From: an uncultured Saprospiraceae bacterium
GTDB taxonomy: Bacteria; Bacteroidota; Bacteroidia; Chitinophagales; Saprospiraceae
Assembly (NCBI GenBank): GCA_943788055.1
Contig: CALSOU010000001.1
Coordinates: 62,001-126,000, forward strand
Direction of reading: 5' to 3'
DNA length: 64,000 nucleotides
Shown here: positions 1 to 64,000 of the stretch, piece by piece
How positions within the stretch are numbered: the stretch's first letter is position 1
Layout of the letters: each line of letters begins with the position of its first letter
Program-made: the position numbers and the translations under genes
The notes under the pieces: model-generated
The model's input: the letters and a program-made list of their open reading frames with translations, nothing else
Told to the model about the DNA's origin: nothing
The model's database searches: none

Positions 1-1541
1 ATGGAACTCGTGTTGATGGAAATTTGAGGTTGTACAATGCAGATTTCGATTGGACAACGAAGGATTTTGACCTACGAGGATTTTATCGAACTGGTCACTA
101 TCATTGGCAATATGAAGGAGATTTTTTTGGACTCTATCCAGAATCTAACTACGGTCCGAATCTAGATATTTACAATGGTGAAATTTTGGGTATGGAAGTA
201 GATGGGAAGAATGTATTTTCGGGATTCCATGCTGCATTTGGGCCTCAATTGTGGTGGGGTGCAAACCCAGCTGTACTTTTAAAATATGGTCGTAAAATCA
301 AGAAATTCAAGATAACCGGTATCTTTCATGAAGATATTGATGATGCTCCTGAATTTGTTACATCTATAGCCGTACCAATGCCAAAAACAAGAAGGGCTGC
401 CGTACATGTCGAACGTAAGATTGGGCCTTTAACATTTGAATTTGGTGGAATTTGGGGAGGGTCCCCTCTAAATGGTAGAGGTTTTCAGATTGTAACTGGA
501 GAATCTGGTAATTATACAGTTTACGAAGATGAGATTAAGGCTACTGATAACTGGGGCGCAAAAGCGAAGGTGAAGTACACGAACGGAGCATTTAATTGGT
601 ACGCTCAAGGTTCTACAATGGGACTTGTGGCTAACGGTGGTTTTGATGCAACTCGTACATTTACAGGTTGGACATTAAAAGATAGTGGCAGTGGGAATAT
701 GAATAATTTCTTAACAGGATTTACTTTCTTATTTGGAAACTTCCAGATCGCACCAAATTTCTTATGGCAAAAACCACTTGTCGACCCTATGCCAAATGAC
801 GTTGGAGCACCAGGAAGACTAAGGAATATTTTAGATGATCCGTTTGCAGTCCGAGGTGGTAACAGAGAAACTGTTGCTGGAGAATTACTTGTAACTTTCG
901 ATCCAACTCCGGGAACGTGGATGTATGAGTGGGATAATGATCGAACGGAGGATGCAAAATTCGCCATCAGCGCTGGATTTGTTTACCGACATCTACCAAC
1001 AACACAAGATGCTGCAATTGGATTCTTAGGAAATAGAACTTCTTTTGCGTTTCCTCAGTCAGCACCTGCACAAGATTTATGGCAAGCAAATGTAAGGATG
1101 GTTTCAAAAATCAATTCTGATTTAGGTTTTATAGCTAATTTACTCGCTGGAACCGCACAATCTAACGGTAGTGATGACAGGGTTATCGAAAGGTATGCAA
1201 TAGATTTAAGAACTGTTTACAAAAAGATGAAACTTACAACTAATTATAAAATTAATGATTGGGGGCCATTTGATTATCATAGAGATTTTAACTTGACTTA
1301 CCCACAACAAGCGGTATTGGATATTTCAACTACTTTAGGTAAACCCGATTGGTTCTTGTTACCGAGTACACAGTTAGGACTTCTATGTACTTGGAGGACC
1401 TTAAATCAGTTTTCACCTCGGTATCTTCCAAATCAAACTGCTTCTGAATTTGCAACAGAACCAATACTTACTCCTGTCGGATTTGGTAATGGTACTGAAT
1501 GGGAAATCAGAACTTACTTCCATATTAATATTGGTAAATAG
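1..1541 (+). CDS. Outer-membrane beta-barrel-like protein of the glucan locus (5' truncated)
   Basis: The frame is open from the first bases of the window, so the start lies upstream and about 513 C-terminal residues are visible. They are rich in alternating aromatic, glycine and polar stretches typical of outer-membrane beta-strands, and the chain ends in a short strand (FHINIGK). I see no glycoside hydrolase motif, TonB box or plug domain in this part. The stop is 24 bases before a glycan-binding lipoprotein and the gene reads into a glucanase cluster. I infer an outer-membrane porin or surface protein for beta-glucan, but the exact family is not recognised. A SusC-type receptor is not excluded, since the N-terminal part is missing, but the C-terminal part does not look like one. 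Confidence 0.6.
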   Translation, partial: GTRVDGNLRLYNADFDWTTKDFDLRGFYRTGHYHWQYEGDFFGLYPESNYGPNLDIYNGEILGMEVDGKNVFSGFHAAFGPQLWWGANPAVLLKYGRKIKKFKITGIFHEDIDDAPEFVTSIAVPMPKTRRAAVHVERKIGPLTFEFGGIWGGSPLNGRGFQIVTGESGNYTVYEDEIKATDNWGAKAKVKYTNGAFNWYAQGSTMGLVANGGFDATRTFTGWTLKDSGSGNMNNFLTGFTFLFGNFQIAPNFLWQKPLVDPMPNDVGAPGRLRNILDDPFAVRGGNRETVAGELLVTFDPTPGTWMYEWDNDRTEDAKFAISAGFVYRHLPTTQDAAIGFLGNRTSFAFPQSAPAQDLWQANVRMVSKINSDLGFIANLLAGTAQSNGSDDRVIERYAIDLRTVYKKMKLTTNYKINDWGPFDYHRDFNLTYPQQAVLDISTTLGKPDWFLLPSTQLGLLCTWRTLNQFSPRYLPNQTASEFATEPILTPVGFGNGTEWEIRTYFHINIGK

Positions 1542-1565
1542 ATAAAAGCTAAATAGATATATATT

Positions 1566-3494
1566 ATGAAGAAAAATATCATCATGAAATCAAACTTGTT
1601 ACTACTGCTTGCAATCACGTTCATTTTTAGTAGTTGTGAAAGAGATATTTCGGAAGATGCGACATTAGCAACTTTCCCTAAGAACGGTAACGTTTTCATC
1701 GATGATTTTAGCTCAGGCTTAGAATACCTGCCATTTGAAGGTTCCTTTTTTGCTGCTTTTTCAGTAGATACAGAAACAAAGTACGACGGAACCGCTGCAA
1801 TGCGTTTTGATGTGCCTAATGTCAATGATCCAAATGGAGCATATGCTGGAGCGATTTTTCCAGACTATGGAAAAAGAGACCTTTCCGATTTCGATGCGCT
1901 TACATTTTGGGCGAAAGCCACAAAAAAAGGAACTATTAATGAAATTGGTTTTGGACAGGATTTCCTAGATAATAAGTACTTAGTTACGTACAAAAATCTT
2001 GAATTAACAACAAACTGGAGACAATACACCATCGCAATTCCTGATGCTTCAAAATTGACACAAGAGGCAGGTTTGTTTTGGTATGCTGAAGGTCCAGAAA
2101 ATGATGAAGGTTATTCATTTTGGATTGATGAATTGAAGTTTGAAAAACTAGGAACGATTGCTCAACCAAGACCATCAATATTTAATGGAGCGGATGTAAC
2201 AATATCAACCTCTGCTGGGATCACTAATAACGTGGTTGATCTAGCGCAAACGCTCAATTTAGAGAATGGTCAAGATCAGACGATATTTTGCGCTCCTGCC
2301 TATTTTGAGTTCAGTTCTTCTGATCCTGCTGTTGCTACTGTAAGCGAGCTCGGTGTAATCACGGCATTAAGTGCAGGAGAAGCTGTAATCACAGCTACTT
2401 TGAATGGTATAGAAGCAAAAGGTTCTGCAATAATGAACGTTGTTGGTAGTTTTGACACAGCACCAATACCAACCCAAGATCCAAACGATGTGATTTCTAT
2501 TTTCTCAGATGCTTACATTAATGTTCCTGTAGATTACTACAATGGATACTGGCTGCCGTTCTCAACTACTCAGGGTCAAGATGATATCAATGTTAACGGC
2601 GACAATATAATTGCGTACACAGAGCTAAATTTTGTTGGAATACAGTTCTTGGTGGATGTTCCTACTATTAATGCTGCGACGATGACTCATTTGCATGTAG
2701 ATGTACAACCTAGGGAGGATGTAGATCCAGGAGACTATCTGATTGTCCGAGTTGCAGACGTAGGTCCGGATAATGAGTTTGGAACTGACGACGATACTTC
2801 AGGTGATTTTACAATTTCTAGTTCAAATTTAGTTAATGGAGAATGGTATAGCCTTGACATTCCATTTTCAGAATTGCCGGGCTTAGCTGGAAGATCTAAT
2901 CTCTCACAGTTTGTGTTTGTTTCAGACGCGACAATTTCAAGCCTGTACGTAGATAACGTTTATTTCTATGATAATGGTGGTGTTACTCCAACAGAACCTT
3001 CTGCAGCACCAACTCCTACACAGGACGATGTAAATGTTATTTCCTTGTTTAGTAATGCTTATACTAATGTTGGAGTGGATACTTGGAGGACTGATTGGTC
3101 AATGGCTACCCTTGAAGATATTCAGATCGATGGAGATGATACAAAAAAGTATACTGAACTAGATTTTGTTGGTGTGGAGACTGTTGGAGGCAATTTAATT
3201 GATGCTTCTGGTATGACGCATTTTAGAATGGATGTGTGGACACCTAATATGACTACTTTCAGGATAAAACTAGTTGATTTTGGGGCAGATGGTGAATTTG
3301 CTGGCGGTGATGATTCAGAGCATGAAGTAGTTTTTGAAAATCCAGCGCAAGGTCAATGGGTTTCTTATGATATTCCACTTTCAGATTTTCAAGGCTTAAC
3401 TTCATCAACGAATATGGCTCAGTTTATTTTCTCTGGATTACCAGCAGGAGGAGGAACGGTTTATGTTGATAATGTATATTTCTACGCAGAGTAG
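1566..3494 (+). CDS. Multi-domain surface glycan-binding lipoprotein
   Basis: A lipoprotein signal peptide ends in FIFSSC, with the lipid-accepting Cys at residue 24; a second Met at residue 7 is an alternative start. After it come a carbohydrate-binding-like jelly roll (about 45-195), a bacterial Ig-like Big_2 domain (about 215-300, with the usual ATVSELGVITALSAGEA pattern), and two related modules of about 160 residues. Each module opens with a P-T-Q-D linker and closes with a DNVYFY strand. No catalytic motif is visible. Position before GH16, GH149, GH17 and GH30 genes suggests it holds laminarin-like glucan at the cell surface. The repeated C-terminal modules resemble accessory domains of laminarinases. 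The role is inferred from domains and context. Confidence 0.75.
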   Translation: MKKNIIMKSNLLLLLAITFIFSSCERDISEDATLATFPKNGNVFIDDFSSGLEYLPFEGSFFAAFSVDTETKYDGTAAMRFDVPNVNDPNGAYAGAIFPDYGKRDLSDFDALTFWAKATKKGTINEIGFGQDFLDNKYLVTYKNLELTTNWRQYTIAIPDASKLTQEAGLFWYAEGPENDEGYSFWIDELKFEKLGTIAQPRPSIFNGADVTISTSAGITNNVVDLAQTLNLENGQDQTIFCAPAYFEFSSSDPAVATVSELGVITALSAGEAVITATLNGIEAKGSAIMNVVGSFDTAPIPTQDPNDVISIFSDAYINVPVDYYNGYWLPFSTTQGQDDINVNGDNIIAYTELNFVGIQFLVDVPTINAATMTHLHVDVQPREDVDPGDYLIVRVADVGPDNEFGTDDDTSGDFTISSSNLVNGEWYSLDIPFSELPGLAGRSNLSQFVFVSDATISSLYVDNVYFYDNGGVTPTEPSAAPTPTQDDVNVISLFSNAYTNVGVDTWRTDWSMATLEDIQIDGDDTKKYTELDFVGVETVGGNLIDASGMTHFRMDVWTPNMTTFRIKLVDFGADGEFAGGDDSEHEVVFENPAQGQWVSYDIPLSDFQGLTSSTNMAQFIFSGLPAGGGTVYVDNVYFYAE

Positions 3495-3572
3495 TTTAAG
3501 TCAGTATACGTAAAAGATGAGATGACGGAACATGACTTACCGTCAAAAATTTAAATCATAAAACATAAAAAA

Positions 3573-4418
3573 ATGCAGGTACCATTTCTTTTTGGAAAAT
3601 ATAGAAATCTTCAGTTTGCTTTCTTATATATAGCTCTTGTTCTACTAGTTGTTGGTTGCGATAGGAATGAAACTCAAACTGTAACAACTTTCACAAGCCT
3701 TACTTTTGAAGATGACTTCAATAGCGAAGGCGAAATCGATGAGTCGGTGTGGAACTTTGATCTAGGAACGGGAGATGAAATCTCTGGAGCAGGTTGGGGA
3801 AATAACGAGCAGCAGTATTATACAAATAGACCGGAGAATATCACAGTGGAAGGAGGAATGCTTAAATTAACTGTTTTACAAGAGTCATTTATGGGTTCAG
3901 GTTATACGTCAGCTCGAATTAACACCAAAGGTAAATTGGAACAAGAGTATGGAAGAATCGAGGCTCGAATTCAATTGCCTTGGGGGAAAGGACTTTGGCC
4001 GGCATTTTGGATGCTCGGAAATAACATTGATGAAGTAAGTTGGCCACAGTGCGGCGAAATCGATATTATGGAGTATAGAGGTCAAAATCCATCGACTCTA
4101 ATTGGCAGTGTGCACGGTCCTGGTTATTCTGGTGGAGAATCGGAAGGCAAGGAGTACGTATTAGCCAATGATAGGTTTGATACAGGATTTCATGTTTTTG
4201 GAGTAGAGTGGGGGCCTGAGTACATTAACTACTATGTTGACGATGCTTTATATAACCAGATTACTCCCGAAGATGTAGATGGAGAATGGGTATTTGATCA
4301 TCCTTTCTGTATTATTTTGAATGTTGCAGTTGGTGGTAATTTTGTCGGTCCACCTAATGTCAACACAGTATTTCCTCAGACCATGCTAGTGGATTGGGTG
4401 AGAGTGTATGAAGAGTAG
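3573..4418 (+). CDS. GH16 endo-beta-1,3-glucanase (laminarinase), lipoprotein
   Basis: The GH16 signature GEIDIMEYRG is intact, with nucleophile E162, helper D164 and acid/base E167, and the surrounding segments (GWGNNEQQYYT, GLWPAFWML) are typical of laminarinases. The family cuts internal beta-1,3 bonds of laminarin with retention. The signal peptide ends in VVGC (Cys29), so the enzyme should be lipid-anchored in the outer membrane or periplasm. The protein is a single catalytic domain of normal length (281 residues) without extra binding modules; these are supplied by the preceding gene. The A-rich leader directly before the ATG fits Bacteroidota. It belongs to a same-strand cluster ending in a sugar symporter. 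Confidence 0.92.
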   Translation: MQVPFLFGKYRNLQFAFLYIALVLLVVGCDRNETQTVTTFTSLTFEDDFNSEGEIDESVWNFDLGTGDEISGAGWGNNEQQYYTNRPENITVEGGMLKLTVLQESFMGSGYTSARINTKGKLEQEYGRIEARIQLPWGKGLWPAFWMLGNNIDEVSWPQCGEIDIMEYRGQNPSTLIGSVHGPGYSGGESEGKEYVLANDRFDTGFHVFGVEWGPEYINYYVDDALYNQITPEDVDGEWVFDHPFCIILNVAVGGNFVGPPNVNTVFPQTMLVDWVRVYEE

Positions 4419-4510
4419 AAATGTTTAGATTTTTGAAAAGATTAAATGCTTAGACAAAGTCACCATAGACCTTGTAGATTGATAGAATACTTATAGAACA
4501 AAAGAGATTA

Positions 4511-7500
4511 ATGGAGAAGATATTAGCAACGTCAATTGCACCAATCACCCAAGTAAAAATCGGAAATGATCACTACTTTAAGATTTCAAACAGCGACTCG
4601 CTTCGACCATTCTTTATGAGTGTTGTCAGTGACTCAAACCATTGGATGTTCATTTCTAGTAACGGTGGTTTAAGTGCTGGTCGAAAGGATTCTGAAAATG
4701 CATTGTTTCCGTACTACACGGACGATAAGATTGCGGAGTCGGTCGAAACGACTGGTAGTAAGACAATTTTTAGAGTGAATGTTGATAAAATAACAAAGAT
4801 CTGGGAGCCTTTTTCTGATAGGTATGAGGGTATGTACAAGATTCAAAGGAACTTGTATAAAAGTATCTACGGGAACAAAGTACTTTTTGAAGAGATCAAT
4901 CATGACTTGAATCTCACATATCGTTATCAATGGTCCTCAAGTAATTTGTTCGGTTTTGTTAGAACATCTTCCTTGACGAATAATTCAAAGAAAACTGTTT
5001 CAGTTGAATTTGTTGATGGTATTCAAAATATTGTACCATATGGTGTAGGTAGTGCAATCCAAAATCAATCTAGCAACCTTGTGGATGCCTATAAAAGAAG
5101 CGAGCTAGTTAAGGATTCAGGATTAGGAATCTATGCCTTGAGTGCAATCATAGTTGACAAGGCAGAACCAAGTGAAGCATTAAAAGCAAATGTAGTTTGG
5201 TCGCTTGGCTTGAATAACCCAAAGTACTTGCTTTCATCTCGGCAGCTCAAGAAGTTTAGGAATAATAGAAATATTCAAGAGGAGCTCGATGTGAAAGCTG
5301 AAAAAGGAGCTTATTTTCTTAATACGAGAATAGAATTGGAACCTGATACAAAAAGGCAGTGGAAGATCATTGCAGAAGTAAATAAGGATCATTCGACAAT
5401 CGTAGAACTTTCAGAGTTAATTAAACACGAAGAGCAACTATCTCAAAAGGTCGAGGCTAATATTGATCTTGGCACTACAAAACTCATTGAATTAAATGCA
5501 ACAGCGGACGCTTTTCAGCTAACAGCTGATAATTTTAGAGATTCAAGACACTTCTCCAATGTCCTATTTAATATCATGAGAGGTGGTATTTTTGACAATA
5601 ATTATCAGATAGAAAAATGCGACTTCACAAATTATCTTGCTAATGCAAACAGCGAAGTTTTTGAGAGTTCTCAAGAATGGACAAACGAACTTCCTGATGT
5701 TTTCTCGCTTTCTGATTTAAAGGACCTTGCCAATAAAGCAAGTAGTAGTAATTTGAAAAGACTCTGTCTCGAATACATGCCTTTGAAGTTTAGCAGACGC
5801 CACGGTGATCCAAGCAGACCTTGGAACAAATTTTCGATTAATACTCGAAGTGAAGTAGATGGATCTAAAATATTGGACTACGAAGGTAATTGGAGAGATA
5901 TTTTTCAAAATTGGGAAGCTCTTGCACTTTCATATCCTGAGTTTATTGAAAGCATGATTCACAAATTCTTGAACGCTTCCACATTTGATGGTTATAATCC
6001 ATATCGTATTACAAAAGGAGGTATCGATTGGGAAACCATTGAACCGGACGATCCTTGGTCATATATAGGATATTGGGGTGATCATCAGATCATATATCTT
6101 TTGAAATTGCTAGAAATTATTGAAAGTCATTATCCAGGTAAATTGGAGACTTACTTTGAACAAGAAATTTTTGTGTACGCAAATGTTCCCTACAAGATTA
6201 AGGCATATGCTGATATTTTAAAGAATCCAAAGGACACCATAGAATTTGATGAAGAGGCTGATCATAGTATTCGAGCGCAAAAATCTTCTCTAGGTGCCGA
6301 TGGAGCTTTACTGAGAGATGGAAAGGGTGCTATTTACACAGTGAATCTTATCGAAAAGATTCTAGCTACCACATTGGCCAAGATATCTAATTTCATACCT
6401 GAGGGTGGTATCTGGATGAACACTCAACGACCGGAATGGAACGATGCCAACAATGCGTTGGTAGGAAACGGAGTTTCTATGGTTACCTTGTACTATTTGC
6501 GTAGGTTCTTAAAATTCTTTGAAGGACTTATGGACTCATGTAATCTAGAGAGCGTGCAAGTGTCGAATGAGGTTGTCGATTTCTATAAAAGAGTTCGAGA
6601 GGCATTGGTTACACATCAAGATACAATTGATGAACCTGTAAACGATTCATTCCGAAAATCCTTATTAGATGCACTAGGAAAGGCAGCCAGTGACTTTAGA
6701 GGGCAAGTCTATGAACATTCATTTTGGGGAAGAAAAAGAACTATTTCAACAGACGGAATAAGGAGGTTCATTAAAGTAAGCCTTAAATATCTAGAGCATT
6801 CGATAGATTCAAACAAGAGAAGCGATAATCTATATCACGCTTATAATTTGATGACTGTTGAGAATGACGAGGAGGTATCGATTTCTTACTTGAGTGAAAT
6901 GCTTGAAGGTCAAGTTGCCGTGCTGTCTTCAGGGTATTTATCATCAAAAGAGGCTCTAGATGTCCTTGACAGTCTAAAAAGTAGTGCACTTTTTAGAGAA
7001 GATCAGTATAGCTATCTCTTATATCCCAATAAGGATCTTCCGAAATTTATTGAAAAAAATACAATTCCTCGCGAGCATATTAATTCTTGTGAACTTCTTG
7101 CCCATCTAGTTAAAGATGGCAATATTCAGATAGTTAGTAAAGACATTTTAGGTGACTATCATTTTAATGGAAATTTCAAGAATGCTGCTAATCTGGAGTT
7201 TGCGATGGAAAACCTTAGCAAAACAAAGTATGCAGAACTTGTAAGCAAGGAAAAACAAAATGTGCTTGACATTTTTGAGCAAGTTTTTAATCATAAAGCA
7301 TTTACAGGTCGTTCTGGCACATTCTTCGGATACGAAGGATTAGGATCCATATATTGGCATATGGTTTCAAAATTACTTTTAGCAGCGCAAGAAGTTTGTT
7401 TGCAAGCAATTGCAAGTAATGAAACAGAGGAAGTAATTGGTAGACTACTCGAGCACTACTACGAAATAAACGAAGGTATAGGTGTCCACAAACCGCCTTC

Positions 7501-7954
7501 TTTGTATGGAGCATTCCCAACCGACCCTTATTCACATACACCTGCAGGTAAAGGAGCCCAACAGCCAGGTATGACTGGCCAGGTCAAGGAAGACATTTTG
7601 AGTAGATTTGGAGAGTTAGGTGTGTTTGTAAGTGATGGCCAACTTTGCTTTGTTCCAGGACTCTTGAGAAAGGATGAATTCTTGACAGAAAGCAAAGTAT
7701 TTAACTATGTAGACGTACATGGAAGGCAACAGAGTATTAGACTAGAGCCCAAAATGCTTTGTTTTACTTATTGCCAGGTACCTGTAGTTTACAGTATTGG
7801 TAATACTAGAGGAATAATTGTTGCCAGAAAAGACGGCAACAGCGAGCAAACAAAAAGTTTAAAAATTGATGAAGATACAAGTACTGAGATATTCAAAAGA
7901 ACAGGTGAAATAGTAAAATTAGAGGTAACACTAGAAGCACGACAATTAAGATAA
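4511..7954 (+). CDS. Beta-1,3-oligoglucan phosphorylase, GH149 type
   Basis: This 1147-residue protein has no signal peptide and should be cytoplasmic. It has the architecture of GH94-related phosphorylases: an N-terminal beta-sandwich part and an (alpha/alpha)6-barrel part. The latter holds RPEWNDANN, with D645 at the place of the general acid Asp in the GH94 WND motif. GH94 proteins are usually about 800 residues, whereas GH149 enzymes are about 1100, and GH149 genes are known beside GH16, GH17 and GH30. The family converts beta-1,3-gluco-oligosaccharides plus phosphate to glucose-1-phosphate. Here it would process oligosaccharides brought in by the symporter downstream. GH161 is the main alternative; sequence search against both families would decide. 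Confidence 0.8.
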   Translation: MEKILATSIAPITQVKIGNDHYFKISNSDSLRPFFMSVVSDSNHWMFISSNGGLSAGRKDSENALFPYYTDDKIAESVETTGSKTIFRVNVDKITKIWEPFSDRYEGMYKIQRNLYKSIYGNKVLFEEINHDLNLTYRYQWSSSNLFGFVRTSSLTNNSKKTVSVEFVDGIQNIVPYGVGSAIQNQSSNLVDAYKRSELVKDSGLGIYALSAIIVDKAEPSEALKANVVWSLGLNNPKYLLSSRQLKKFRNNRNIQEELDVKAEKGAYFLNTRIELEPDTKRQWKIIAEVNKDHSTIVELSELIKHEEQLSQKVEANIDLGTTKLIELNATADAFQLTADNFRDSRHFSNVLFNIMRGGIFDNNYQIEKCDFTNYLANANSEVFESSQEWTNELPDVFSLSDLKDLANKASSSNLKRLCLEYMPLKFSRRHGDPSRPWNKFSINTRSEVDGSKILDYEGNWRDIFQNWEALALSYPEFIESMIHKFLNASTFDGYNPYRITKGGIDWETIEPDDPWSYIGYWGDHQIIYLLKLLEIIESHYPGKLETYFEQEIFVYANVPYKIKAYADILKNPKDTIEFDEEADHSIRAQKSSLGADGALLRDGKGAIYTVNLIEKILATTLAKISNFIPEGGIWMNTQRPEWNDANNALVGNGVSMVTLYYLRRFLKFFEGLMDSCNLESVQVSNEVVDFYKRVREALVTHQDTIDEPVNDSFRKSLLDALGKAASDFRGQVYEHSFWGRKRTISTDGIRRFIKVSLKYLEHSIDSNKRSDNLYHAYNLMTVENDEEVSISYLSEMLEGQVAVLSSGYLSSKEALDVLDSLKSSALFREDQYSYLLYPNKDLPKFIEKNTIPREHINSCELLAHLVKDGNIQIVSKDILGDYHFNGNFKNAANLEFAMENLSKTKYAELVSKEKQNVLDIFEQVFNHKAFTGRSGTFFGYEGLGSIYWHMVSKLLLAAQEVCLQAIASNETEEVIGRLLEHYYEINEGIGVHKPPSLYGAFPTDPYSHTPAGKGAQQPGMTGQVKEDILSRFGELGVFVSDGQLCFVPGLLRKDEFLTESKVFNYVDVHGRQQSIRLEPKMLCFTYCQVPVVYSIGNTRGIIVARKDGNSEQTKSLKIDEDTSTEIFKRTGEIVKLEVTLEARQLR

Positions 7955-8008
7955 TATCCATTTAGTAAGTAGTAGTATTGAACTATAGAAAATCAATAAC
8001 AATATACG

Positions 8009-9250
8009 ATGACTTGGACAATTAAGATACTTTTCATGGCTATAGTAATATCGACAAGTTTTTCTTGTGAAGTGAAAAATGCAGAGTCGTTATTGGGCAG
8101 TCCTGATTACTTGGCAATGTCTTACGGTGGTTACAGATATATAGATCATAATATTGAGCCAACTTTAGACGAGTTGAAGGAAGATTTAAAATTACTTTCA
8201 GCTATGGACATAAAGTTTCTACGAACATACAAAGTTCATCGTCCTCAAGCATCAAATCTATTAAAGGCTATCAGCGAACTGAAAAATGATGATCCAAGTT
8301 TTGAAATGTTTGTGATGCTAGGAGCTTGGATAAGCTGTAAAAATCCATTTACGGACAAACCAGACCACACAGCAGAAAGTGAAGATAATGAGGAAGAAAT
8401 CGCTACAGCGGTTGAACTTGCTAATAAATACTCAGATATCGTAAAGGTATTAGCTGTTGGTAATGAGGCGATGGTTAAGTGGGCAGCAAGTTATTATGTT
8501 GAACCAGGTGTTATTCTGAAATGGGTTAACCACCTACAAGAGATGAAGAAATCAGGTAAACTATCAAAAGATCTGTGGATAACTAGCTCCGACAATTTCG
8601 CGTCATGGGGAGGAGGATCAGATGAATATCATGTTGAAGATCTAGAAAACTTAATTAAGGCGGTTGATTACATATCTGTGCACACTTATCCTATGCATGA
8701 TACCCATTATAATCCAGATTTCTGGGGAGTGGAGGAAGATGAAACGGAATTATCAGATATCGAAAAAATTGATGCTGCAATGCTCCGTGCAAAAGAGTAT
8801 TCCATGGCTCAGTACAATGAAGTCTACAAATACATGAAGAGTAGAGGAGTGGATAAACCTATCCATATCGGAGAAACTGGTTGGGCGAGTTTTTCAAATG
8901 GACACTATGGAAATGATGGGTCAAAAGCTACAGATGAATTGAAGCAAGCTATCTATTATGAGCACATGCGAGAATGGACTAACAAAGAAGGTATTGCTTG
9001 CTTTTATTTCGAAGCCTTTGATGAAAAATGGAAGGACGCAAAAAATCAAGGTGGCTCAGAAAATCACTTTGGCTTGTTTAAGGTTAATGGTGAAGCTAAG
9101 TATGTCCTTTGGGACTTGGTAGATGCAGGTGTTTTTGAAGGTCTGTCAAGAGGTGGTAATACGATTACAAAGACTTATGGAGGAAGCAAGGAATACTTGA
9201 TGTCAGAAGTTGAATTACCTCAAGTCAAAGAAATGGAAACACAAGATTAG
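8009..9250 (+). CDS. GH17 beta-1,3-glucanase, lipoprotein
   Basis: A lipobox (SFSC, Cys20) follows a short signal peptide. The GH17 fold is shown by the acid/base motif VGNEAMVKW (E153) and the nucleophile motif HIGETGW (E289), together with SVHTYPM between them. GH17 enzymes from Bacteroidota act on unbranched beta-1,3-glucan or its oligosaccharides, as endo- or exo-enzymes or as transglycosylases. The length of 413 residues is normal for a single domain. The gene lies 54 bases after the phosphorylase gene and 42 before the GH30 gene, and probably shares their transcript. The two catalytic Glu residues make activity likely; the exact mode of action cannot be read from sequence. Confidence 0.9.
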   Translation: MTWTIKILFMAIVISTSFSCEVKNAESLLGSPDYLAMSYGGYRYIDHNIEPTLDELKEDLKLLSAMDIKFLRTYKVHRPQASNLLKAISELKNDDPSFEMFVMLGAWISCKNPFTDKPDHTAESEDNEEEIATAVELANKYSDIVKVLAVGNEAMVKWAASYYVEPGVILKWVNHLQEMKKSGKLSKDLWITSSDNFASWGGGSDEYHVEDLENLIKAVDYISVHTYPMHDTHYNPDFWGVEEDETELSDIEKIDAAMLRAKEYSMAQYNEVYKYMKSRGVDKPIHIGETGWASFSNGHYGNDGSKATDELKQAIYYEHMREWTNKEGIACFYFEAFDEKWKDAKNQGGSENHFGLFKVNGEAKYVLWDLVDAGVFEGLSRGGNTITKTYGGSKEYLMSEVELPQVKEMETQD

Positions 9251-9292
9251 CGATGGTTATGACCGCATTTTAAAAATTACAAAAATTCAATA

Positions 9293-10783
9293 ATGAAGTT
9301 ATTAAAATTATTTTTGATCTCCACAGTAATCATTGGAATGAATAGCGCATGTAATCACGAAACAAAATTAGAAGTTGAAATCTATGAAACTGCATCCAAT
9401 GGAAATAAGCTAAAGCGAATAACACAATTTCAAGAAGCTGAGACTTCTGCTAGCATAAAGTTGAATCCTAACAAAAGCTTTCAGACAATCACTGGTATTG
9501 GAGGATCATTTACTGAATCTTCTGCTTACCTCTTGAATCAATTGAGTGAAGAGAATCGAACTAAAGTCTTAGAAGCTTATTTTGGAGATGAGGGAGCTAG
9601 ATATTCTTTGACTCGAACACATATTAACTCGTGTGACTTCTCTCTAAGTAATTATTCCTATGCACCGACTCCGGGAGATACAGAGCTTAAGGACTTTTCT
9701 GTTAAAGAGGATATGGATGACCTGATTCCTATGATCAAAGATGCCATGGTGATCTCATCAGATGGTTTTAAAATCATATCCTCTCCGTGGACTGCACCGC
9801 CTTGGATGAAAGACAATAATAGTTACGTAGGAGGGAAACTACTTCAGGAGTATTATGAAATTTGGGCATTGTTCTTTTCCAAATATATTCAAGCTTACAA
9901 AGACCAGGGTATCGATATCTGGGGCCTCACCGTCGAGAATGAACCTCTTGGAAACGCTAACAATTGGGAAAGTATGCACTATACGGCAGAGGAGATGACG
10001 GATTTTGTAAGTAAGCATTTGGGGCCAAAATTAGAGCAGGATGGTTTCAGTGATGTAGTTTTATTAGGTTATGATCAGAATCGCGATCATCTTAAGGAGT
10101 GGGTTGACGTAATGTACAATGACGAAGGGTCTTCCAAGTATTTTGACGGTACAGCCATTCATTGGTATGCAAGTACATTTGAAGTCTTTCCTGAAGTTCT
10201 ACAATATGCCCATGATAAAGCACCTAATAAATATCTAATCGAGACAGAGGGTTGTGCTGATGCGGAAGTTCCACATTGGCAGGAAGATGAATGGTACTGG
10301 AGTAAAGAGGCTACTGATTGGGGGTGGGACTGGGCTTCTGAAGAAGAAAAGCCCTTGCATCCCAAGTATGTACCAGTATACAGATATGCTCGAGATATAA
10401 TTGGATGTCTTAATAATTGGGTTGATGGTTGGGTAGACTGGAATTTGCTCTTGGATCGTCAGGGTGGTCCCAACTGGTTCAAAAACTGGTGCCTAGCTCC
10501 AGTTATTGTTGATCCTGAAGCTGACGAAGTGTATATGACACCGATATACTACGCGATGGCTCACTTCAGCAAGTATATACGACCTGGTGCAAAGCGGATT
10601 GATTTCACCAATAATTCTGAATTGCAGGTTACAGCTGTAAAGAATCCCGATAGCGCTATTGTAATTATCATCTTAAACGAATCCGAAGAATCTCAGAATA
10701 TCGAGCTAGACCTTGAAGATAAAAAGACTAAATTTTCTATTAGCTCGCAAGCTATTCAGACAGTTATAATTCCAACTACATAA
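9293..10783 (+). CDS. GH30 glucanase (beta-1,6- or beta-1,3/1,6-type), lipoprotein
   Basis: A signal peptide ends in NSAC (Cys20). The start of the barrel has the typical GIGGSFTESSAYLL, the acid/base lies in TVENEPLG (E217) and the nucleophile in IETEGC (E319). A C-terminal beta-sandwich closes the protein, as in GH30 subfamilies 1 and 3. GH30_3 enzymes remove beta-1,6-linked glucose branches of laminarin, which would complement GH16 and GH17 in this cluster. Subfamily assignment is inference from context. The gene is intact, of normal length (496 residues) and precedes the transporter gene by about 100 bases. Confidence 0.88.
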   Translation: MKLLKLFLISTVIIGMNSACNHETKLEVEIYETASNGNKLKRITQFQEAETSASIKLNPNKSFQTITGIGGSFTESSAYLLNQLSEENRTKVLEAYFGDEGARYSLTRTHINSCDFSLSNYSYAPTPGDTELKDFSVKEDMDDLIPMIKDAMVISSDGFKIISSPWTAPPWMKDNNSYVGGKLLQEYYEIWALFFSKYIQAYKDQGIDIWGLTVENEPLGNANNWESMHYTAEEMTDFVSKHLGPKLEQDGFSDVVLLGYDQNRDHLKEWVDVMYNDEGSSKYFDGTAIHWYASTFEVFPEVLQYAHDKAPNKYLIETEGCADAEVPHWQEDEWYWSKEATDWGWDWASEEEKPLHPKYVPVYRYARDIIGCLNNWVDGWVDWNLLLDRQGGPNWFKNWCLAPVIVDPEADEVYMTPIYYAMAHFSKYIRPGAKRIDFTNNSELQVTAVKNPDSAIVIIILNESEESQNIELDLEDKKTKFSISSQAIQTVIIPTT

Positions 10784-10882
10784 AATATGTGATCTATTTG
10801 CAATTTGAAAATTGTGTCCTTGCCATATAAATAGCGAAATTGATCCTTGAAAATAAAAATTAAACTAAAATCTACCCAGTAA

Positions 10883-12322
10883 ATGAAAGAAGCTGCGATT
10901 ACTACCAAGAAAATTCCCTTTGGACAGAAGATAGCCTTTGGTATCGGTATGTTTGCCAATCAAATGTTTCCTGCGATCTTGGGGATATTTATGGTGGTTT
11001 TAGTACAAGATTTGGGTTTCCCGGGTTGGATGTGGGGATTAATCTTCTTTGCGCCGAGAATCTTTGATGCGATAACCGACCCATTGATGGGCTTTATTTC
11101 GGATAACACGAAATCCAAGTGGGGTAGAAGAAGGCAATATGTATTTATTGGTGGTCTAGTTATGGGAATTGCCTTCATCATTATGTGGCAGTTGTACAAA
11201 GAGAATTCGCTTGAGTATAATTTTTGGTATTTCTTTATTTGGTCTATCGTCTTTTATTTCGGTTTGACAATATTTAGTGTGCCCTATGTGGCTATGGGGT
11301 ACGAGATGACTGATGACTTTCACGAGAGAACTAATATAATGGCCGTGGCTCAATGGATTGGCCAATGGGCTTGGGTTATTGCTCCTTGGTTCTGGATTAT
11401 CATGTACGATCCTTCTTGGTTCCCGTCTGCAGAAGCTGCTACGCGACAATTGGCAATTTGGGTCGGAATACCATGTGCTATAGCAGCAATGGTACCTGCT
11501 ATTTTTATCAAAAGTGAATCGACTGTAGATAAAGATTACCTTCCCCTTAATGTCTCAAATATCGGCTCGAGCCTAATGAAAATACTGATGGGATTTGTTG
11601 ACGCATTTAAACTCAAGCCCTTTCGAAAAATTTGTATTGCTACATTTTTGATATACAATTCCTTTAATACAGTGGCTTCATTAACATTCTTTGTGATTGT
11701 ATTTAAACTGTTCAATGGAGATGCAGCTGCAACTGGTGTCTGGGTAGTTTTATTTGGATGCTTGGGAGCTCTGGGAACTACATTCTTAGTGATTCCGATT
11801 ATTACAAAAATGTCGAAATGGTGGGGTAAGAAAAATGCATTTATAGTAGGGCAATCCATTTCAATTATAGGTTACGTGATGCTATATTTCCTATTCATCC
11901 CTGGCAAGCCTTGGATGTATATTTTTGCTTTACCTTTCTTTTCTTTTGGGATCGGAAGTCTTTTTACGATAATGATGTCTATGACTGCTGATATTCTTGA
12001 CATTGACGAGTTGAATACAGGAGAAAGAAGAGAGGGTATCTTTGGAGCGATTTATTGGTGGATGGTTAAAGTTGGTTTTGCTATAGCAGGTGGTCTAAGC
12101 GGTGTAATCATATTCGTTGTTGGGTTTGATCCTGAGCTTGCAACTATTGATCAACAGGCCGCTGTTGATAATCTGCATGTGTTCTTTTGTTTCTTTCCGG
12201 TGGTAGGTACAGTTCTAGCAATTTTTGTAATGCGTAACTATAGTATTACTGAGGAGCGATCTAACGAAATCAGAGCTCAACTAGATGCAAGAAAAGTCTC
12301 TGCTCCAAAAATATGTAATTAA
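10883..12322 (+). CDS. GPH-family sugar:cation symporter (MFS)
   Basis: A 479-residue protein with about twelve hydrophobic segments. Near the N terminus the segment FDAITDPLMGFISDNTKSKW followed by GRRR is the hallmark loop of the glycoside-pentoside-hexuronide (MelB-like) symporters. These inner-membrane proteins import oligosaccharides or glycosides with sodium or protons. As the last gene of the glucan cluster it most likely imports laminari-oligosaccharides or glucose for the cytoplasmic phosphorylase. The substrate is inferred. The frame is intact. After its stop come about 460 bases with only a decayed lipoprotein gene, which marks the end of the locus. Confidence 0.85.
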   Translation: MKEAAITTKKIPFGQKIAFGIGMFANQMFPAILGIFMVVLVQDLGFPGWMWGLIFFAPRIFDAITDPLMGFISDNTKSKWGRRRQYVFIGGLVMGIAFIIMWQLYKENSLEYNFWYFFIWSIVFYFGLTIFSVPYVAMGYEMTDDFHERTNIMAVAQWIGQWAWVIAPWFWIIMYDPSWFPSAEAATRQLAIWVGIPCAIAAMVPAIFIKSESTVDKDYLPLNVSNIGSSLMKILMGFVDAFKLKPFRKICIATFLIYNSFNTVASLTFFVIVFKLFNGDAAATGVWVVLFGCLGALGTTFLVIPIITKMSKWWGKKNAFIVGQSISIIGYVMLYFLFIPGKPWMYIFALPFFSFGIGSLFTIMMSMTADILDIDELNTGERREGIFGAIYWWMVKVGFAIAGGLSGVIIFVVGFDPELATIDQQAAVDNLHVFFCFFPVVGTVLAIFVMRNYSITEERSNEIRAQLDARKVSAPKICN

Positions 12323-12325
12323 TTG

Positions 12326-12601
12326 ATGAATGAAAATAATGTGATGAAGGCATTGGCAATAATAATAGTAATAATGATGTCTAGTTGATATTTCAGTCAT
12401 CAATGGAGATTATACAGTGGTTTTAGCAGATGTATCAAATGATTTGAAAGATCTTCTATGGCGGGAGTTAGTTTCTTACCGAATTACAAGTATGTCATTG
12501 GTAGTATTTGTCTACTAATTGTATTACGGAAGCTTTTTGAACAGATAAGGCTGAAGAAAAATGAAAAAATATCTATATATCTTCTGTCAGTTACTTGTTA
12601 A
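12326..12601 (+). pseudogene. Decayed small lipoprotein gene
   Basis: An ATG opens 20 codons that read as a lipoprotein signal peptide (MKALAIIIVIMMSS) and then hit TGA exactly where the lipobox Cys should be. Two bases lost from a Cys-Asp pair of codons would explain this: in the next frame the text continues as DISVINGDYTVVLADVSNDL without interruption for about 40 codons. A further frame (from 12458) gives a 47-codon stretch with a hydrophobic segment and basic tail, ending at 12601. No family is recognised. The rest of the gap up to 12788 shows no gene. The reconstruction is mine. Confidence 0.4.
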
Positions 12602-12788
12602 GGTTTTATCTTTAACTAATTAAAGTTCACAAGCAACATACGCGGACGAGTTGTGGTCTAGCTTATAATTAGACGTTAACGGAAAATAGAAATCATCTTC
12701 CTTGTGAGTCGAATATTCAGCGTTGTCTTAAGTAAAACTTGGGAAAGTTGATTGATTTACTAGTTATGTCAATAAATTTAGTTTGCCC

Positions 12789-13715
12789 ATGTTTAGAATA
12801 GGAATATACAGAATCATCGTTTTCATTTTGTTTGTAGGACTGCAAATTTCATGTGATTCAAGGCTTGAGGAAGTAATAACAGACAACGATTCTTACTCGA
12901 CGACAGGGATTTCGAAGATCAAGATCGAAAATTATGTAAATCGTCTATTTATTGACATTATTGGCAGGGAACCGACGGATATAGAACAATCGATTGAAGT
13001 AGATTCTATAAATGAGAATGATTTAAGTGAGGAATCGAGACTTGATCTGATTTATAGGTTAATGACAGATACGACTTATAGTATTAATGAAGGTTCTTAT
13101 CATGAAGCCTACTGCAATAACCTTTACTTACTAGGAAAAATAAGATGCCTTGATGGCATACCAGATGCAGAGTTCTATAAGAGTATTGGTACGATCAAAA
13201 TGGGACTTTATCAAGATTCTTTAGATCAGAACTGGGAATCCTATTACGGTAAGTTAAATCAAATTCGTAGACTTGAATTAGTTGTGGGTTCTGTAAAAAG
13301 ACTCCAGAACTATGAATTAGCATATCATGAGATGTTTGGATTCATGATTGATAACTCAATATACGACGTTTTGAATATGAACACGTTTAACTTCGTACGT
13401 GCGAGTTTTGATCAATTGCTTTTTAGGATACCTACCGAACAAGAATATGTTCAAGCATTTGAAATGGTTGAGTCTGGAAAACCAAGTGAGCTATTGGGAG
13501 AAACAGGAAATAGCAAAGAAGACTATGTTAGAATCATGATCAATTCAACTGCTATGAAGGAGGGGATGATTCGCTGGGCATTCCAAGTTTTTCTGCAGAG
13601 ACCTGGTAGTCCAAGCGAGATTGCAACGCTCTTGGAAGAATATAAGATACATGAAGACATAAATCAAATAATTGCTAAAATCGTAGTGACTGATGAATAT
13701 GCAAATTTTTACTAA
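12789..13715 (+). CDS. Lipoprotein with DUF4214/DUF1549-like helical repeats
   Basis: The ATG here gives a clean signal peptide with lipobox QISC (Cys22); a TTG two codons upstream is less likely. The body is helical and has three similar segments around R-x-P-T/S-x-x-E (IIGREPTDIE, LFRIPTEQE, and LQRPGSPSE), each followed by helices, ending in VTDEYANFY. This resembles DUF4214-type repeats or the start of DUF1549 domains, but I cannot name the family firmly. It opens a six-gene operon and its 3' end overlaps the next lipoprotein gene by 23 bases. Location should be the periplasmic side of the envelope or the cell surface. Function unknown. Confidence 0.7.
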   Translation: MFRIGIYRIIVFILFVGLQISCDSRLEEVITDNDSYSTTGISKIKIENYVNRLFIDIIGREPTDIEQSIEVDSINENDLSEESRLDLIYRLMTDTTYSINEGSYHEAYCNNLYLLGKIRCLDGIPDAEFYKSIGTIKMGLYQDSLDQNWESYYGKLNQIRRLELVVGSVKRLQNYELAYHEMFGFMIDNSIYDVLNMNTFNFVRASFDQLLFRIPTEQEYVQAFEMVESGKPSELLGETGNSKEDYVRIMINSTAMKEGMIRWAFQVFLQRPGSPSEIATLLEEYKIHEDINQIIAKIVVTDEYANFY

Positions 13716-14187
13716 GCTGTGTTTCTTGTTCATCGTCGTCCTAGGCTTGACGGCATGTCAAGAAGATATATATGAAGTATACGAGATAAACTCCGTTGAA
13801 GTTCTTCCTGTGAATGCACAGAAGAACAAGGCCAAGACGGATGCTCAGTATGTATCTATCTTGTATACAAATTTCTTCCAAGTTCCAATTGGACCCAATA
13901 AGTTATTGGAGGCTTTAGATGCAATCCGTTCTATTGGTGATAAGCAGATTTCTTATGATATAATAGTTAGTAAGTACTTGAATCAAAGTCCAGATCTGCC
14001 AACAAAGGAAGAAATGTATGCAGACCCTGAGACATTTGTTTATGATACGTATAAGCGATTTCTTACACGGCAGCCGACAGAAGCTGAGTTAGCTTGGATG
14101 TTGAATTATATTACAAGCAATCCTTCTTTAGCACCCGATATTGTTTATTTAGCCTTTGCTACTTCCAATGAACATTATTACTATTAA
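13693..14187 (+). CDS. Small lipoprotein related to its upstream neighbour
   Basis: A 164-residue protein with signal peptide and lipobox GLTAC (Cys22); a second Met at residue 3 is equally possible as start. Its C-terminal third, with FLTRQPTEAE followed by LAPDIVYLAFATSNEHYYY, repeats the R-x-P-T-x-x-E plus terminal aromatic pattern of the preceding 309-residue lipoprotein. The two are probably paralogous halves of one assembly. It overlaps the upstream gene and lies six bases before the DUF1501 gene, so co-translation is likely. No catalytic residues are evident and the function is unknown. Confidence 0.7.
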   Translation: MNMQIFTKLCFLFIVVLGLTACQEDIYEVYEINSVEVLPVNAQKNKAKTDAQYVSILYTNFFQVPIGPNKLLEALDAIRSIGDKQISYDIIVSKYLNQSPDLPTKEEMYADPETFVYDTYKRFLTRQPTEAELAWMLNYITSNPSLAPDIVYLAFATSNEHYYY

Positions 14188-14193
14188 TATCCT

Positions 14194-15543
14194 ATGAAAA
14201 GAAGACAATTTATAAAGAATACAGCTGGAGCAGCATTATCAAGTAGCCTATTCCCCTACATCCTTCCGAGTGGGATTATAAATTCATCGATGGCTTCTCC
14301 ATTGGCAGATCATGTTGTATTTGTACTTTTTGCAGGAGGAGTAAGGCAACAGGAATCAGTTTTGATGAGGTATCTGGCAGGAAGTCAAAATGAGAATGTG
14401 GAAGGAAATATTCTCTATAATATGTTAAATGGTGCACCACCTGAAACAAAGATCGCTTACGGACAAGATGATACAGAGAATGATCTGGTTGGACATATTC
14501 CAATAGATGCATTATTGCAAACACCACTTGAATCTCAAGGGACGCTTTTTCCAGAAGTGAGATACGCCAAGGGAGGCACAGGACATTTTGGCGGTTTATT
14601 GACGGGAGTATCTGGGAATTATTCTTCAGTGGATGTTGGAGGTCTTCAGAAGAGGCCTGCAGCTCCGACTATTTTTGAGTATCTTAGAAAGCACGCTGGG
14701 TTTAAAGCTACAGATACGTGGTACGTGGGTTTGGGCACATCAGGCTCAAGACCTCTTTTAAATCACTCATTACATCCCGATTATGGACGTAGATACGCTG
14801 GTAACTTTATAGCCCCCACAGTGACATTTGGTTCACCTGGACAAAATCATTTCATGAATTTTAAGAATTATCATGAAACTGATGAATGGAATAAGGCTTT
14901 AGAAATCAGAAACTTTTTGAATCAAAGCTTCAGTAAGGAGGGGTTTGAAATTCCACACCTTTACAATACAGATAGTGAAGATAATAGTATTAAGAGTTTT
15001 GTGAAAAGCATATTTGCTAAAAATGGCAATATATTTCTACCTCCTGTAAACGATAATCAAGATCTAAAAGTTATAGGGTACACCCTTGAATTGCTGCATT
15101 GGTTTAAGCCAAAAGTTACGGTTGTAGATTTATCTAATGTAGATGTTTGTCATGGAAACTTTACAGGTTATTTAAAGAATATGCACAGGGCAGATCACGG
15201 AATTGGATTCTTATGGAGAGAAATTCAAAAAATCCCAGGCATGGCAGGAAATACTGCAATGATCGTAATGCCCGAACATGGAAGAGATTTGGAACCCAAC
15301 TCTATTCAAGATGACAACGATTGGTATGCATACGATCATTCAGGTGGGAATTCTAGAAGAATATTCACGCTGATGGTGGGAGCAGGAATCGATGCAGGAC
15401 TAAGAGTTGGTGGAGAAGGTAATCCCGTGGGGGATGCCGCAGATGTTGTTCCTACAATTGCTGATATTTTTGGTATTAAACAGACAGTGTACGATAAGGG
15501 ATTGATTGACCCGAACGCTCGGTCTTTATTTGATAGATTATGA
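14194..15543 (+). CDS. DUF1501-like protein (alkaline phosphatase/sulfatase fold), Tat signal
   Basis: The N terminus MKRRQFIKNTAGAAL is a twin-arginine type signal. The C-terminal half has the layout of the alkaline phosphatase superfamily as seen in DUF1501: TVVDLSNVDVCHG, a central HRADHGIGF, MIVMPEHGRD, and a closing DVVPTIADIFGI. Residues such as D, H and E in these segments could bind metal, but the Thr or Ser nucleophile of true phosphatases is not obvious. DUF1501 proteins of Bacteroidota and Planctomycetes are commonly encoded next to DUF1800 or DUF1549 partners; here the partners are the two preceding lipoproteins. The stop codon overlaps the ATG of the next gene (ATGA). Confidence 0.75.
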   Translation: MKRRQFIKNTAGAALSSSLFPYILPSGIINSSMASPLADHVVFVLFAGGVRQQESVLMRYLAGSQNENVEGNILYNMLNGAPPETKIAYGQDDTENDLVGHIPIDALLQTPLESQGTLFPEVRYAKGGTGHFGGLLTGVSGNYSSVDVGGLQKRPAAPTIFEYLRKHAGFKATDTWYVGLGTSGSRPLLNHSLHPDYGRRYAGNFIAPTVTFGSPGQNHFMNFKNYHETDEWNKALEIRNFLNQSFSKEGFEIPHLYNTDSEDNSIKSFVKSIFAKNGNIFLPPVNDNQDLKVIGYTLELLHWFKPKVTVVDLSNVDVCHGNFTGYLKNMHRADHGIGFLWREIQKIPGMAGNTAMIVMPEHGRDLEPNSIQDDNDWYAYDHSGGNSRRIFTLMVGAGIDAGLRVGGEGNPVGDAADVVPTIADIFGIKQTVYDKGLIDPNARSLFDRL

Positions 15544-16493
15544 TAAGATATTTGAAATTCATTCCATTTGTTGGTTTTCTCAGCATTTTGATTTTTTTAA
15601 GTCAATCTTGTGAAAGGTCTGCGATTATTGAAGCCAATCCATTTGAGAATAATGTTAAGAATCAGGACACAGTAAATTTTGAAATAAAAGATATTGATCC
15701 TAACTCAATAGCGGGTTTATATCAGAATATCTTCAAGCCTACTTGTGCCAATGTGGGGTGTCATGACGGTACTTTCGAACCTGATTTTAGAACAATTGAG
15801 AGTTCTTATCACTCTATGGTGTATAGAGTCCCAATCAAAAATGATGGAAGCCTTACCTATAGAGTAGATCCTGGAAATCCCAATACTTCTGCAATTCTGA
15901 ACAGGATGAGCGGAACAATTCAGCCACCAATGCCGATCGAAATTGAACCGGACGGAGATTGGTTGGAAAAAGAGGAGGAGTACATGGAAAATGTCCGAAA
16001 TTGGATCGAGAATGGTGCTTTAGATTTGGCAGGTAATTCTCCAGAACCTGATATTGTTAAGCCAAGCCTTGTTGGTGCGGTAGCGATGTTTGATGGAGAA
16101 GTATTAGGACGTCAGGATGGTTATGGTTCTATAAGAATCCCAGATTCTGTGGACGTATTGGAAATTTATCTGAGTTTTGATACTTTGAATAATCCGGAGT
16201 TATTTACCAATAACGAATTAGCTTTCGGAAATGAAACTGATGGAGAATTTCAAGAAGCTATATATGTTGAAATGGAGGTGATGTTGAATCCTATTTACCA
16301 GTTTGGGCTTTATGGAACCTTAACACAGTTTACACATCGAGTTGAAATCGACTTTGAGGGACTTCAGTTGTTGGAAGATTCCTATTTTATGAGAGTTCGA
16401 GTGCAAGATGGACCACATCCTATAACAGAAATACCAGCAAACGATGGATTATATTACATTAAAGAATACATGTCTTTTTTTAGGGTTAATTAG
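15540..16493 (+). CDS. Lipoprotein with cytochrome-like CX4CH motif
   Basis: Signal peptide with lipobox SQSC (Cys24). Residues 69-75 read CANVGCH, a CX4CH motif inside a segment (NIFKPTCANVGCHDG) that resembles the N-terminal part of PSCyt1-type cytochrome domains, where CXXCH normally binds haem. A later Met-rich PPMPIE segment could supply an axial ligand. Whether haem is bound is not known; CX4CH is rare but exists in some c-type cytochromes. The C-terminal part is a beta-rich domain. The gene starts inside the stop of the DUF1501 gene and its 3' end overlaps the next gene by 50 bases, so it is part of the six-gene operon. Confidence 0.7.
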   Translation: MIRYLKFIPFVGFLSILIFLSQSCERSAIIEANPFENNVKNQDTVNFEIKDIDPNSIAGLYQNIFKPTCANVGCHDGTFEPDFRTIESSYHSMVYRVPIKNDGSLTYRVDPGNPNTSAILNRMSGTIQPPMPIEIEPDGDWLEKEEEYMENVRNWIENGALDLAGNSPEPDIVKPSLVGAVAMFDGEVLGRQDGYGSIRIPDSVDVLEIYLSFDTLNNPELFTNNELAFGNETDGEFQEAIYVEMEVMLNPIYQFGLYGTLTQFTHRVEIDFEGLQLLEDSYFMRVRVQDGPHPITEIPANDGLYYIKEYMSFFRVN

Positions 16494-16908
16494 TTTCTCG
16501 CTTTCAACTTCGTCATGTACAAAAGACCAAGTTGATGAGATATCAGTTATACCTAGCATAGAATTATTATCAATATCAAGCGATACAATCAAAGAATTTG
16601 AAGACGAATTGATAATCATTATCGCATATGAAGATGGGGATGGAGACTTAGGTTTCGAGGAGACTGATCAATATGCCTTGTTTGTAAGAGATATAAGATT
16701 AGAGGAGTTTGACGATTTCTATGTAGGACCAATTGCTCCTCCAGGAGTGAATGTGCCTATTACAGGTAACTTTAATATAGAGTTTCCAAGCTTATTTCTT
16801 TTTGGAAACGGAAATTACGAAACAACCAGATTTGAAATTAGAATGGTTGACCGAAGAATGAACGAAAGCAACCTGTTAGTAACTGAAGAGATAATTATTA
16901 AGAAGTGA
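16444..16908 (+). CDS. Small beta-rich lipoprotein
   Basis: A 154-residue protein with a signal peptide ending in TSSC (Cys25). The start inside the preceding gene (50-base overlap) is the only ATG that preserves the signal peptide. The mature part carries an acidic AYEDGDGDLGFEETDQY segment that resembles calcium-binding or Ig-like folds, followed by beta-strands ending in EIIIKK. Similar small lipoproteins often stand next to CHU_C proteins in Bacteroidota. Only one base separates its stop from the ATG of the giant surface protein. Function unknown. Confidence 0.65.
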   Translation: MDYITLKNTCLFLGLISFSLSTSSCTKDQVDEISVIPSIELLSISSDTIKEFEDELIIIIAYEDGDGDLGFEETDQYALFVRDIRLEEFDDFYVGPIAPPGVNVPITGNFNIEFPSLFLFGNGNYETTRFEIRMVDRRMNESNLLVTEEIIIKK

Positions 16909-16909
16909 T

Positions 16910-19900
16910 ATGAGATTAGTAAGTTATCTTATTACAGCCTTTTTCTTTATTGGTGTCCAAAGCAACTTGTACGCTCAATATATGATGCAAAATGCACTAG
17001 TAACTGACTGTGAAGGAACCCTCTCAGATAGTGACGAGGGACCTGGAGAAGATCAATATGATCATAATGAAGACTTTACTTTCACGATCTGTGTTGAAGG
17101 TGCATCCGCTATTACAGCAATCTTTGACTTTTTTGCCACAGAAGACACATATGACGTTTTAGCAGTTTATGACGGTCCTGATATTAATTCACCTCTTATT
17201 GCGGAATTATCGGGAGTATTGACAAACCCACCAACTCTTGTTGCTACTTCGGGCTGCATGACTTTTCACTTTGTATCTGACGATAATATTCTTGCTAAAG
17301 GATGGTTTTTGGAATGGATGGTAGAAGTCGATGAGTTTGCCGACCCTGATTTAACAATTGATTCACCATTGGACTGTCCTCTAGGATCCCTCGATGTAAC
17401 TATTGATCCAAGAATTCCTTGCAAAATTATCAGACCAGAAAATTTTCAATTGCTAGGTCCAGATGGAGCAGGAATTTCAAACGCGATTGCCTTGGACTGT
17501 GATGTAGATTCGACGGCTTCTATGTTCACTTTAGTGTTTGACGATAGTTTGAGTATAGCTGGAAACTACCAGATTATTTTTGATGGATATTTAGTCAATT
17601 CATGTAATGACAGCTTGTATTTAGAATCTCTTCTAAGTTTTCAGCTATCTGATTGTCCTTTTGATGTTGAAATTGTAGTAGTTGAACAAGCTTGCTTAGG
17701 GGATTGTGGTGAGCTAGAAGTTGAGATTTATAGTTCTGATATTGGTCCCTATGAAATTAGTTGGTCTCATACGTTTATAGATTCAGAGGTGGTTGAAATA
17801 TGCAGTGACACAATGATTTTAGTTACAGTTAGCGTTGAAAATGTCAATACTGGCACTACAGATAGTGACCAATACTTATATAGCTCTCTACCAGAACCTA
17901 AAATCTTGAATCCTTTCATGTCTGATACATTTTGTTCGACTTATGGAGAACATACATACAATGTTGACATACCAGGAGGCTTATGGACTTCTGATATAAT
18001 GAATAATGACGCAGATCGTCGATATAGATTTTGGCGATGGAGTGGATCTACGGGTTTACAGCAAGACTTTATTACTTATACGGATCCCAATGGTTGCGTT
18101 ACCTATGATACAGTTTTTGTGATACCAATTGATGCTGGATTAGATCAATCAGTTTGTATAGGACAAGATCAGTTGCAGTTAACTGGTAATAATACTAATG
18201 ATGGAAGTTGGCAAGGACCCAACACTACAACTGATGGTATTTTTACCACTACTGTTGCAGACACATTCGAAGTATCATTTATAAATAATGAAGGATGTGA
18301 GGATTTCAAAAGAGTCTTTGTGATTGATTCTATCGAATTTATAGAGATAGATACGATATGCAGTAACCAACGGGTTGATCTGTCAAACTACGTCAATTCT
18401 CTCGGGGGTACTTGGTCAGGTCCAGGCATTGGAAATTGGTATTTAGGCCGCTTAAGAGCATGGAAAGCCAACATCAATGCATGGAATACTTATTACTATG
18501 AAGTAGAAGGGTGCATTGATAGTCTGGAGATTTACGTGCAGGGGATTTGGGCAGGACCCGATCAGACTATTTGCTTGGAAACAGATGTTATACAATTAAA
18601 TAAAACTGGTGAATGGATAGGTCCTGGGGTATATAGTCCGTTGGATAGCACTTATGACGTAAGTACGTTGGGGCCTGGAAAATATGATGTTAGATTGCGG
18701 CAAGGCGGTTGTCAAGATGATTTTAAATTGACTATTTATGATGTATACTTGGACTTAAATGGACCAGATAGATATTGCTACAACACAGGATTAATTCCTT
18801 TGAGAGATGTTGTGACATCCAATCCCAAAGATGGTTTGTTTTCTGGAGAGGGAGTAGTTCAGAATGCAGGAGATTTGTTTTTTGATCCCTCGCTCGTTAC
18901 GGGAACGGTGACTCATGTCTATTTTGAAACACTTGGTTGCATAGATTCAGTTTTGATTAACATTGAAAAAGCCCTTGCACTTGATGATTATGTGTTTTGT
19001 GAAATCGGAAGTTTACAGAATTTAGACAATCAGGGTAACAGCGGTTATTGGGAAGGGCAGGGGGTTTTGATCCCAGAAACAGGATTGATCAATCCAGCCG
19101 AACTCACAGTTGGAAATAATGAAGTTTATTTTATAACTGAATTTGGATGTGTTAATCCGGTATCGATCGAATTATTGGCTTTTGCGGAAGCTGTAATTGA
19201 TAACATTGATGATAGTTATTGCTTCCAAGATACTAACTACATTGTTGACTTATCACCAGCAGCTGGAACTTTTATGATTGATGGTAATGTTTCAGCTCCA
19301 CAGATAAATCCGTCTGAGCTAGGATTTGGTAATCACGAATTAGAATATATTGTTGGTTTCGGAGAATGTGAAGATCGGCAAAGTGTCTATATAGCTGTAT
19401 CTGCTGCTATTTCGGGAGATGCCTACGCATTGAGAGATACGCTTTGTCCTAATGAGTCCACTTCTATTTTTGTTGATACTCAAGGAGGAGCTGATGACAT
19501 CGTTGCGATTTGGAGTCCAGGTCTGGGTTTTGGTAAAAGTCACTTTATATCCCCTGCTCAGAGCACGACTTATAATGTCACTCTTTCTGACGGTTGCTCT
19601 GATGATTTTAATATTTCCCTTGGAATTCACGTAATTGATACTTTTGATGTTCCCGTGTCCTATGGACCTGAAGTGTGCTATGGTGATAGTTCATTTATTG
19701 ATCTTAACTTAGATGATCCTAGCGAGTACGAGATCACATGGGATGGAGAGCTTAGCCCAAATGGAAATGTCCTAGAAGAACTACCTGGCAGCTATTTCGT
19801 CAATATTATAAATCAAGAAACTGGTTGTCAACAAAACTATACATTGGAAGTCCCTGGAGCGGATCCACTTGGAGCAGGTTTTAACTACACCCCAAATCAA

Positions 19901-20401
19901 GAATGCATTGATTTGATAAACAATGAAATCAGCGTGGTAGATCTTGCCTTTGGATTTACAGAAGGCTACATGAATTTCGGTATTAACGAGGACCAAGTAG
20001 ATATTTTGACTGATGATCTAGTTTATGAGTATAATAATATTGGGACCTTTGCTATCACTCAAGTGGTCGCAAACGAACTAGGTTGCACTGATACCCTAGT
20101 CCGTGAGATTTGTGTCGAAAACGTTGTTAAAGTTTACGTGCCAAATATCTTTACGCCTGATGGCGACGGTATCAATGATCTATTTACAGTATATGGAATT
20201 GGAATTACTAATTTTTCGATGAGAATTTATGATAGATGGGGAACGCAACTTTATAGCTCTGATAATATCGAGGGTAGTTGGGATGGAATACATCTAGGTC
20301 AAAGGGTGCAAGCAGGAGTATATTCAGTTGTTATTCAGTATGAGAATTTAGAAACCGGCAGAGCTAGCACTGAATTTTTTCCATTGACAGTCGTAAGGTG
20401 A
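16910..20401 (+). CDS. Giant T9SS-secreted surface protein: CUB domain and CHU_C sorting domain
   Basis: A 1163-residue protein with an N-terminal signal peptide (about 1-23). A CUB-like domain follows (about 35-135, with the typical YDVLAVYDGPD). Then come about 900 residues of beta-rich repeats with paired Cys and W-x-G-P/G-x-G turns. The last ~85 residues form the gliding motility-associated C-terminal domain (VPNIFTPDGDGINDLF, YDRWGTQLYSS, GVYSVVIQY). That domain directs export by the type IX system and surface attachment. As the last gene of the DUF1501 operon it is probably the exposed partner of the upstream lipoproteins. Ligand unknown; adhesion or a scaffold are guesses. Frame intact over 3.5 kb. 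Confidence 0.88.
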   Translation: MRLVSYLITAFFFIGVQSNLYAQYMMQNALVTDCEGTLSDSDEGPGEDQYDHNEDFTFTICVEGASAITAIFDFFATEDTYDVLAVYDGPDINSPLIAELSGVLTNPPTLVATSGCMTFHFVSDDNILAKGWFLEWMVEVDEFADPDLTIDSPLDCPLGSLDVTIDPRIPCKIIRPENFQLLGPDGAGISNAIALDCDVDSTASMFTLVFDDSLSIAGNYQIIFDGYLVNSCNDSLYLESLLSFQLSDCPFDVEIVVVEQACLGDCGELEVEIYSSDIGPYEISWSHTFIDSEVVEICSDTMILVTVSVENVNTGTTDSDQYLYSSLPEPKILNPFMSDTFCSTYGEHTYNVDIPGGLWTSDIMNNDADRRYRFWRWSGSTGLQQDFITYTDPNGCVTYDTVFVIPIDAGLDQSVCIGQDQLQLTGNNTNDGSWQGPNTTTDGIFTTTVADTFEVSFINNEGCEDFKRVFVIDSIEFIEIDTICSNQRVDLSNYVNSLGGTWSGPGIGNWYLGRLRAWKANINAWNTYYYEVEGCIDSLEIYVQGIWAGPDQTICLETDVIQLNKTGEWIGPGVYSPLDSTYDVSTLGPGKYDVRLRQGGCQDDFKLTIYDVYLDLNGPDRYCYNTGLIPLRDVVTSNPKDGLFSGEGVVQNAGDLFFDPSLVTGTVTHVYFETLGCIDSVLINIEKALALDDYVFCEIGSLQNLDNQGNSGYWEGQGVLIPETGLINPAELTVGNNEVYFITEFGCVNPVSIELLAFAEAVIDNIDDSYCFQDTNYIVDLSPAAGTFMIDGNVSAPQINPSELGFGNHELEYIVGFGECEDRQSVYIAVSAAISGDAYALRDTLCPNESTSIFVDTQGGADDIVAIWSPGLGFGKSHFISPAQSTTYNVTLSDGCSDDFNISLGIHVIDTFDVPVSYGPEVCYGDSSFIDLNLDDPSEYEITWDGELSPNGNVLEELPGSYFVNIINQETGCQQNYTLEVPGADPLGAGFNYTPNQECIDLINNEISVVDLAFGFTEGYMNFGINEDQVDILTDDLVYEYNNIGTFAITQVVANELGCTDTLVREICVENVVKVYVPNIFTPDGDGINDLFTVYGIGITNFSMRIYDRWGTQLYSSDNIEGSWDGIHLGQRVQAGVYSVVIQYENLETGRASTEFFPLTVVR

Positions 20402-20439
20402 TTTGAAAGTCAATTTGATACATGTTTCAAAACACATTA

Positions 20440-20767
20440 TTAAAAAATATATTTCTTCACAAAATAAGATTCATTTTTTTTGATAATCCTAAGAAAATCA
20501 TTGTAGGTTTTAGTTTCTGAACCAATCATTGGGAAGGTATTGGCATTAAATAAAGAATCCCAATCCAACCAATTCTTAACTTGTTTATTCCAAACCATCT
20601 TTTTTAGAATAGGTTTAAACTTTTCTCTTGATGAATTATAAAGTTTTTTATCATCCATCACGTTTGAAATTATTGTAATAAATGAATCTTCATTTTTATG
20701 TTAAAAAAAGTAATGGGTAATCATCTCCCATAAGTTTAGGCCAAACATAATTGTTTGGTAAAACGTA
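20440..20767 (-). pseudogene. Remnant of a glycosyltransferase-like gene
   Basis: On the minus strand an open 73-codon stretch (ending FLRIIKKNESYFVKKYIF) is preceded, in a second frame, by YVLPNNYVWPKLMGDDYPLLF. Joined across the T7 run and nearby A5 run at about 20690-20710, the two pieces read as the C-terminal part of a GT-B type glycosyltransferase. This identification rests only on the overall pattern. Two small indels would be needed, and nothing of the N-terminal half is visible upstream. The remaining sequence up to 21032 holds no gene I can support. Confidence 0.35.
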
Positions 20768-21032
20768 GCCCCCCCTATGCTAATATGTACAGATAGCAAA
20801 GAAGTAAGATTAGTTGTAGATAAACCTCATTTAAATAATGTGATTCCAAATTCAGAATTTAAGGCTATGCGGTCCATATTCTATAGACATCGATTTAAGC
20901 AAGAATGTTAGCAAAATTTGTCGTACTATCTTGTATTATTTATCGCAACTTTGTTTGACATTATCAAAACAATTTGAATGCCAAAAGTCTCATAATTTGC
21001 CTTTTAGGGAAAATAATTCAGAAGAAAAATTT

Positions 21033-21827
21033 ATGCGATATTTTATACAATTAGGATTTGATGGTACAAATTACCATGGTTGGCAGAAGCAAAAAAGTAC
21101 CGAAGCCACAGTTCAGAATGTGGTTGAACGAGCACTACACAAAATCCTAAAAAAAGATATTGTTGTTTATGGTTGTGGCCGCACTGATACTGGCGTGCAC
21201 TCTAGCCAATATGTTATACATATTAATCTTGATTCGGAGCCTTCATTTGATCTAAAATTTAGACTCAACAAAACTTTGCCGAATAGTATTGCTGTCTTCG
21301 AAGTATTCCTTGTCAGTGACAGATTGCATGCTAGATATAGCGCAAGATTAAGGACATATGATTATTTTATTCACCTTAACAAAGACCCAATACTATCCAA
21401 GTATAGCACATTTTGTGAACATATGATCTTGAATGTTGAGCTGATGAAGAAAGTAGTCGAATTACTTCTAAAGACCAAGGATTTTAAGGCAGTTGCAAAA
21501 AGACCAGATTTATATGATAACACTTTGTGTCAAGTGTCTAGTTGTCAGTTGTTTTATCATGAAGAACAGAGTAGATTGAGATTCACTATCACAAGTAATC
21601 GTTTTCTCCGAGGTATGGTCAGATTCTGTGTTTATTATATACTAGAAGTGGGCAGTGGCAGATTGTCATTTGGTGACTTTGAGAAGATTTTAAAGCAAAA
21701 AAAAGTAATTGATTATAAGAGACCTGCACCACCAAATGGTCTCTTTCTAAGTAAGGTCGAGTATCCGAGTATTGAACTGAAAGATATGCATCCCATGATC
21801 AAAATGCTCAAGTTGGGATTGGAATAA
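21033..21827 (+). CDS. truA: tRNA pseudouridine(38-40) synthase TruA
   Basis: The family starts MRYFIQLGFDGTNYHGWQKQ, so I place the start at this ATG; a longer frame upstream is not conserved. The catalytic Asp is D52 in GCGRTDTGVHS. Other family blocks are visible: FDLKFRLNKTLP, and the C-terminal NRFLRGMVRF with GRLSF. TruA isomerises uridines 38-40 in the anticodon arm of many tRNAs in the cytoplasm. The length of 264 residues is normal. It stands alone between decayed stretches and is intact. Confidence 0.93.
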   Translation: MRYFIQLGFDGTNYHGWQKQKSTEATVQNVVERALHKILKKDIVVYGCGRTDTGVHSSQYVIHINLDSEPSFDLKFRLNKTLPNSIAVFEVFLVSDRLHARYSARLRTYDYFIHLNKDPILSKYSTFCEHMILNVELMKKVVELLLKTKDFKAVAKRPDLYDNTLCQVSSCQLFYHEEQSRLRFTITSNRFLRGMVRFCVYYILEVGSGRLSFGDFEKILKQKKVIDYKRPAPPNGLFLSKVEYPSIELKDMHPMIKMLKLGLE

Positions 21828-21920
21828 AACTTTATGAATCCTCGTGTCTATCAGATCTAATTTATAGTTAATATCTACTGTACATTTATAGAATTTTATC
21901 CACATTGTGATGTTAAAGAT

Positions 21921-22152
21921 TTAGTTTGATACTCTACATAATGTCGAAAGTGATTCCCAGATTTTCAACAGTGAGCTGTGGAATAGTGTCAATTTATATT
22001 TTTTTGAAGTTTTGTAAGGTTGAGCTGGAATCGTAAGGATTAAATATTCTAATATGAGATCATCGCTACCCCAGTATTTTATAATTTTCAACACTCCTAG
22101 TATGTTTTTCTTTAACCCTCAGACCATCATCCTCAATTTTGTAAAATTCCAT
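21921..22152 (-). pseudogene. Probable decayed gene on the minus strand, family unknown
   Basis: Two short minus-strand open stretches adjoin at about 22066. One has 28 codons from an ATG (MEFYKIEDDGLRVKEKHTR) and ends at TAG. The other, in a shifted frame, continues with SDDLILEYLILTIPAQPY for about 48 codons. The amino-acid composition looks coding, but I recognise no family. The rest of the 530-base gap between truA and the PLP-enzyme gene shows nothing else. Confidence 0.25.
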
Positions 22153-22357
22153 AACTTGCTCAACATTTTATGAAGTGAAGCAGAAATTCGCTAAGGTAAA
22201 TTTTCGATCATTGTATAAATACCATACAAATCTTTATATATGCAAAGTCTCATTGAAGATTTTAAGCTATAGCATGTATGAAAAAAGAAAAATTCTTAGT
22301 CGCTAATAATCAAAACAATTTGGAATTACCATAATTCTATTTACACAGAAGTTGCAT

Positions 22358-24220
22358 ATGGAAAATGCTAGAATAATAGACTACGTCAAAGAGGTTTTAC
22401 AGAGTTTACCATTAGATTGGTTAAACCTCACTACACACCGACTTGATATTTATAATGAAAAATTGGCCAAAAGTGAATTTTTGGATGAGTTTTCCGAATT
22501 ATTTGACAAAAATGAGGCTTCTAATCAGGCTCTAAGTCAACTACCAACTGCCTATGATTATATACGGTTGGGTCACCCGTTGTCATGTGTACTTGAATGG
22601 GCTATTGGAGAGATTAATGACTTGAAATCAAGAAATGTAATTAGCTTTTCTTCCAAGTCCGCTCCGATTCTTGCCATTCTAAGGAAGAATCATTTAGACA
22701 AAAAGCAGACCCAGATTATCTATAATGGAATCGCCCCAGCTTATCTAGAATTTGAGGAGTTGCGTACTGTGTATAATTATGACTTTGAACTACGTCACAT
22801 TAGCAAAGTTGAGGAGATTGCCAAATTCAAGGGTATCACAATATATGTCTCTCAGCACGTTGAATTTTTTAGGATTGATATAACTTTTCTAGATGAATCA
22901 ATCAAGGTCGATTTCTTTGTCAATCTTCATAAAAGTCTTGGAAGTGTTTTAATTGTAAATCGTGAAATCGATGAAGTCTATATTTCTGAAATCCAGCATG
23001 TTCGTAGAAGAGAAACAATTGCAATGACTCCGGCAGATTGCCTCATTGCGTTGGAGTTAATAACAGGGAAATCAAAGATTTTCTTGCATGGTAGTCAGCC
23101 TGATTCTAACAAGTCGGCAGTACTAAAATCAATCAAGGATATTACAGGTGCGAAGTCAAACCCTGCTGTAGGATCTAGCGGTCTCTCAATACAATATGCG
23201 ATCATGATGGGACTGATTGATGATACACAAGAAAATCATAAGGGTAAAGCCATCAAGTTCCTTGTTCCACCAAATTGCTATGGAGGGACTAATGACCAAG
23301 CTAGGCGTGTTGCAGCATGTAACGATAATGTTGAAATAGTAGATTTGCCGGTTGATCGGGAGCATGATATGGTTGACAGCGTCAATGCTGTTCTAGATTG
23401 GGTCGCTAGTCAGGATGCAGTGCCATATATTATTGCTGAAATTCCAACTAATCCTCGTGTGGAGGTGCCTAATCTGATTGAGTTAAGGAATGCATTAGCT
23501 AAAACAAGGCGGACGCCGAGTGGAGAAAAAGCAATTGATCCTGTTTTTATACTAGATCAAACGTTTTGTCCAAATGTGCTTTTCCTTGGAGAAGGCAAAG
23601 TACTTTCAACAGTTCGTACAATTTCATATGCAAGCGGATCAAAGTTTCCAAGCGGAGGTCTCTGCACTGCTGGCTACTGCGTAGTGAATGAACCCGCAAA
23701 GTCTTTAATGGAAAAGATCCAATTTCATCTAGAATTATGTGATAATGAAGCTACAGATCTTCAATATGAGATTCTTGCAAAACAGCTCCCTTCGATGAAT
23801 CAGAGAATAGCTGACGCTTATAACAATACCAGAGAGTTTGTTAGCTTTATAGAAGAGACTTTACCAAAAGCAAAAATCAACTTTGTTTCCGAGAAATTAG
23901 CGAGCGAGGGATTTACTCCATCTGTATTTTCTTTAGACCTCCCATCGAGGGGTGATTCTCATGAAGAGCGGGAATCCTATAAAAGAGCTCTCAATTATAA
24001 GTTGATCAAAATGATGATCACCAAGATTCCTAGTGAGAGTAAATACTGTGTCAGTTATGGTCAATTAAAGGGATGTTATTGGACAATTCCCGCCACATCA
24101 ACTCAAGGGACTACTAAAGAGGGCGACAAAGACTACATTGCCAGAGTCTCATTATCACAAGAATTGGATTTAGAATTGCATAAGCAAGTATTTTTAGAAT
24201 TTGTCGAAAGTATAAGTTGA
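22358..24220 (+). CDS. Large PLP-dependent enzyme, Cys/Met-metabolism (cystathionine synthase-like) family
   Basis: The C-terminal ~390 residues have the fold-type I pattern of the Cys/Met family: AVGSSGLSIQYAIM, PPNCYGGT, a pyridine-nitrogen Asp in FILDQTFCPN, and the PLP lysine K429 in ASGSKFPSGG. These enzymes act on sulfur amino acids or related substrates in the cytoplasm. The protein is 620 residues, against about 400 for the usual family. The N-terminal ~230 residues contain YDYIRLGHPLSCVLEW and VISFSSKSAPILAIL, which look like a second, degenerate copy of the aminotransferase N-arm. Exact substrate unknown. ATG chosen over a TTG two codons upstream. Confidence 0.75.
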   Translation: MENARIIDYVKEVLQSLPLDWLNLTTHRLDIYNEKLAKSEFLDEFSELFDKNEASNQALSQLPTAYDYIRLGHPLSCVLEWAIGEINDLKSRNVISFSSKSAPILAILRKNHLDKKQTQIIYNGIAPAYLEFEELRTVYNYDFELRHISKVEEIAKFKGITIYVSQHVEFFRIDITFLDESIKVDFFVNLHKSLGSVLIVNREIDEVYISEIQHVRRRETIAMTPADCLIALELITGKSKIFLHGSQPDSNKSAVLKSIKDITGAKSNPAVGSSGLSIQYAIMMGLIDDTQENHKGKAIKFLVPPNCYGGTNDQARRVAACNDNVEIVDLPVDREHDMVDSVNAVLDWVASQDAVPYIIAEIPTNPRVEVPNLIELRNALAKTRRTPSGEKAIDPVFILDQTFCPNVLFLGEGKVLSTVRTISYASGSKFPSGGLCTAGYCVVNEPAKSLMEKIQFHLELCDNEATDLQYEILAKQLPSMNQRIADAYNNTREFVSFIEETLPKAKINFVSEKLASEGFTPSVFSLDLPSRGDSHEERESYKRALNYKLIKMMITKIPSESKYCVSYGQLKGCYWTIPATSTQGTTKEGDKDYIARVSLSQELDLELHKQVFLEFVESIS

Positions 24221-24445
24221 GATTCGTATTTAGATTCTCTCTTATTCTTGAATAATTTTTATTGAATCTTAACGTGCAATAAGATAAAGGTTTGACCGTT
24301 CGTTTACCCCTAGTCCAAGTTAAGTATGCTTTAAATTGCTAACATAGAGCTCGTTGCGATTACTAAAATACTATCATGAAGTACCAAAGTAAAATATAAA
24401 ATTTCCTGTGGACAAGGACATCACAAAAGAGAGTTCTAAAGCTAA

Positions 24446-25594
24446 CTAAAAGTTGATTTCTTCGCTATCAATAATATCCATGTATCTCTTTATCTTCTTT
24501 AGAATCACTTTTAAGTGATGTGTTTCATCTCTTGTTACAAAGCTTATAGCTTTGCCCGATGAATTTGCTCTTCCAGTACGGCCAACTCTATGGACAAAAT
24601 CTTTAGGGCTTCTCGGGAGTTCATAGTTTATAACATAGGGTAAATCATTAATGTCTATTCCTCTAGATATGAGATCTGTTGCTACTAAAACAAGCAGATT
24701 TCCTGATTTGAATCTATCAAGAGCATTCATTCTAGCAGATTGACTCTTTTTTCCGTGTATTGATAAGGCCTGAATTCCATTTTTATTTAGTTTAGAAGCT
24801 ACCTTGTCAGCCTTATTACCTGATGATGTAAATACCAGAACTTGTGACATTTTTTCTTCTTTGATCAGATATCTAAGAAAAGGTCCTTTCCGTTCCTCAC
24901 TGACAAAATATCCAAAGAGATTGATCAATTCAATATCGTCTTCTTTGTTCTCAATTTTAACTAATGCAGGCTCATTGAGCAAGACTTTATTTATGCTAGA
25001 GAGCTGCTCACTCAAAGTTGCAGAGAATAGAGCATTTTGCCTTTTCCTTGGTAACAAAGCTAAAACGCTTTCCATTTCTTCTTGAAAACCTATGTTAAGC
25101 ATTTTGTCAGCCTCATCAAGAACTAGAATTTCAACTTTTGATAAATGCACTGCATTTGAACGATGTAAATCAAGTAATCTTCCAGGAGTGGCAATTAATA
25201 TTTCTACACCCATCATTCCTTTCATTTGTGGATTTATGGATACACCCCCATACACGACAAGTGATTTAATCTGAGTGGGTAGGTTTTTCGATAAGTCATG
25301 GAACACTTGTGAAACTTGTACCGCGAGTTCTCGTGTTGGAACAAGTACAAGAACTTTTGGAGCCCTACCTCTTTCGCTACTAGGATTTGATAAAAGCTTG
25401 TCTAAAATTGGAATTGCAAAACTTGCGGTTTTACCAGACCCTGTCTTTGCAATACCTAATATGTCTCTTCCTTGCTGAATAATAGGTATTGCTTGCACTT
25501 GAATAGCTGTCGGCTTCTTGAAGCTATTAATACTAATACTTTCAAGTAGTGCCGGGTGAATGTCTAGTTTTTTAAAATTCATAGTTTGACTCAT
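24446..25594 (-). CDS. DEAD-box ATP-dependent RNA helicase (RhlE-like)
   Basis: All helicase motifs are present: Q motif (KPTAIQ, 27-32), Walker A AKTGSGKT (49-56), PTREL (86-90), DEAD (160-163), SAT (191-193), and HRVGRTGR near the end. The start is taken at MSQTMNF; the upstream in-frame TTG would add 16 poorly conserved residues. The 382-residue protein has a minimal core with a very short C-terminal tail, like RhlE proteins of Bacteroidota, which help ribosome assembly or mRNA turnover at low temperature. It is transcribed alone toward the PLP-enzyme gene. About 225 bases between the two stops hold no gene. Confidence 0.92.
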   Translation of the reverse strand: MSQTMNFKKLDIHPALLESISINSFKKPTAIQVQAIPIIQQGRDILGIAKTGSGKTASFAIPILDKLLSNPSSERGRAPKVLVLVPTRELAVQVSQVFHDLSKNLPTQIKSLVVYGGVSINPQMKGMMGVEILIATPGRLLDLHRSNAVHLSKVEILVLDEADKMLNIGFQEEMESVLALLPRKRQNALFSATLSEQLSSINKVLLNEPALVKIENKEDDIELINLFGYFVSEERKGPFLRYLIKEEKMSQVLVFTSSGNKADKVASKLNKNGIQALSIHGKKSQSARMNALDRFKSGNLLVLVATDLISRGIDINDLPYVINYELPRSPKDFVHRVGRTGRANSSGKAISFVTRDETHHLKVILKKIKRYMDIIDSEEINF

Positions 25595-25700
25595 TTTGAA
25601 AATCGAAATTGATTTCACCGATGAATATTCAATAATAGGCAAATTTAAGCGTGGAAGAGTCTAAACACACATATAGCTTACTGATTATTAATAATCCAAA

Positions 25701-25937
25701 TTAAGTAGTCCCGAAATGATTAAACTTAATAGCAATCATGTTACCGACTGATAAAAATCGTGATTGCTTTGTTAAGAAATGCTGAATTGGTAATCTGAAA
25801 GCTTCAAATTGACTTATGTTTTGATCTTGGGAAATATACATTCCTTTAGTAATTCTTGATGGGCTAAGCGTTTGCTTATCTATTGAACAAGATTTATATT
25901 TAAAGAATTTAAACTGTTTTTGTCCAAAAATGCACAA
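25701..25937 (-). CDS. Hypothetical short ORF or gene fragment
   Basis: A 78-codon minus-strand frame starting at TTG. The text (for example SRITKGMYISQDQNISQF and RFLSVGNMIAIKFNHFG) has a plausible coding composition but matches no family I know. There is no ATG near its start, which favours a fragment of a lost gene. Nothing else is seen in the 400 bases between the helicase and the next plus-strand gene. Confidence 0.2.
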   Translation of the reverse strand: MCIFGQKQFKFFKYKSCSIDKQTLSPSRITKGMYISQDQNISQFEAFRLPIQHFLTKQSRFLSVGNMIAIKFNHFGTT

Positions 25938-26018
25938 GTGTAAAATACTTACTATGAGTCTATCATAATAATCTAATTTCGAGTTACCAAAAAAATGCTA
26001 ATTTTGATTCAAAAAAAA

Positions 26019-26363
26019 ATGGCAGATAATCAATTTATCATTGAAGAGTTCTTTTATTACAAAGTTTTCCTTTATGGCAGAACAGCAGGTGGAGAAAAGA
26101 CAGACTATAGTATTCAACTTAACTTACCTTCTGGTAAAGCTATATTGAGATTTACTAGAGACTTTGCTCAAGAGAATACATACGAGAAAATAGGTGATAA
26201 GTACAAGTTCTATGTATATCTACGCGCCGAAAAGTATCCTGCTTTTATTGATATACTAAGATATGAAAAGCCGTTATTCTTTTTTTATGATCTTCAGAGT
26301 AATGAAAGTTATATGACTACTTCTGACGAACCAGTTGGTGAAGAGGAGCCAGAGAACGGCTGA
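26019..26363 (+). CDS. Conserved-looking hypothetical protein, 114 residues
   Basis: The start is set at the ATG of MADNQFIIEEFFYYKVFLYG; an in-frame ATG eight codons earlier follows an A-run and seems to be leader. The protein is a compact alternating strand and helix domain with an acidic tail (DEPVGEEEPENG), has no signal peptide and should be cytoplasmic. The segment LPSGKAILRFTRDF is probably two beta-strands. I do not recognise the family. It is directly followed by the remnant of an ABC ATPase gene, so it may once have been part of a longer operon. Confidence 0.55.
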   Translation: MADNQFIIEEFFYYKVFLYGRTAGGEKTDYSIQLNLPSGKAILRFTRDFAQENTYEKIGDKYKFYVYLRAEKYPAFIDILRYEKPLFFFYDLQSNESYMTTSDEPVGEEEPENG

Positions 26364-26366
26364 AAG

Positions 26367-26625
26367 TGAATAAGAAAGCTTTCAAGTTATATGGAGGCCA
26401 AAAGCAAAAGGTTGTAATAGCTAGATCGCTAATAAATAAACCGAGAATTATCATCGATGACAGCTTACTAGCAATCTTGACAGTAAGAATTCAAAGACTG
26501 TATTTGATGTTTAACGTGAACCAAGCGAAGAACTAGATATTCCTATGCTAATTGTCAGGTATGATTATGTTTTTGCGTAGAAAATAGATAGGATTATTGA
26601 AATGGAGGATTGTAGAATGATGTGA
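26367..26625 (+). pseudogene. C-terminal remnant of a LolD/MacB-type ABC ATPase
   Basis: In successive frames the sequence still spells the ABC signature GGQKQKVVIARSLINKPRII, then NLDSKNSKTVFDV, ELDIPMLIV and KIDRIIEMEDCRMM. These are the order and spacing of the last ~85 residues of a LolD-like ATPase. Walker A is missing. At least two frameshifts and an in-frame TAG separate the pieces, and the Walker B Asp-Glu-Pro-Thr part is scrambled. An intact relative is encoded at 58266. This is clear decay, not sequencing noise in one position. Confidence 0.7.
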
Positions 26626-26710
26626 TGATTCAAAGACCAGATAATACGCTATACCAATAAGAGGAGGTTTTATCATTAGAACGTATATTTATAAAAAAAA
26701 ATCAACTTTC

Positions 26711-27790
26711 ATGCAAATCACAAATATCATGATTACGGGGACTGGTAGCTATATACCGCCCAACATCAAAACAAATCAAGATTTTTCGAACAATCAGTTT
26801 TACGACGCACAAGGCAAAGTATTTAATTCAAGCCACGAAGAAATCGCCGAGAAATTCAAATCCATTACCGGTATTGAGGAGAGAAGATATGTCGATCCAG
26901 ATTTAGTGGCTTCTGACATTGGAGCGATCGCCGGACGCCTTGCGATTGAGGATGCAGGAGCAGATATGGAAACAATAGATCAAATTATAGTTGCACACAA
27001 TTTTGGCGATGTAAAGTCGGAGACAATTCAAACTGACATACTTCCTAGTTTGGCTTCCAGAGTAAAGTATAAACTTGGAATTAAGAGTCCTGCTTGCGTG
27101 GCATATGATGTTCTATTCGGTTGTCCAGGTTGGGTTCAGGGAATTATCCAAGCACATGCATTTATTAGAGCTGGCATGGCGAAGAGATGTCTAGTAGTAG
27201 CAACAGAAACACTTTCCAGAGTATTGGATATGCACGATAGAGATTCAATGATTTTTGCTGATGGAGCAGGGGCTTGTGTTGTAGAAGCAGTCGAAGGTGA
27301 AAGGGAAGAAGGGATAATTGGAATGGAAGCAGGCACTTGGACTGAAGACGAAGCCTATTATTTGTTTATGGGAAAAAGCAATGACGTAGATGCTGATCCG
27401 AAGGTTAGATATATTAAAATGCATGGTCGCAAAATATATGAATTTGCACTGACTAAGGTTCCTCAAGCTATGAAAGACTGTTTGGACAAAGCTGGTGCTA
27501 GCATATATGATGTCAAGAAGATTCTGATACATCAAGCTAATGAAAAAATGGATCGAGAGATCATCAAAAGGTTATTTAGACTATACAAGGAGCGAGATAT
27601 TCCAGAAGGTATCATGCCAATGAGTATTCACAAATTAGGGAATAGTTCGGTCTCGACCGTTCCGACTTTGCTAGATCAAATTCGAAAAGGTACTAGTGCA
27701 GAGCAACATCAATTGAATAAAGGAGATCTTATTCTACTGGCATCCGTTGGTGCAGGAATGAATGTTAACGCAATTGCTTATAGATATTAG
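26711..27790 (+). CDS. 3-oxoacyl-ACP synthase III family protein (KAS III, FabH paralogue)
   Basis: A thiolase-fold enzyme with the KAS III triad: Cys138 in DVLFGCPGW, His274 in ILIHQANEKM and Asn311 in HKLGNSSVSTVP. KAS III enzymes condense acyl-CoA with malonyl-ACP in the cytoplasm. The length (359 residues) and the extended N-terminal region with YDAQGKVFNSSHEEI differ from standard FabH (about 320) and match a Bacteroidota side family, some members of which work in aryl-polyene or resorcinol lipid synthesis. No such pathway partner is visible here, so primary or secondary metabolism cannot be decided. The gene is intact although both flanks are decayed. Confidence 0.85.
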   Translation: MQITNIMITGTGSYIPPNIKTNQDFSNNQFYDAQGKVFNSSHEEIAEKFKSITGIEERRYVDPDLVASDIGAIAGRLAIEDAGADMETIDQIIVAHNFGDVKSETIQTDILPSLASRVKYKLGIKSPACVAYDVLFGCPGWVQGIIQAHAFIRAGMAKRCLVVATETLSRVLDMHDRDSMIFADGAGACVVEAVEGEREEGIIGMEAGTWTEDEAYYLFMGKSNDVDADPKVRYIKMHGRKIYEFALTKVPQAMKDCLDKAGASIYDVKKILIHQANEKMDREIIKRLFRLYKERDIPEGIMPMSIHKLGNSSVSTVPTLLDQIRKGTSAEQHQLNKGDLILLASVGAGMNVNAIAYRY

Positions 27791-28149
27791 CCTTCTTTCA
27801 ATACATCAAGTCAGATGGTATAAGTAGTTGAAGATCAAGAGAAAGTTGACATACTTTTGGTTTGTGATTGCGCCTTATTAATCCGTAAAAAGTTGAGTAT
27901 GTCTAGAGCAGAAATCTTGGATTGCTTATTGAGTGGTGATCTGTAAGTACAAGTAGATTTCTACGCACTATACTTTGCTTGATCGTAAGAATCTCGGCAT
28001 CGCTGGATGTTGTTTTTAAGAATAGAATATATCGTTGCGTCTATCATATTCTATCCAATGTTACTAGGTATGGCATATAGATGATAAATCGAATAATATA
28101 CCTTATCTTGCGTATTCAAAATTAAGTATGATCATTCTTCGAAATATAA
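27791..28149 (+). other. Gap with unassigned decayed coding scraps
   Basis: No intact gene. One stretch without an ATG (about 27822-27949) reads VEDQEKVDILLVCDCALLI and beyond until TAA. Another (about 28007-28083) reads as a single hydrophobic segment, YIVASIIFYPMLLGMA. Both look like remains of genes but cannot be assigned. Confidence 0.3.
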
Positions 28150-28928
28150 ATGGCGAAATTACCGAAAGAGTATCAGTTTGTTGATCTGTCAGATTATGGT
28201 AGGGGAGCTGCTAGATTCATCGCACAGTCACTTCGCGAAAGGCAGAACTACACCAATTCAAGTAACAACATGGTTTGTTATTTCTGGTTTGTTGGCTATT
28301 GTTTGTATGTTAATAGATTTCTACATTGCAGCTGGGTTCTTTCTGATTTTGAAGTCTATTCTTGATGCCGCTGATGGAGAGCTTTTCGCGCATTAAGAAA
28401 ACGCCATCGTATGTCGGTCGATATTATGATTCAATAGCCGATATTCTTTTGAACTTTCTATTTTTGATCACTATTTGTTATATAACTAATGGTTCGATTT
28501 TGCTAACAATATTGGCATTTATCGGTATTCAACTTCAAGGTACTTTATACAACTATTATTATGTTATTCTTAGAAATTTAGTCCACGGTGATACTACAAG
28601 TAGAATATTTGAAGATCATGCTCCTCAAGCAATGAAAGGAGAAACACAAGTCAAAGTAGACATTTACTACAAGATTTATGATATCCTTTATGTTGTTTTT
28701 GATAAGACGATCTATAATTTAGATCGGAATGCGATGAATAGTAATCCTTTTCCCTCTTGGTTTATGACGATGCTATCTTCATTTGGATTGGGTTTTCAGC
28801 TACTAGTGATGGCAGTTATGCTTGCTTTGAGACTAGAAGAGTATATCATACCTTTTTTTATATTTTACTCAATCTTGATCTTTGTTTTTATTGGAGTGCG
28901 AAAGGCTTTTCTAAATAAGCCAGCTTAA
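28150..28928 (+). pseudogene. CDP-alcohol phosphatidyltransferase gene with two frameshifts
   Basis: Three overlapping frames together make one protein of about 257 residues. It begins MAKLPKEYQFVDLSDYG, continues PIQVTTWFVISGLLA, reaches the CDP-alcohol motif DAADGEL-SR-...-GRYYDSIAD, and ends with several membrane helices. The first shift lies near 28240; the second is one extra T in the T4 run at 28383-28386, inside the catalytic motif. Intact members transfer a phosphoalcohol from CDP-diacylglycerol-type donors in the inner membrane. As written, no complete active site can be translated. Either a pseudogene or two sequencing errors. Confidence 0.7.
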
Positions 28929-29271
28929 AACCAAGAAGATCAAGTCATTCAACTTGGCTTTTGAACGTAAGTCTCAACAGAAATACAAGGATAAAGCTAC
29001 AGAACAAAACTTAAGCTATATATTATTTCATTTAGTTCTGTCCTCCAGTGCAATTAGCGTATTAAATCGGAATTAGTTTATCAGAAACTTTGTTAAAAAG
29101 TAGCTAAATTTCCTTGAAGAAGTTATTGGCTTTAGTATTTTACTATCTAAGGGCATATTGGCTGTTATTAGTCAATAGACGGATGAAAATTTGGGTCGTT
29201 GTGCTTTATTCTGTACTTTTAGACTGCACAAAGTTCTTGATGAGATTATGAGAGTCACTTGTCCAACGAAG

Positions 29272-32200
29272 ATGAATACCTATTTCAGAACAACAATGTT
29301 CGCATTCCTTTTAATTCACTTTCTGACTATCTCTCAAAGTCAGGGTACAATTGATTTACATCAATTTCGTAAGGATTCACATGACGATAGAGTAAAAAGG
29401 GAAGCAAGTCATGAACCATTTGTTTTTCCAGGATTGTTACCTCAACAAACACCATTACAGATTACACCTGGCGGTTCAGAGACTTTCCTTATTCAAGACG
29501 TACTTTTGGGTGATTTGTGTCTAGTACCCACTAATATGGAAACGAGACCAGCTGGTTCTCCCTCATTTGGAACATTTGCAAATGGCTTAGCAAGTATCGG
29601 AATTGAAGAAGGAGTAATTCTCGCTACTGGAGATTCAGAAATAGCATTGGGTCCAAATACTTCATCAAACGACGGAACTACAGGAGGAGGTACAGCTGGG
29701 TTTGATGCGGATCTAGCAGCGATATCTGGGAGTTCTGCTTTGTTCAATGTACACTATCTAGAATTTGATTTTATCCCTGATGAAGATAAGATTGCATTTG
29801 ATTATGTTTTTGCTTCAGAAGAATATTGTGAGTATGTTTCCACTGTTTTTAATGATGCATTTGGATTCTTTCTGAGCGGCCCTGGAATTAACGGTCCATA
29901 TACAGACAATGCGATTAACATAGCTACAATTCCCGGAACCAATACGCCTGTTGCAATTAATAATGTGAATTGGACTTTAAATAGCTCTTACTATGTAACT
30001 AACGCCGTTAATGAGTTTCCGGGAACTCCACCAGGTAATTGTACAGCAGCAGAAACTAGTCAACCTACACCACTTAGCACATTTATTGAATATGATGGTT
30101 TTACTACCAACCTAACCGCTGAGGCAGATGTAATACCCTGCGAGGTTTACCATATCAAGATTGCAATCGCTGATATCGGTGACGGGATATTTGATTCAGC
30201 AGTGTTTTTAGGGAAGAACTCCTTTGTTTCTGGAGATGATAACACTCGAATAAATGTGGTCTCGGGCTATACAGATCCAAATGATGAGACTGCGGAAGAA
30301 GGGTGTGAAAATGCCTACATAGCTTTCGAAAAAGTACCTCCCAATTCCAGTGTAGATATCAGTTTCGTTGTCGAGTCCGACTAGTACCGCTACAGAAGGT
30401 GTTGATTTTGCCAATTTTCCTGCTATTTATACCATTCCTGCTGGTGTTCAGTTCGACACGCTTTGGATTGATATTTTTGGTGATTTGCTTGCCGAAGGAG
30501 TTGAGAGTATTGACATCTCTATAGAAGGACTTTGTCGAGTGCATCAATCCTACTGGTGCAAATACTCATTGAGGATCCTGAGCCCTATGAGAGAGCTCGT
30601 GACCTTGTGCGAGGGAGAGGCCTATGACGGCCCAAGTGGCCCTATTTTTGAACCTGCGGAAGTACTAGAGGTTGTTACGGACCCTGATGGCTGTGATAGC
30701 CTTTTTCATTACTCAACTATTCAATTTGATCCGCTAGCATATTATGATACACTTGCTCTACGCTTGCTTCAACGAGGTAATTGAGTTCGAAGGTGTCGAG
30801 TTTACCTTGCCTGGGGATGGATGTAGTGCTGCTTGACAATCAGAAGTTTTCTTGGCTGCGATAGTATAATATACGTGACTGTCGAATGGATCAATCCGAT
30901 TTACCCCATAGTGGAACCTGATGTGCTTACTTGCGAAGTAGATTCCATACAACTACAATCCTCAAATACGGACTACAGCTCAGTAACATTTTTTTGGGTA
31001 GGACCAAATGAGTTTATATCCTTGGATTATGAGCCATGGGTCACTGAACCTGGAGAGTACTCTTTGCAAGTTAGCCAAACAATCGGAGATAAAACATGTC
31101 AATCTACCGCTGTGCAAACCATTATTGTGCAGCAAGATACCTTACACCCAATATTAGTAGATATTCCCGATCAAGAGTTATATTGCGGTGCGTCTTCAGA
31201 TACAATTTACGCTGAAATCGAGAATGCTCCCTTGATTCAATCAGCTCAATACCAATGGACTGGTCCAAATGGCTTTAGCAGCACAAGTAGCTCCATCGTT
31301 GTATCTGACAGCGGTAGCTACAACCTCATAGTAATCAATCTTTCAAATGGCTGTGAAAGTCGTTGTTGATTTCCAAGTTGAAAGTATTACAGATCAGCCT
31401 GATGTTACAATACTAAATAGTGCTATCGGTTGCAATGCTTCTGAAGCAGTATTATCTACTACCGTTAGCATAGATGGAGGTGTGTATAATTGGGTGGGCC
31501 CAAATGGCTTTACTTCATCTGAAGAATCGCCTGTTGTCGTCGATACCGGCACATATCAATTAACGTACTTTATTTCACCTACTTGTCAAACAGCTCTGTC
31601 AACCTATGTAGGTATTGATAATACACTTCCTCCAGTATCACTTTCTGGGGATACTCTTACTTGTCTACAAGATTCAGTACACTTATCGCCACAGTTGATA
31701 GTTCCGCTGCTAGTCAATGGATAACGCCATCAAATGAGTCAATTGTCGGAACTGAAATAGTAGGCGATCGATCCTGGAATCTACTACTTTTTCAATACTG
31801 GAAATAATGGTTGTATTGCGGAGGATTCCATCGAGGTGCTTCTCTTTGATACATGGATCCGACTTCTCTCTGCAGGCGCCGGTTCTTAACTGTGATGTCA
31901 ATGAAGTTGCGATTTCTATGTCTTCCGATGATGATCTACATATATCAGACCGATTACACCAAGCAATGATACTTTATACGGGCTTGATCCAATAATTCAG
32001 GCTCCTGGGTTATATGAAGTTACCGCATGTCAATGAGTTTGGTTGCGAATCCTCGAATGACTATAATGCGTCGAAATTGATACGCTCAGTCCAGATGCAA
32101 CACTGGATATCCCGGCGATTTCATGTTTTGACTCAAGTCGTAGTCGTTAGTTTGACGAATCTAAATCAAGAGATGTCTGGATTGTGGGAAGGTCCTGTAG

Positions 32201-34506
32201 GATTTGTATCGGATTTAGATTCAATAGAAATAGATGTTGCTGGGTCAATACCAAGTCACATTAACTGCAGAAAACGGTTGTCAGCAGGTTTATGATTTTA
32301 TCGTAGCGATCGATACATTATCTCCGACTTTCACCGTTGTGCAAAATGATACGATTGAATGTACCACCAATATGGCGACTCTCAGTGCTGAAGGTCTACT
32401 TCCAACTTATGAGATCAAGTGGTATAGTTCCTTTGATAATTCACTTTTGGGCGAAAGCCCGGAGCTCGATGTTGATAATAGCGGTGATTACTATGCCGTC
32501 GTAACAGATACTACAAATGGATGTCAGTTAGTTCAAAATGTAAATGTTTCAAATGATATTAATTATCCTGACGTATCGCTGTCAACAGATACCTTGACAT
32601 GTTTAGAGACATCAGTAGATGTGCAAGTGGAAACAACTGATTCTGATTTAGTTTTCGATTGGACTGGACCTGGAGGGTTCACTTCAGATATGTCAAATCC
32701 GACAGTTTCTGAGGCTGGGGTTTATCAAGTAGAAGTGACAAACGATGCAGGCTGCGCAACTAATTTACAGCTTGCTGTTTACGAAGATACAGAGAGTCCT
32801 ACGATAGCACTTTCTGGCGGAGAGTTAACGTGTGACCAGCAGTCAATTGTAATTTTAGCAACTTTAGAGGGTGAGATTAGCGATATTGATTGGACAGGTC
32901 CAAACAATTTTGTTTCGAATTTAGAACAACCGGAAATTACTGACGCTGGCACATACTCATTGTTAGTGACAGGTACCAACGGATGTACGTCCAGTCAAGA
33001 TCTTCTCATTACAGAGGATAAAGTTTACCCTCAGATTGATAGTGAAGTTTCAGATACAATAACTTGCGAAGTTACTGAAGTCCAAATAGTTGGTAATCAC
33101 GACGGCCCAATTACTAGTATTGTAAGTTGGCTTGGTCCAAATGGCTTTAGTAGCGAAGAATCTAGCTTCACTACTAACCAAATTGGGATCTATTATTTAG
33201 AAGTAGTTCCTCCAAATGGCTGCACTGTTTATGACACAGTCGAAGTCTACGAGGACTTGGAAACAATTGCAATTCAAGTTGCAAATGGACATATCGATTG
33301 TAATGCGCCAGTCTTTTCTGCTGGTAATAGCTATATGGGAGGTGTAATACAAAGTATCATTTGGACAGGGCCAAACAGTTTCGAATCAAATGAAGAAAAT
33401 CCGCAGTTAAGTGAAGCTGGCACATATGATTTAATTGTTACTGGTGAAAATGGCTGTTCATCCGCAGCTAGTCTCATTGTAACTAGTGATTTTGAAACTC
33501 CAAATATTGAGTTGTCGGGAGATAGCCTTAGCTGTGAAAACACTGAGGTTGAAATAACAGTAAATTCTGATAACTCAGAGCTCAGCTTACCTGTGGGTAG
33601 ACGAAGAAGATAATACCTATGATACTAAAACTATCCTAACAAATAGTCCTGGCAATTACGATGTAACCGTAACAGACTTAAACAACGGCTGTACTTCGGT
33701 CGAAAATATTGAAATTATAGAATTGCCAGATTTACTTGCTTTTGATTGGTTGACTGAAGATCCCAATTGCCTGATTACAAGTGGAACTATCGAGTTTATG
33801 AATGTAGAGGGAGGTACACCACCGTTCTTGTTTTCTATTGATGGGGGAGTGTCATATTCTGCGAATCCTATCTTCACCAATGTTTCGGACGGTGTCCACA
33901 ATCTACAAGTCATCGATTCAAAATCCTGTAATCTAGAAGGAGAAGCCTATTATAGTGGCATTCACTGAGGAAATTGTAGACGATGAAATCTATATTAAGT
34001 TTTTGGGAGAGGCAACAAGTTTTGAGGTTGAAACGAGTATTCCACAAGATCAAATTGCCAGTATTAGCTGGTCTCCGTCTTCAAATCTTAGTTGCACTGA
34101 TTGCTTAAATCCTAATCTAATTGCTCTTCAAAATGAGACCTTCATTGTGACCATAACGGATTTAGATGGTTGCGTCTACGAGGCTAAGATTGAACTTCGT
34201 GTCCTAGAAAGGCCAATCTACGTCCCAAATGTTTTCACTCCAAACAATAACGGGGTTAATGAGTATTTTACCATTTTCGGAGATTTTGAACCGATAGAAA
34301 TTGTATCAAAGTTTGCAATCTATGATCGTTGGGGAAATCTTGTCTACAAAGTAGAGGATAAAGCTCCAGATGATATGGAAGTTAGATGGTATGGAGACTT
34401 CAATGGACAGCCTGCTAAGCAAGGGGTATACGCATATATTATCAACTATGTGACGGTGAATGGAGAAACTAAAACTCTAGTTGGAGATGTAACTTTGATG
34501 AGATAG
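29272..34506 (+). pseudogene. Giant choice-of-anchor L / Ig-repeat / CHU_C adhesin broken by many frameshifts
   Basis: The first piece (29272-30384) is clean. It has a signal peptide (LLIHFLTISQSQG) and a choice-of-anchor L domain, with FDYVFASEEYCEYV as its core. The following 4 kb encode many ~90-residue Ig-like repeats with the pattern W-x-GPNGF-x-S and SGDTLTC, and GCDSIIYVTV in another repeat type. The frame changes near 30380, 30790, 31360, 31715, 31990, 32260, 33605 and 33955. The final piece (33955-34506) carries a complete CHU_C sorting domain (VPNVFTPNNNGVNEYF, IYDRWGNLVY). An intact protein of about 1740 residues would be a T9SS surface adhesin. Translation now stops after about 370 residues and the product lacks its sorting domain. 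Confidence 0.8.
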
Positions 34507-34618
34507 AAAGTATGTCAACTATTTACTAAGTCCAGAGTCTTCTAGATGAAATAAAGATGAATTTTATTGTACATCTTTAAGCACTCAGTATTTATTGTAA
34601 CCAAACAAAAATGGCAGT

Positions 34619-34829
34619 ATGAAAAAGGACATGGGTCGAATAGATAAGTATATTAGAATCTCGATAGCAGTAATTGTCGCTATATTGTATTTCACTGGGT
34701 AAATAAACGGTATGATGGCTATTGGGGCTGGTATTATTGCAATAATATTCTTAGCAGCAAGCTTCATTGGCGCATATCCCCCTGTATTTGCCTTTTGGTT
34801 TGTGCACTAAACAGAAAGAGGTAAAGTAG
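34619..34829 (+). pseudogene. DUF2892 inner-membrane protein gene with stop and frameshift
   Basis: MKKDMGRIDKYIRISIAVIV is the standard DUF2892 start, but codon 28 is TAA (34700-34702) where relatives read Gln or Gly. The frame then continues with a second membrane helix to GAYP, where an extra C in the run at 34778-34782 shifts it. Correcting that restores YPLYLPFGLCTK up to TAG. The family is small, two-helix and of unknown role. Two independent lesions in 210 bases point to a true pseudogene. Confidence 0.7.
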
Positions 34830-34863
34830 CTAATAAGATAGCTTTTGATACTGACTTAGTTTT

Positions 34864-35475
34864 TTAATCTGAATCTAGGGAAAAAACTCCGCCTTCTAGT
34901 TCTACAAGGATTTCATTCTTGCGATTTACTACTTCATAAGGTGCATTGTATCCATGGAAGTAAAATTTTGCTGAATGCTGGATCTCCTTTTCTTCGAGTA
35001 GCTTTATCAATTTCTGTTTGTATTTTTCTATTTTTTCAGAATCTGCCCAACCACCGAAAGTAATCGAAGCCATTGTTTTTTCTGGGACTTCTTTGAATTG
35101 TATTTCTGATTGATTCGGAGTCGGTAAATCTTCTTTTTGTACTCCTTAGGGACTAAGAACATGACTTCCATCGAGTCTTCCATAGACATAGCAACCGGTG
35201 AGGTCATAGCTATTTTTTGATTTTTGTCATTGCCTCCAAAAATATAGCCCGCCAAGATTGAAAAGCCATTGCTTGAGCCACTTTCATATTTACCCGTTGA
35301 CAGTTTGACTGAAGTAAATAAACTTGCTTCGTATTTCCTAATTTCAAATTTGTTGTACTCCTTGATTACTTTGTATGGATATTTTTCAATTCCCCTTTGT
35401 GAGTTCATTCCGATTAGTTGAATAATGACGAATACTGCTAATAGTACTCCTAGAGATTATATATAATGTTTTCAT
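34864..35475 (-). pseudogene. SOUL-family haem-binding protein gene with two frameshifts
   Basis: The middle piece reads EKYPYKVIKEYNKFEIRKYE and QKIAMTSPVAMSM, both diagnostic of SOUL haem-binding proteins. It then loses frame in an A5 run (plus positions 35134-35138) where six A would continue into DLPTPNQSEIQFKEVPEK. The distal piece ends with YFHGYNAPYEVVNRKNEI, the usual C terminus. At the 5' end MKTLYII and LGVLLAVFVIIQLIG lie in different frames near 35448, splitting the signal anchor. The restored product would be about 200 residues. Function of bacterial SOUL proteins is poorly known. Confidence 0.7.
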
Positions 35476-35703
35476 TGTGAATCTTTTGTTATTACTATTA
35501 AAAACAAATAACTAGTTCTTTAAGTTCAAAGCCGCTTTCCACACGAGTAAGTAACCGTCTGACATAGCATGCAATTGACATCTACAAAAAAGTTTGGCTA
35601 GTTGTTAAACAGGGTCGCTGTCTCTATATATGCTTTGCTCAATTTGTTGACATGGAGAGATTCATTGAAAGCGAATTTACACTATGGAAGGACACGCATA
35701 CGA

Positions 35704-36021
35704 TCATTTTTTTGGAAGACTCATAACGTAGTCGTAGCTCTCATTCAACAGTAGAGCAAGGTCATCTTCGTTCATCAGCATTTTATCAGTGATCTGTATG
35801 TAGCCGCGCATGACTGCATTATGTGATTTAAAGCAGGAAGTTTGATCTTTTTCAAAATATTTCTACTGCTTACTTTTAGAATAGCGAATTCCAAGATCAC
35901 CTCCTTTGTTTATAAATGAAAACATAAGTCCATTGGCTGAAGTGTAAGGAACAGTTTTTCCTTTTCTTTCAAATCGATGGCATTTTTGCAACAAGTTTTC
36001 GTAAATGGTAAGAGTATTCAT
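35704..36021 (-). pseudogene. TfoX N-terminal domain-like gene with internal amber codon
   Basis: A full-length 105-codon frame runs from ATG (MNTLTIYENLLQKCHRFE) through YTSANGLMFSFINKGGDLG and HNAVMRGYIQITDKML to SYDYVMSLPKK. Codon 53 is TAG (35863-35865), between GIRYSKSKQ and KYFEKD. The text on both sides is well preserved and in one frame, so the nonsense change is probably recent. The gene follows acr3 by seven bases on the same strand and looks like the fourth gene of the arsenic operon. Role of such TfoX-like proteins there is unknown. Confidence 0.65.
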
Positions 36022-36028
36022 AGTCAAT

Positions 36029-37075
36029 TTAGTTTGGAGCAGGAGAGAACAATCGGTTTCTCAACCAGAAGGAAAGCCTTACAAGTAGAATCAAAGCGGG
36101 AACTTCAACTAGGGGCCCAATTACACCAGCAAAGGCTTCACCTGAGTGAATTCCAAATATGCCTATTGCTACTGCAATCGCAAGCTCAAAATTGTTGCCA
36201 GCAGCCGTAAATGCAACTGCAGCCGTTTCGTCATATTTGGCACCAACCCATTTTGTAACTAAGAATCCAATAATAAACATGATTGCAAAATAGATAAGTA
36301 ATGGCACGGAAATGATTGCCACGTCATAAGGAATCTCCAAAATTAGAGCGCCTTTTAGTGAAAACATTAGGACAATCGTTGATAAAAGTGCAATTAGTGT
36401 AATGGGTGATATTGCAGGTAGAAAGGTATCTTCGTACCATGACTCCCCTTTGTAACGAGACAAGCACCATCGACCAACTATTGCCAACGCAAATGGAATG
36501 CCTAGATATATGGCAACACTTTCAGCTACCATTGCAATCGAAATATCAACTATTGCTCCTTCAAAACCAAAATAGGGTGGTAATACCGTGATGAAAATCC
36601 AGGCGTAGAAACTGTAAGCGAAAACCTGGAAAATACTATTTAGAGCTACAAGTCCGGCACCATACTCCTTGTTTCCTTCTGCTAAATCGTTCCACACTAA
36701 GACCATGGCAATGCATCTTGCCAGTCCGATCAAAATAACGCCAACCATGTATTCAGGATAGTCTCGCAAGAAATATATTGCCAGAAAGAACATCAATAAC
36801 GGACCAATGACCCAATTTAGTAATAATGAAATTGCAAGTATTTTGGTATTCTGTAGAACTTTAGGTAATAACGAAAAACGCACCTTTGCTAGTGGTGGGT
36901 ACATCATCAGAATGAGACCAATAGCTAGAGGAATAATTGTTGTGCCATGGCTCATTTGCTCGATAGAATCGGGAACACTAGGGAATAGATGTCCAATAGC
37001 AATTCCAACTGCCATGGCAACAAAAATCCACAATGTTAAATAGCGATCCAAGAAACTTAATTTTTTTACAGTCAT
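36029..37075 (-). CDS. acr3: Arsenite efflux permease ACR3
   Basis: The 348-residue protein has about ten membrane helices and the ACR3 hallmarks: [20 protein letters not shown] at the start, the Cys of [13 protein letters not shown] in helix 4, and [20 protein letters not shown] near the end, with the conserved Asn and Glu. It exports arsenite across the inner membrane, driven by the proton gradient. Its ATG overlaps the stop of the arsenate reductase frame by four bases, in an operon led by arsR. The gene is intact while both neighbours in the operon carry lesions. Confidence 0.92.
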
Positions 37076-37705
37076 TTTTTTCTTGTTTTGGAACTGACTT
37101 GCTCAAAAATATGGAATAGAGTTATTGCTATTTCAATTGATTTTGAATCATAGGTATTTCCTTCATGTATGCTACCGTCAGAATGTTTAGGATCTTCAAA
37201 CGTCATTTTGAATCGATTGCTAGCTCCCAGTACTATTGGACAAGACTCGTCCGCAGCGGAACATGTCATGATGGCAATGAACTGTTTTGCTGACTGCCGC
37301 ACTTCTGATATTGTCTTCGAAAAAAGTATAAGAGGCTCAAGTTCATCTGAAATTCTAATTGAATACTTAGGGTTTTCGCTACTGACTAGTTTTTTTCGTC
37401 TTGAAGCCGTGATTTGATAGTGAGTCAATAACGCTGCGGTATACACTTGTGCTTTCTGTTCCTGATGAGAACGTCAACAATTCTGTCATGCCGAAGTAGT
37501 GTGATAACGTGTAAGCCCAAACTTGCGAGAATTGACTTCTTCGAGAGTTGTGCGTACATACAAAGTTGAGATTAAGTGGTTTGTTGGCTTGTTGAGCCGC
37601 GAGAATACAATTAGAAATTTCAATGCTTGAGTTCGGATGTGTAACAGATTTCGATAGATTTTCTACTTGTTTGATTATATCTACTATTTTTGGATAGATG
37701 CTCAT
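37072..37705 (-). pseudogene. arsC: Arsenate reductase (LMW-phosphatase type) gene with a frameshift
   Basis: The first frame gives the catalytic loop FVCTHNSRRSQ (Cys50) and runs to SLSNHGFKTKKTS. The second frame continues SSENPKYSIRI, the conserved FIAIMTCSAADESCPI and FEDPKHSDGS to the end. A net one-base shift lies at about 37380-37390, where AGT is repeated, as if four bases had been duplicated. Relatives reduce arsenate to arsenite using these Cys residues; the truncated product would lack the second Cys pair. Restored length about 210. It sits between arsR and acr3. A sequencing error cannot be excluded. Confidence 0.75.
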
Positions 37706-37739
37706 TATTTGAAATTAATAGCTTTAGGGATTTATCACA

Positions 37740-38072
37740 CTAGCAACATGAAGTTTGATCTCCTTTAGCTAAATTAAAGAATGTCGATATCTCACCGGAG
37801 ATTTGATTCCAAGTATTTTGATTTATACAGTAGCAGACACTTGTTCCCTCAATTTCACCTTGAATAATACCTACTTGTTTCAACTCCTTCAAATGCTGTG
37901 AAATTGTAGGCTGTGCAAGACCTATTTCTTGGACTAAATCACCACAAATGCAGGTGTTTTGCTGAATTAGATATTGCAAGATCGCAATTCGAGCTGGGTG
38001 CCCTAGTACCTTTGCGATAGATGATAAGCGGTTTTGCTGCTCCGTGTAAAATTCTGTTTTTGTCAGTCCCAT
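37740..38072 (-). CDS. arsR: ArsR-family metalloregulatory repressor
   Basis: A winged-helix protein of 110 residues with NRLSSIAKVLGHPARIAILQ, the metal-site helix containing TCICGDLV (Cys pair), the recognition helix LAQPTISQHLKELK, and a C-terminal CC. Such repressors leave DNA when arsenite binds the Cys residues. The start at MGLTKTEF fits relatives better than the ATG five codons upstream. A long palindrome sits immediately before this start, which fits autoregulation. It heads the arsC-acr3 operon. Confidence 0.88.
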   Translation of the reverse strand: MGLTKTEFYTEQQNRLSSIAKVLGHPARIAILQYLIQQNTCICGDLVQEIGLAQPTISQHLKELKQVGIIQGEIEGTSVCYCINQNTWNQISGEISTFFNLAKGDQTSCC

Positions 38073-38107
38073 AATTGTAATATACATTTATTGCAATATT
38101 ACAATTA
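38072..38107. promoter_or_regulatory. Palindromic operator of the arsenic operon
   Basis: Two 11-base arms, TAATTGTAATA and TATTACAATTA, are perfect inverted repeats separated by 14 bases. The site begins at the arsR start codon and covers its leader. Position and symmetry fit an ArsR dimer site that blocks transcription and possibly translation of arsR. Confidence 0.65.
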
Positions 38108-40628
<2,521 letters not shown>

Positions 40629-40671
40629 AAGACTTAATCAGTGAGATCTGTTCTCTACAGATAATTTTTGG

Positions 40672-40708
40672 AAAGGTAGTTTGTGAAAGCAAGCTACCTT
40701 TTCTTTTT
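40672..40708 (+). terminator. Intrinsic terminator after katG
   Basis: Arms AAAGGTAGTTTG and CAAGCTACCTTT pair over 12 positions with one G-T, around a six-base loop, and are followed by a T-rich tract (TCTTTTTGT). This is the clearest rho-independent terminator in the window. Confidence 0.85.
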
Positions 40709-40808
40709 GTAGATTTTATAAAAAAAATTGCTAAGTATTATCTACTTAATAATGCGGGTTAAAGCGACAATTGACGCATCTTTGCTGCACTTAGAACACG
40801 TGACCTAT

Positions 40809-41693
40809 ATGGTAGATTCAATTCAGAAGAAGATAAATACAACCCAGCGAACGTTTCCATTTTCCATTTTGATACCTTCATGGAATAATTTGTCATACCT
40901 TCAACTTTGTATATCAAGCATTCAAAAGAACTCTACGAGACAAGCGCAAATAATTGTCTGCATAAATGAGGGGAAAGATCAAACAAGAAATTGGATAGAA
41001 AGTGAAGGTAACATTGATTATGTTTATTCACCATCAAACTTAGGTATCTGCTACGGACTAAATCTCTGTAGAACCTTGGTCAAATCAGATTATATTGTCT
41101 ACTTGAACGATGATATGTATGTTTTGCCAGGTTGGGATGAGAAGCTTCTTGCTGGTGTTAAGCAGGCAGAGACCAAACTTTTTATGTTTTCTTCGACTAT
41201 GGTAGAGCCACATGATACAGGTAATCCTTGTGTTATCGTTCAAGATTACGGTACAAGTATCGAATCTTTTGAAGAGAACAAGTTATTACATGAAACAAAA
41301 GGAATGAGCATAGAGCATTGGTCGGGTAGTACTTGGCCTCCAAATCTTATGCATGTAGATCTTTGGGATATGGTCGGTGGAATGAGTATGGAGTTTAGTC
41401 CGGGAATGTATTCTGATCCTGATCTTTCAATGAAGTGTTATGAAGCGGGAGTACGGATATTTAAAGGAGTGGGAGATAGTCTTGTTTACCATTTTGGATC
41501 TAAATCTACAAAACGAGTCAAAAAAAATAGAGGTAAAGATCAGTTTCTTCGTAAGTGGCAAATGAGTGCTAGATATTTCACACAGGTGATTTTGCGCAGG
41601 GGCGCAGTATACGAAAAACTTGAAGAGAATCATAGGATGACTGTTAGTCAGAGACTCCTACAAAAAATTAAAATATTGAAGTCTTGGATCTGA
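40809..41693 (+). CDS. Family 2 glycosyltransferase
   Basis: A GT-A type enzyme: PFSILIPSWNNLSYLQLC at the N terminus, an acidic DxD-like motif in YLNDDMYVLPGWD, and the C-terminal FSPGMYSDPDLSMKCYEAG that resembles the ED-x-D acceptor region. Such enzymes transfer sugar from a nucleotide donor to a surface glycan or lipid on the cytoplasmic face of the membrane. The start is uncertain. ATG codons at 40752 and 40809 are in frame; the later one leaves room for a promoter after the katG terminator and fits homologue length. No glycan operon surrounds it. Confidence 0.8.
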   Translation: MVDSIQKKINTTQRTFPFSILIPSWNNLSYLQLCISSIQKNSTRQAQIIVCINEGKDQTRNWIESEGNIDYVYSPSNLGICYGLNLCRTLVKSDYIVYLNDDMYVLPGWDEKLLAGVKQAETKLFMFSSTMVEPHDTGNPCVIVQDYGTSIESFEENKLLHETKGMSIEHWSGSTWPPNLMHVDLWDMVGGMSMEFSPGMYSDPDLSMKCYEAGVRIFKGVGDSLVYHFGSKSTKRVKKNRGKDQFLRKWQMSARYFTQVILRRGAVYEKLEENHRMTVSQRLLQKIKILKSWI

Positions 41694-41714
41694 TTATTAT
41701 CAAAAACTGAATCT

Positions 41715-41942
41715 ATGAAAAAAATGACCTACGGAGAAATTGGCGGTTCTTGTGATGAAGTGTTTCAGGCGGAAAGCTTCAAGGAAATGGCAAAACTGAG
41801 CAAAGCCCACGTAATGGAAATGTTTGGAATCAAAGATCAAGGACATATCAATACTGTGAATGAGATGGCTAAAAATTGTCCTGACCAAACGTCAATGCTT
41901 GCTTGGATCTCCGAACGCAAAGCTCATTTCGATTCTCTCTAG
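41715..41942 (+). CDS. DUF1059 family small protein
   Basis: A 75-residue protein beginning KKMTYGEIGGSCDEVFQAES with the family's paired Cys-containing start and the helical continuation EMAKLSKAHVMEMFG. Members are small soluble proteins of unknown function, often in Proteobacteria and Bacteroidota. The gene lies 21 bases after the glycosyltransferase and 18 before prmC, so the three may share a transcript. Real despite its small size because of the clear family pattern. Confidence 0.75.
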   Translation: MKKMTYGEIGGSCDEVFQAESFKEMAKLSKAHVMEMFGIKDQGHINTVNEMAKNCPDQTSMLAWISERKAHFDSL

Positions 41943-41960
41943 AAGATATAGTTATTGCTA

Positions 41961-42767
41961 ATGAAAGATGAGCATTTTGGTCTTTTCAAAGACTCCCTTC
42001 ACTCAATTTACTCTACAAGAGAGATCGATTTCTTTTGGAAAGAGCTACAACGCTACAATTTGACGTCGCAGCACGAACGATTATCTCATATTATCGAGCG
42101 TCTTATCAAAAATGAACCCATTCAATACATAACCGGGCAATCATATTTCTACGATCGTGAATTTTATCTAAATGCTGACACCTTAATTCCCAGACCTGAG
42201 ACAGAAGAGCTTGTCGATCTCATTATTAATGATCATAAAAAAAACGGAGATAGAGATCTTGAAATTCTAGATGTCGGTACCGGTAGTGGGTGTATTCCGA
42301 TCATTCTATCTAGCCATTTGAAGCACGCTGTGCTAACTGCAATGGATGTTAGCCAGGAAGCTATCAAGGTCGCTGGAAGAAATGCTGAGCGATATAATTT
42401 GAATATTAAGTTTGTAATAGCGGATATTAGAGCCTACGAAGCACAAGGACTATACGATGTTATTGTGAGTAACCCACCTTATGTACCAGAAACTGAAAAA
42501 TCACTAATGCACAAAAACGTGTTGGATTATGAGCCTGGTCTAGCTCTCTTTGTTTCTGATGAAGACCCATTAGTCTTCTATCGTCATATTGCTGACTTTG
42601 CAGTGATTAGACTTAAAAATAATGGATATTTATATTTTGAGTGTAATGAGTACAACGCCCAAGAGGTCTATACATATGTGAAAAAATGTGACTTCAAAAA
42701 TGTCCATCTATTTCGAGATCTTCAAGGAAAGGAAAGAATCGTTAGGGCACAAAAAATAAAAGAATAA
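41961..42767 (+). CDS. prmC: Release factor glutamine methyltransferase PrmC (HemK)
   Basis: It has the N-terminal helical domain with EPIQYITGQSYFYDREFYLN, the LIPRPETEELVD motif, SAM-binding ILDVGTGSGCIPI and the catalytic NPPY at 171-174. PrmC methylates the Gln of the GGQ motif in peptide release factors. The 268-residue length is normal. ATG chosen over a TTG two codons earlier. The gene converges with the Nudix cluster after 84 bases. Confidence 0.93.
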   Translation: MKDEHFGLFKDSLHSIYSTREIDFFWKELQRYNLTSQHERLSHIIERLIKNEPIQYITGQSYFYDREFYLNADTLIPRPETEELVDLIINDHKKNGDRDLEILDVGTGSGCIPIILSSHLKHAVLTAMDVSQEAIKVAGRNAERYNLNIKFVIADIRAYEAQGLYDVIVSNPPYVPETEKSLMHKNVLDYEPGLALFVSDEDPLVFYRHIADFAVIRLKNNGYLYFECNEYNAQEVYTYVKKCDFKNVHLFRDLQGKERIVRAQKIKE

Positions 42768-42851
42768 ACGGGATGCCTTTGAAAATGAAGAGTTACGAAA
42801 CATATATTTAAGAAGGAACTGAATACTTGCCTGTAGTCTTTGAATCGTAAA

Positions 42852-43421
42852 TTAATGCTTATCAGTGATAAATTCTTTGATATTTAGTGACTTAAGTAGC
42901 ATGCGATGAACAGTTCGATAATTAACTTGATCTTCAAGGGCTTCTTTGATATTTAGCCATTTTATTCCTTTCACTTCTTCATATGAAGGCCTAATCGTAG
43001 TGTCTTTTGCAATACAGAGTATTCTAATGTCGTAGTGCAGGTGCTTGGGAACCTCCTTTCTTGCAGGAATTTCGTGAATATCTACATCAAAGATTCGATC
43101 GGTAATTATATCTAACTGACCTAATCCTGTTTCTTCACGCGCTTCTCGTTCAGCAGTCTTGGCGATCGTTTGATCTGTTGGATCTACATGTCCTCCAGGT
43201 TGAAACCACATTTCAAGTTTTCGGTGATGTATAAGTAGGGTAGACTGAAAATCTGGACTCAGAATCCAGGCTGAGCCTGTTACGTGTCCCGCGAGATTAC
43301 TTCGTTGATAGAAGTTGGTATGATTTTTAATAAAGATTGAGGTTTGCTGAATAAAACGCTGTTCAGCTTGAAAAGTACTTGTGTGATTTTCGAGTAATCT
43401 AAGCAGTTGATCTGAGGTCAT
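42852..43421 (-). CDS. Nudix hydrolase
   Basis: The Nudix box is recognisable as GGHVDPTDQ, a helix start, and REAREETGL, though the loop is one residue longer than the standard GX5EX7REUXEEXGU and the first Glu is not conserved. Metal-binding Glu residues of REAREE are intact. The family cleaves nucleoside diphosphate derivatives. The substrate is unknown. Its ATG overlaps the stop of the SUI1-family gene by four bases, so translation is probably coupled. A helical N-terminal region of about 60 residues precedes the fold. Confidence 0.85.
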   Translation of the reverse strand: MTSDQLLRLLENHTSTFQAEQRFIQQTSIFIKNHTNFYQRSNLAGHVTGSAWILSPDFQSTLLIHHRKLEMWFQPGGHVDPTDQTIAKTAEREAREETGLGQLDIITDRIFDVDIHEIPARKEVPKHLHYDIRILCIAKDTTIRPSYEEVKGIKWLNIKEALEDQVNYRTVHRMLLKSLNIKEFITDKH

Positions 43422-43789
43422 CCGCCTGACCTTTTTACATCTGTATAACCTTCTTTTTTAAGTAGCTCAACTATCTTTTCTACATGATTACCTTGAATGA
43501 TAATTTCATCATTTTTAGCACTTCCTCCAACACCACATTTAGACTTTAATATTTTGCCTAATGAAGCCAAATCATCCTCTGGTAGTTCCAAACCAACAAT
43601 GAGAGTTACTTCTTTGCCTCCACGATTTTTTCGATCTCTTGAGACACGAATCTTCATGTTTGCTTTATCATACCCTTCTGATTCTTGACCTTCGCTTAAA
43701 TTCAAATGACTGAAAAAAGCATTTCCAGTTTCACTCGTAGTGTACACTAGACTGCCATCATTTCCTTTATTAGATTTCTTCTTACTCAT
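43418..43789 (-). CDS. SUI1/eIF1-like translation factor (YciH family)
   Basis: A 123-residue protein whose C-terminal ~80 residues have the SUI1 fold pattern: KIRVSRDRKNRGGKEVTLI, LGKILKSKCGVGGSAKN and EIIIQGNHVEKIVELLKKEG. Bacterial YciH is related to eIF1 and thought to affect start-codon fidelity. It sits in the middle of a three-gene overlapping cluster, its start overlapping the end of the serine-hydrolase-like gene by eight bases and its end overlapping the Nudix start by four. Confidence 0.9.
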   Translation of the reverse strand: MSKKKSNKGNDGSLVYTTSETGNAFFSHLNLSEGQESEGYDKANMKIRVSRDRKNRGGKEVTLIVGLELPEDDLASLGKILKSKCGVGGSAKNDEIIIQGNHVEKIVELLKKEGYTDVKRSGG

Positions 43790-44912
43790 TAGTATCTATT
43801 CGTTTCCGCTTCCAATTATTGTTCACCATTTGTAATACTTGCAAAGATAAATCTTTAGTTCCTATTTCAGAATTTGAGATGACTACAACGCCAGTGCGTG
43901 TTTTAGGAACATAATGGACAGCAGCACTGTGTTGATTCGTTCTACCTGAGTGTGAATATACGCTATACCTTTTTTCGCCAGTAAGTTTATATAAGCCTCG
44001 ACTAAATTTGACTGTTTTATCTATTCCAGTTGATAATTCCTCTGACGTGATATTGAATTGATTTTCATCCAGTGAACGAATGCCATCTACGAGCTTCAAA
44101 AGATCATATATGCTAGCTTGTAATCCTAAGGAGTATTTCATAGATCCATAGTCCTTGCGTTTAGTCAACTTTCCCAACTTATTTAAACCTTCTGTGATAC
44201 ATGAATCACTAGTTGCAATGATCAATGAAGATCTTAGTGCAGTGCAAGGTTCGCAATTCTGCCACAGCTGCTCTATCTCCATCGAAGTTATGCGTTCCAA
44301 AGCATCTGCAAGCAAACCATAATTATAGTGACTGTACAGAAAATCAGATTTATTTGAACTTGAAGTGTCATGTAGACCTAGAAGTATATCCTTAAGTTGA
44401 ATTCCTTCAAAAGGATCAACTTGGTTCGTATTTACATTTCTTAAAGTTCTAGGAATACCAGAGCTATGTGTGAGTAACTGGTAAAACTTGACTGATTCCC
44501 AAGGTGTCCCTTGTAAACTAGGGTATACTTCATTCAATTCGATTTCGTCACTTATTTGATTTCTATTGATTAAGTCTTGATATAGAAGGGCTAGATATAC
44601 TTTAGAAAGTCCGCCTATAGAATAGCATGCATTTTTATCAATCTTGGCACTTCTGCTAGCATTTAAACCATATTGAACAACAAAAGTAGTATCTACTTCA
44701 ACAATACCGATTATGAAACCAGGGGTTTCGGAGGTGTCAATAGACACTTCATGCTTTAGAATCTTTTGAATTTCATTTAGAATTTCCTTTTCAATAGATT
44801 GACAATCAGCGGTACTAGGGAGCACTAGATATAGAAATAGTAATAAAAATGTTAGAAGATGCTTACGTCTCTGACGATTTCTTGGAATCACTGCAACTCT
44901 TTCACGTACCAT
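43782..44912 (-). CDS. Serine beta-lactamase-like protein with altered catalytic motifs
   Basis: The fold matches class C beta-lactamase/PBP4*-type serine hydrolases, with a long basic N-terminal region and signal anchor. The usual S-x-S-K nucleophile motif reads G101-L-S-K104, so the catalytic Ser is Gly, and the Y-S-N motif reads Y-S-H (DFLYSHYNYGLL). The third motif H-S-G (VYSHSGRTN) is kept. The frame is intact and conserved around these sites, which suggests a pseudoenzyme that still binds something at the periplasmic side rather than a dead gene. An adjacent Ser (Y-S-I) could conceivably act instead. It overlaps the SUI1 gene. Confidence 0.75.
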   Translation of the reverse strand: MVRERVAVIPRNRQRRKHLLTFLLLFLYLVLPSTADCQSIEKEILNEIQKILKHEVSIDTSETPGFIIGIVEVDTTFVVQYGLNASRSAKIDKNACYSIGGLSKVYLALLYQDLINRNQISDEIELNEVYPSLQGTPWESVKFYQLLTHSSGIPRTLRNVNTNQVDPFEGIQLKDILLGLHDTSSSNKSDFLYSHYNYGLLADALERITSMEIEQLWQNCEPCTALRSSLIIATSDSCITEGLNKLGKLTKRKDYGSMKYSLGLQASIYDLLKLVDGIRSLDENQFNITSEELSTGIDKTVKFSRGLYKLTGEKRYSVYSHSGRTNQHSAAVHYVPKTRTGVVVISNSEIGTKDLSLQVLQMVNNNWKRKRIDTNE

Positions 44913-45088
44913 AGCTATTCTTGATTACATCAGAAGTATGCTAAATTAGGCATTTCGATTGTAAAATAATAGTGACTTCTCTTAGCTTTTATAGTTGCAA
45001 GAAGAGATTTGTAAGCGAATCTTAGTAATTTAGCATTGTTCGTTACAATACTTATTTAGTTGATAAATCCAATACAAAAATATTTGAG

Positions 45089-46840
45089 ATGAAATTGAAA
45101 GTTCACATTTTGCCAATACTCTTAATAGTTTTAGTTTCAAATTTGGGCGTAAGCCAAACAAACAAGGTCATAACTAATATAACCTTAGCAGAAGTTCTGA
45201 GAGGAAACTACAATCCCTCCGACTATGAGGCTTCTATCCAAATAAGTCATCCAGATGATGTAGTTCCAGCTATTCAAAATTTAGTAAATCCAGATTCTTT
45301 GAAAGCTTATTTACAAATTCTTGATCGTTTCTATACAAGAAATACTGGCTCAGATACACTCTCAGAAACGATTGGAATAGGAGCTGCAAGAAATTGGATA
45401 AAGTCAAAATTTGATCAGTTTGATGCAGAGTACGAGGATCGATTGGAAACTGGTTTTTTCCAATTTGATCAGAATATTTGCGGAATGATGAGACACAAGA
45501 ATGTTCTAGCAGCTTTACCTGGAACTGATGGAACAGGTGAAATCATTATAATTGAGGGGCACATGGATAGTCGTTGTGAAACGAATTGCGATGTTGATTG
45601 TGAGGCTCGGGGAATGGAAGATAATGGTTCTGGCACAGCGTTAGTTATCGAGTTAGCAAGAGTAATGAGTCAGTTTACTTTTGACAAAACTATTGTTTTT
45701 ATGACTACAACTGGAGAGGAACAAGGTCTTCATGGAGCAGAGGCGGTGGCATTCTATTGTAAATTTGATGAGCCACTAATTGATGTAAAAGCAGTTTTGA
45801 ACAATGATGTAATTGGAGGGATTATCTGTGGGGCTACTTCTTCTGAGCCTTCTTGTCCGGGAGAGAACCTGATTGATTCAACCCAAGTACGACTGTTTTC
45901 GAGAGGGAATTTCGATTCACCGCATAAGAGTCTTTCTAGATATATTAAACTGCAGTATCAGCAGGAACTTTTACCTTATGTGCAAGTACCTATGCTACTT
46001 ACATTGATGTCGGCTGAAGATCGCACGGGAAGGGGGGGAGATCATATTCCTTTCGGAGCAAAAAATATTCCTGCAATGCGATTCACGTCAGCGCACGAGC
46101 ATGGCGACGCGGGTATCGATGAAGATTATCACGATAGACAGCACACTTCTGAAGATGTACTCGGTGTAGACACAGATGGTGACTCGGAAATCGATTCATT
46201 TTTTGTAGATTTCAATTATCTCGCTAGAAATGGTCGTATAAATGGTGTGGCTGCAGCAATGATTGCCTTAAGTCCAGAGCCTGTTTCTTTCGAAGCTGAC
46301 TGGGTTAATGATGAAGTGTCTGTAAGTATTATTGACGATAATGACTTTATGCATTATGCTGTTGGAGTCAGGACTACTATGAATGATTGGGATACCTTGA
46401 TCTATGTGAAGGATACGAAAGAGCTAACTTTTACACCTAATACAGAAGAGAATAATGTACGATTAACCGTCGCTTCGGTTGATGATTTGGAAATAGAGAG
46501 TTGTTTTTCGGACGAGATATTTGTTAAGCAGTCTGTTGGAACAATCGATTATGGCACGAAATCGAGATTTCCTGTGGAACTATGGCAGAATGCACCCAAC
46601 CCTTTCGATGAAGCTACAACCATCTCTGTTTATGCTGAACGAGCATTTACCTACAATAATGCCTTGATCAGAATTCAAAATAGTAATGGTCAACTAATTA
46701 AAGAAATGCCAATTATCCTCAATGAAGGAATTAATGAACTTCTATATAATCATGGATATGGGGTGGCAGGAATTCATCAATATTCACTGGTTATCGACGG
46801 AATGGTTATTGAAACTAAACAGATGATTTTTGCAAACTAA
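45089..46840 (+). CDS. Secreted M28 zinc aminopeptidase with T9SS sorting domain
   Basis: After a signal peptide (about 1-22) and a helical pro-region comes the M28 catalytic domain. Zinc-site residues are visible as H158 (EGHMDS, with D160), D178 (EDNGSG), the E210-E211 pair (TGEEQG) and a His in the later TSAHEHGD. Such enzymes remove N-terminal amino acids from peptides. The last ~80 residues (LWQNAPNPFDEATTISVYAE, then a final IETKQMIFAN) are a type A T9SS sorting domain, so the enzyme is exported across the outer membrane. Intact, monocistronic, divergent from the hydrolase cluster. Confidence 0.9.
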   Translation: MKLKVHILPILLIVLVSNLGVSQTNKVITNITLAEVLRGNYNPSDYEASIQISHPDDVVPAIQNLVNPDSLKAYLQILDRFYTRNTGSDTLSETIGIGAARNWIKSKFDQFDAEYEDRLETGFFQFDQNICGMMRHKNVLAALPGTDGTGEIIIIEGHMDSRCETNCDVDCEARGMEDNGSGTALVIELARVMSQFTFDKTIVFMTTTGEEQGLHGAEAVAFYCKFDEPLIDVKAVLNNDVIGGIICGATSSEPSCPGENLIDSTQVRLFSRGNFDSPHKSLSRYIKLQYQQELLPYVQVPMLLTLMSAEDRTGRGGDHIPFGAKNIPAMRFTSAHEHGDAGIDEDYHDRQHTSEDVLGVDTDGDSEIDSFFVDFNYLARNGRINGVAAAMIALSPEPVSFEADWVNDEVSVSIIDDNDFMHYAVGVRTTMNDWDTLIYVKDTKELTFTPNTEENNVRLTVASVDDLEIESCFSDEIFVKQSVGTIDYGTKSRFPVELWQNAPNPFDEATTISVYAERAFTYNNALIRIQNSNGQLIKEMPIILNEGINELLYNHGYGVAGIHQYSLVIDGMVIETKQMIFAN

Positions 46841-46874
46841 ATTAACGCTAACATTCACAAGTAAAACAAACTAA

Positions 46875-48096
46875 ATGCCTACTAAGAAAGTAGAGTTCAC
46901 TAATAATGTAGGTTACAAGCTCTCAACCAAATTGGGATTGCCAATGATGTTGAAGCCAGTAGCTTATGCAATATTTGCGCATGTATTTACAGGTCATAAA
47001 ATCTGATTGCAGCTAAGCACATTAGTCGAGCACTAAACACTGAAGGCATAGCCTTTTTTAGATTCGATTTCACTGGATTAGGTGAGAGCGAAGATGAATT
47101 TGCTGATACAAATTTTACCAGTAATGTAGATGATTTGATGGCGGCTGCCGATTTCCTAGAAAAGCACCGTGATGCACCAACGCTCATAATTGGACATTCT
47201 CCAGGGGGAGCTGCTAGTATTTTTGCTGGGAATCAAATTCATTCAATTCAAGCAATTGCTACGGTTGCTGCACTATCAGACCCTGAGCATGTTACGCATT
47301 TGTTTTCTGATAAAGTGATCGAGATCGAAAGTGAGGGAAAAGCAGTTATTCAGATTGATGGGCGTCAGTTCACAATTAAGAAGCAATTTTTGGATGATTT
47401 ACGTGATCACAAAATGCTTGAAGTTCTGTCTAAGTCTAACAAGGCAATTCTGGTTTTGCACTCACCAAAAGATAGGATTGTTGAAATTGAAAATACTGCC
47501 AAAATTACATTTATGCACGGCATCCCAAGTCGTTTGTGACTCTTAATGGAGCAAATCATATGCTGACCAATAAGAATGATGCATTTGATGCAGCAAATAT
47601 TGTAGTAAATTGGGATATGAGGTATATACCAAAGCCTGATAAAAGAGATTTGAAAACAGATAGGCAAGTTGTTGCTAGGCTAGGGGACTCAGGTTATACA
47701 ACCGAGAATAGAGCTTGGCGTCACGGAATGACCGTTGACGAATCTGAAGTACTAGGAGGAAACGATTTTGGCCCTTCTCCATATCAGATATTATGTACCT
47801 CTTTAAGCGTATGCACCGTAATGACGCTTCAGATGTATGCGAGACGCAAGAAATGGCCGCTATTGGAGGTTCAGTGTTACGTAAACTATTCAAAAGAGTA
47901 TTTCGAAGATTGCCAATCTTGGGAATCTGACGATGCCAAGTTGGATACTTTTGATAGAACCATTGAACTGGAAGGTGAGTTGGATCAAGTCCAAAAAAAT
48001 AGATTGATGGAGATTGCTGATAAGTGTCCAGTTCATCGAACCTTATCTTCAGAGATTCGAATATTAACTAGTTTGAGAGAGTCCATCAATAGCTAA
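46875..48096 (+). pseudogene. Alpha/beta hydrolase-OsmC fusion gene with two frameshifts
   Basis: The pieces form one protein of about 406 residues. The first, 43 codons from ATG, ends FAHVFTGHK and stops at TGA. The second, in another frame, carries RFDFTGLGESEDEF and the nucleophile elbow IIGHSPGGAA. The third restores YIYARHPKSFVTLNGANHML and the whole OsmC domain with CTSLSVCTVMTL and DKCPVHRTL (two redox Cys). Shifts lie near 46992-47004 and at the TT of 47505. The fusion type is common in Bacteroidota and linked to organic peroxide stress. The OsmC part might still be made from an internal start. Lesion or sequencing error. Confidence 0.75.
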
Positions 48097-48420
48097 GAAA
48101 AGGAATCTATTTGCTCAGAATTTTGGCACTTCAATCTTTTGCTCTTTTACTCTTAATCTTATTCTTGACAGTTTTATTAAATTAATCACAAAGAATTTAG
48201 CAATGTACAAGGATAAATCAGTTACTAACTAAATACAAACTGGACTGAGTCGCAGCTACTATTATTTCTCCCGAAAAATTCATTTTTGATTAAAAGTAGA
48301 ATTAATCATTGTATTTTCAAAAGCAACACTATCATCTACGGGTTTATCTATTATACTTGGTTGTAATATTAATGCACAATCGTATCAGCAATTCGTTTTT
48401 GGACAGTATATTTGCGCACT
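48097..48420. other. Spacer before lepA, no gene seen
   Basis: About 320 AT-rich bases without a convincing reading frame on either strand. A TATATTTG element lies only a few bases before the lepA ATG; used as a promoter it would give a nearly leaderless mRNA, which I consider doubtful. Confidence 0.4.
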
Positions 48421-50211
48421 ATGAATGAGATAAGAAATTTTTGTGTGATAGCCCATATTGATCATGGGAAAAGTACTCTTTCAGATAGACTTCTTGAATT
48501 TACTAAGACTATCTCCGAGAGAGATATGACAAACCAAGCTCTAGATGATATGGATTTGGAGCGAGAAAGAGGTATCACAATCAAATCGCATGCTATTCAG
48601 CTTTATTACCAACATACTGATGGTACGAAGTACACGTTCAATATGATTGATACTCCAGGTCACGTAGATTTTTCTTACGAAGTATCTCGTTCTATAGCTG
48701 CATGCGAAGGGGCTCTACTACTAGTTGATGCCTCTCAAGGTATTCAAGCACAGACAATCTCTAATCTATATTTGGCAATTGAACACGATTTGGAGATCAT
48801 ACCAGTTTTGAACAAGATTGATATGGAGTCTGCAATGATTGAAGAAGTCTCGGACCAAGTTATTGACCTTATTGGTTGTAAACGAGAAGAGATTGTGCTT
48901 GCCAGCGGTAAAAGTGGCCTTGGGATACAAGATATTATGGACGCTATTGTTACTAGAGTGCCTGCTCCAAAAGGGTCTGACGATGCTCCTTTACAGGCCT
49001 TAGTTTTCGATTCAATGTTCAATTCATTCCGTGGAGTAATTGCTTATTTCCGAGTGATGAACGGAATTATTCGTAAAGGAGATAAGATTCGATTCATTAA
49101 TACTGGTAGAGAGTACTCGGCAGATGAGGTGGGAATTCTTCAGATGAATATGATGCCGCGTAAGGAGCTTAGAAGTGGTGATGTTGGATATGTTGTTACA
49201 GGTATCAAGGTTTCTAGTGAAATTAAGGTTGGAGATACAATTACTCTTGTAGAAAATCCGGCGCCAACTGGAATCGAAGGATTCGAATTGGTGAAACCAA
49301 TGGTTTTTGCAGGTATTTTCCCAATTGAAAATGAAGATTTTGAGGATCTTAGAGACAGTCTAGAAAAGCTTCAGCTTAATGATGCTTCCTTGGTCTTTGA
49401 GCCGGAAACCTCTGTTGCCCTAGGTTTTGGTTTTAGATGCGGATTCTTGGGAATGCTGCACTTGGAGATAGTTCAAGAGAGACTTAGTCGAGAGTTTAAT
49501 CAAGAGGTAATAACGACAGTTCCCAATGTGTCATACAGGGCTTATACTAAGAAAGGGGAAGAGCTTCTAATTAACACTCCAAATGATCTTCCTGATGTTA
49601 CTCTAGTTGATCGCGTAGAGGAGCCTTATATTTCAGCACAAATCATTACTAAACCTGAATATATAGGTACGATAATGACACTTTGTATGGAGAAACGAGG
49701 TACCTTGCAAAAACAAACTTATCTGACAACTGAGCGAGTTGAACTATCTTTTGATTTACCACTTGCTGAGATTGTATTCGATTTCTATGACCGTTTAAAG
49801 TCAATTTCTCGAGGGTATGCATCTTTTGACTACACTCCAACCAATTACAGAGCTTCGGATCTAGTCAAATTAGATATCTTATTGAATGGAGAAGCTGTAG
49901 ATGCTCTATCTTCGTTGGTTCACAGAGACAAAGCAAGTTCATTCGGAAGAAAGATATGTACTAAACTCAAAACTCTACTTCCTAGACAACAATTTATGAT
50001 TGCGATCCAAGCATCTATCGGTGCGAAAATAATTGCTCGTGAAACCATTTCAGCTCTACGAAAAGACGTAACTGCCAAATGTTACGGTGGTGATATTACA
50101 AGAAAACGTAAACTCCTGGAGAAGCAGAAAAAAGGAAAGAAGAAAATGCGAAGTATTGGAAATGTTGAGGTGCCTCAAAAAGCGTTTTTACAAGTATTGA
50201 AGCTGGATTAA
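48421..50211 (+). CDS. lepA: Elongation factor 4 (LepA)
   Basis: A translational GTPase of 596 residues. The G1 motif AHIDHGKST, switch [10 protein letters not shown] and the NKID specificity motif are all in place. They are followed by EF-G-like domains and the LepA-specific C-terminal domain ending [21 protein letters not shown]4 acts on ribosomes to assist elongation or initiation under stress. ATG chosen over a TTG three codons earlier, since relatives start near [14 protein letters not shown]. Fully intact, in contrast to the broken gene upstream. Confidence 0.97.
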
Positions 50212-50270
50212 TAGTTGTTTTTAGTTTATTGATCCTTTCCAGCTAGATAGATAATAATAATTACTTTTAC

Positions 50271-51602
50271 TTGAAAGTTGTTATTACGTCTTTACGCTTC
50301 ACCTTTGTTTTCATATTCATTACATATTGTCTCTTTGTTAAAGGGCAAATAAGCTATGAAATCCTAAAGCCTTGTCCAGAAAAAATAAGTAATACAGCCG
50401 TTACTGGAATAACTATTTTTGGCAGGCAATACGTTTATGCGTTTTCAGGAATTGATAGTACCAAGAACTATTCTGGGATTCATGCTAGGTCGTACAAGTA
50501 TGACTTAATCGATAACGAATGGAGCGTTTTACCTGATTTGCCAGGTGGTCAAGATCGAATAGCTGCTGGCGCTAGTACAATCAAAGACAAAATCTATATT
50601 TTAGGTGGCTATGAAGTCTTTGAAGATGGCAATGAAGTCTCTTTAAATCAACTTCACATATTTGATCCAATAAGCGACACTTTTTTAGAAGATGGAGCTC
50701 CAATACCGACGCCAATTGATGATCAAGTCCAAGTAGTTTACAAGGATAGTTTACTTTACAGCTTGACTGGTTGGAGTAATGATGGGAATGTTAATGAGGT
50801 ATGGATGTACAATCCTATTGAGGACATTTGGTCAGCCTGCACACCATTACCACTAGGCCCAATATTTAGTAGTTTTGGATCCTCAGGTTCTATAGTTGGT
50901 GACACTATATACTTTCTTGGTGGAGCTTCAGAAATAGGACCATTCAATTTAAGTGATAGATTTCGTAAAGGACATATAAATCCAGAAGATCCTACTGAAA
51001 TAGAATGGATTGTTGAAAAAACGAATGATGCCCTAGGTTACCGTATGGGTGCCATCCAAGTCGGGGGGGTGGCTTTGTGGCTAGGTGGAAGTAAAATAAG
51101 TTATAATTATGACGGAATCGCTTATAATGGATCAGGTGGGGTGCCGGCATTGAATCGGTTATTGCAGTATGATCCTTCAAGCGGTCAGTTTTTTGAATCT
51201 GAAGGACTTATTCCCGAGATAATGGATTTGAGAGGTTTAGCAAAAGTTGGATTATCTTCTTTTGTAAGTGTAGGTGGAATGATAGCTGATCAGGAAGTAA
51301 CAGATATGGTTATAAAGTACAACTTAGATGTAACCCCACAAAGCTATGATTATCAAGTAGATAATAGCTTTTATTTCAAGTCGAATCCTGTTGCGAATCT
51401 ATTGGAGATCTACAACGAATCACAAAGTGAGAAGCAGATACTTGAAATATATAATAGTAGTGGAATTTTAGTGAAAAGGTTTAATAGTCCTACTTTCCCT
51501 CTTAGAATTCAGTGCAGTGACTGGGTCGATGGTATTTATTACGTAAGCTTGCTAGATAATCCGGGATTTGTAAGAACTAAATCAGTAGCTATTATTCATT
51601 GA
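50271..51602 (+). CDS. Kelch-repeat secreted protein with T9SS sorting domain
   Basis: No ATG is available; a TTG start gives a good signal peptide (LRFTFVFIFITYCLFVKGQ), so I accept it. The body has kelch-type blades: KIYILGGYEVFEDGN, LYSLTGWSNDGNVNEVWMYN, IYFLGGASE and VALWLGGSK, suggesting a six- or seven-bladed propeller. The last ~75 residues (FKSNPVANLLEIYNE to VRTKSVAIIH) are a type A T9SS sorting domain. Related kelch proteins bind glycans or act as sialic-acid epimerases, but no active site is recognised. Secreted or surface-bound; ligand unknown. Confidence 0.8.
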   Translation: MKVVITSLRFTFVFIFITYCLFVKGQISYEILKPCPEKISNTAVTGITIFGRQYVYAFSGIDSTKNYSGIHARSYKYDLIDNEWSVLPDLPGGQDRIAAGASTIKDKIYILGGYEVFEDGNEVSLNQLHIFDPISDTFLEDGAPIPTPIDDQVQVVYKDSLLYSLTGWSNDGNVNEVWMYNPIEDIWSACTPLPLGPIFSSFGSSGSIVGDTIYFLGGASEIGPFNLSDRFRKGHINPEDPTEIEWIVEKTNDALGYRMGAIQVGGVALWLGGSKISYNYDGIAYNGSGGVPALNRLLQYDPSSGQFFESEGLIPEIMDLRGLAKVGLSSFVSVGGMIADQEVTDMVIKYNLDVTPQSYDYQVDNSFYFKSNPVANLLEIYNESQSEKQILEIYNSSGILVKRFNSPTFPLRIQCSDWVDGIYYVSLLDNPGFVRTKSVAIIH

Positions 51603-52046
51603 GTCAAGGATGAATTACTCATTAGATGAAAAAAGGAAAGCCATCCTATAGTTAGTTAGACGGCTCCCTCAATAAAATCACAAATCCATTTTAATTAATG
51701 CATCTCACTTTCCATGAGAAATATTGCACTATCAAAGTTCGCTATATGAACCTTTGAGACCCAAATCTAAATAAAATTTCAAATTGCTAGTAGTTTTTGA
51801 ATTATTATTTCATTTTTTTTAATTCAATGCAATATCAATCTGACTTTACTGTGAATACAATATATTATTCTGTATACGAAAATTTGACTTAGCATTCTAT
51901 TTAGAGTTTTCCATTTTACTTGTTATAATAACTGTGATATCTCATAAATGCGAAATTCTAGCCAAGTTTGTGATTGACTCGAGTCATTATTTCGTTCCAT
52001 CTATCAAGCTATTGTACATTTGCCTTATGATCGATAACTTTATTTC
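51603..52046. other. AT-rich spacer, no gene seen
   Basis: About 440 bases with stops in all frames on both strands. No tRNA-like cloverleaf or clear terminator was found. The 3' end should carry the promoter for the following acetyltransferase. Confidence 0.4.
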
Positions 52047-52574
52047 ATGAAACATATCATCAAGACCGAAAGATATCTATTGAGACCTATTGTTGATCAA
52101 GATATTGACTTTATTCATGAAGCCTTGTCAGACCCAACTGTTACGAAGCACTATGGTGTACACTTTAACATAATAGAAGAAACTAAAGAACAGATGATAT
52201 GGTATTCCAATTTAATAAATGAAAAATCAGGAATCTGGTGGTGCATCGAAGATCTTGCCTTAAAAGAGCTTGTTGGAGCCGGAGGTTACAATGATTTAGT
52301 AAAAGAAATTGGAAAAGCTGAGATTGGATTTTGGGTTTTACCAAACTATTGGGGACAAGGCGTGATGCAAGAATGTTTTCCAGCAATCGTAGATTATGGA
52401 CTAAATGCTTTGGGTTTATCTAGAATCGAAGGTTTTGTTGAATCAAATAATGATGCTTGTAAACGTGCAATGTCAAAGACGAATTTTGTTTTAGAAGATA
52501 CTTTTGAGGAATTTGATAAACGTAAACAAGCTCGCGTTCAGATTGATCTTTATTCAATAGAAAAGAAAGGGTAG
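52047..52574 (+). CDS. GNAT-family N-acetyltransferase (RimJ/RimL-like)
   Basis: A 175-residue protein starting TERYLLRPIVDQDIDFIHEA, with the acetyl-CoA binding region at IGFWVLPNYWGQGVMQEC and the RimJ-type continuation GLSRIEGFVESNNDACKRAM. This subgroup acetylates N-terminal residues of ribosomal proteins or small molecules; the substrate cannot be told. Its stop is only two bases from the stop of the ABC exporter on the other strand, a tail-to-tail arrangement. Confidence 0.88.
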   Translation: MKHIIKTERYLLRPIVDQDIDFIHEALSDPTVTKHYGVHFNIIEETKEQMIWYSNLINEKSGIWWCIEDLALKELVGAGGYNDLVKEIGKAEIGFWVLPNYWGQGVMQECFPAIVDYGLNALGLSRIEGFVESNNDACKRAMSKTNFVLEDTFEEFDKRKQARVQIDLYSIEKKG

Positions 52575-52576
52575 CT

Positions 52577-54415
52577 TTATTGGTAGCCTGCGGCCTGAAG
52601 TTGAAAGAGTTCGGCATAGAGTTTCGGAGTACTCATTAATTCTTCGTGTGTTCCGATTTCTAATACTAGACCGTTTTTTAAGACCATAATCCTGTCGGCC
52701 ATGCGCACAGTACTAAATCGGTGTGAAATTATAATTGAAGTCTTGCCAGTCGTAAGACCTATAAATCGTTGAAATGCCTCGTATTCGGCTCTCGCATCCA
52801 AAGCCGAAGTGGGCTCATCTAATATCATACATTGTGCATTTTTCATGTATGCTCGCGCCAATGCAATTTTCTGCCATTGACCTCCAGATAATTCAACACC
52901 GTTTTTAAATCGCTTTCCCAGTTGCTGCTTATAACCATTGTTTAGATCGTCTACTACATCTTTTGCTAAACTGAGATTTGCCGCTTCTTGGATGAGTATT
53001 TCATTTTCTATCTCTTCGACATTTCCAACACCAATATTCTCACTCGCAGTAAATTCATATTTTACAAAATCTTGGAATATAACACCAAAGTACTTTTGAT
53101 AGCTTCCTTTGTGGTAATGTCTGATATCAACCCCATCAAGTAAGATTCGACCTGATGTAGGTTCGTAGAATCTCAAAATCAATTTTATTAAAGTCGTTTT
53201 TCCTGCACCATTATTACCAACAAAAGCCATCTTTTCACCAGCCCTTAAGTCAAAACTAATAGATTTTAAAACTAACTTTTCTGTGTTAGGGTAGCGAAAG
53301 CTAACATTCTCGAATGTGAACCCTTTTTCAATCTTTTGAGGCAACTCTCTGATATCAAAAGAACTATCTACGATTGATATTAGATCAATAAAATCAAAGT
53401 AATCTTTCAGATTTAAAGCAGAAGATGTAATCTGTGTAAACTTTCTAAATGAAGATGATAGTTTTGATTGTAAGCGATTGAAGGAACCTGATAGAAATGT
53501 GAGGTCACCAATGGTTAAAATACCTCCCACAACACGAAATATTATGAGGACATAAGCACCGTAATAGGCCATACTGCCTAGTGTGTTAAATATCGCACCC
53601 CATAAACCTCTGCGGATAGATAGTTTTTTCATCATTTCATAATACTGATATGATAAACGCTGAAACCGTTCTGCAACAAAACCAGCTAGACCAAAAAGTT
53701 TAAGTTCTTTTGCTGTTTTATTATTTGCTCCTATATATCTGAGATAATCCAATTCTCGCCTCTCGGCTGTCCATGATCTAGATAGTGAATAGCTTGCACT
53801 TGAGAATTTCAAGTCATTTATGAATGCAGGGATGATTGATAATATCACGAGAACTATAAGCAATGGTTCAAAGTATAGAAGTGCAACGACATATTGTATG
53901 ATTACTATAGTGTCTTGAGCTTGACTTAAAAGGTTTGATAATAAAGTGACTCTTCCGTTTGTTTGTTGGCGAGCTCTTTCCAATTTATCGTAGAATTCGG
54001 AGTCCTCTAGCTGATATAATTCAACCTCTGCTGTTTTGTCGATTAATAGTACAGATGATCGAATGCTGTATTGATCACCAATAAAACCTTCGGTAATGCT
54101 GATAATTCGACCGCTAATATCAGAGAGTATTAACAATGCAAATTCAACTCCTAGTAATATCCAGATTTCTTGAAGTGCAAGTGGATCTGGAGTACTAACC
54201 TGTTCAACAATACGATCAACAATGAGTTTTCCCACGTACAGCATCGCAACTGGAAAACTAGAACTTACTAGCCTAAGAAATATGTTTAATAGAAAAAGTT
54301 TTGGATTGGTTCTATAAACCTCCTTGAAGAACCGAGGTAGGTATCGCAGAGCTTGAAAGTTGATCTTTAAGTTTCCTTTATTTTGCTCCTCTATTGATTG
54401 AAATCTTCTTGCCAT
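52577..54415 (-). CDS. ABC exporter, fused permease and ATPase
   Basis: The N-terminal ~350 residues hold about six membrane helices; the C-terminal part is the ATPase with Walker A GNNGAGKTT (about 396-404), signature LSGGQWQKIALARA (about 510), and Walker B MILDEPTSALD. The protein works as a homodimer or heterodimer to export lipids, peptides or drugs. The membrane part shows weak similarity to standard MsbA, and no partner genes define a substrate. ATG chosen two codons inside a TTG-started frame. Length 612 is typical. Confidence 0.9.
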   Translation of the reverse strand: MARRFQSIEEQNKGNLKINFQALRYLPRFFKEVYRTNPKLFLLNIFLRLVSSSFPVAMLYVGKLIVDRIVEQVSTPDPLALQEIWILLGVEFALLILSDISGRIISITEGFIGDQYSIRSSVLLIDKTAEVELYQLEDSEFYDKLERARQQTNGRVTLLSNLLSQAQDTIVIIQYVVALLYFEPLLIVLVILSIIPAFINDLKFSSASYSLSRSWTAERRELDYLRYIGANNKTAKELKLFGLAGFVAERFQRLSYQYYEMMKKLSIRRGLWGAIFNTLGSMAYYGAYVLIIFRVVGGILTIGDLTFLSGSFNRLQSKLSSSFRKFTQITSSALNLKDYFDFIDLISIVDSSFDIRELPQKIEKGFTFENVSFRYPNTEKLVLKSISFDLRAGEKMAFVGNNGAGKTTLIKLILRFYEPTSGRILLDGVDIRHYHKGSYQKYFGVIFQDFVKYEFTASENIGVGNVEEIENEILIQEAANLSLAKDVVDDLNNGYKQQLGKRFKNGVELSGGQWQKIALARAYMKNAQCMILDEPTSALDARAEYEAFQRFIGLTTGKTSIIISHRFSTVRMADRIMVLKNGLVLEIGTHEELMSTPKLYAELFQLQAAGYQ

Positions 54416-54550
54416 AGACAATTATAATTCAAGACAGTAGGATAAAGTTTCTTTGAATAGTTAAAAGCTTTAATTGCAATACTGTTTAGGACAGAAAAAA
54501 GATATCTTCTGCAGTCTTTGATAATGCGATAGATTGATACTTGACTTTTA

Positions 54551-54579
54551 TTGTCAATGCAAGATTTTTAGTATTTTAG
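54551..54579 (+). promoter_or_regulatory. Putative Bacteroidota-type promoter of the SOD gene
   Basis: TTG at 54551-54553 and TATTTTAG at 54572-54579 are separated by 18 bases, close to the Bacteroidota pattern TTG-N19-TAnnTTTG. The element ends 16 bases before the ATG. Confidence 0.45.
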
Positions 54580-54595
54580 CGTAAAACTAGATAAG

Positions 54596-55342
54596 ATGAA
54601 ACGTAGAGATTTTATTAACAAAACAGGAAAGGTAGCTGTAGGTGTTGGAGCAATCCCGCTAATCGGTTGCAAGGGGAGCGGAAAAGCTGAGAGTTCTGAA
54701 CTTCTCGATTCTAGTTCCAAAATGGTAGATTTTATATTACCTGACTTACCTTATAACACAGATGCTCTGGCGCCTAATATTGATGCTAAAACTATGGGCA
54801 TTCATCATGGTAAGCATCATGCAGGATATGTTCGAAAATTAAATGCAGCTTTAAAAGATCACGATTTGGCTGGAAAAGGCCTTGAAGATATTTTAGCTTC
54901 TGTCACGGATAGTGATGGTGATACAGGAGTTAGAAATAATGGTGGTGGACACTATAATCACAGTTTATTTTGGAAAGTAATGAAGCCAAATGGATCAGAA
55001 GCACCAAAAGGTGCATTAGCAGAAGCAATGAAGAAGGCGTTTGGCTCAATGGAAGAGATAAAAGCCGAATTTGCAAAAGCTGCTGGTTCTGTTTTCGGTT
55101 CTGGCTGGGCATGGATCGCTGCTGATAGTGACAAAAACCTATTTATCACATCAACTCCTAATCAGGACAATCCATTAATGAGCAATATTGCTGAAAAAGT
55201 GGGTACACCTATTCTCGGAATTGACGTTTGGGAACATGCATACTATTTGAATTATCAAAACAAACGGAAAGATTATATTTCCAACTTTATGGAAATCATC
55301 AACTGGGATCAGGTCGCAGTAAATTATGATGCAATAAGTTAG
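54596..55342 (+). CDS. Exported Mn/Fe superoxide dismutase (Tat-type lipoprotein signal)
   Basis: After residue 45 the protein is a standard Fe/Mn SOD. Metal ligands are H70 (MGIHHGKHH), the second His of GGGHYNHSLFW, and Asp and His of DVWEHAYY. The Gln in TPNQDNP and the Gly before HYNH fit Mn-type or cambialistic enzymes. It is preceded by KRRDFINKTGK, a twin-arginine signal, and PLIGC, a lipobox (Cys25). This points to folding with metal in the cytoplasm, Tat export, and lipid anchoring outside. It would remove superoxide in the periplasm or at the cell surface. Most SODs of this family are cytoplasmic. Confidence 0.92.
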   Translation: MKRRDFINKTGKVAVGVGAIPLIGCKGSGKAESSELLDSSSKMVDFILPDLPYNTDALAPNIDAKTMGIHHGKHHAGYVRKLNAALKDHDLAGKGLEDILASVTDSDGDTGVRNNGGGHYNHSLFWKVMKPNGSEAPKGALAEAMKKAFGSMEEIKAEFAKAAGSVFGSGWAWIAADSDKNLFITSTPNQDNPLMSNIAEKVGTPILGIDVWEHAYYLNYQNKRKDYISNFMEIINWDQVAVNYDAIS

Positions 55343-55414
55343 TGAAACTAGTGTAATATAGCTGTCAATTTTAGGGGATTTATAGTTGTAACGCTGAAAA
55401 TTGTAAAATCTTAA

Positions 55415-55753
55415 ATGTTTATGAAAGCCAGACTCATTGGTGTTCTAGTGACCTTTGCTAATTTCGTAAGCGCTCAAGAGGTTTATACTTGTCAATACGA
55501 AAGCCAAGCTGATTTTACCGTGTTTGAAGTTAAATATGAATCTCAGGCAGATCTGTTAGTTTATATGGTTCCATATGAAAGTCAAGCAAGAGGAAACGAG
55601 GGTTTGTGGTATATGTCCAAATATAGTAGTCAAGCTGAGAAAGAAATCTTCTTTACAAAGTACGAAAGTCAAGCTGATCTCAAGATATTTTATGTGCGAT
55701 ATCAGTCACAAGCTGGCTGGAAAAATGAATCTAGAAAGCCTCTACTCAATTAG
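55415..55753 (+). CDS. DUF6150-type secreted repeat protein (YxSQA repeats)
   Basis: A signal peptide (ending VSAQ) is followed by six copies of Y-E/S/Q-S-Q-A-x at intervals of 14-18 residues (YESQAD, YESQAD, YESQAR, YSSQAE, YESQAD, YQSQAG). Between them lie short beta-strand segments such as FTVFEVK and LKIFYVR. This is the pattern of DUF6150, small proteins of Bacteroidota without known function. Regular spacing suggests a small solenoid or propeller. The stop is 16 bases before the ATG of a PqqB-like hydrolase gene, so the two are likely co-transcribed. ATG at codon 3 is an alternative start. Confidence 0.8.
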   Translation: MFMKARLIGVLVTFANFVSAQEVYTCQYESQADFTVFEVKYESQADLLVYMVPYESQARGNEGLWYMSKYSSQAEKEIFFTKYESQADLKIFYVRYQSQAGWKNESRKPLLN

Positions 55754-55769
55754 ACATCAATTTCGATTA

Positions 55770-56723
55770 ATGATACCTAATTATATCAATTCGATCAGCA
55801 ATCTATATGTTCTGCTATTTTGCCTTTCCATATCGTTATTATCTGCTCAGCACGATGGAGTAGAACTAGTTGTTCTGGGAACAGTTCAAGATGCAGGGTC
55901 TCCTCATATGGCTTGTAAAAAGTCATGTTGTATTGACCTTTGGACACATCCAGATAGTTCAAGGAAAGTAGTTTCACTCGGAATATATGATTATATTGAT
56001 CATTCTCATTTTGTTATTGAAGCTTCGCCTGATTTTCCGTCGCAAATGCAAGTATTCTTGAATGAGAGTAAGAAAGTTGTGCCTGACGCTATATTTATCA
56101 CACACGGACATATCGGGCATTATACAGGCTTGATGTATCTCGGTAAGGAATCGATGAATTCTAAATTGGTGCCAGTTTACGCCATGCCTAGAATGACTGA
56201 ATTTCTCAGTAAAAATGGACCCTGGGATTTGTTAGTAAAGAATGAGAATATCGTCTTACGGATGCTTGATAAGAATCAGGATGTTGAGTTATCTGATCAA
56301 TTGACAGTACGGCCATTGGTTGTCCCACATAGAGATGAGTATTCGGAAACAGTAGGCTATATTATCGAAGGTCCTTCTAAGCGACTATTATTCATTCCTG
56401 ACATTGATAAATGGACAGTGTGGGAGGATAAGGCAGGAGTGAAGATTGAAGATTTACTAAAAGAAGTTGATTTTGCCCTACTTGATGCTACGTTCTATGA
56501 TGAAGTTGAGATAAACTATCGAGATATCAAACAAATTCCACATCCTTTTGTGGTAGAAAGTATGGCTAGGTTTTCAAATTTAGAAGCTAGTGAGAAGAAC
56601 AAAATTCACTTTATACATCTAAACCATACGAATCCACTTTTGAATCCACAAAGTGAAGCTTACAGGACCGTTGTGGAAAATGGGTATAAAGTAGCACACT
56701 ATCTGCAGATTTTTCGACTCTAG
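55770..56723 (+). CDS. PqqB-like metallo-beta-lactamase fold hydrolase, exported
   Basis: The start at this ATG gives a signal peptide (LYVLLFCLSISLLSAQ); longer starts run into the preceding gene. The MBL fold is shown by VLGTVQDAGSPHMACKKSCC at the N terminus, the metal motif THGHIGHYTGL, VVPHRDEYSETVGY and LFIPDIDKW. As in PqqB the H-x-H-x-D-H motif lacks its Asp (Gly instead). PQQ genes are not present. Close relatives in Bacteroidota are uncharacterised secreted enzymes. The clustered Cys residues near the N terminus may bind a second metal. Periplasmic location inferred. Confidence 0.82.
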   Translation: MIPNYINSISNLYVLLFCLSISLLSAQHDGVELVVLGTVQDAGSPHMACKKSCCIDLWTHPDSSRKVVSLGIYDYIDHSHFVIEASPDFPSQMQVFLNESKKVVPDAIFITHGHIGHYTGLMYLGKESMNSKLVPVYAMPRMTEFLSKNGPWDLLVKNENIVLRMLDKNQDVELSDQLTVRPLVVPHRDEYSETVGYIIEGPSKRLLFIPDIDKWTVWEDKAGVKIEDLLKEVDFALLDATFYDEVEINYRDIKQIPHPFVVESMARFSNLEASEKNKIHFIHLNHTNPLLNPQSEAYRTVVENGYKVAHYLQIFRL

Positions 56724-56780
56724 ATACCGACTTTAGAGAGTGTATATCAAACTATTTAGTATTTTCTGTCTGTCAAGTTA

Positions 56781-57440
56781 CTAATCCTCAAATAGTATAC
56801 TACCAAGTCGGACCATTGTTGAACCATGGTTAAGAGCTAATTCATAATCTCCAGACATGCCCATACTTAGTTGATTGAATGTTTCTGAATCCTTGAAATA
56901 ACCACCTTTAAGCTTGTCAAAGATTGATTTCAAAGCCCTAAATTCAACTATAGTTACATTTTTGTCATCTGTATAAGTACCCATCCCCATTACACCGTCA
57001 ATTGAAATGTTTGGAAAGGAATTATCTTCAATATACTGTAATGTGTTTTCAAGATCATTTGGGTCGAGCCCAAATTTACTATCCTCATTAGCCACTTTAA
57101 ATTGTAGTAAAATAGGAATCACTCTACTATTTTTAAGTGCTTGTTTCTGAATCTCTTTAAGGAGCGAAATGCTATTAACAGAATGAATAAGAGCCACAAA
57201 TGGGGCGATATATTTCACTTTGTTCCGCTGCAAATGCCCAATGATGTGCCACTGAATGTCTTCTGGAAGCTTATCTTTTTTGTCTAGTAATGACTGTACG
57301 CGATTTTCTCCCATTTTACGAAATCCCATGTTATATAGAAATTCTATTTGCTCCAAGGGCCTATTTTTGCTAACAACTAAGAGCTCAGCATTACGAGAAT
57401 TTACTAAAGATTTGATGTCCTCGATTTTGGATCGATTCAT
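56781..57440 (-). CDS. YggS-family PLP homeostasis protein
   Basis: An alanine racemase-type barrel without the C-terminal racemase domain. The PLP lysine is K25 in LLVVSKNRP. Family blocks GENRVQ, WHIIGHLQRNK and the phosphate-binding MSGDYELALNHGSTMVRLGS are intact. These proteins bind PLP and balance vitamin B6 and amino-acid pools rather than catalyse a reaction. Length 219 is normal. Transcribed in the same direction as the deoxynucleoside kinase 41 bases upstream, so the two may form a pair. Confidence 0.93.
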   Translation of the reverse strand: MNRSKIEDIKSLVNSRNAELLVVSKNRPLEQIEFLYNMGFRKMGENRVQSLLDKKDKLPEDIQWHIIGHLQRNKVKYIAPFVALIHSVNSISLLKEIQKQALKNSRVIPILLQFKVANEDSKFGLDPNDLENTLQYIEDNSFPNISIDGVMGMGTYTDDKNVTIVEFRALKSIFDKLKGGYFKDSETFNQLSMGMSGDYELALNHGSTMVRLGSILFED

Positions 57441-57481
57441 AAGTTTTCTTTTAGTAATCTACAATTCTAGAGTGAAATGGT

Positions 57482-58108
57482 TTATTTGAAGAGACCGTAT
57501 AGCTCAGCATCTACCTTGTTGATGATTCGGCCAAAATCTTCTGGATTGTTTTGGAAATCAGAATTCTTAGTGTCAATAATCAAAAGTTTGCCATCCGAGT
57601 AAGACTGTATCCAGTTTTCATATCTAGCGTTGAGTCTTTTCAAGTAATCTAAACTCATGTTTCCCTCATATTCTCTTCCTCGATTTTGGATATGGGAAAC
57701 TAGAGTTGAAATATCAGCCCTCAGGTAGATTAAAAGATCTGGTGCTTTTACTTGACTTGACATTGTTCTGAATAAGTCAAAATAATTGTCAAAATCTCGC
57801 TGCCCCATTAAACCCATATCATGCAGGTTGGGAGCGAAAATGAAAGCATCTTCGTAGATTGTACGATCTTGAATTACTATTTCAGAACCCTGCCTTATGT
57901 TAAGGATTTGCTGATAGCGACTATTTAGGAAGTAAATCTGAAGATTGAATGACCACCTTTGCATGTCATTATAAAAATCACTCAAATATGGATTGGTTGT
58001 TGTGTCTTCAAAATGAACTTGCCATCCATAGTGTTTTCCTAGTAGCGAGCACAATGTAGTCTTCCCTGCTCCAATATTTCCTGCTATTGCAATATGTTTA
58101 ATACTCAT
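57482..58108 (-). CDS. Deoxynucleoside kinase
   Basis: P-loop GNIGAGKTT at 10-18, substrate-binding ED and the DRTIYEDAFIF motif (ERS-type equivalent), and a C-terminal lid with IQNRGREYEGN. The family phosphorylates deoxyadenosine or deoxyguanosine for nucleotide salvage. The 208-residue length and the N-terminal start KHIAIAGNIGAGK match Bacteroidota enzymes closely. Substrate preference cannot be decided from sequence. Confidence 0.92.
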   Translation of the reverse strand: MSIKHIAIAGNIGAGKTTLCSLLGKHYGWQVHFEDTTTNPYLSDFYNDMQRWSFNLQIYFLNSRYQQILNIRQGSEIVIQDRTIYEDAFIFAPNLHDMGLMGQRDFDNYFDLFRTMSSQVKAPDLLIYLRADISTLVSHIQNRGREYEGNMSLDYLKRLNARYENWIQSYSDGKLLIIDTKNSDFQNNPEDFGRIINKVDAELYGLFK

Positions 58109-58265
58109 AGTTAATTTGTCGAGCCAAATCTAAGAAAAATGACTTGTTTTATATCATTGAACTATTGAATACGGCGATATATCTAAAAAAAGAAAATATT
58201 TGATATTTTTTTGTGATAATTGCATCAGTCATTTCGAATCATAGCTAAATATCAAAATACTCAAA

Positions 58266-58997
58266 ATGTCCGAAGTTATAATTACCAAGTCGTTGAGAAA
58301 GCTTTACTACATGGGAAGTCAAACTGTCAAGGCACTTCAAGATATCACCTTGACTATTAATCAAAATGAATATGTAGCATTGATGGGGCCGTCTGGCTCA
58401 GGAAAGTCAACGCTAATGAATCTTCTCGGTTGCTTGGACACACCAACAGAGGGTACCTATATGCTCAACGGCACAGATGTAAGTGAAATGGACGATGACG
58501 ATTTAGCGATGGTAAGAAATGAAATGATTGGTTTTGTTTTCCAAACCTTCAATCTACTGCCAAGAATGACTGCTCTCGAGAATGTCGCTTTGCCCCTTGT
58601 CTATGCAGGGTTATCAAGGAAGAAAAGGGAGGAAAAGGCGATGGAAGCACTCAAGAAAGTGGGACTTGTTGATCGTGTTGATCACAAACCCAATGAATTG
58701 TCTGGTGGACAACGACAAAGAGTTGCTATTGCTAGAGCAATAGTAAATAACCCTGCTATTATTTTAGCTGATGAACCTACAGGTAATCTTGATACCAAAA
58801 CATCGATTGAGATCATGGAAATTCTGGAAAAAATTCATCACGCGGGAAATACAGTGATTATAGTAACACACGAACCTGACATTTCTATGCATGCTCACCG
58901 AATAATTCGATTACGTGATGGTTTAGTTGAAACAGATGTCAAAAATGAAACAATCGTCTTAGCCTCTGATCCCACCCATAGATACGCACAACAATAG
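58266..58997 (+). CDS. LolD/MacB-type ABC transporter ATPase
   Basis: Walker [10 protein letters not shown] (41-49), Q-loop Q92, signature LSGGQ (144-148), and Walker B IILADEP (164-170) followed by TGNLD are all intact. The subfamily pairs with FtsX-like permeases for lipoprotein release or export of peptides and antibiotics. No permease gene is adjacent; the next gene is purC. The 243-residue length includes a C-terminal tail of about 20 residues beyond the usual end. A decayed relative lies at 26367. Confidence 0.92.
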
Positions 58998-59064
58998 GTT
59001 AAGTTAGCCCACTTCGCGTGATAATCTAGTATGATTTATTACTTTTGTCACCTAAATTTTACAG

Positions 59065-60006
59065 ATGAGAAAAGCTTTAGCCCAAGCGGAATTTCGATTC
59101 CATCCAGATCAGGGGGTTTATCATGGTAAGGTACGTGATGTTTACACCATTGGTGACAAGGTCGTGATGGTTGCTTCAGATAGAATTTCAGCATTCGATC
59201 ACATACTTCCTCGCGCAATTCCATATAAAGGGCAGGTATTAAACTTAATTGCTAAGCATTTTCTTGATGCATCTTCGAAAATTGTACCTAACTGGCTCGA
59301 AGCAATTCCTCATCCCAATGTTGCTGTAGGTAAGAATTGCGAACCCATTCGTATAGAAATGGTAATTCGAGGATATCTAGCAGGTCACGCTTGGAGGACT
59401 TACAATAGTGGAGAGCGTGAATTGTGCGGTGTACAAATGCCTGAAGGAATGCGGGAAGCTGATCGCTTTCCTGAACCAATTATTACTCCTGCTACAAAGG
59501 CTGAAGAGGGACATGACGAGGATATTTCTGAAAGCGAGATTCTCAAAAGAGGTATCGTTACACAAGAAATTTGGAATCAATTAAAAGGTTATACTAAGGC
59601 TCTTTTTGCTCTTGGAACAGAGATGGCAGCCGGGCAAGGATTGATTCTTGTTGATACAAAGTATGAATTTGGAATTTACAATGGCGATGTCATTTTGATT
59701 GACGAAATTCATACTCCAGATAGTTCTAGGTATTATCACCTAGATGGTTACGGTGAGCGTCAAAGAATCGGCGAAAGTCAGATTCAACTTTCAAAAGAAT
59801 TTGTTAGAGAATGGCTAATGGCGCATGGATTTCAAGGTCTTGAAGGACAAGTTATGCCAGAAATGCCACAGGACTTTGTTGATGAGATAACAAAGCGATA
59901 TGTAGACTTATACGAGAAGATTACTGGATCTTCTTTTGTTTTTGGTTCAACACAGTGTCTTGAAGATGATATTCAAGATGCAGTTGTTGATTATTTGTCG
60001 TCTTAG
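59065..60006 (+). CDS. purC: Phosphoribosylaminoimidazole-succinocarboxamide synthase
   Basis: SAICAR synthase of the long (about 300-residue) type. Family blocks include GKVRDVYTIGDKVVMVASDR, SAFDHILPRAIPYKGQVLN, MVIRGYLAGHAWRTY, GLILVDTKYEFG and the catalytic acidic region LIDEIHTPDSSRY. It joins aspartate to CAIR in purine synthesis. A TACTTTTG promoter-like -7 element lies 17 bases before the ATG. Intact; neighbours are unrelated functionally. Confidence 0.96.
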   Translation: MRKALAQAEFRFHPDQGVYHGKVRDVYTIGDKVVMVASDRISAFDHILPRAIPYKGQVLNLIAKHFLDASSKIVPNWLEAIPHPNVAVGKNCEPIRIEMVIRGYLAGHAWRTYNSGERELCGVQMPEGMREADRFPEPIITPATKAEEGHDEDISESEILKRGIVTQEIWNQLKGYTKALFALGTEMAAGQGLILVDTKYEFGIYNGDVILIDEIHTPDSSRYYHLDGYGERQRIGESQIQLSKEFVREWLMAHGFQGLEGQVMPEMPQDFVDEITKRYVDLYEKITGSSFVFGSTQCLEDDIQDAVVDYLSS

Positions 60007-60056
60007 TTGTTTTCTTTTGTAATTACAAGCTAGTAATTTGTTTTAATTTGATTGCT

Positions 60057-61025
60057 ATGAAAACTAAAGTTTCAGATGATGTGAAATATGCGTCAGATCT
60101 TTTGAGAAAAAATGAACTTGTAGCTATTCCTACAGAGACTGTATATGGATTAGCAGGAAATATTTATAGTGAAACTGCAATTCGCGCTATCTTTCAGATG
60201 AAAGGAAGACCATTATATAATCCGCTAATTGTTCATATAGCAAGTCGCGATCAATTAAATGATTTTGTAATTAATGTTCCAAAAGTCGCGCTAAAGCTAG
60301 CTGATACATTTTGGCCAGGGCCTATGACCTTGGTTCTCGAAAAGAAAGACAATGTACCTGATTTAATCACGGCTGAAAAACCGACTGTAGCAGTAAGAAT
60401 TCCAAATCACCAATTAACGCTGAAACTCTTAGCTAATCTTGATTTTCCTGTTGCAGCGCCAAGTGCCAATCCCTTCGGACGGATAAGTCCAACCAAAGCT
60501 AGCCATGTTGTCGAATACTTTGATGGCAAACTGAAAATGGTCTTAGATGGAGGAACTTGCACAAAAGGCATTGAATCTACAATTATTGGTTTTGAAAATG
60601 ATAAAGCGGTTATTTTTCGACTTGGTTCATTGTCAAAAGATAAAATTGAACAAATTACAGGTCCTATCCAGCTTAAGAACAAAGCAGAAAACAACCCAGT
60701 AGCTCCAGGAATGCTCTCTAGGCACTACGCTCCCAAGACGCCTTTTGTTGTAGTAGAGAATGCTACTCAGTATTGTGATACAATAGAGTCTAAAAAACTG
60801 GCAGTACTTAAATTTCAAGAAACTGTATCTGTAATAAATAATAGTATTGTCAAAACAATAGTGCTTTCTGATTCAGGATCCTTTGAAGAAGCAGCCTCAA
60901 ACTTATACAACGCGATGCATGAGCTAGACAGCTTGAAAGTAGATTGCATCGTAGCTGAACTTTTTCCTAATACTGATCTAGGTACTACGATAAACGATCG
61001 TTTAAGAAGGGCTGCAAAAACCTAA
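60057..61025 (+). CDS. L-threonylcarbamoyladenylate synthase (Sua5 type)
   Basis: An N-terminal YrdC domain (IPTETVYGLAGNIYSETA, KGRPLYNPLIVHI, AVRIPNHQ, APSANPFGRISPTKASHV) is followed by the Sua5 C-terminal domain beginning near APGMLSRHYAPKTPFV. The enzyme makes the threonylcarbamoyl-AMP used for the t6A37 modification of tRNA. Length 322 fits Sua5 rather than the short YrdC form. ATG chosen three codons after a TTG. It follows purC by 50 bases. Confidence 0.94.
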   Translation: MKTKVSDDVKYASDLLRKNELVAIPTETVYGLAGNIYSETAIRAIFQMKGRPLYNPLIVHIASRDQLNDFVINVPKVALKLADTFWPGPMTLVLEKKDNVPDLITAEKPTVAVRIPNHQLTLKLLANLDFPVAAPSANPFGRISPTKASHVVEYFDGKLKMVLDGGTCTKGIESTIIGFENDKAVIFRLGSLSKDKIEQITGPIQLKNKAENNPVAPGMLSRHYAPKTPFVVVENATQYCDTIESKKLAVLKFQETVSVINNSIVKTIVLSDSGSFEEAASNLYNAMHELDSLKVDCIVAELFPNTDLGTTINDRLRRAAKT

Positions 61026-61080
61026 AATAGGTCAGGCCTAATCCAAATAGATCTTATCTATTGGTAGTGATGTGATTCTC

Positions 61081-61437
61081 TTACAGATTTTGTTCAGCAT
61101 AGGCATCTTTAGGGTCAGGTCTATATTCATTTTCATATGGATTGCCCTCAGATGCAAACAACACAATTAACCAAATTGCTCCAATAATTGGGATAAGTCC
61201 AAGCAACATCATCCAGCCACCCTTTCCAATATCATGCAATCTATGGACACCAACAACAATTGATGGAATAATCACCGCCAAAGAATATATGGTAGAAATC
61301 ATACCAAAGATTGAAAGGTTTAGCAAGAATTGTAGTGTACTAGAGCTAATCGATATCAGTACATTTATTAGGGTAAACATCCAATATTCTGTTCGCCTTG
61401 CTCTACTGTCGAAATCCGCGTATTGCCGAAGTGCCAT
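61081..61437 (-). CDS. DUF805 inner-membrane protein, possibly shortened by an amber codon
   Basis: DUF805 pattern: YADFDSRARRTEYWMFTL, then hydrophobic helices with VVGVHRLHDIGKGGWMMLL and a polar tail ASEGNPYENEYRPDP. Family members start a few residues earlier with M-x-W-Y. Here the same frame has ATG GAA TAG CAT upstream (61452 to 61441), which looks like MEWY with TGG changed to TAG. Translation from the internal ATG would still give nearly the whole protein. Function of the family is unknown. Confidence 0.8.
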   Translation of the reverse strand: MALRQYADFDSRARRTEYWMFTLINVLISISSSTLQFLLNLSIFGMISTIYSLAVIIPSIVVGVHRLHDIGKGGWMMLLGLIPIIGAIWLIVLFASEGNPYENEYRPDPKDAYAEQNL

Positions 61438-61488
61438 TAAATGCTATTCCATTTCGTGTTGTTTTATTTTTAAGATTTAGTTTTTTCT

Positions 61489-61904
61489 TCATGCTCCGAT
61501 AATCAGTCTCATCATAATAAATAGTACTAGAACGTAGCTCGCATCAATTGTAGTTATGCTAATTGAGTTAGCTGCAAATAAATTCGTGAGTAAAATATTA
61601 ATTGCTGCAAAAATTCCTACTATAAATCCAAGGAGCCCTCCTTCACTAGCGGAAGTTTGTCAGTATAGTTTTGGAGCCAATTTGTCAATAAGGCTAATAC
61701 AACTATAGCAATTGTATTAATAATCATTGGAGTAGCACTTGTTGGGATTGTTTCATCATGCTTCATAAGCGTGTTTTCATCTGCCATAGTAATAAAATTC
61801 CCTGCCATCCAAGCGTTCTGAAAAAACAGACCGTACCAAAGAAATCCAATACCCATACTGACTGAAGAGGCAACGCTAATTGCCAACCAATTTGTCTTAC
61901 CCAT
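61489..61904 (-). pseudogene. DUF1761 membrane protein gene with a frameshift
   Basis: The first frame reads MGKTNWLAISVASSVSMGIG and FLWYGLFFQNAWMAG, the DUF1761 start. Around 61645-61655 the frame changes by one base; the other frame continues ASEGGLLGFIVGIFAAINIL and FAANSISITTIDASYVLVLF to its stop. The restored length of about 138 residues matches the family. As written the last third is replaced by a short unrelated tail. Confidence 0.65.
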
Positions 61905-61984
61905 AATGTTAGTTTAAAAATAAACTAAGAAAATGTTTTGTATTTAATTATATTTAAAATTTAATAACCTTTTTTTTGCCCTAC

Positions 61985-62119
61985 ATGGGTATTGAAATTT
62001 TTTATCAATTTGATCGACCATATGATTTCGACAGTTCCAAATTCAGTAAACACTTTGGAATCAGTGCAACCAGTTATCAAGATGGACTCGAAAACATTAT
62101 TAAGTCTGATTTTTCTTAA
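61985..62119 (+). pseudogene. C-terminal scrap of an NAD-dependent epimerase/NmrA-like gene
   Basis: A 44-codon ORF reads FYQFDRPYDFDSSKFSKHFG and SATSYQDGLENI before its stop, the typical end of short-chain epimerase-type proteins in Bacteroidota. Nothing of the nucleotide-binding domain is left upstream, where another gene now begins on the opposite strand. A deletion remnant is the simplest reading. Confidence 0.5.
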
Positions 62120-62179
62120 TATTAAGTATATATCTTCAGATGGAATTTTTAAATGGCTTTCTATGTTTCAAGGATTAGA

Positions 62180-62986
62180 ATGAATACGAAAATGGATAGA
62201 CGACCGATTGGTTTTTTTGATTCTGGCTTAGGTGGACTTTCTGTTTGGGAAGAGGTGAACAAGTTATTGCCGCATGAGTCTACCATTTATTTAGCGGACA
62301 GCAGAAATGCTCCGTACGGTGTGCGTTCAAAGGAAGAGATAGTAGAGCTTTCGCTCAAAAATACTGAGAAGCTGATCGATTTTGACTGTAAACTAATAGT
62401 TGTGGCTTGTAATACAGCAACCACAAGTGCAATCGAGATTCTTAGAGATAGATTTGATATTCCTTTTGTTGGGATTGAACCAGCAATAAAATCTGCCGCA
62501 TTTCTCAGTCAATCGAGAAGAGTTGGTGTTTTAGCAACTAAAGGTACTTTGGTTTCTGATTTGTTTCTAAAAACTAAAGATGCTTACGCTAAAAATATTC
62601 AAACTATTACACAGGAAGGCACTGGCTTAGTAGAGTTGATCGAACATGGAAAGTTGAATGATAAGCAAACCAAAGATCTAATCGAGCACTATGTTCAACC
62701 TATGATAAACGAAGGAATTGACTATCTAGTTTTGGGATGCACACACTATCCATTTCTAAAACCGTATCTCAAAAATATTCTACCTTCTGCTGTCGAAGTA
62801 CTAGACTCCGGTGAAGCAATAGCCAAGCGAGTTCATCAACTTCTCAATTTAAGTGAAATCTCGGCATCATTATCTGACAAGAAAAAGAGTTCTCATAAGT
62901 TCTACACAAATAAGTCAGCTCTAATCATGCAAGAATTTATGGACCTAGTCAGCATTAAGGGTGATGCTCACTTTGACTTGTTTTAA
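62180..62986 (+). CDS. murI: Glutamate racemase
   Basis: The family start RRPIGFFDSGLGGLSVWEEV, the first catalytic Cys C77 in VVACNTATTSA and the second C187 in LGCTHYPFL are present. MurI makes D-glutamate for peptidoglycan. In-frame ATG codons at 62153, 62180 and 62192 are possible; the first adds residues not seen in relatives. Length about 268 is normal. It precedes ffh on the same strand with its own spacer. Confidence 0.93.
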   Translation: MNTKMDRRPIGFFDSGLGGLSVWEEVNKLLPHESTIYLADSRNAPYGVRSKEEIVELSLKNTEKLIDFDCKLIVVACNTATTSAIEILRDRFDIPFVGIEPAIKSAAFLSQSRRVGVLATKGTLVSDLFLKTKDAYAKNIQTITQEGTGLVELIEHGKLNDKQTKDLIEHYVQPMINEGIDYLVLGCTHYPFLKPYLKNILPSAVEVLDSGEAIAKRVHQLLNLSEISASLSDKKKSSHKFYTNKSALIMQEFMDLVSIKGDAHFDLF

Positions 62987-63026
62987 AAATCCATTTCACT
63001 AGCAAAGGTATTTTATCTGAATACGA

Positions 63027-63034
63027 TATATTTG
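63027..63034 (+). promoter_or_regulatory. Putative -7 promoter element of ffh
   Basis: TATATTTG matches the Bacteroidota -7 consensus TAnnTTTG and lies 28 bases before the ffh ATG. No good TTG element is found at the expected distance upstream. Confidence 0.35.
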
Positions 63035-63062
63035 TAGCACTTCTTAATTAAAATATAATTCC

Positions 63063-64000
63063 ATGTTTGATAGTTTACAAGAGAGATTGGATGGAGCTTT
63101 TAAATTGCTCTCAGGAGATAATAAGATAACTGAAATCAACATTGCTTCCTCAATAAAGGAAGTTCGTAGAGCACTTGTAGGGGCAGACGTTAACTACAAG
63201 ATCGCCAAGGAATTTACAGATCGAGTAAAGGATAAAGCTTTAGGGACCGAAAACATGCTTAGTTCGGTCAAACCAGGAGAACTCATGGTTAAGATTGTCA
63301 TGGATGAGATGATCGAGCTCATGGGTGGGCAATCTGTAGGGATCAACGTCAAAGCAAATCCTGGAATAGTATTGGTTGCTGGTTTGCAAGGTAGTGGTAA
63401 AACAACTTTTTCTGGAAAGTTGGCATATTATCTCAAAGAAAAGAAAGCTAAAAAACCGCTATTAGTGGCTTGTGATGTCTATCGTCCAGCTGCCGTCAAT
63501 CAATTGAGAGTTCTTGCTGAACAAGTTGGCGCCAAAATTTATGTGGAAGAAGGTTCTAAGAATCCGATTGAGATAGCAAAAAACTCAATAAAATATGCAT
63601 TAGAAAACAGCTGTGATATAGTTATTGTGGATACAGCGGGTCGATTAGCTATAGATGAAGAGATGATGTCAGAAATATCTGCAATTAAGGGAGCTTTACA
63701 ACCTACGGAAACTCTATTTGTAGTTGACTCAATGACAGGTCAAGATGCCGTTAATACTGCAAAGGCCTTTAACGATGTCATTGACTATGATGGAGTCGTC
63801 CTAACCAAATTAGATGGTGATACTCGCGGTGGGGCAGCTTTATCTGTTAAATATACGGTAGGTAAACCAATAAAGTTTGTATCGACAGGGGAAACGATGC
63901 AGACACTTGATGTCTTCTATCCTGAGAGAATGGCGCAGCGAATATTGGGAATGGGTGACATTGTATCGTTCGTTGAGAAAGCGCAAGAGCAATTTGATGA
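63063..64000 (+). CDS. ffh: Signal recognition particle protein Ffh (3' truncated by window end)
   Basis: The visible ~312 residues contain the N domain (MFDSLQERLDGAFKLLSG) and the GTPase domain. The latter has G1 GLQGSGKTTFSGKLA, DVYRPAAVNQL, DTAGRL, and TKLDGDTRGGAAL. The methionine-rich M domain lies beyond the window. Ffh with 4.5S RNA targets nascent membrane proteins to the Sec translocon. The ATG follows an A/T-rich leader; the frame stays open to the last base. Confidence 0.96.
   Translation, partial: MFDSLQERLDGAFKLLSGDNKITEINIASSIKEVRRALVGADVNYKIAKEFTDRVKDKALGTENMLSSVKPGELMVKIVMDEMIELMGGQSVGINVKANPGIVLVAGLQGSGKTTFSGKLAYYLKEKKAKKPLLVACDVYRPAAVNQLRVLAEQVGAKIYVEEGSKNPIEIAKNSIKYALENSCDIVIVDTAGRLAIDEEMMSEISAIKGALQPTETLFVVDSMTGQDAVNTAKAFNDVIDYDGVVLTKLDGDTRGGAALSVKYTVGKPIKFVSTGETMQTLDVFYPERMAQRILGMGDIVSFVEKAQEQFD

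Follow-up and report, generated by a model that had tools for sequence, protein, structure and literature searches.

The core genes of the cluster described here are a real, co-inherited module that is widespread among uncultivated relatives of Saprospira, and judged by its sequences the cluster looks like a dismantled version of a widespread, still unexplained bacterial gene pair. ORF calls across the window, a 64-kb stretch of DNA from an uncultured Saprospiraceae bacterium, placed six genes on the plus strand between positions 12789 and 20401. In order, these are lp1 (12789..13715, with an ORF from 12783 or 12789), encoding a helical lipoprotein that resembles phycobilisome (PBS) linkers and DUF4214 proteins; lp2 (13693..14187), encoding a short lipoprotein; a gene for a predicted Tat-type, DUF1501-like protein of the alkaline phosphatase/sulfatase superfamily (14194..15543); cyt (15540..16493), for a predicted monoheme c-type cytochrome lipoprotein that is PSCyt1-like and variable in its C-terminal part; lp5 (16444..16908), for a lipoprotein with an Ig-like look and an acidic DGDGDLG motif; and cub (16910..20401), for a CUB and repeat protein with a T9SS type B (CHU_C) sorting domain.

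The ORF coordinates reproduced exactly the tight packing originally reported, in which no gap exceeds 6 nt and three gene pairs overlap: the junctions in gene order are -23, +6, -4, -50 and +1 nt, the -50 nt overlap of cyt and lp5 presuming that the first ATG is the real start. A promoter scan returned 35 sites against 34.9 expected, which is chance level, and a terminator scan gave nothing above chance level, so the claim of a single transcript rests on the overlaps and on conservation. Rfam and tRNA scans of the 64-kb window gave no matches. The export routes assigned by the original prediction also agreed with the comparative data. All lp2 and cyt copies, and at least 90% of lp1 and lp5 copies, have the lipobox cysteine, consistent with four lipoproteins, and their predicted surface position rests on a lysine followed by aspartate or glutamate after that cysteine, which we take to be a surface-export signal. 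The third gene product starts with a twin-arginine motif (R[RK]x[FL], 58/61 copies) and is probably a Tat substrate, and TatC is encoded in the genome (E 1.3e-64). The cub product, with CUB and CHU_C/type B domains (E 7.3e-18 and 5.2e-12), is predicted T9SS cargo in a genome that encodes SprA (E 5.7e-126) and in which cytochrome c assembly genes were also found.

Co-conservation, whose absence would have told against the original prediction, was examined at 61 loci, and the five genes lp1, lp2, the DUF1501-like gene, cyt and lp5 were all present in 51 of them. Gene order and strand were identical in every one of these 51 complete loci, and the arrangement therefore exceeds chance. The module has sharp boundaries: cub aside, the commonest flanking family occurred at 4/61 loci in a count that reached at most two ORFs before the core and three after it (fewer near contig ends), and that listed cub as a downstream gene in a 26-locus group that includes the repeat proteins of L080 and L081. 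Trees were built from 49 of the 51 complete loci, leaving out L084 and L093 with one cut gene each, and the clade-A genes formed the same 25-member clade in all five. Dividing clades A and B by locus number gave no clean bipartition; with L066 and L092 added, clade A was one clade in all five trees when rooted on L090. Pairwise distances correlated at 0.74-0.91. Agreement of gene trees is also expected from a common species history.

One or more core genes were missing from the remaining 10 loci, four of which (L046, L063, L065 and L085) are cut by a contig end. At L053 the lp5 match lies only within a longer ORF extending into cub, as seen in the shorter copy L024, and the divergent L091 has no recognisable lp5 and a weak match at the lp2 position. 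Four loci lack a cyt next to their DUF1501-like gene, namely L042 from genome G296 and L060, L062 and L064 from three f16 genomes; cyt was located elsewhere in the genome for L042, L062 and L064, the three that were searched. In G296, lp1, the DUF1501-like gene, cyt and a joined lp5 and cub are spread over four contigs. All four f16 genomes searched contain cyt (E 2.1e-101 or better), on a different contig from the DUF1501-like gene; two of the four stretches inspected have lp5 next to cyt. The pieces sought in broken clusters thus persist elsewhere in the genome, which argues for a common function.

The sixth gene behaves differently from the other five. A first cub profile had drifted and also matched large repeat proteins near the clade-B loci L067, L080 and L081, so a separate profile was used for the genome search (13 rows, including proteins from six of the eight clade-A genomes searched; 24 candidates scored per genome). 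Full-length relatives, scoring above 1000 bits, were found in 8/8 clade-A, 0/18 clade-B-only and 0/6 module-free genomes, on which ground cub was rejected as a core member; it is an add-on of clade A. The view of the cluster as one unit accordingly holds for the five core genes, through co-occurrence, agreeing trees and retention when dispersed, and fails for cub; the envelope-spanning assembly originally suggested is a conjecture. As to the neighbouring lp5, the D64, G67 and G70 positions of its DGDGDLG motif, a possible calcium site, are invariant and G65 and D68 are kept in at least 90% of copies; the protein gave single weak Pfam matches with no convincing relative, and nothing in the PDB matched it, even at E 10.

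The fourth gene had been read as a lipoprotein, and this reading missed a predicted c-type cytochrome. A heme-attachment motif, C69-x4-C74-H75 (CANVGCH; 15744..15764, + strand), is invariant in 33/33 aligned relatives, and CX4CH occurs in 56 of 57 cyt copies, the remaining copy being truncated to 63 aa where its contig ends. The likely distal heme ligand, M131-P132 (15930..15935, + strand), is equally invariant (33/33), as are W155-I156 and A160 of a WI..GA helix. Comparison with the PSCyt1 domain gave Prob 96.4 and a single-pair E of 1.2e-9 in hhalign, and the cyt profile matches six of eight canonical PSCyt proteins; in Pfam, PSCyt1 was found with 1/33 cyt relatives (E 0.032), and the CXXCH of PSCyt1 (PF07635) is not present in cyt, which has CX4CH instead. 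There is strong sequence evidence that the cyt product is the counterpart of PSCyt1, a cytochrome c lipoprotein with one heme site of the CX4CH type. It also has a match to FoxE (PDB 5mab), a diheme iron-oxidase cytochrome c, which is short and weak (E 8e-4): two FoxE domains were matched, each sharing with cyt the Met-Pro and the WI..GA end of the cytochrome domain, with M131-P132 aligned to the RMPL/RMPP of both. We know of no DUF1501 partner of FoxE.

The DUF1501 label of the third gene was partly upheld. It is supported by homology through relatives and by profile comparison; the window protein itself lies below the PF07394 gathering score and has no Pfam family match even at E 5. Among 37 relatives, Pfam matches at E <= 0.1 were to Sulfatase (12), Phosphodiest (8), Metalloenzyme (5) and DUF1501 (4, best E 1.9e-4). 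Aligned by hhalign with eight PSCyt-paired DUF1501 proteins, the family reached Prob 97.2 (single-pair E 3.3e-11) over 388 columns, and with ten other DUF1501 proteins Prob 94.3 over just 124 columns; these two sets are mutually closer (Prob 99.3) than the window family is to either. By plain HMM search the profile matches just one of the eight PSCyt-paired proteins (E 2.5e-5). The conserved positions are the candidate active-site residue H131 (14584..14586, + strand; 37/37 here, 8/8 PSCyt-paired and 10/10 other DUF1501 proteins), the candidate metal ligands of D317-x2-H320 (15142..15153, + strand; both residues in 37/37), where the DUF1501 proteins have DxH (8/8 and 10/10), P360-E361-H362-G363-R364 (15271..15285, + strand), which aligns with sulfatase DHGR and DUF1501 EFGR, and D381-H382 (15334..15339, + strand), with H382 as the last candidate metal ligand. 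H131, D317, a histidine at +2/+3, E/D361, R364 and H382 are present in all 55 DUF1501-like proteins compared. The sequences indicate a protein that probably belongs to the alkaline phosphatase superfamily and has a strictly kept D/H/E/H set of putative metal residues. An AlphaFold model (pLDDT 39.5, from a 5-row alignment) was too poor for a fold search, and a PDB search with one canonical DUF1501 protein gave a single match, to an unrelated phosphatase (E 0.19).

For lp1 the relationships are more distant. Its relatives match Pfam DUF4214 (22/35), PBS_linker (16/35), PSD1 (7/35, best E 2.3e-3) and PSCyt2 (6/35, best E 3.5e-4) at E <= 0.1; the window lp1 matches none of these four families and lies below the gathering scores of PSCyt2 and PSD1 (PF07583/PF07587). 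The lp1 profile matches three of eight canonical PSCyt proteins (whole-protein E 7.6e-6 to 1.3e-7) and misses the other five at E <= 0.1; taken separately, its matches are weak at the PSCyt2 start (E 0.02 to 0.96) and reach 3e-4 to 6e-4 at the PSD1 end. In hhalign against the canonical proteins, where E-values are single-pair values, lp1 scored Prob 70.6, best in the PSD1 region, and lp2 Prob 41.9. These comparisons suggest, more weakly than for cyt, that lp1 is distantly related to PSCyt2 (DUF1549) and PSD1 (DUF1553). Sequence matches to PBS linkers reach E 1.8e-10. An lp1 model (pLDDT 64.6) matched phycobilisome linkers at Z about 6.2, close to what unrelated helical proteins score, and with Foldseek it gave nothing at E <= 0.001, the top two entries being phycobilisome linkers with E above 2. 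The lp2 protein carries DUF4214 over the cut-off (E 2.9e-6; 26/35 relatives) and is a paralogue of part of lp1 (Prob 96.4). No phycobilisome is expected in this host, and the likeness of lp1, in sequence and perhaps in fold, speaks for a linker fold, not an equal role.

Taken together, the profiles indicate kinship of the module, in split and lipid-anchored form, with the pair formed by PSCyt1-PSCyt2-PSD1 and DUF1501 proteins, strongly for cyt and the DUF1501-like protein and more weakly for lp1 and lp2, although no window protein reaches the Pfam cut-offs of DUF1501, PSCyt1, PSCyt2 or PSD1. The canonical genes adjoin in the eight loci examined; their domains are planctomycete-specific ones that also occur in three genomes of the window's own family (G031, G044 and G057). 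PSCyt1, the helical PSCyt2/PSD1 part and DUF1501 are each matched here, with the same kept DUF1501 residues. Unlike the canonical PSCyt1-PSCyt2-PSD1 protein, the window module has its domains divided over separate lipoproteins, with lp2, lp5 and, in clade A, cub as extras. Canonical PSCyt proteins have two CXXCH motifs (8/8) and the module one CX4CH, the second heme, that of PSCyt2, being without counterpart (no heme-like motif in any of 59 lp1 copies). The original suggestion that the lipoproteins are a reduced replacement of the usual DUF1501 partner was, given this profile relationship, a good guess: lp1 would correspond distantly to PSCyt2/PSD1 and cyt to PSCyt1. A DUF1800 and DUF1501 pair, in which a twin-arginine DUF1501 protein likewise lies beside its partner gene, is present in the window's genome (L147), without a cytochrome motif and with a DUF1501 protein that ends in a T9SS tail; among the ten other DUF1501 proteins compared, a DUF1800 neighbour was confirmed in two (L142 and L147). 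The accessible text of PMC2754498 cites an earlier suggestion of a redox role for PSCyt2/PSD1 proteins. In the portions available from the open PubMed Central subset, no established function of the PSCyt and DUF1501 pair was found, and the gene set is not described in those of PMC5122149, PMC5615132, PMC2754498, PMC4452313 and PMC11495043.

The most likely interpretation is a metalloenzyme of alkaline phosphatase fold, exported by Tat, whose partners at the outer membrane would be a monoheme cytochrome and the linker-fold lipoproteins. The DUF1501-like protein would fold and take up metal in the cytoplasm and be carried out folded by Tat; the linker-fold lipoproteins would dock it at the outer membrane beside the cytochrome, which would pass electrons to or from its reaction, and cub may hold substrate or a neighbouring surface outside the cell. 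The substrate might, as a guess, be an extracellular glycan or other polymer. To this mechanism and the split-gene, lipid-anchored PSCyt/DUF1501 kinship, taken jointly, we give a little better than an even chance. Under an unlikely alternative the cluster encodes a hydrolase complex, in which the DUF1501-like protein is of sulfatase or phosphodiesterase type and the cytochrome domain is structural or binds substrate without electron transfer. Sulfatase and Phosphodiest are indeed the commonest Pfam matches, and E361-H362-G363-R364 aligns, weakly, with the DHGR of an S1_8A sulfatase (E 0.026). However, Gly48, in 37/37 family members, occupies what we take to be the place of the superfamily's first-strand Asp, T129 at the expected nucleophile place is Thr in just 30/37, and the heme motif and Met-Pro equal the best-kept enzyme residues in conservation.

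That same strictness bears on a further reading, which we consider quite improbable, of a non-catalytic surface layer or attachment organelle built from the linker-fold lipoproteins and cub with the DUF1501-like protein as assembly factor: a pure scaffold would not require its heme and putative metal residues to be so strictly kept. Phycobilisome linkers, which lp1 matches, are scaffold proteins and full-length cub accompanies clade A in all eight genomes tested, yet the core occurs without full-length cub in all 18 clade-B-only genomes tested. That exported proteins without any relationship came to share an operon by chance in a single lineage is scarcely credible. Few genomes outside the order have the DUF1501-like gene (in a phylum-wide sample of 395 genomes, 2 had a match at E <= 1e-30, one being the window's own, among the matches listed, with four candidates scored per genome), but the recurrence of the five genes, their sharp boundaries, concordant trees and retention when dispersed contradict a coincidental origin.

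The overlooked, putative heme protein alters the probable role of the gene set. The joint retention of the cytochrome, the DUF1501-like protein and the linker lipoprotein suggests that they form a functional set. With one small gene per domain, the parts can be expressed, deleted and pulled down singly. It is a long shot that DUF1501-type proteins are metal-dependent redox enzymes on the alkaline phosphatase fold, not hydrolases, with a single metal and a cytochrome feeding them; the kept half of the metal centre (Asp, two His, plus Glu) would then hold one metal, inserted before the protein leaves by Tat, with electrons supplied by its dedicated cytochrome. If true, the operon would represent, in dismantled form, an extensive and still unexplained class of oxidoreductases of the outer envelope that spans Planctomycetes to Bacteroidota.

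The six genes on the forward strand at 12789-20401 encode two lipoproteins (lp1 and lp2), a DUF1501-like protein, a predicted c-type cytochrome lipoprotein (cyt), a further lipoprotein (lp5) and a CUB/CHU_C protein (cub). That they form an overlapping, same-strand set was borne out, with successive junctions of -23, +6, -4, -50 and +1 nt. The lipobox cysteine of each of the four lipoproteins was present in at least 90% of aligned relatives, the DUF1501-like protein had a twin-arginine N-terminus in 58 of 61 copies, and cub combines a CUB domain with a T9SS type B domain. TatC, the cytochrome c assembly genes and SprA are all encoded by the window's genome (13 contigs, 3.0 Mb), so the operon products could draw on these export routes and on heme attachment. 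Metagenome-assembled genomes account for all four named relatives found for this locus; two carry the label Saprospiraceae, one Bacteroidetes and one Flavobacteriales.

Using the DUF1501-like protein as query against 298 genomes of the order, we obtained matches at E ≤ 0.001 in 126, of which 69, including the window's own, reached at least 100 bits; matches below 100 bits were weak or short, many of them from family f20. A set of 61 loci was compiled from the window and 60 loci in 52 of the remaining 68 genomes. The complete core lp1-lp2-DUF1501-like-cyt-lp5 was found in 51 of these loci, a contig end cutting a gene in a few, and its order and strand were identical in all 51 (median spacings -14, 18, 6 and -4 nt). 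Apart from cub, no flanking family was common to more than four of the 61 loci. A 25-member clade holding the genes of clade A, one of two groups (A and B) of the loci, was recovered in all five gene trees (49 loci), and gene-tree distances were correlated at 0.74-0.91, values that still include shared species history and were equalled by none of 500 label permutations. We read eight genomes as carrying a clade-A copy together with a second, more distant one. A phylum-wide sample of 395 genomes contained the DUF1501-like gene at E ≤ 1e-30 in two, namely the genome of the window itself and G338, a member of another order of the same class with all six genes in order (locus L151). At L072:5732-6832, a class V aminotransferase gene sits between the DUF1501-like gene and cyt.

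Co-conservation held for the five core genes but not for cub, which is a clade-A addition outside the core, because among the genomes tested full-length cub relatives (>1000 bits) were confined to those with clade A: 8/8 clade-A genomes, 0/18 with clade B only and 0/6 without a module, the profile rows having come from six of the eight clade-A genomes (none from G294 or G296). With an older, broader profile, cub was found in 24 of 26 clade-A loci; of the other two, L042 belongs to G296, where the module is dispersed, and L046 stops within cyt. In two clade-A relatives the cub protein is about 1460 rather than about 1160 residues long (L038:3795-8180 and L039:6767-11149).

Dispersal was seen in two settings. 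G296 has lp1, the DUF1501-like gene, cyt, and lp5 with cub spread over four contigs (C155, C236, C231 and C240, respectively). All four f16 genomes probed (G043, G015, G056 and G030) contained cyt (E 2.1e-101 or better) on a different contig from the DUF1501-like gene, and in two of the four stretches examined lp5 lay next to it; the DUF1501-like gene was still flanked by lp1 and lp2 in f16 loci L062 and L064, and a third, L060, had no cyt nearby. Module-free controls G017, G031 and G020 gave no lp1 (E ≤ 1e-10) and no cyt (E ≤ 1e-8). Since the genes are kept in the genome despite break-up of the operon, they are probably needed together, and these exceptions thus reinforce the reading of the core as a unit. 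Close to the lone DUF1501-like gene of G296 lies an ORF of at least 4735 codons (L161:1-14205 and L042) that matched a drifted cub profile at E 6e-140.

We read the operon as a lipid-anchored, split form of a known arrangement, the canonical PSCyt1-PSCyt2(DUF1549)-PSD1(DUF1553) protein with its neighbouring DUF1501 gene, because every domain of the canonical pair is matched by a part of the operon. In contrast to the canonical pair, the operon is split and lipid-anchored, with one heme fewer and extra parts. On sequence comparison this correspondence stands firmly for cyt and the DUF1501-like protein, and less so for lp1 and lp2. Against eight canonical proteins, cyt scored Prob 96.4 across the PSCyt1 region in profile comparison, and its profile matched six of them there. 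The heme motif CX4CH was present in 56 of 57 cyt copies, the exception being a 63-residue fragment, and C69-x4-C74-H75, M131-P132, W155-I156 and A160 were invariant in an alignment of 33 cyt proteins; the Met-Pro pair lines up with both FoxE domains in a weak match. Eight copies of 163-175 residues extend barely beyond the cytochrome domain, which is therefore the essential part. The C-terminal part evolves fast and is absent from several copies, and hence may be partner- or substrate-specific.

The window's DUF1501-like protein had no Pfam match of its own; its relatives matched Sulfatase, Phosphodiest, Metalloenzyme and DUF1501. Its alignment with the DUF1501 proteins that are paired with PSCyt genes spanned 388 columns at Prob 97.2, and a plain search with its profile matched only one of these eight. 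Residues G48, H131, D317, a His 2-3 positions later, E/D361, R364 and H382 were kept in 37/37 relatives, 8/8 PSCyt-paired and 10/10 other DUF1501 proteins. These would fit the second metal site of the alkaline phosphatase superfamily together with some of the first site; the first-strand Asp is missing. Among 35 lp1 members, Pfam matches at E ≤ 0.1 were to DUF4214 (22), PBS linker (16), PSD1 (7) and PSCyt2 (6). At whole-protein E-values of 7.6e-6 to 1.3e-7 the lp1 profile matched three of the eight canonical proteins, with pieces at the PSCyt2 start (0.02 to 0.96, weak alone) and the PSD1 end (3e-4 to 6e-4), and hhalign placed its best match in the PSD1 region (Prob 70.6). lp2 is a shorter paralogue of lp1. 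lp5 has an Ig-like look and an acidic DGDGDLG motif; profile and PDB searches found no recognised relative, and as a control it gave no link to the canonical protein (Prob 2.5).

Canonical PSCyt2/PSD1 genes adjoin DUF1501 in G031, G044 and G057, of the same family as the window's genome, their domain make-up being checked in L136 and L141. These genomes had seven, eight and five PSCyt2 matches, respectively (L136-L141, L152, L153 and some of L096-L115). DUF1501 neighbours PSCyt2 in all eight canonical loci read, three of which have Laminin_G_3, DUF2231 or LRR domains within or beside them. The window's own genome also has, at L147:4241-7417 on contig C6, a DUF1800 gene in two overlapping ORFs, the second under the Pfam cut-off, followed by a DUF1501 protein with a Tat-like MKRRDFLR start and a terminal Por_Secre_tail, an apparent Tat-type start on T9SS cargo.

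In the excerpts seen, "nothing is known" of the function of this protein group and a carbohydrate role is suggested (PMC5615132), a redox role is suggested (PMC2754498), DUF1501 is called uncharacterised (PMC4452313) and a connection to bacterial chitin synthase genes is proposed (PMC5122149); excerpts of the open-access literature yielded no description of the five- or six-gene set. The operon neighbours a beta-glucan-type, perhaps laminarin, utilisation locus at 1566-12322 (GH16, GH17, GH30 and an MFS_2 sugar transporter), in which 4511-7954 encodes a 1147-residue protein with no Pfam match at E ≤ 0.001. This neighbourhood is not common to other loci, so we draw no substrate from it.

Strict retention of the heme site and of the D/H/E/H set points to chemistry rather than mere structure, and the putative linker fold of the lipoproteins suggests that they would serve for docking. 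A plain ester hydrolase carries more weight than a scaffold or adhesion device and less than a metalloenzyme working with an electron carrier. Tat export suggests that the DUF1501-like protein would be folded in the cytoplasm, perhaps metal-loaded, and then exported. From sequence, we give most weight to the operon encoding a putative outer-membrane metalloenzyme with its own dedicated electron carrier.
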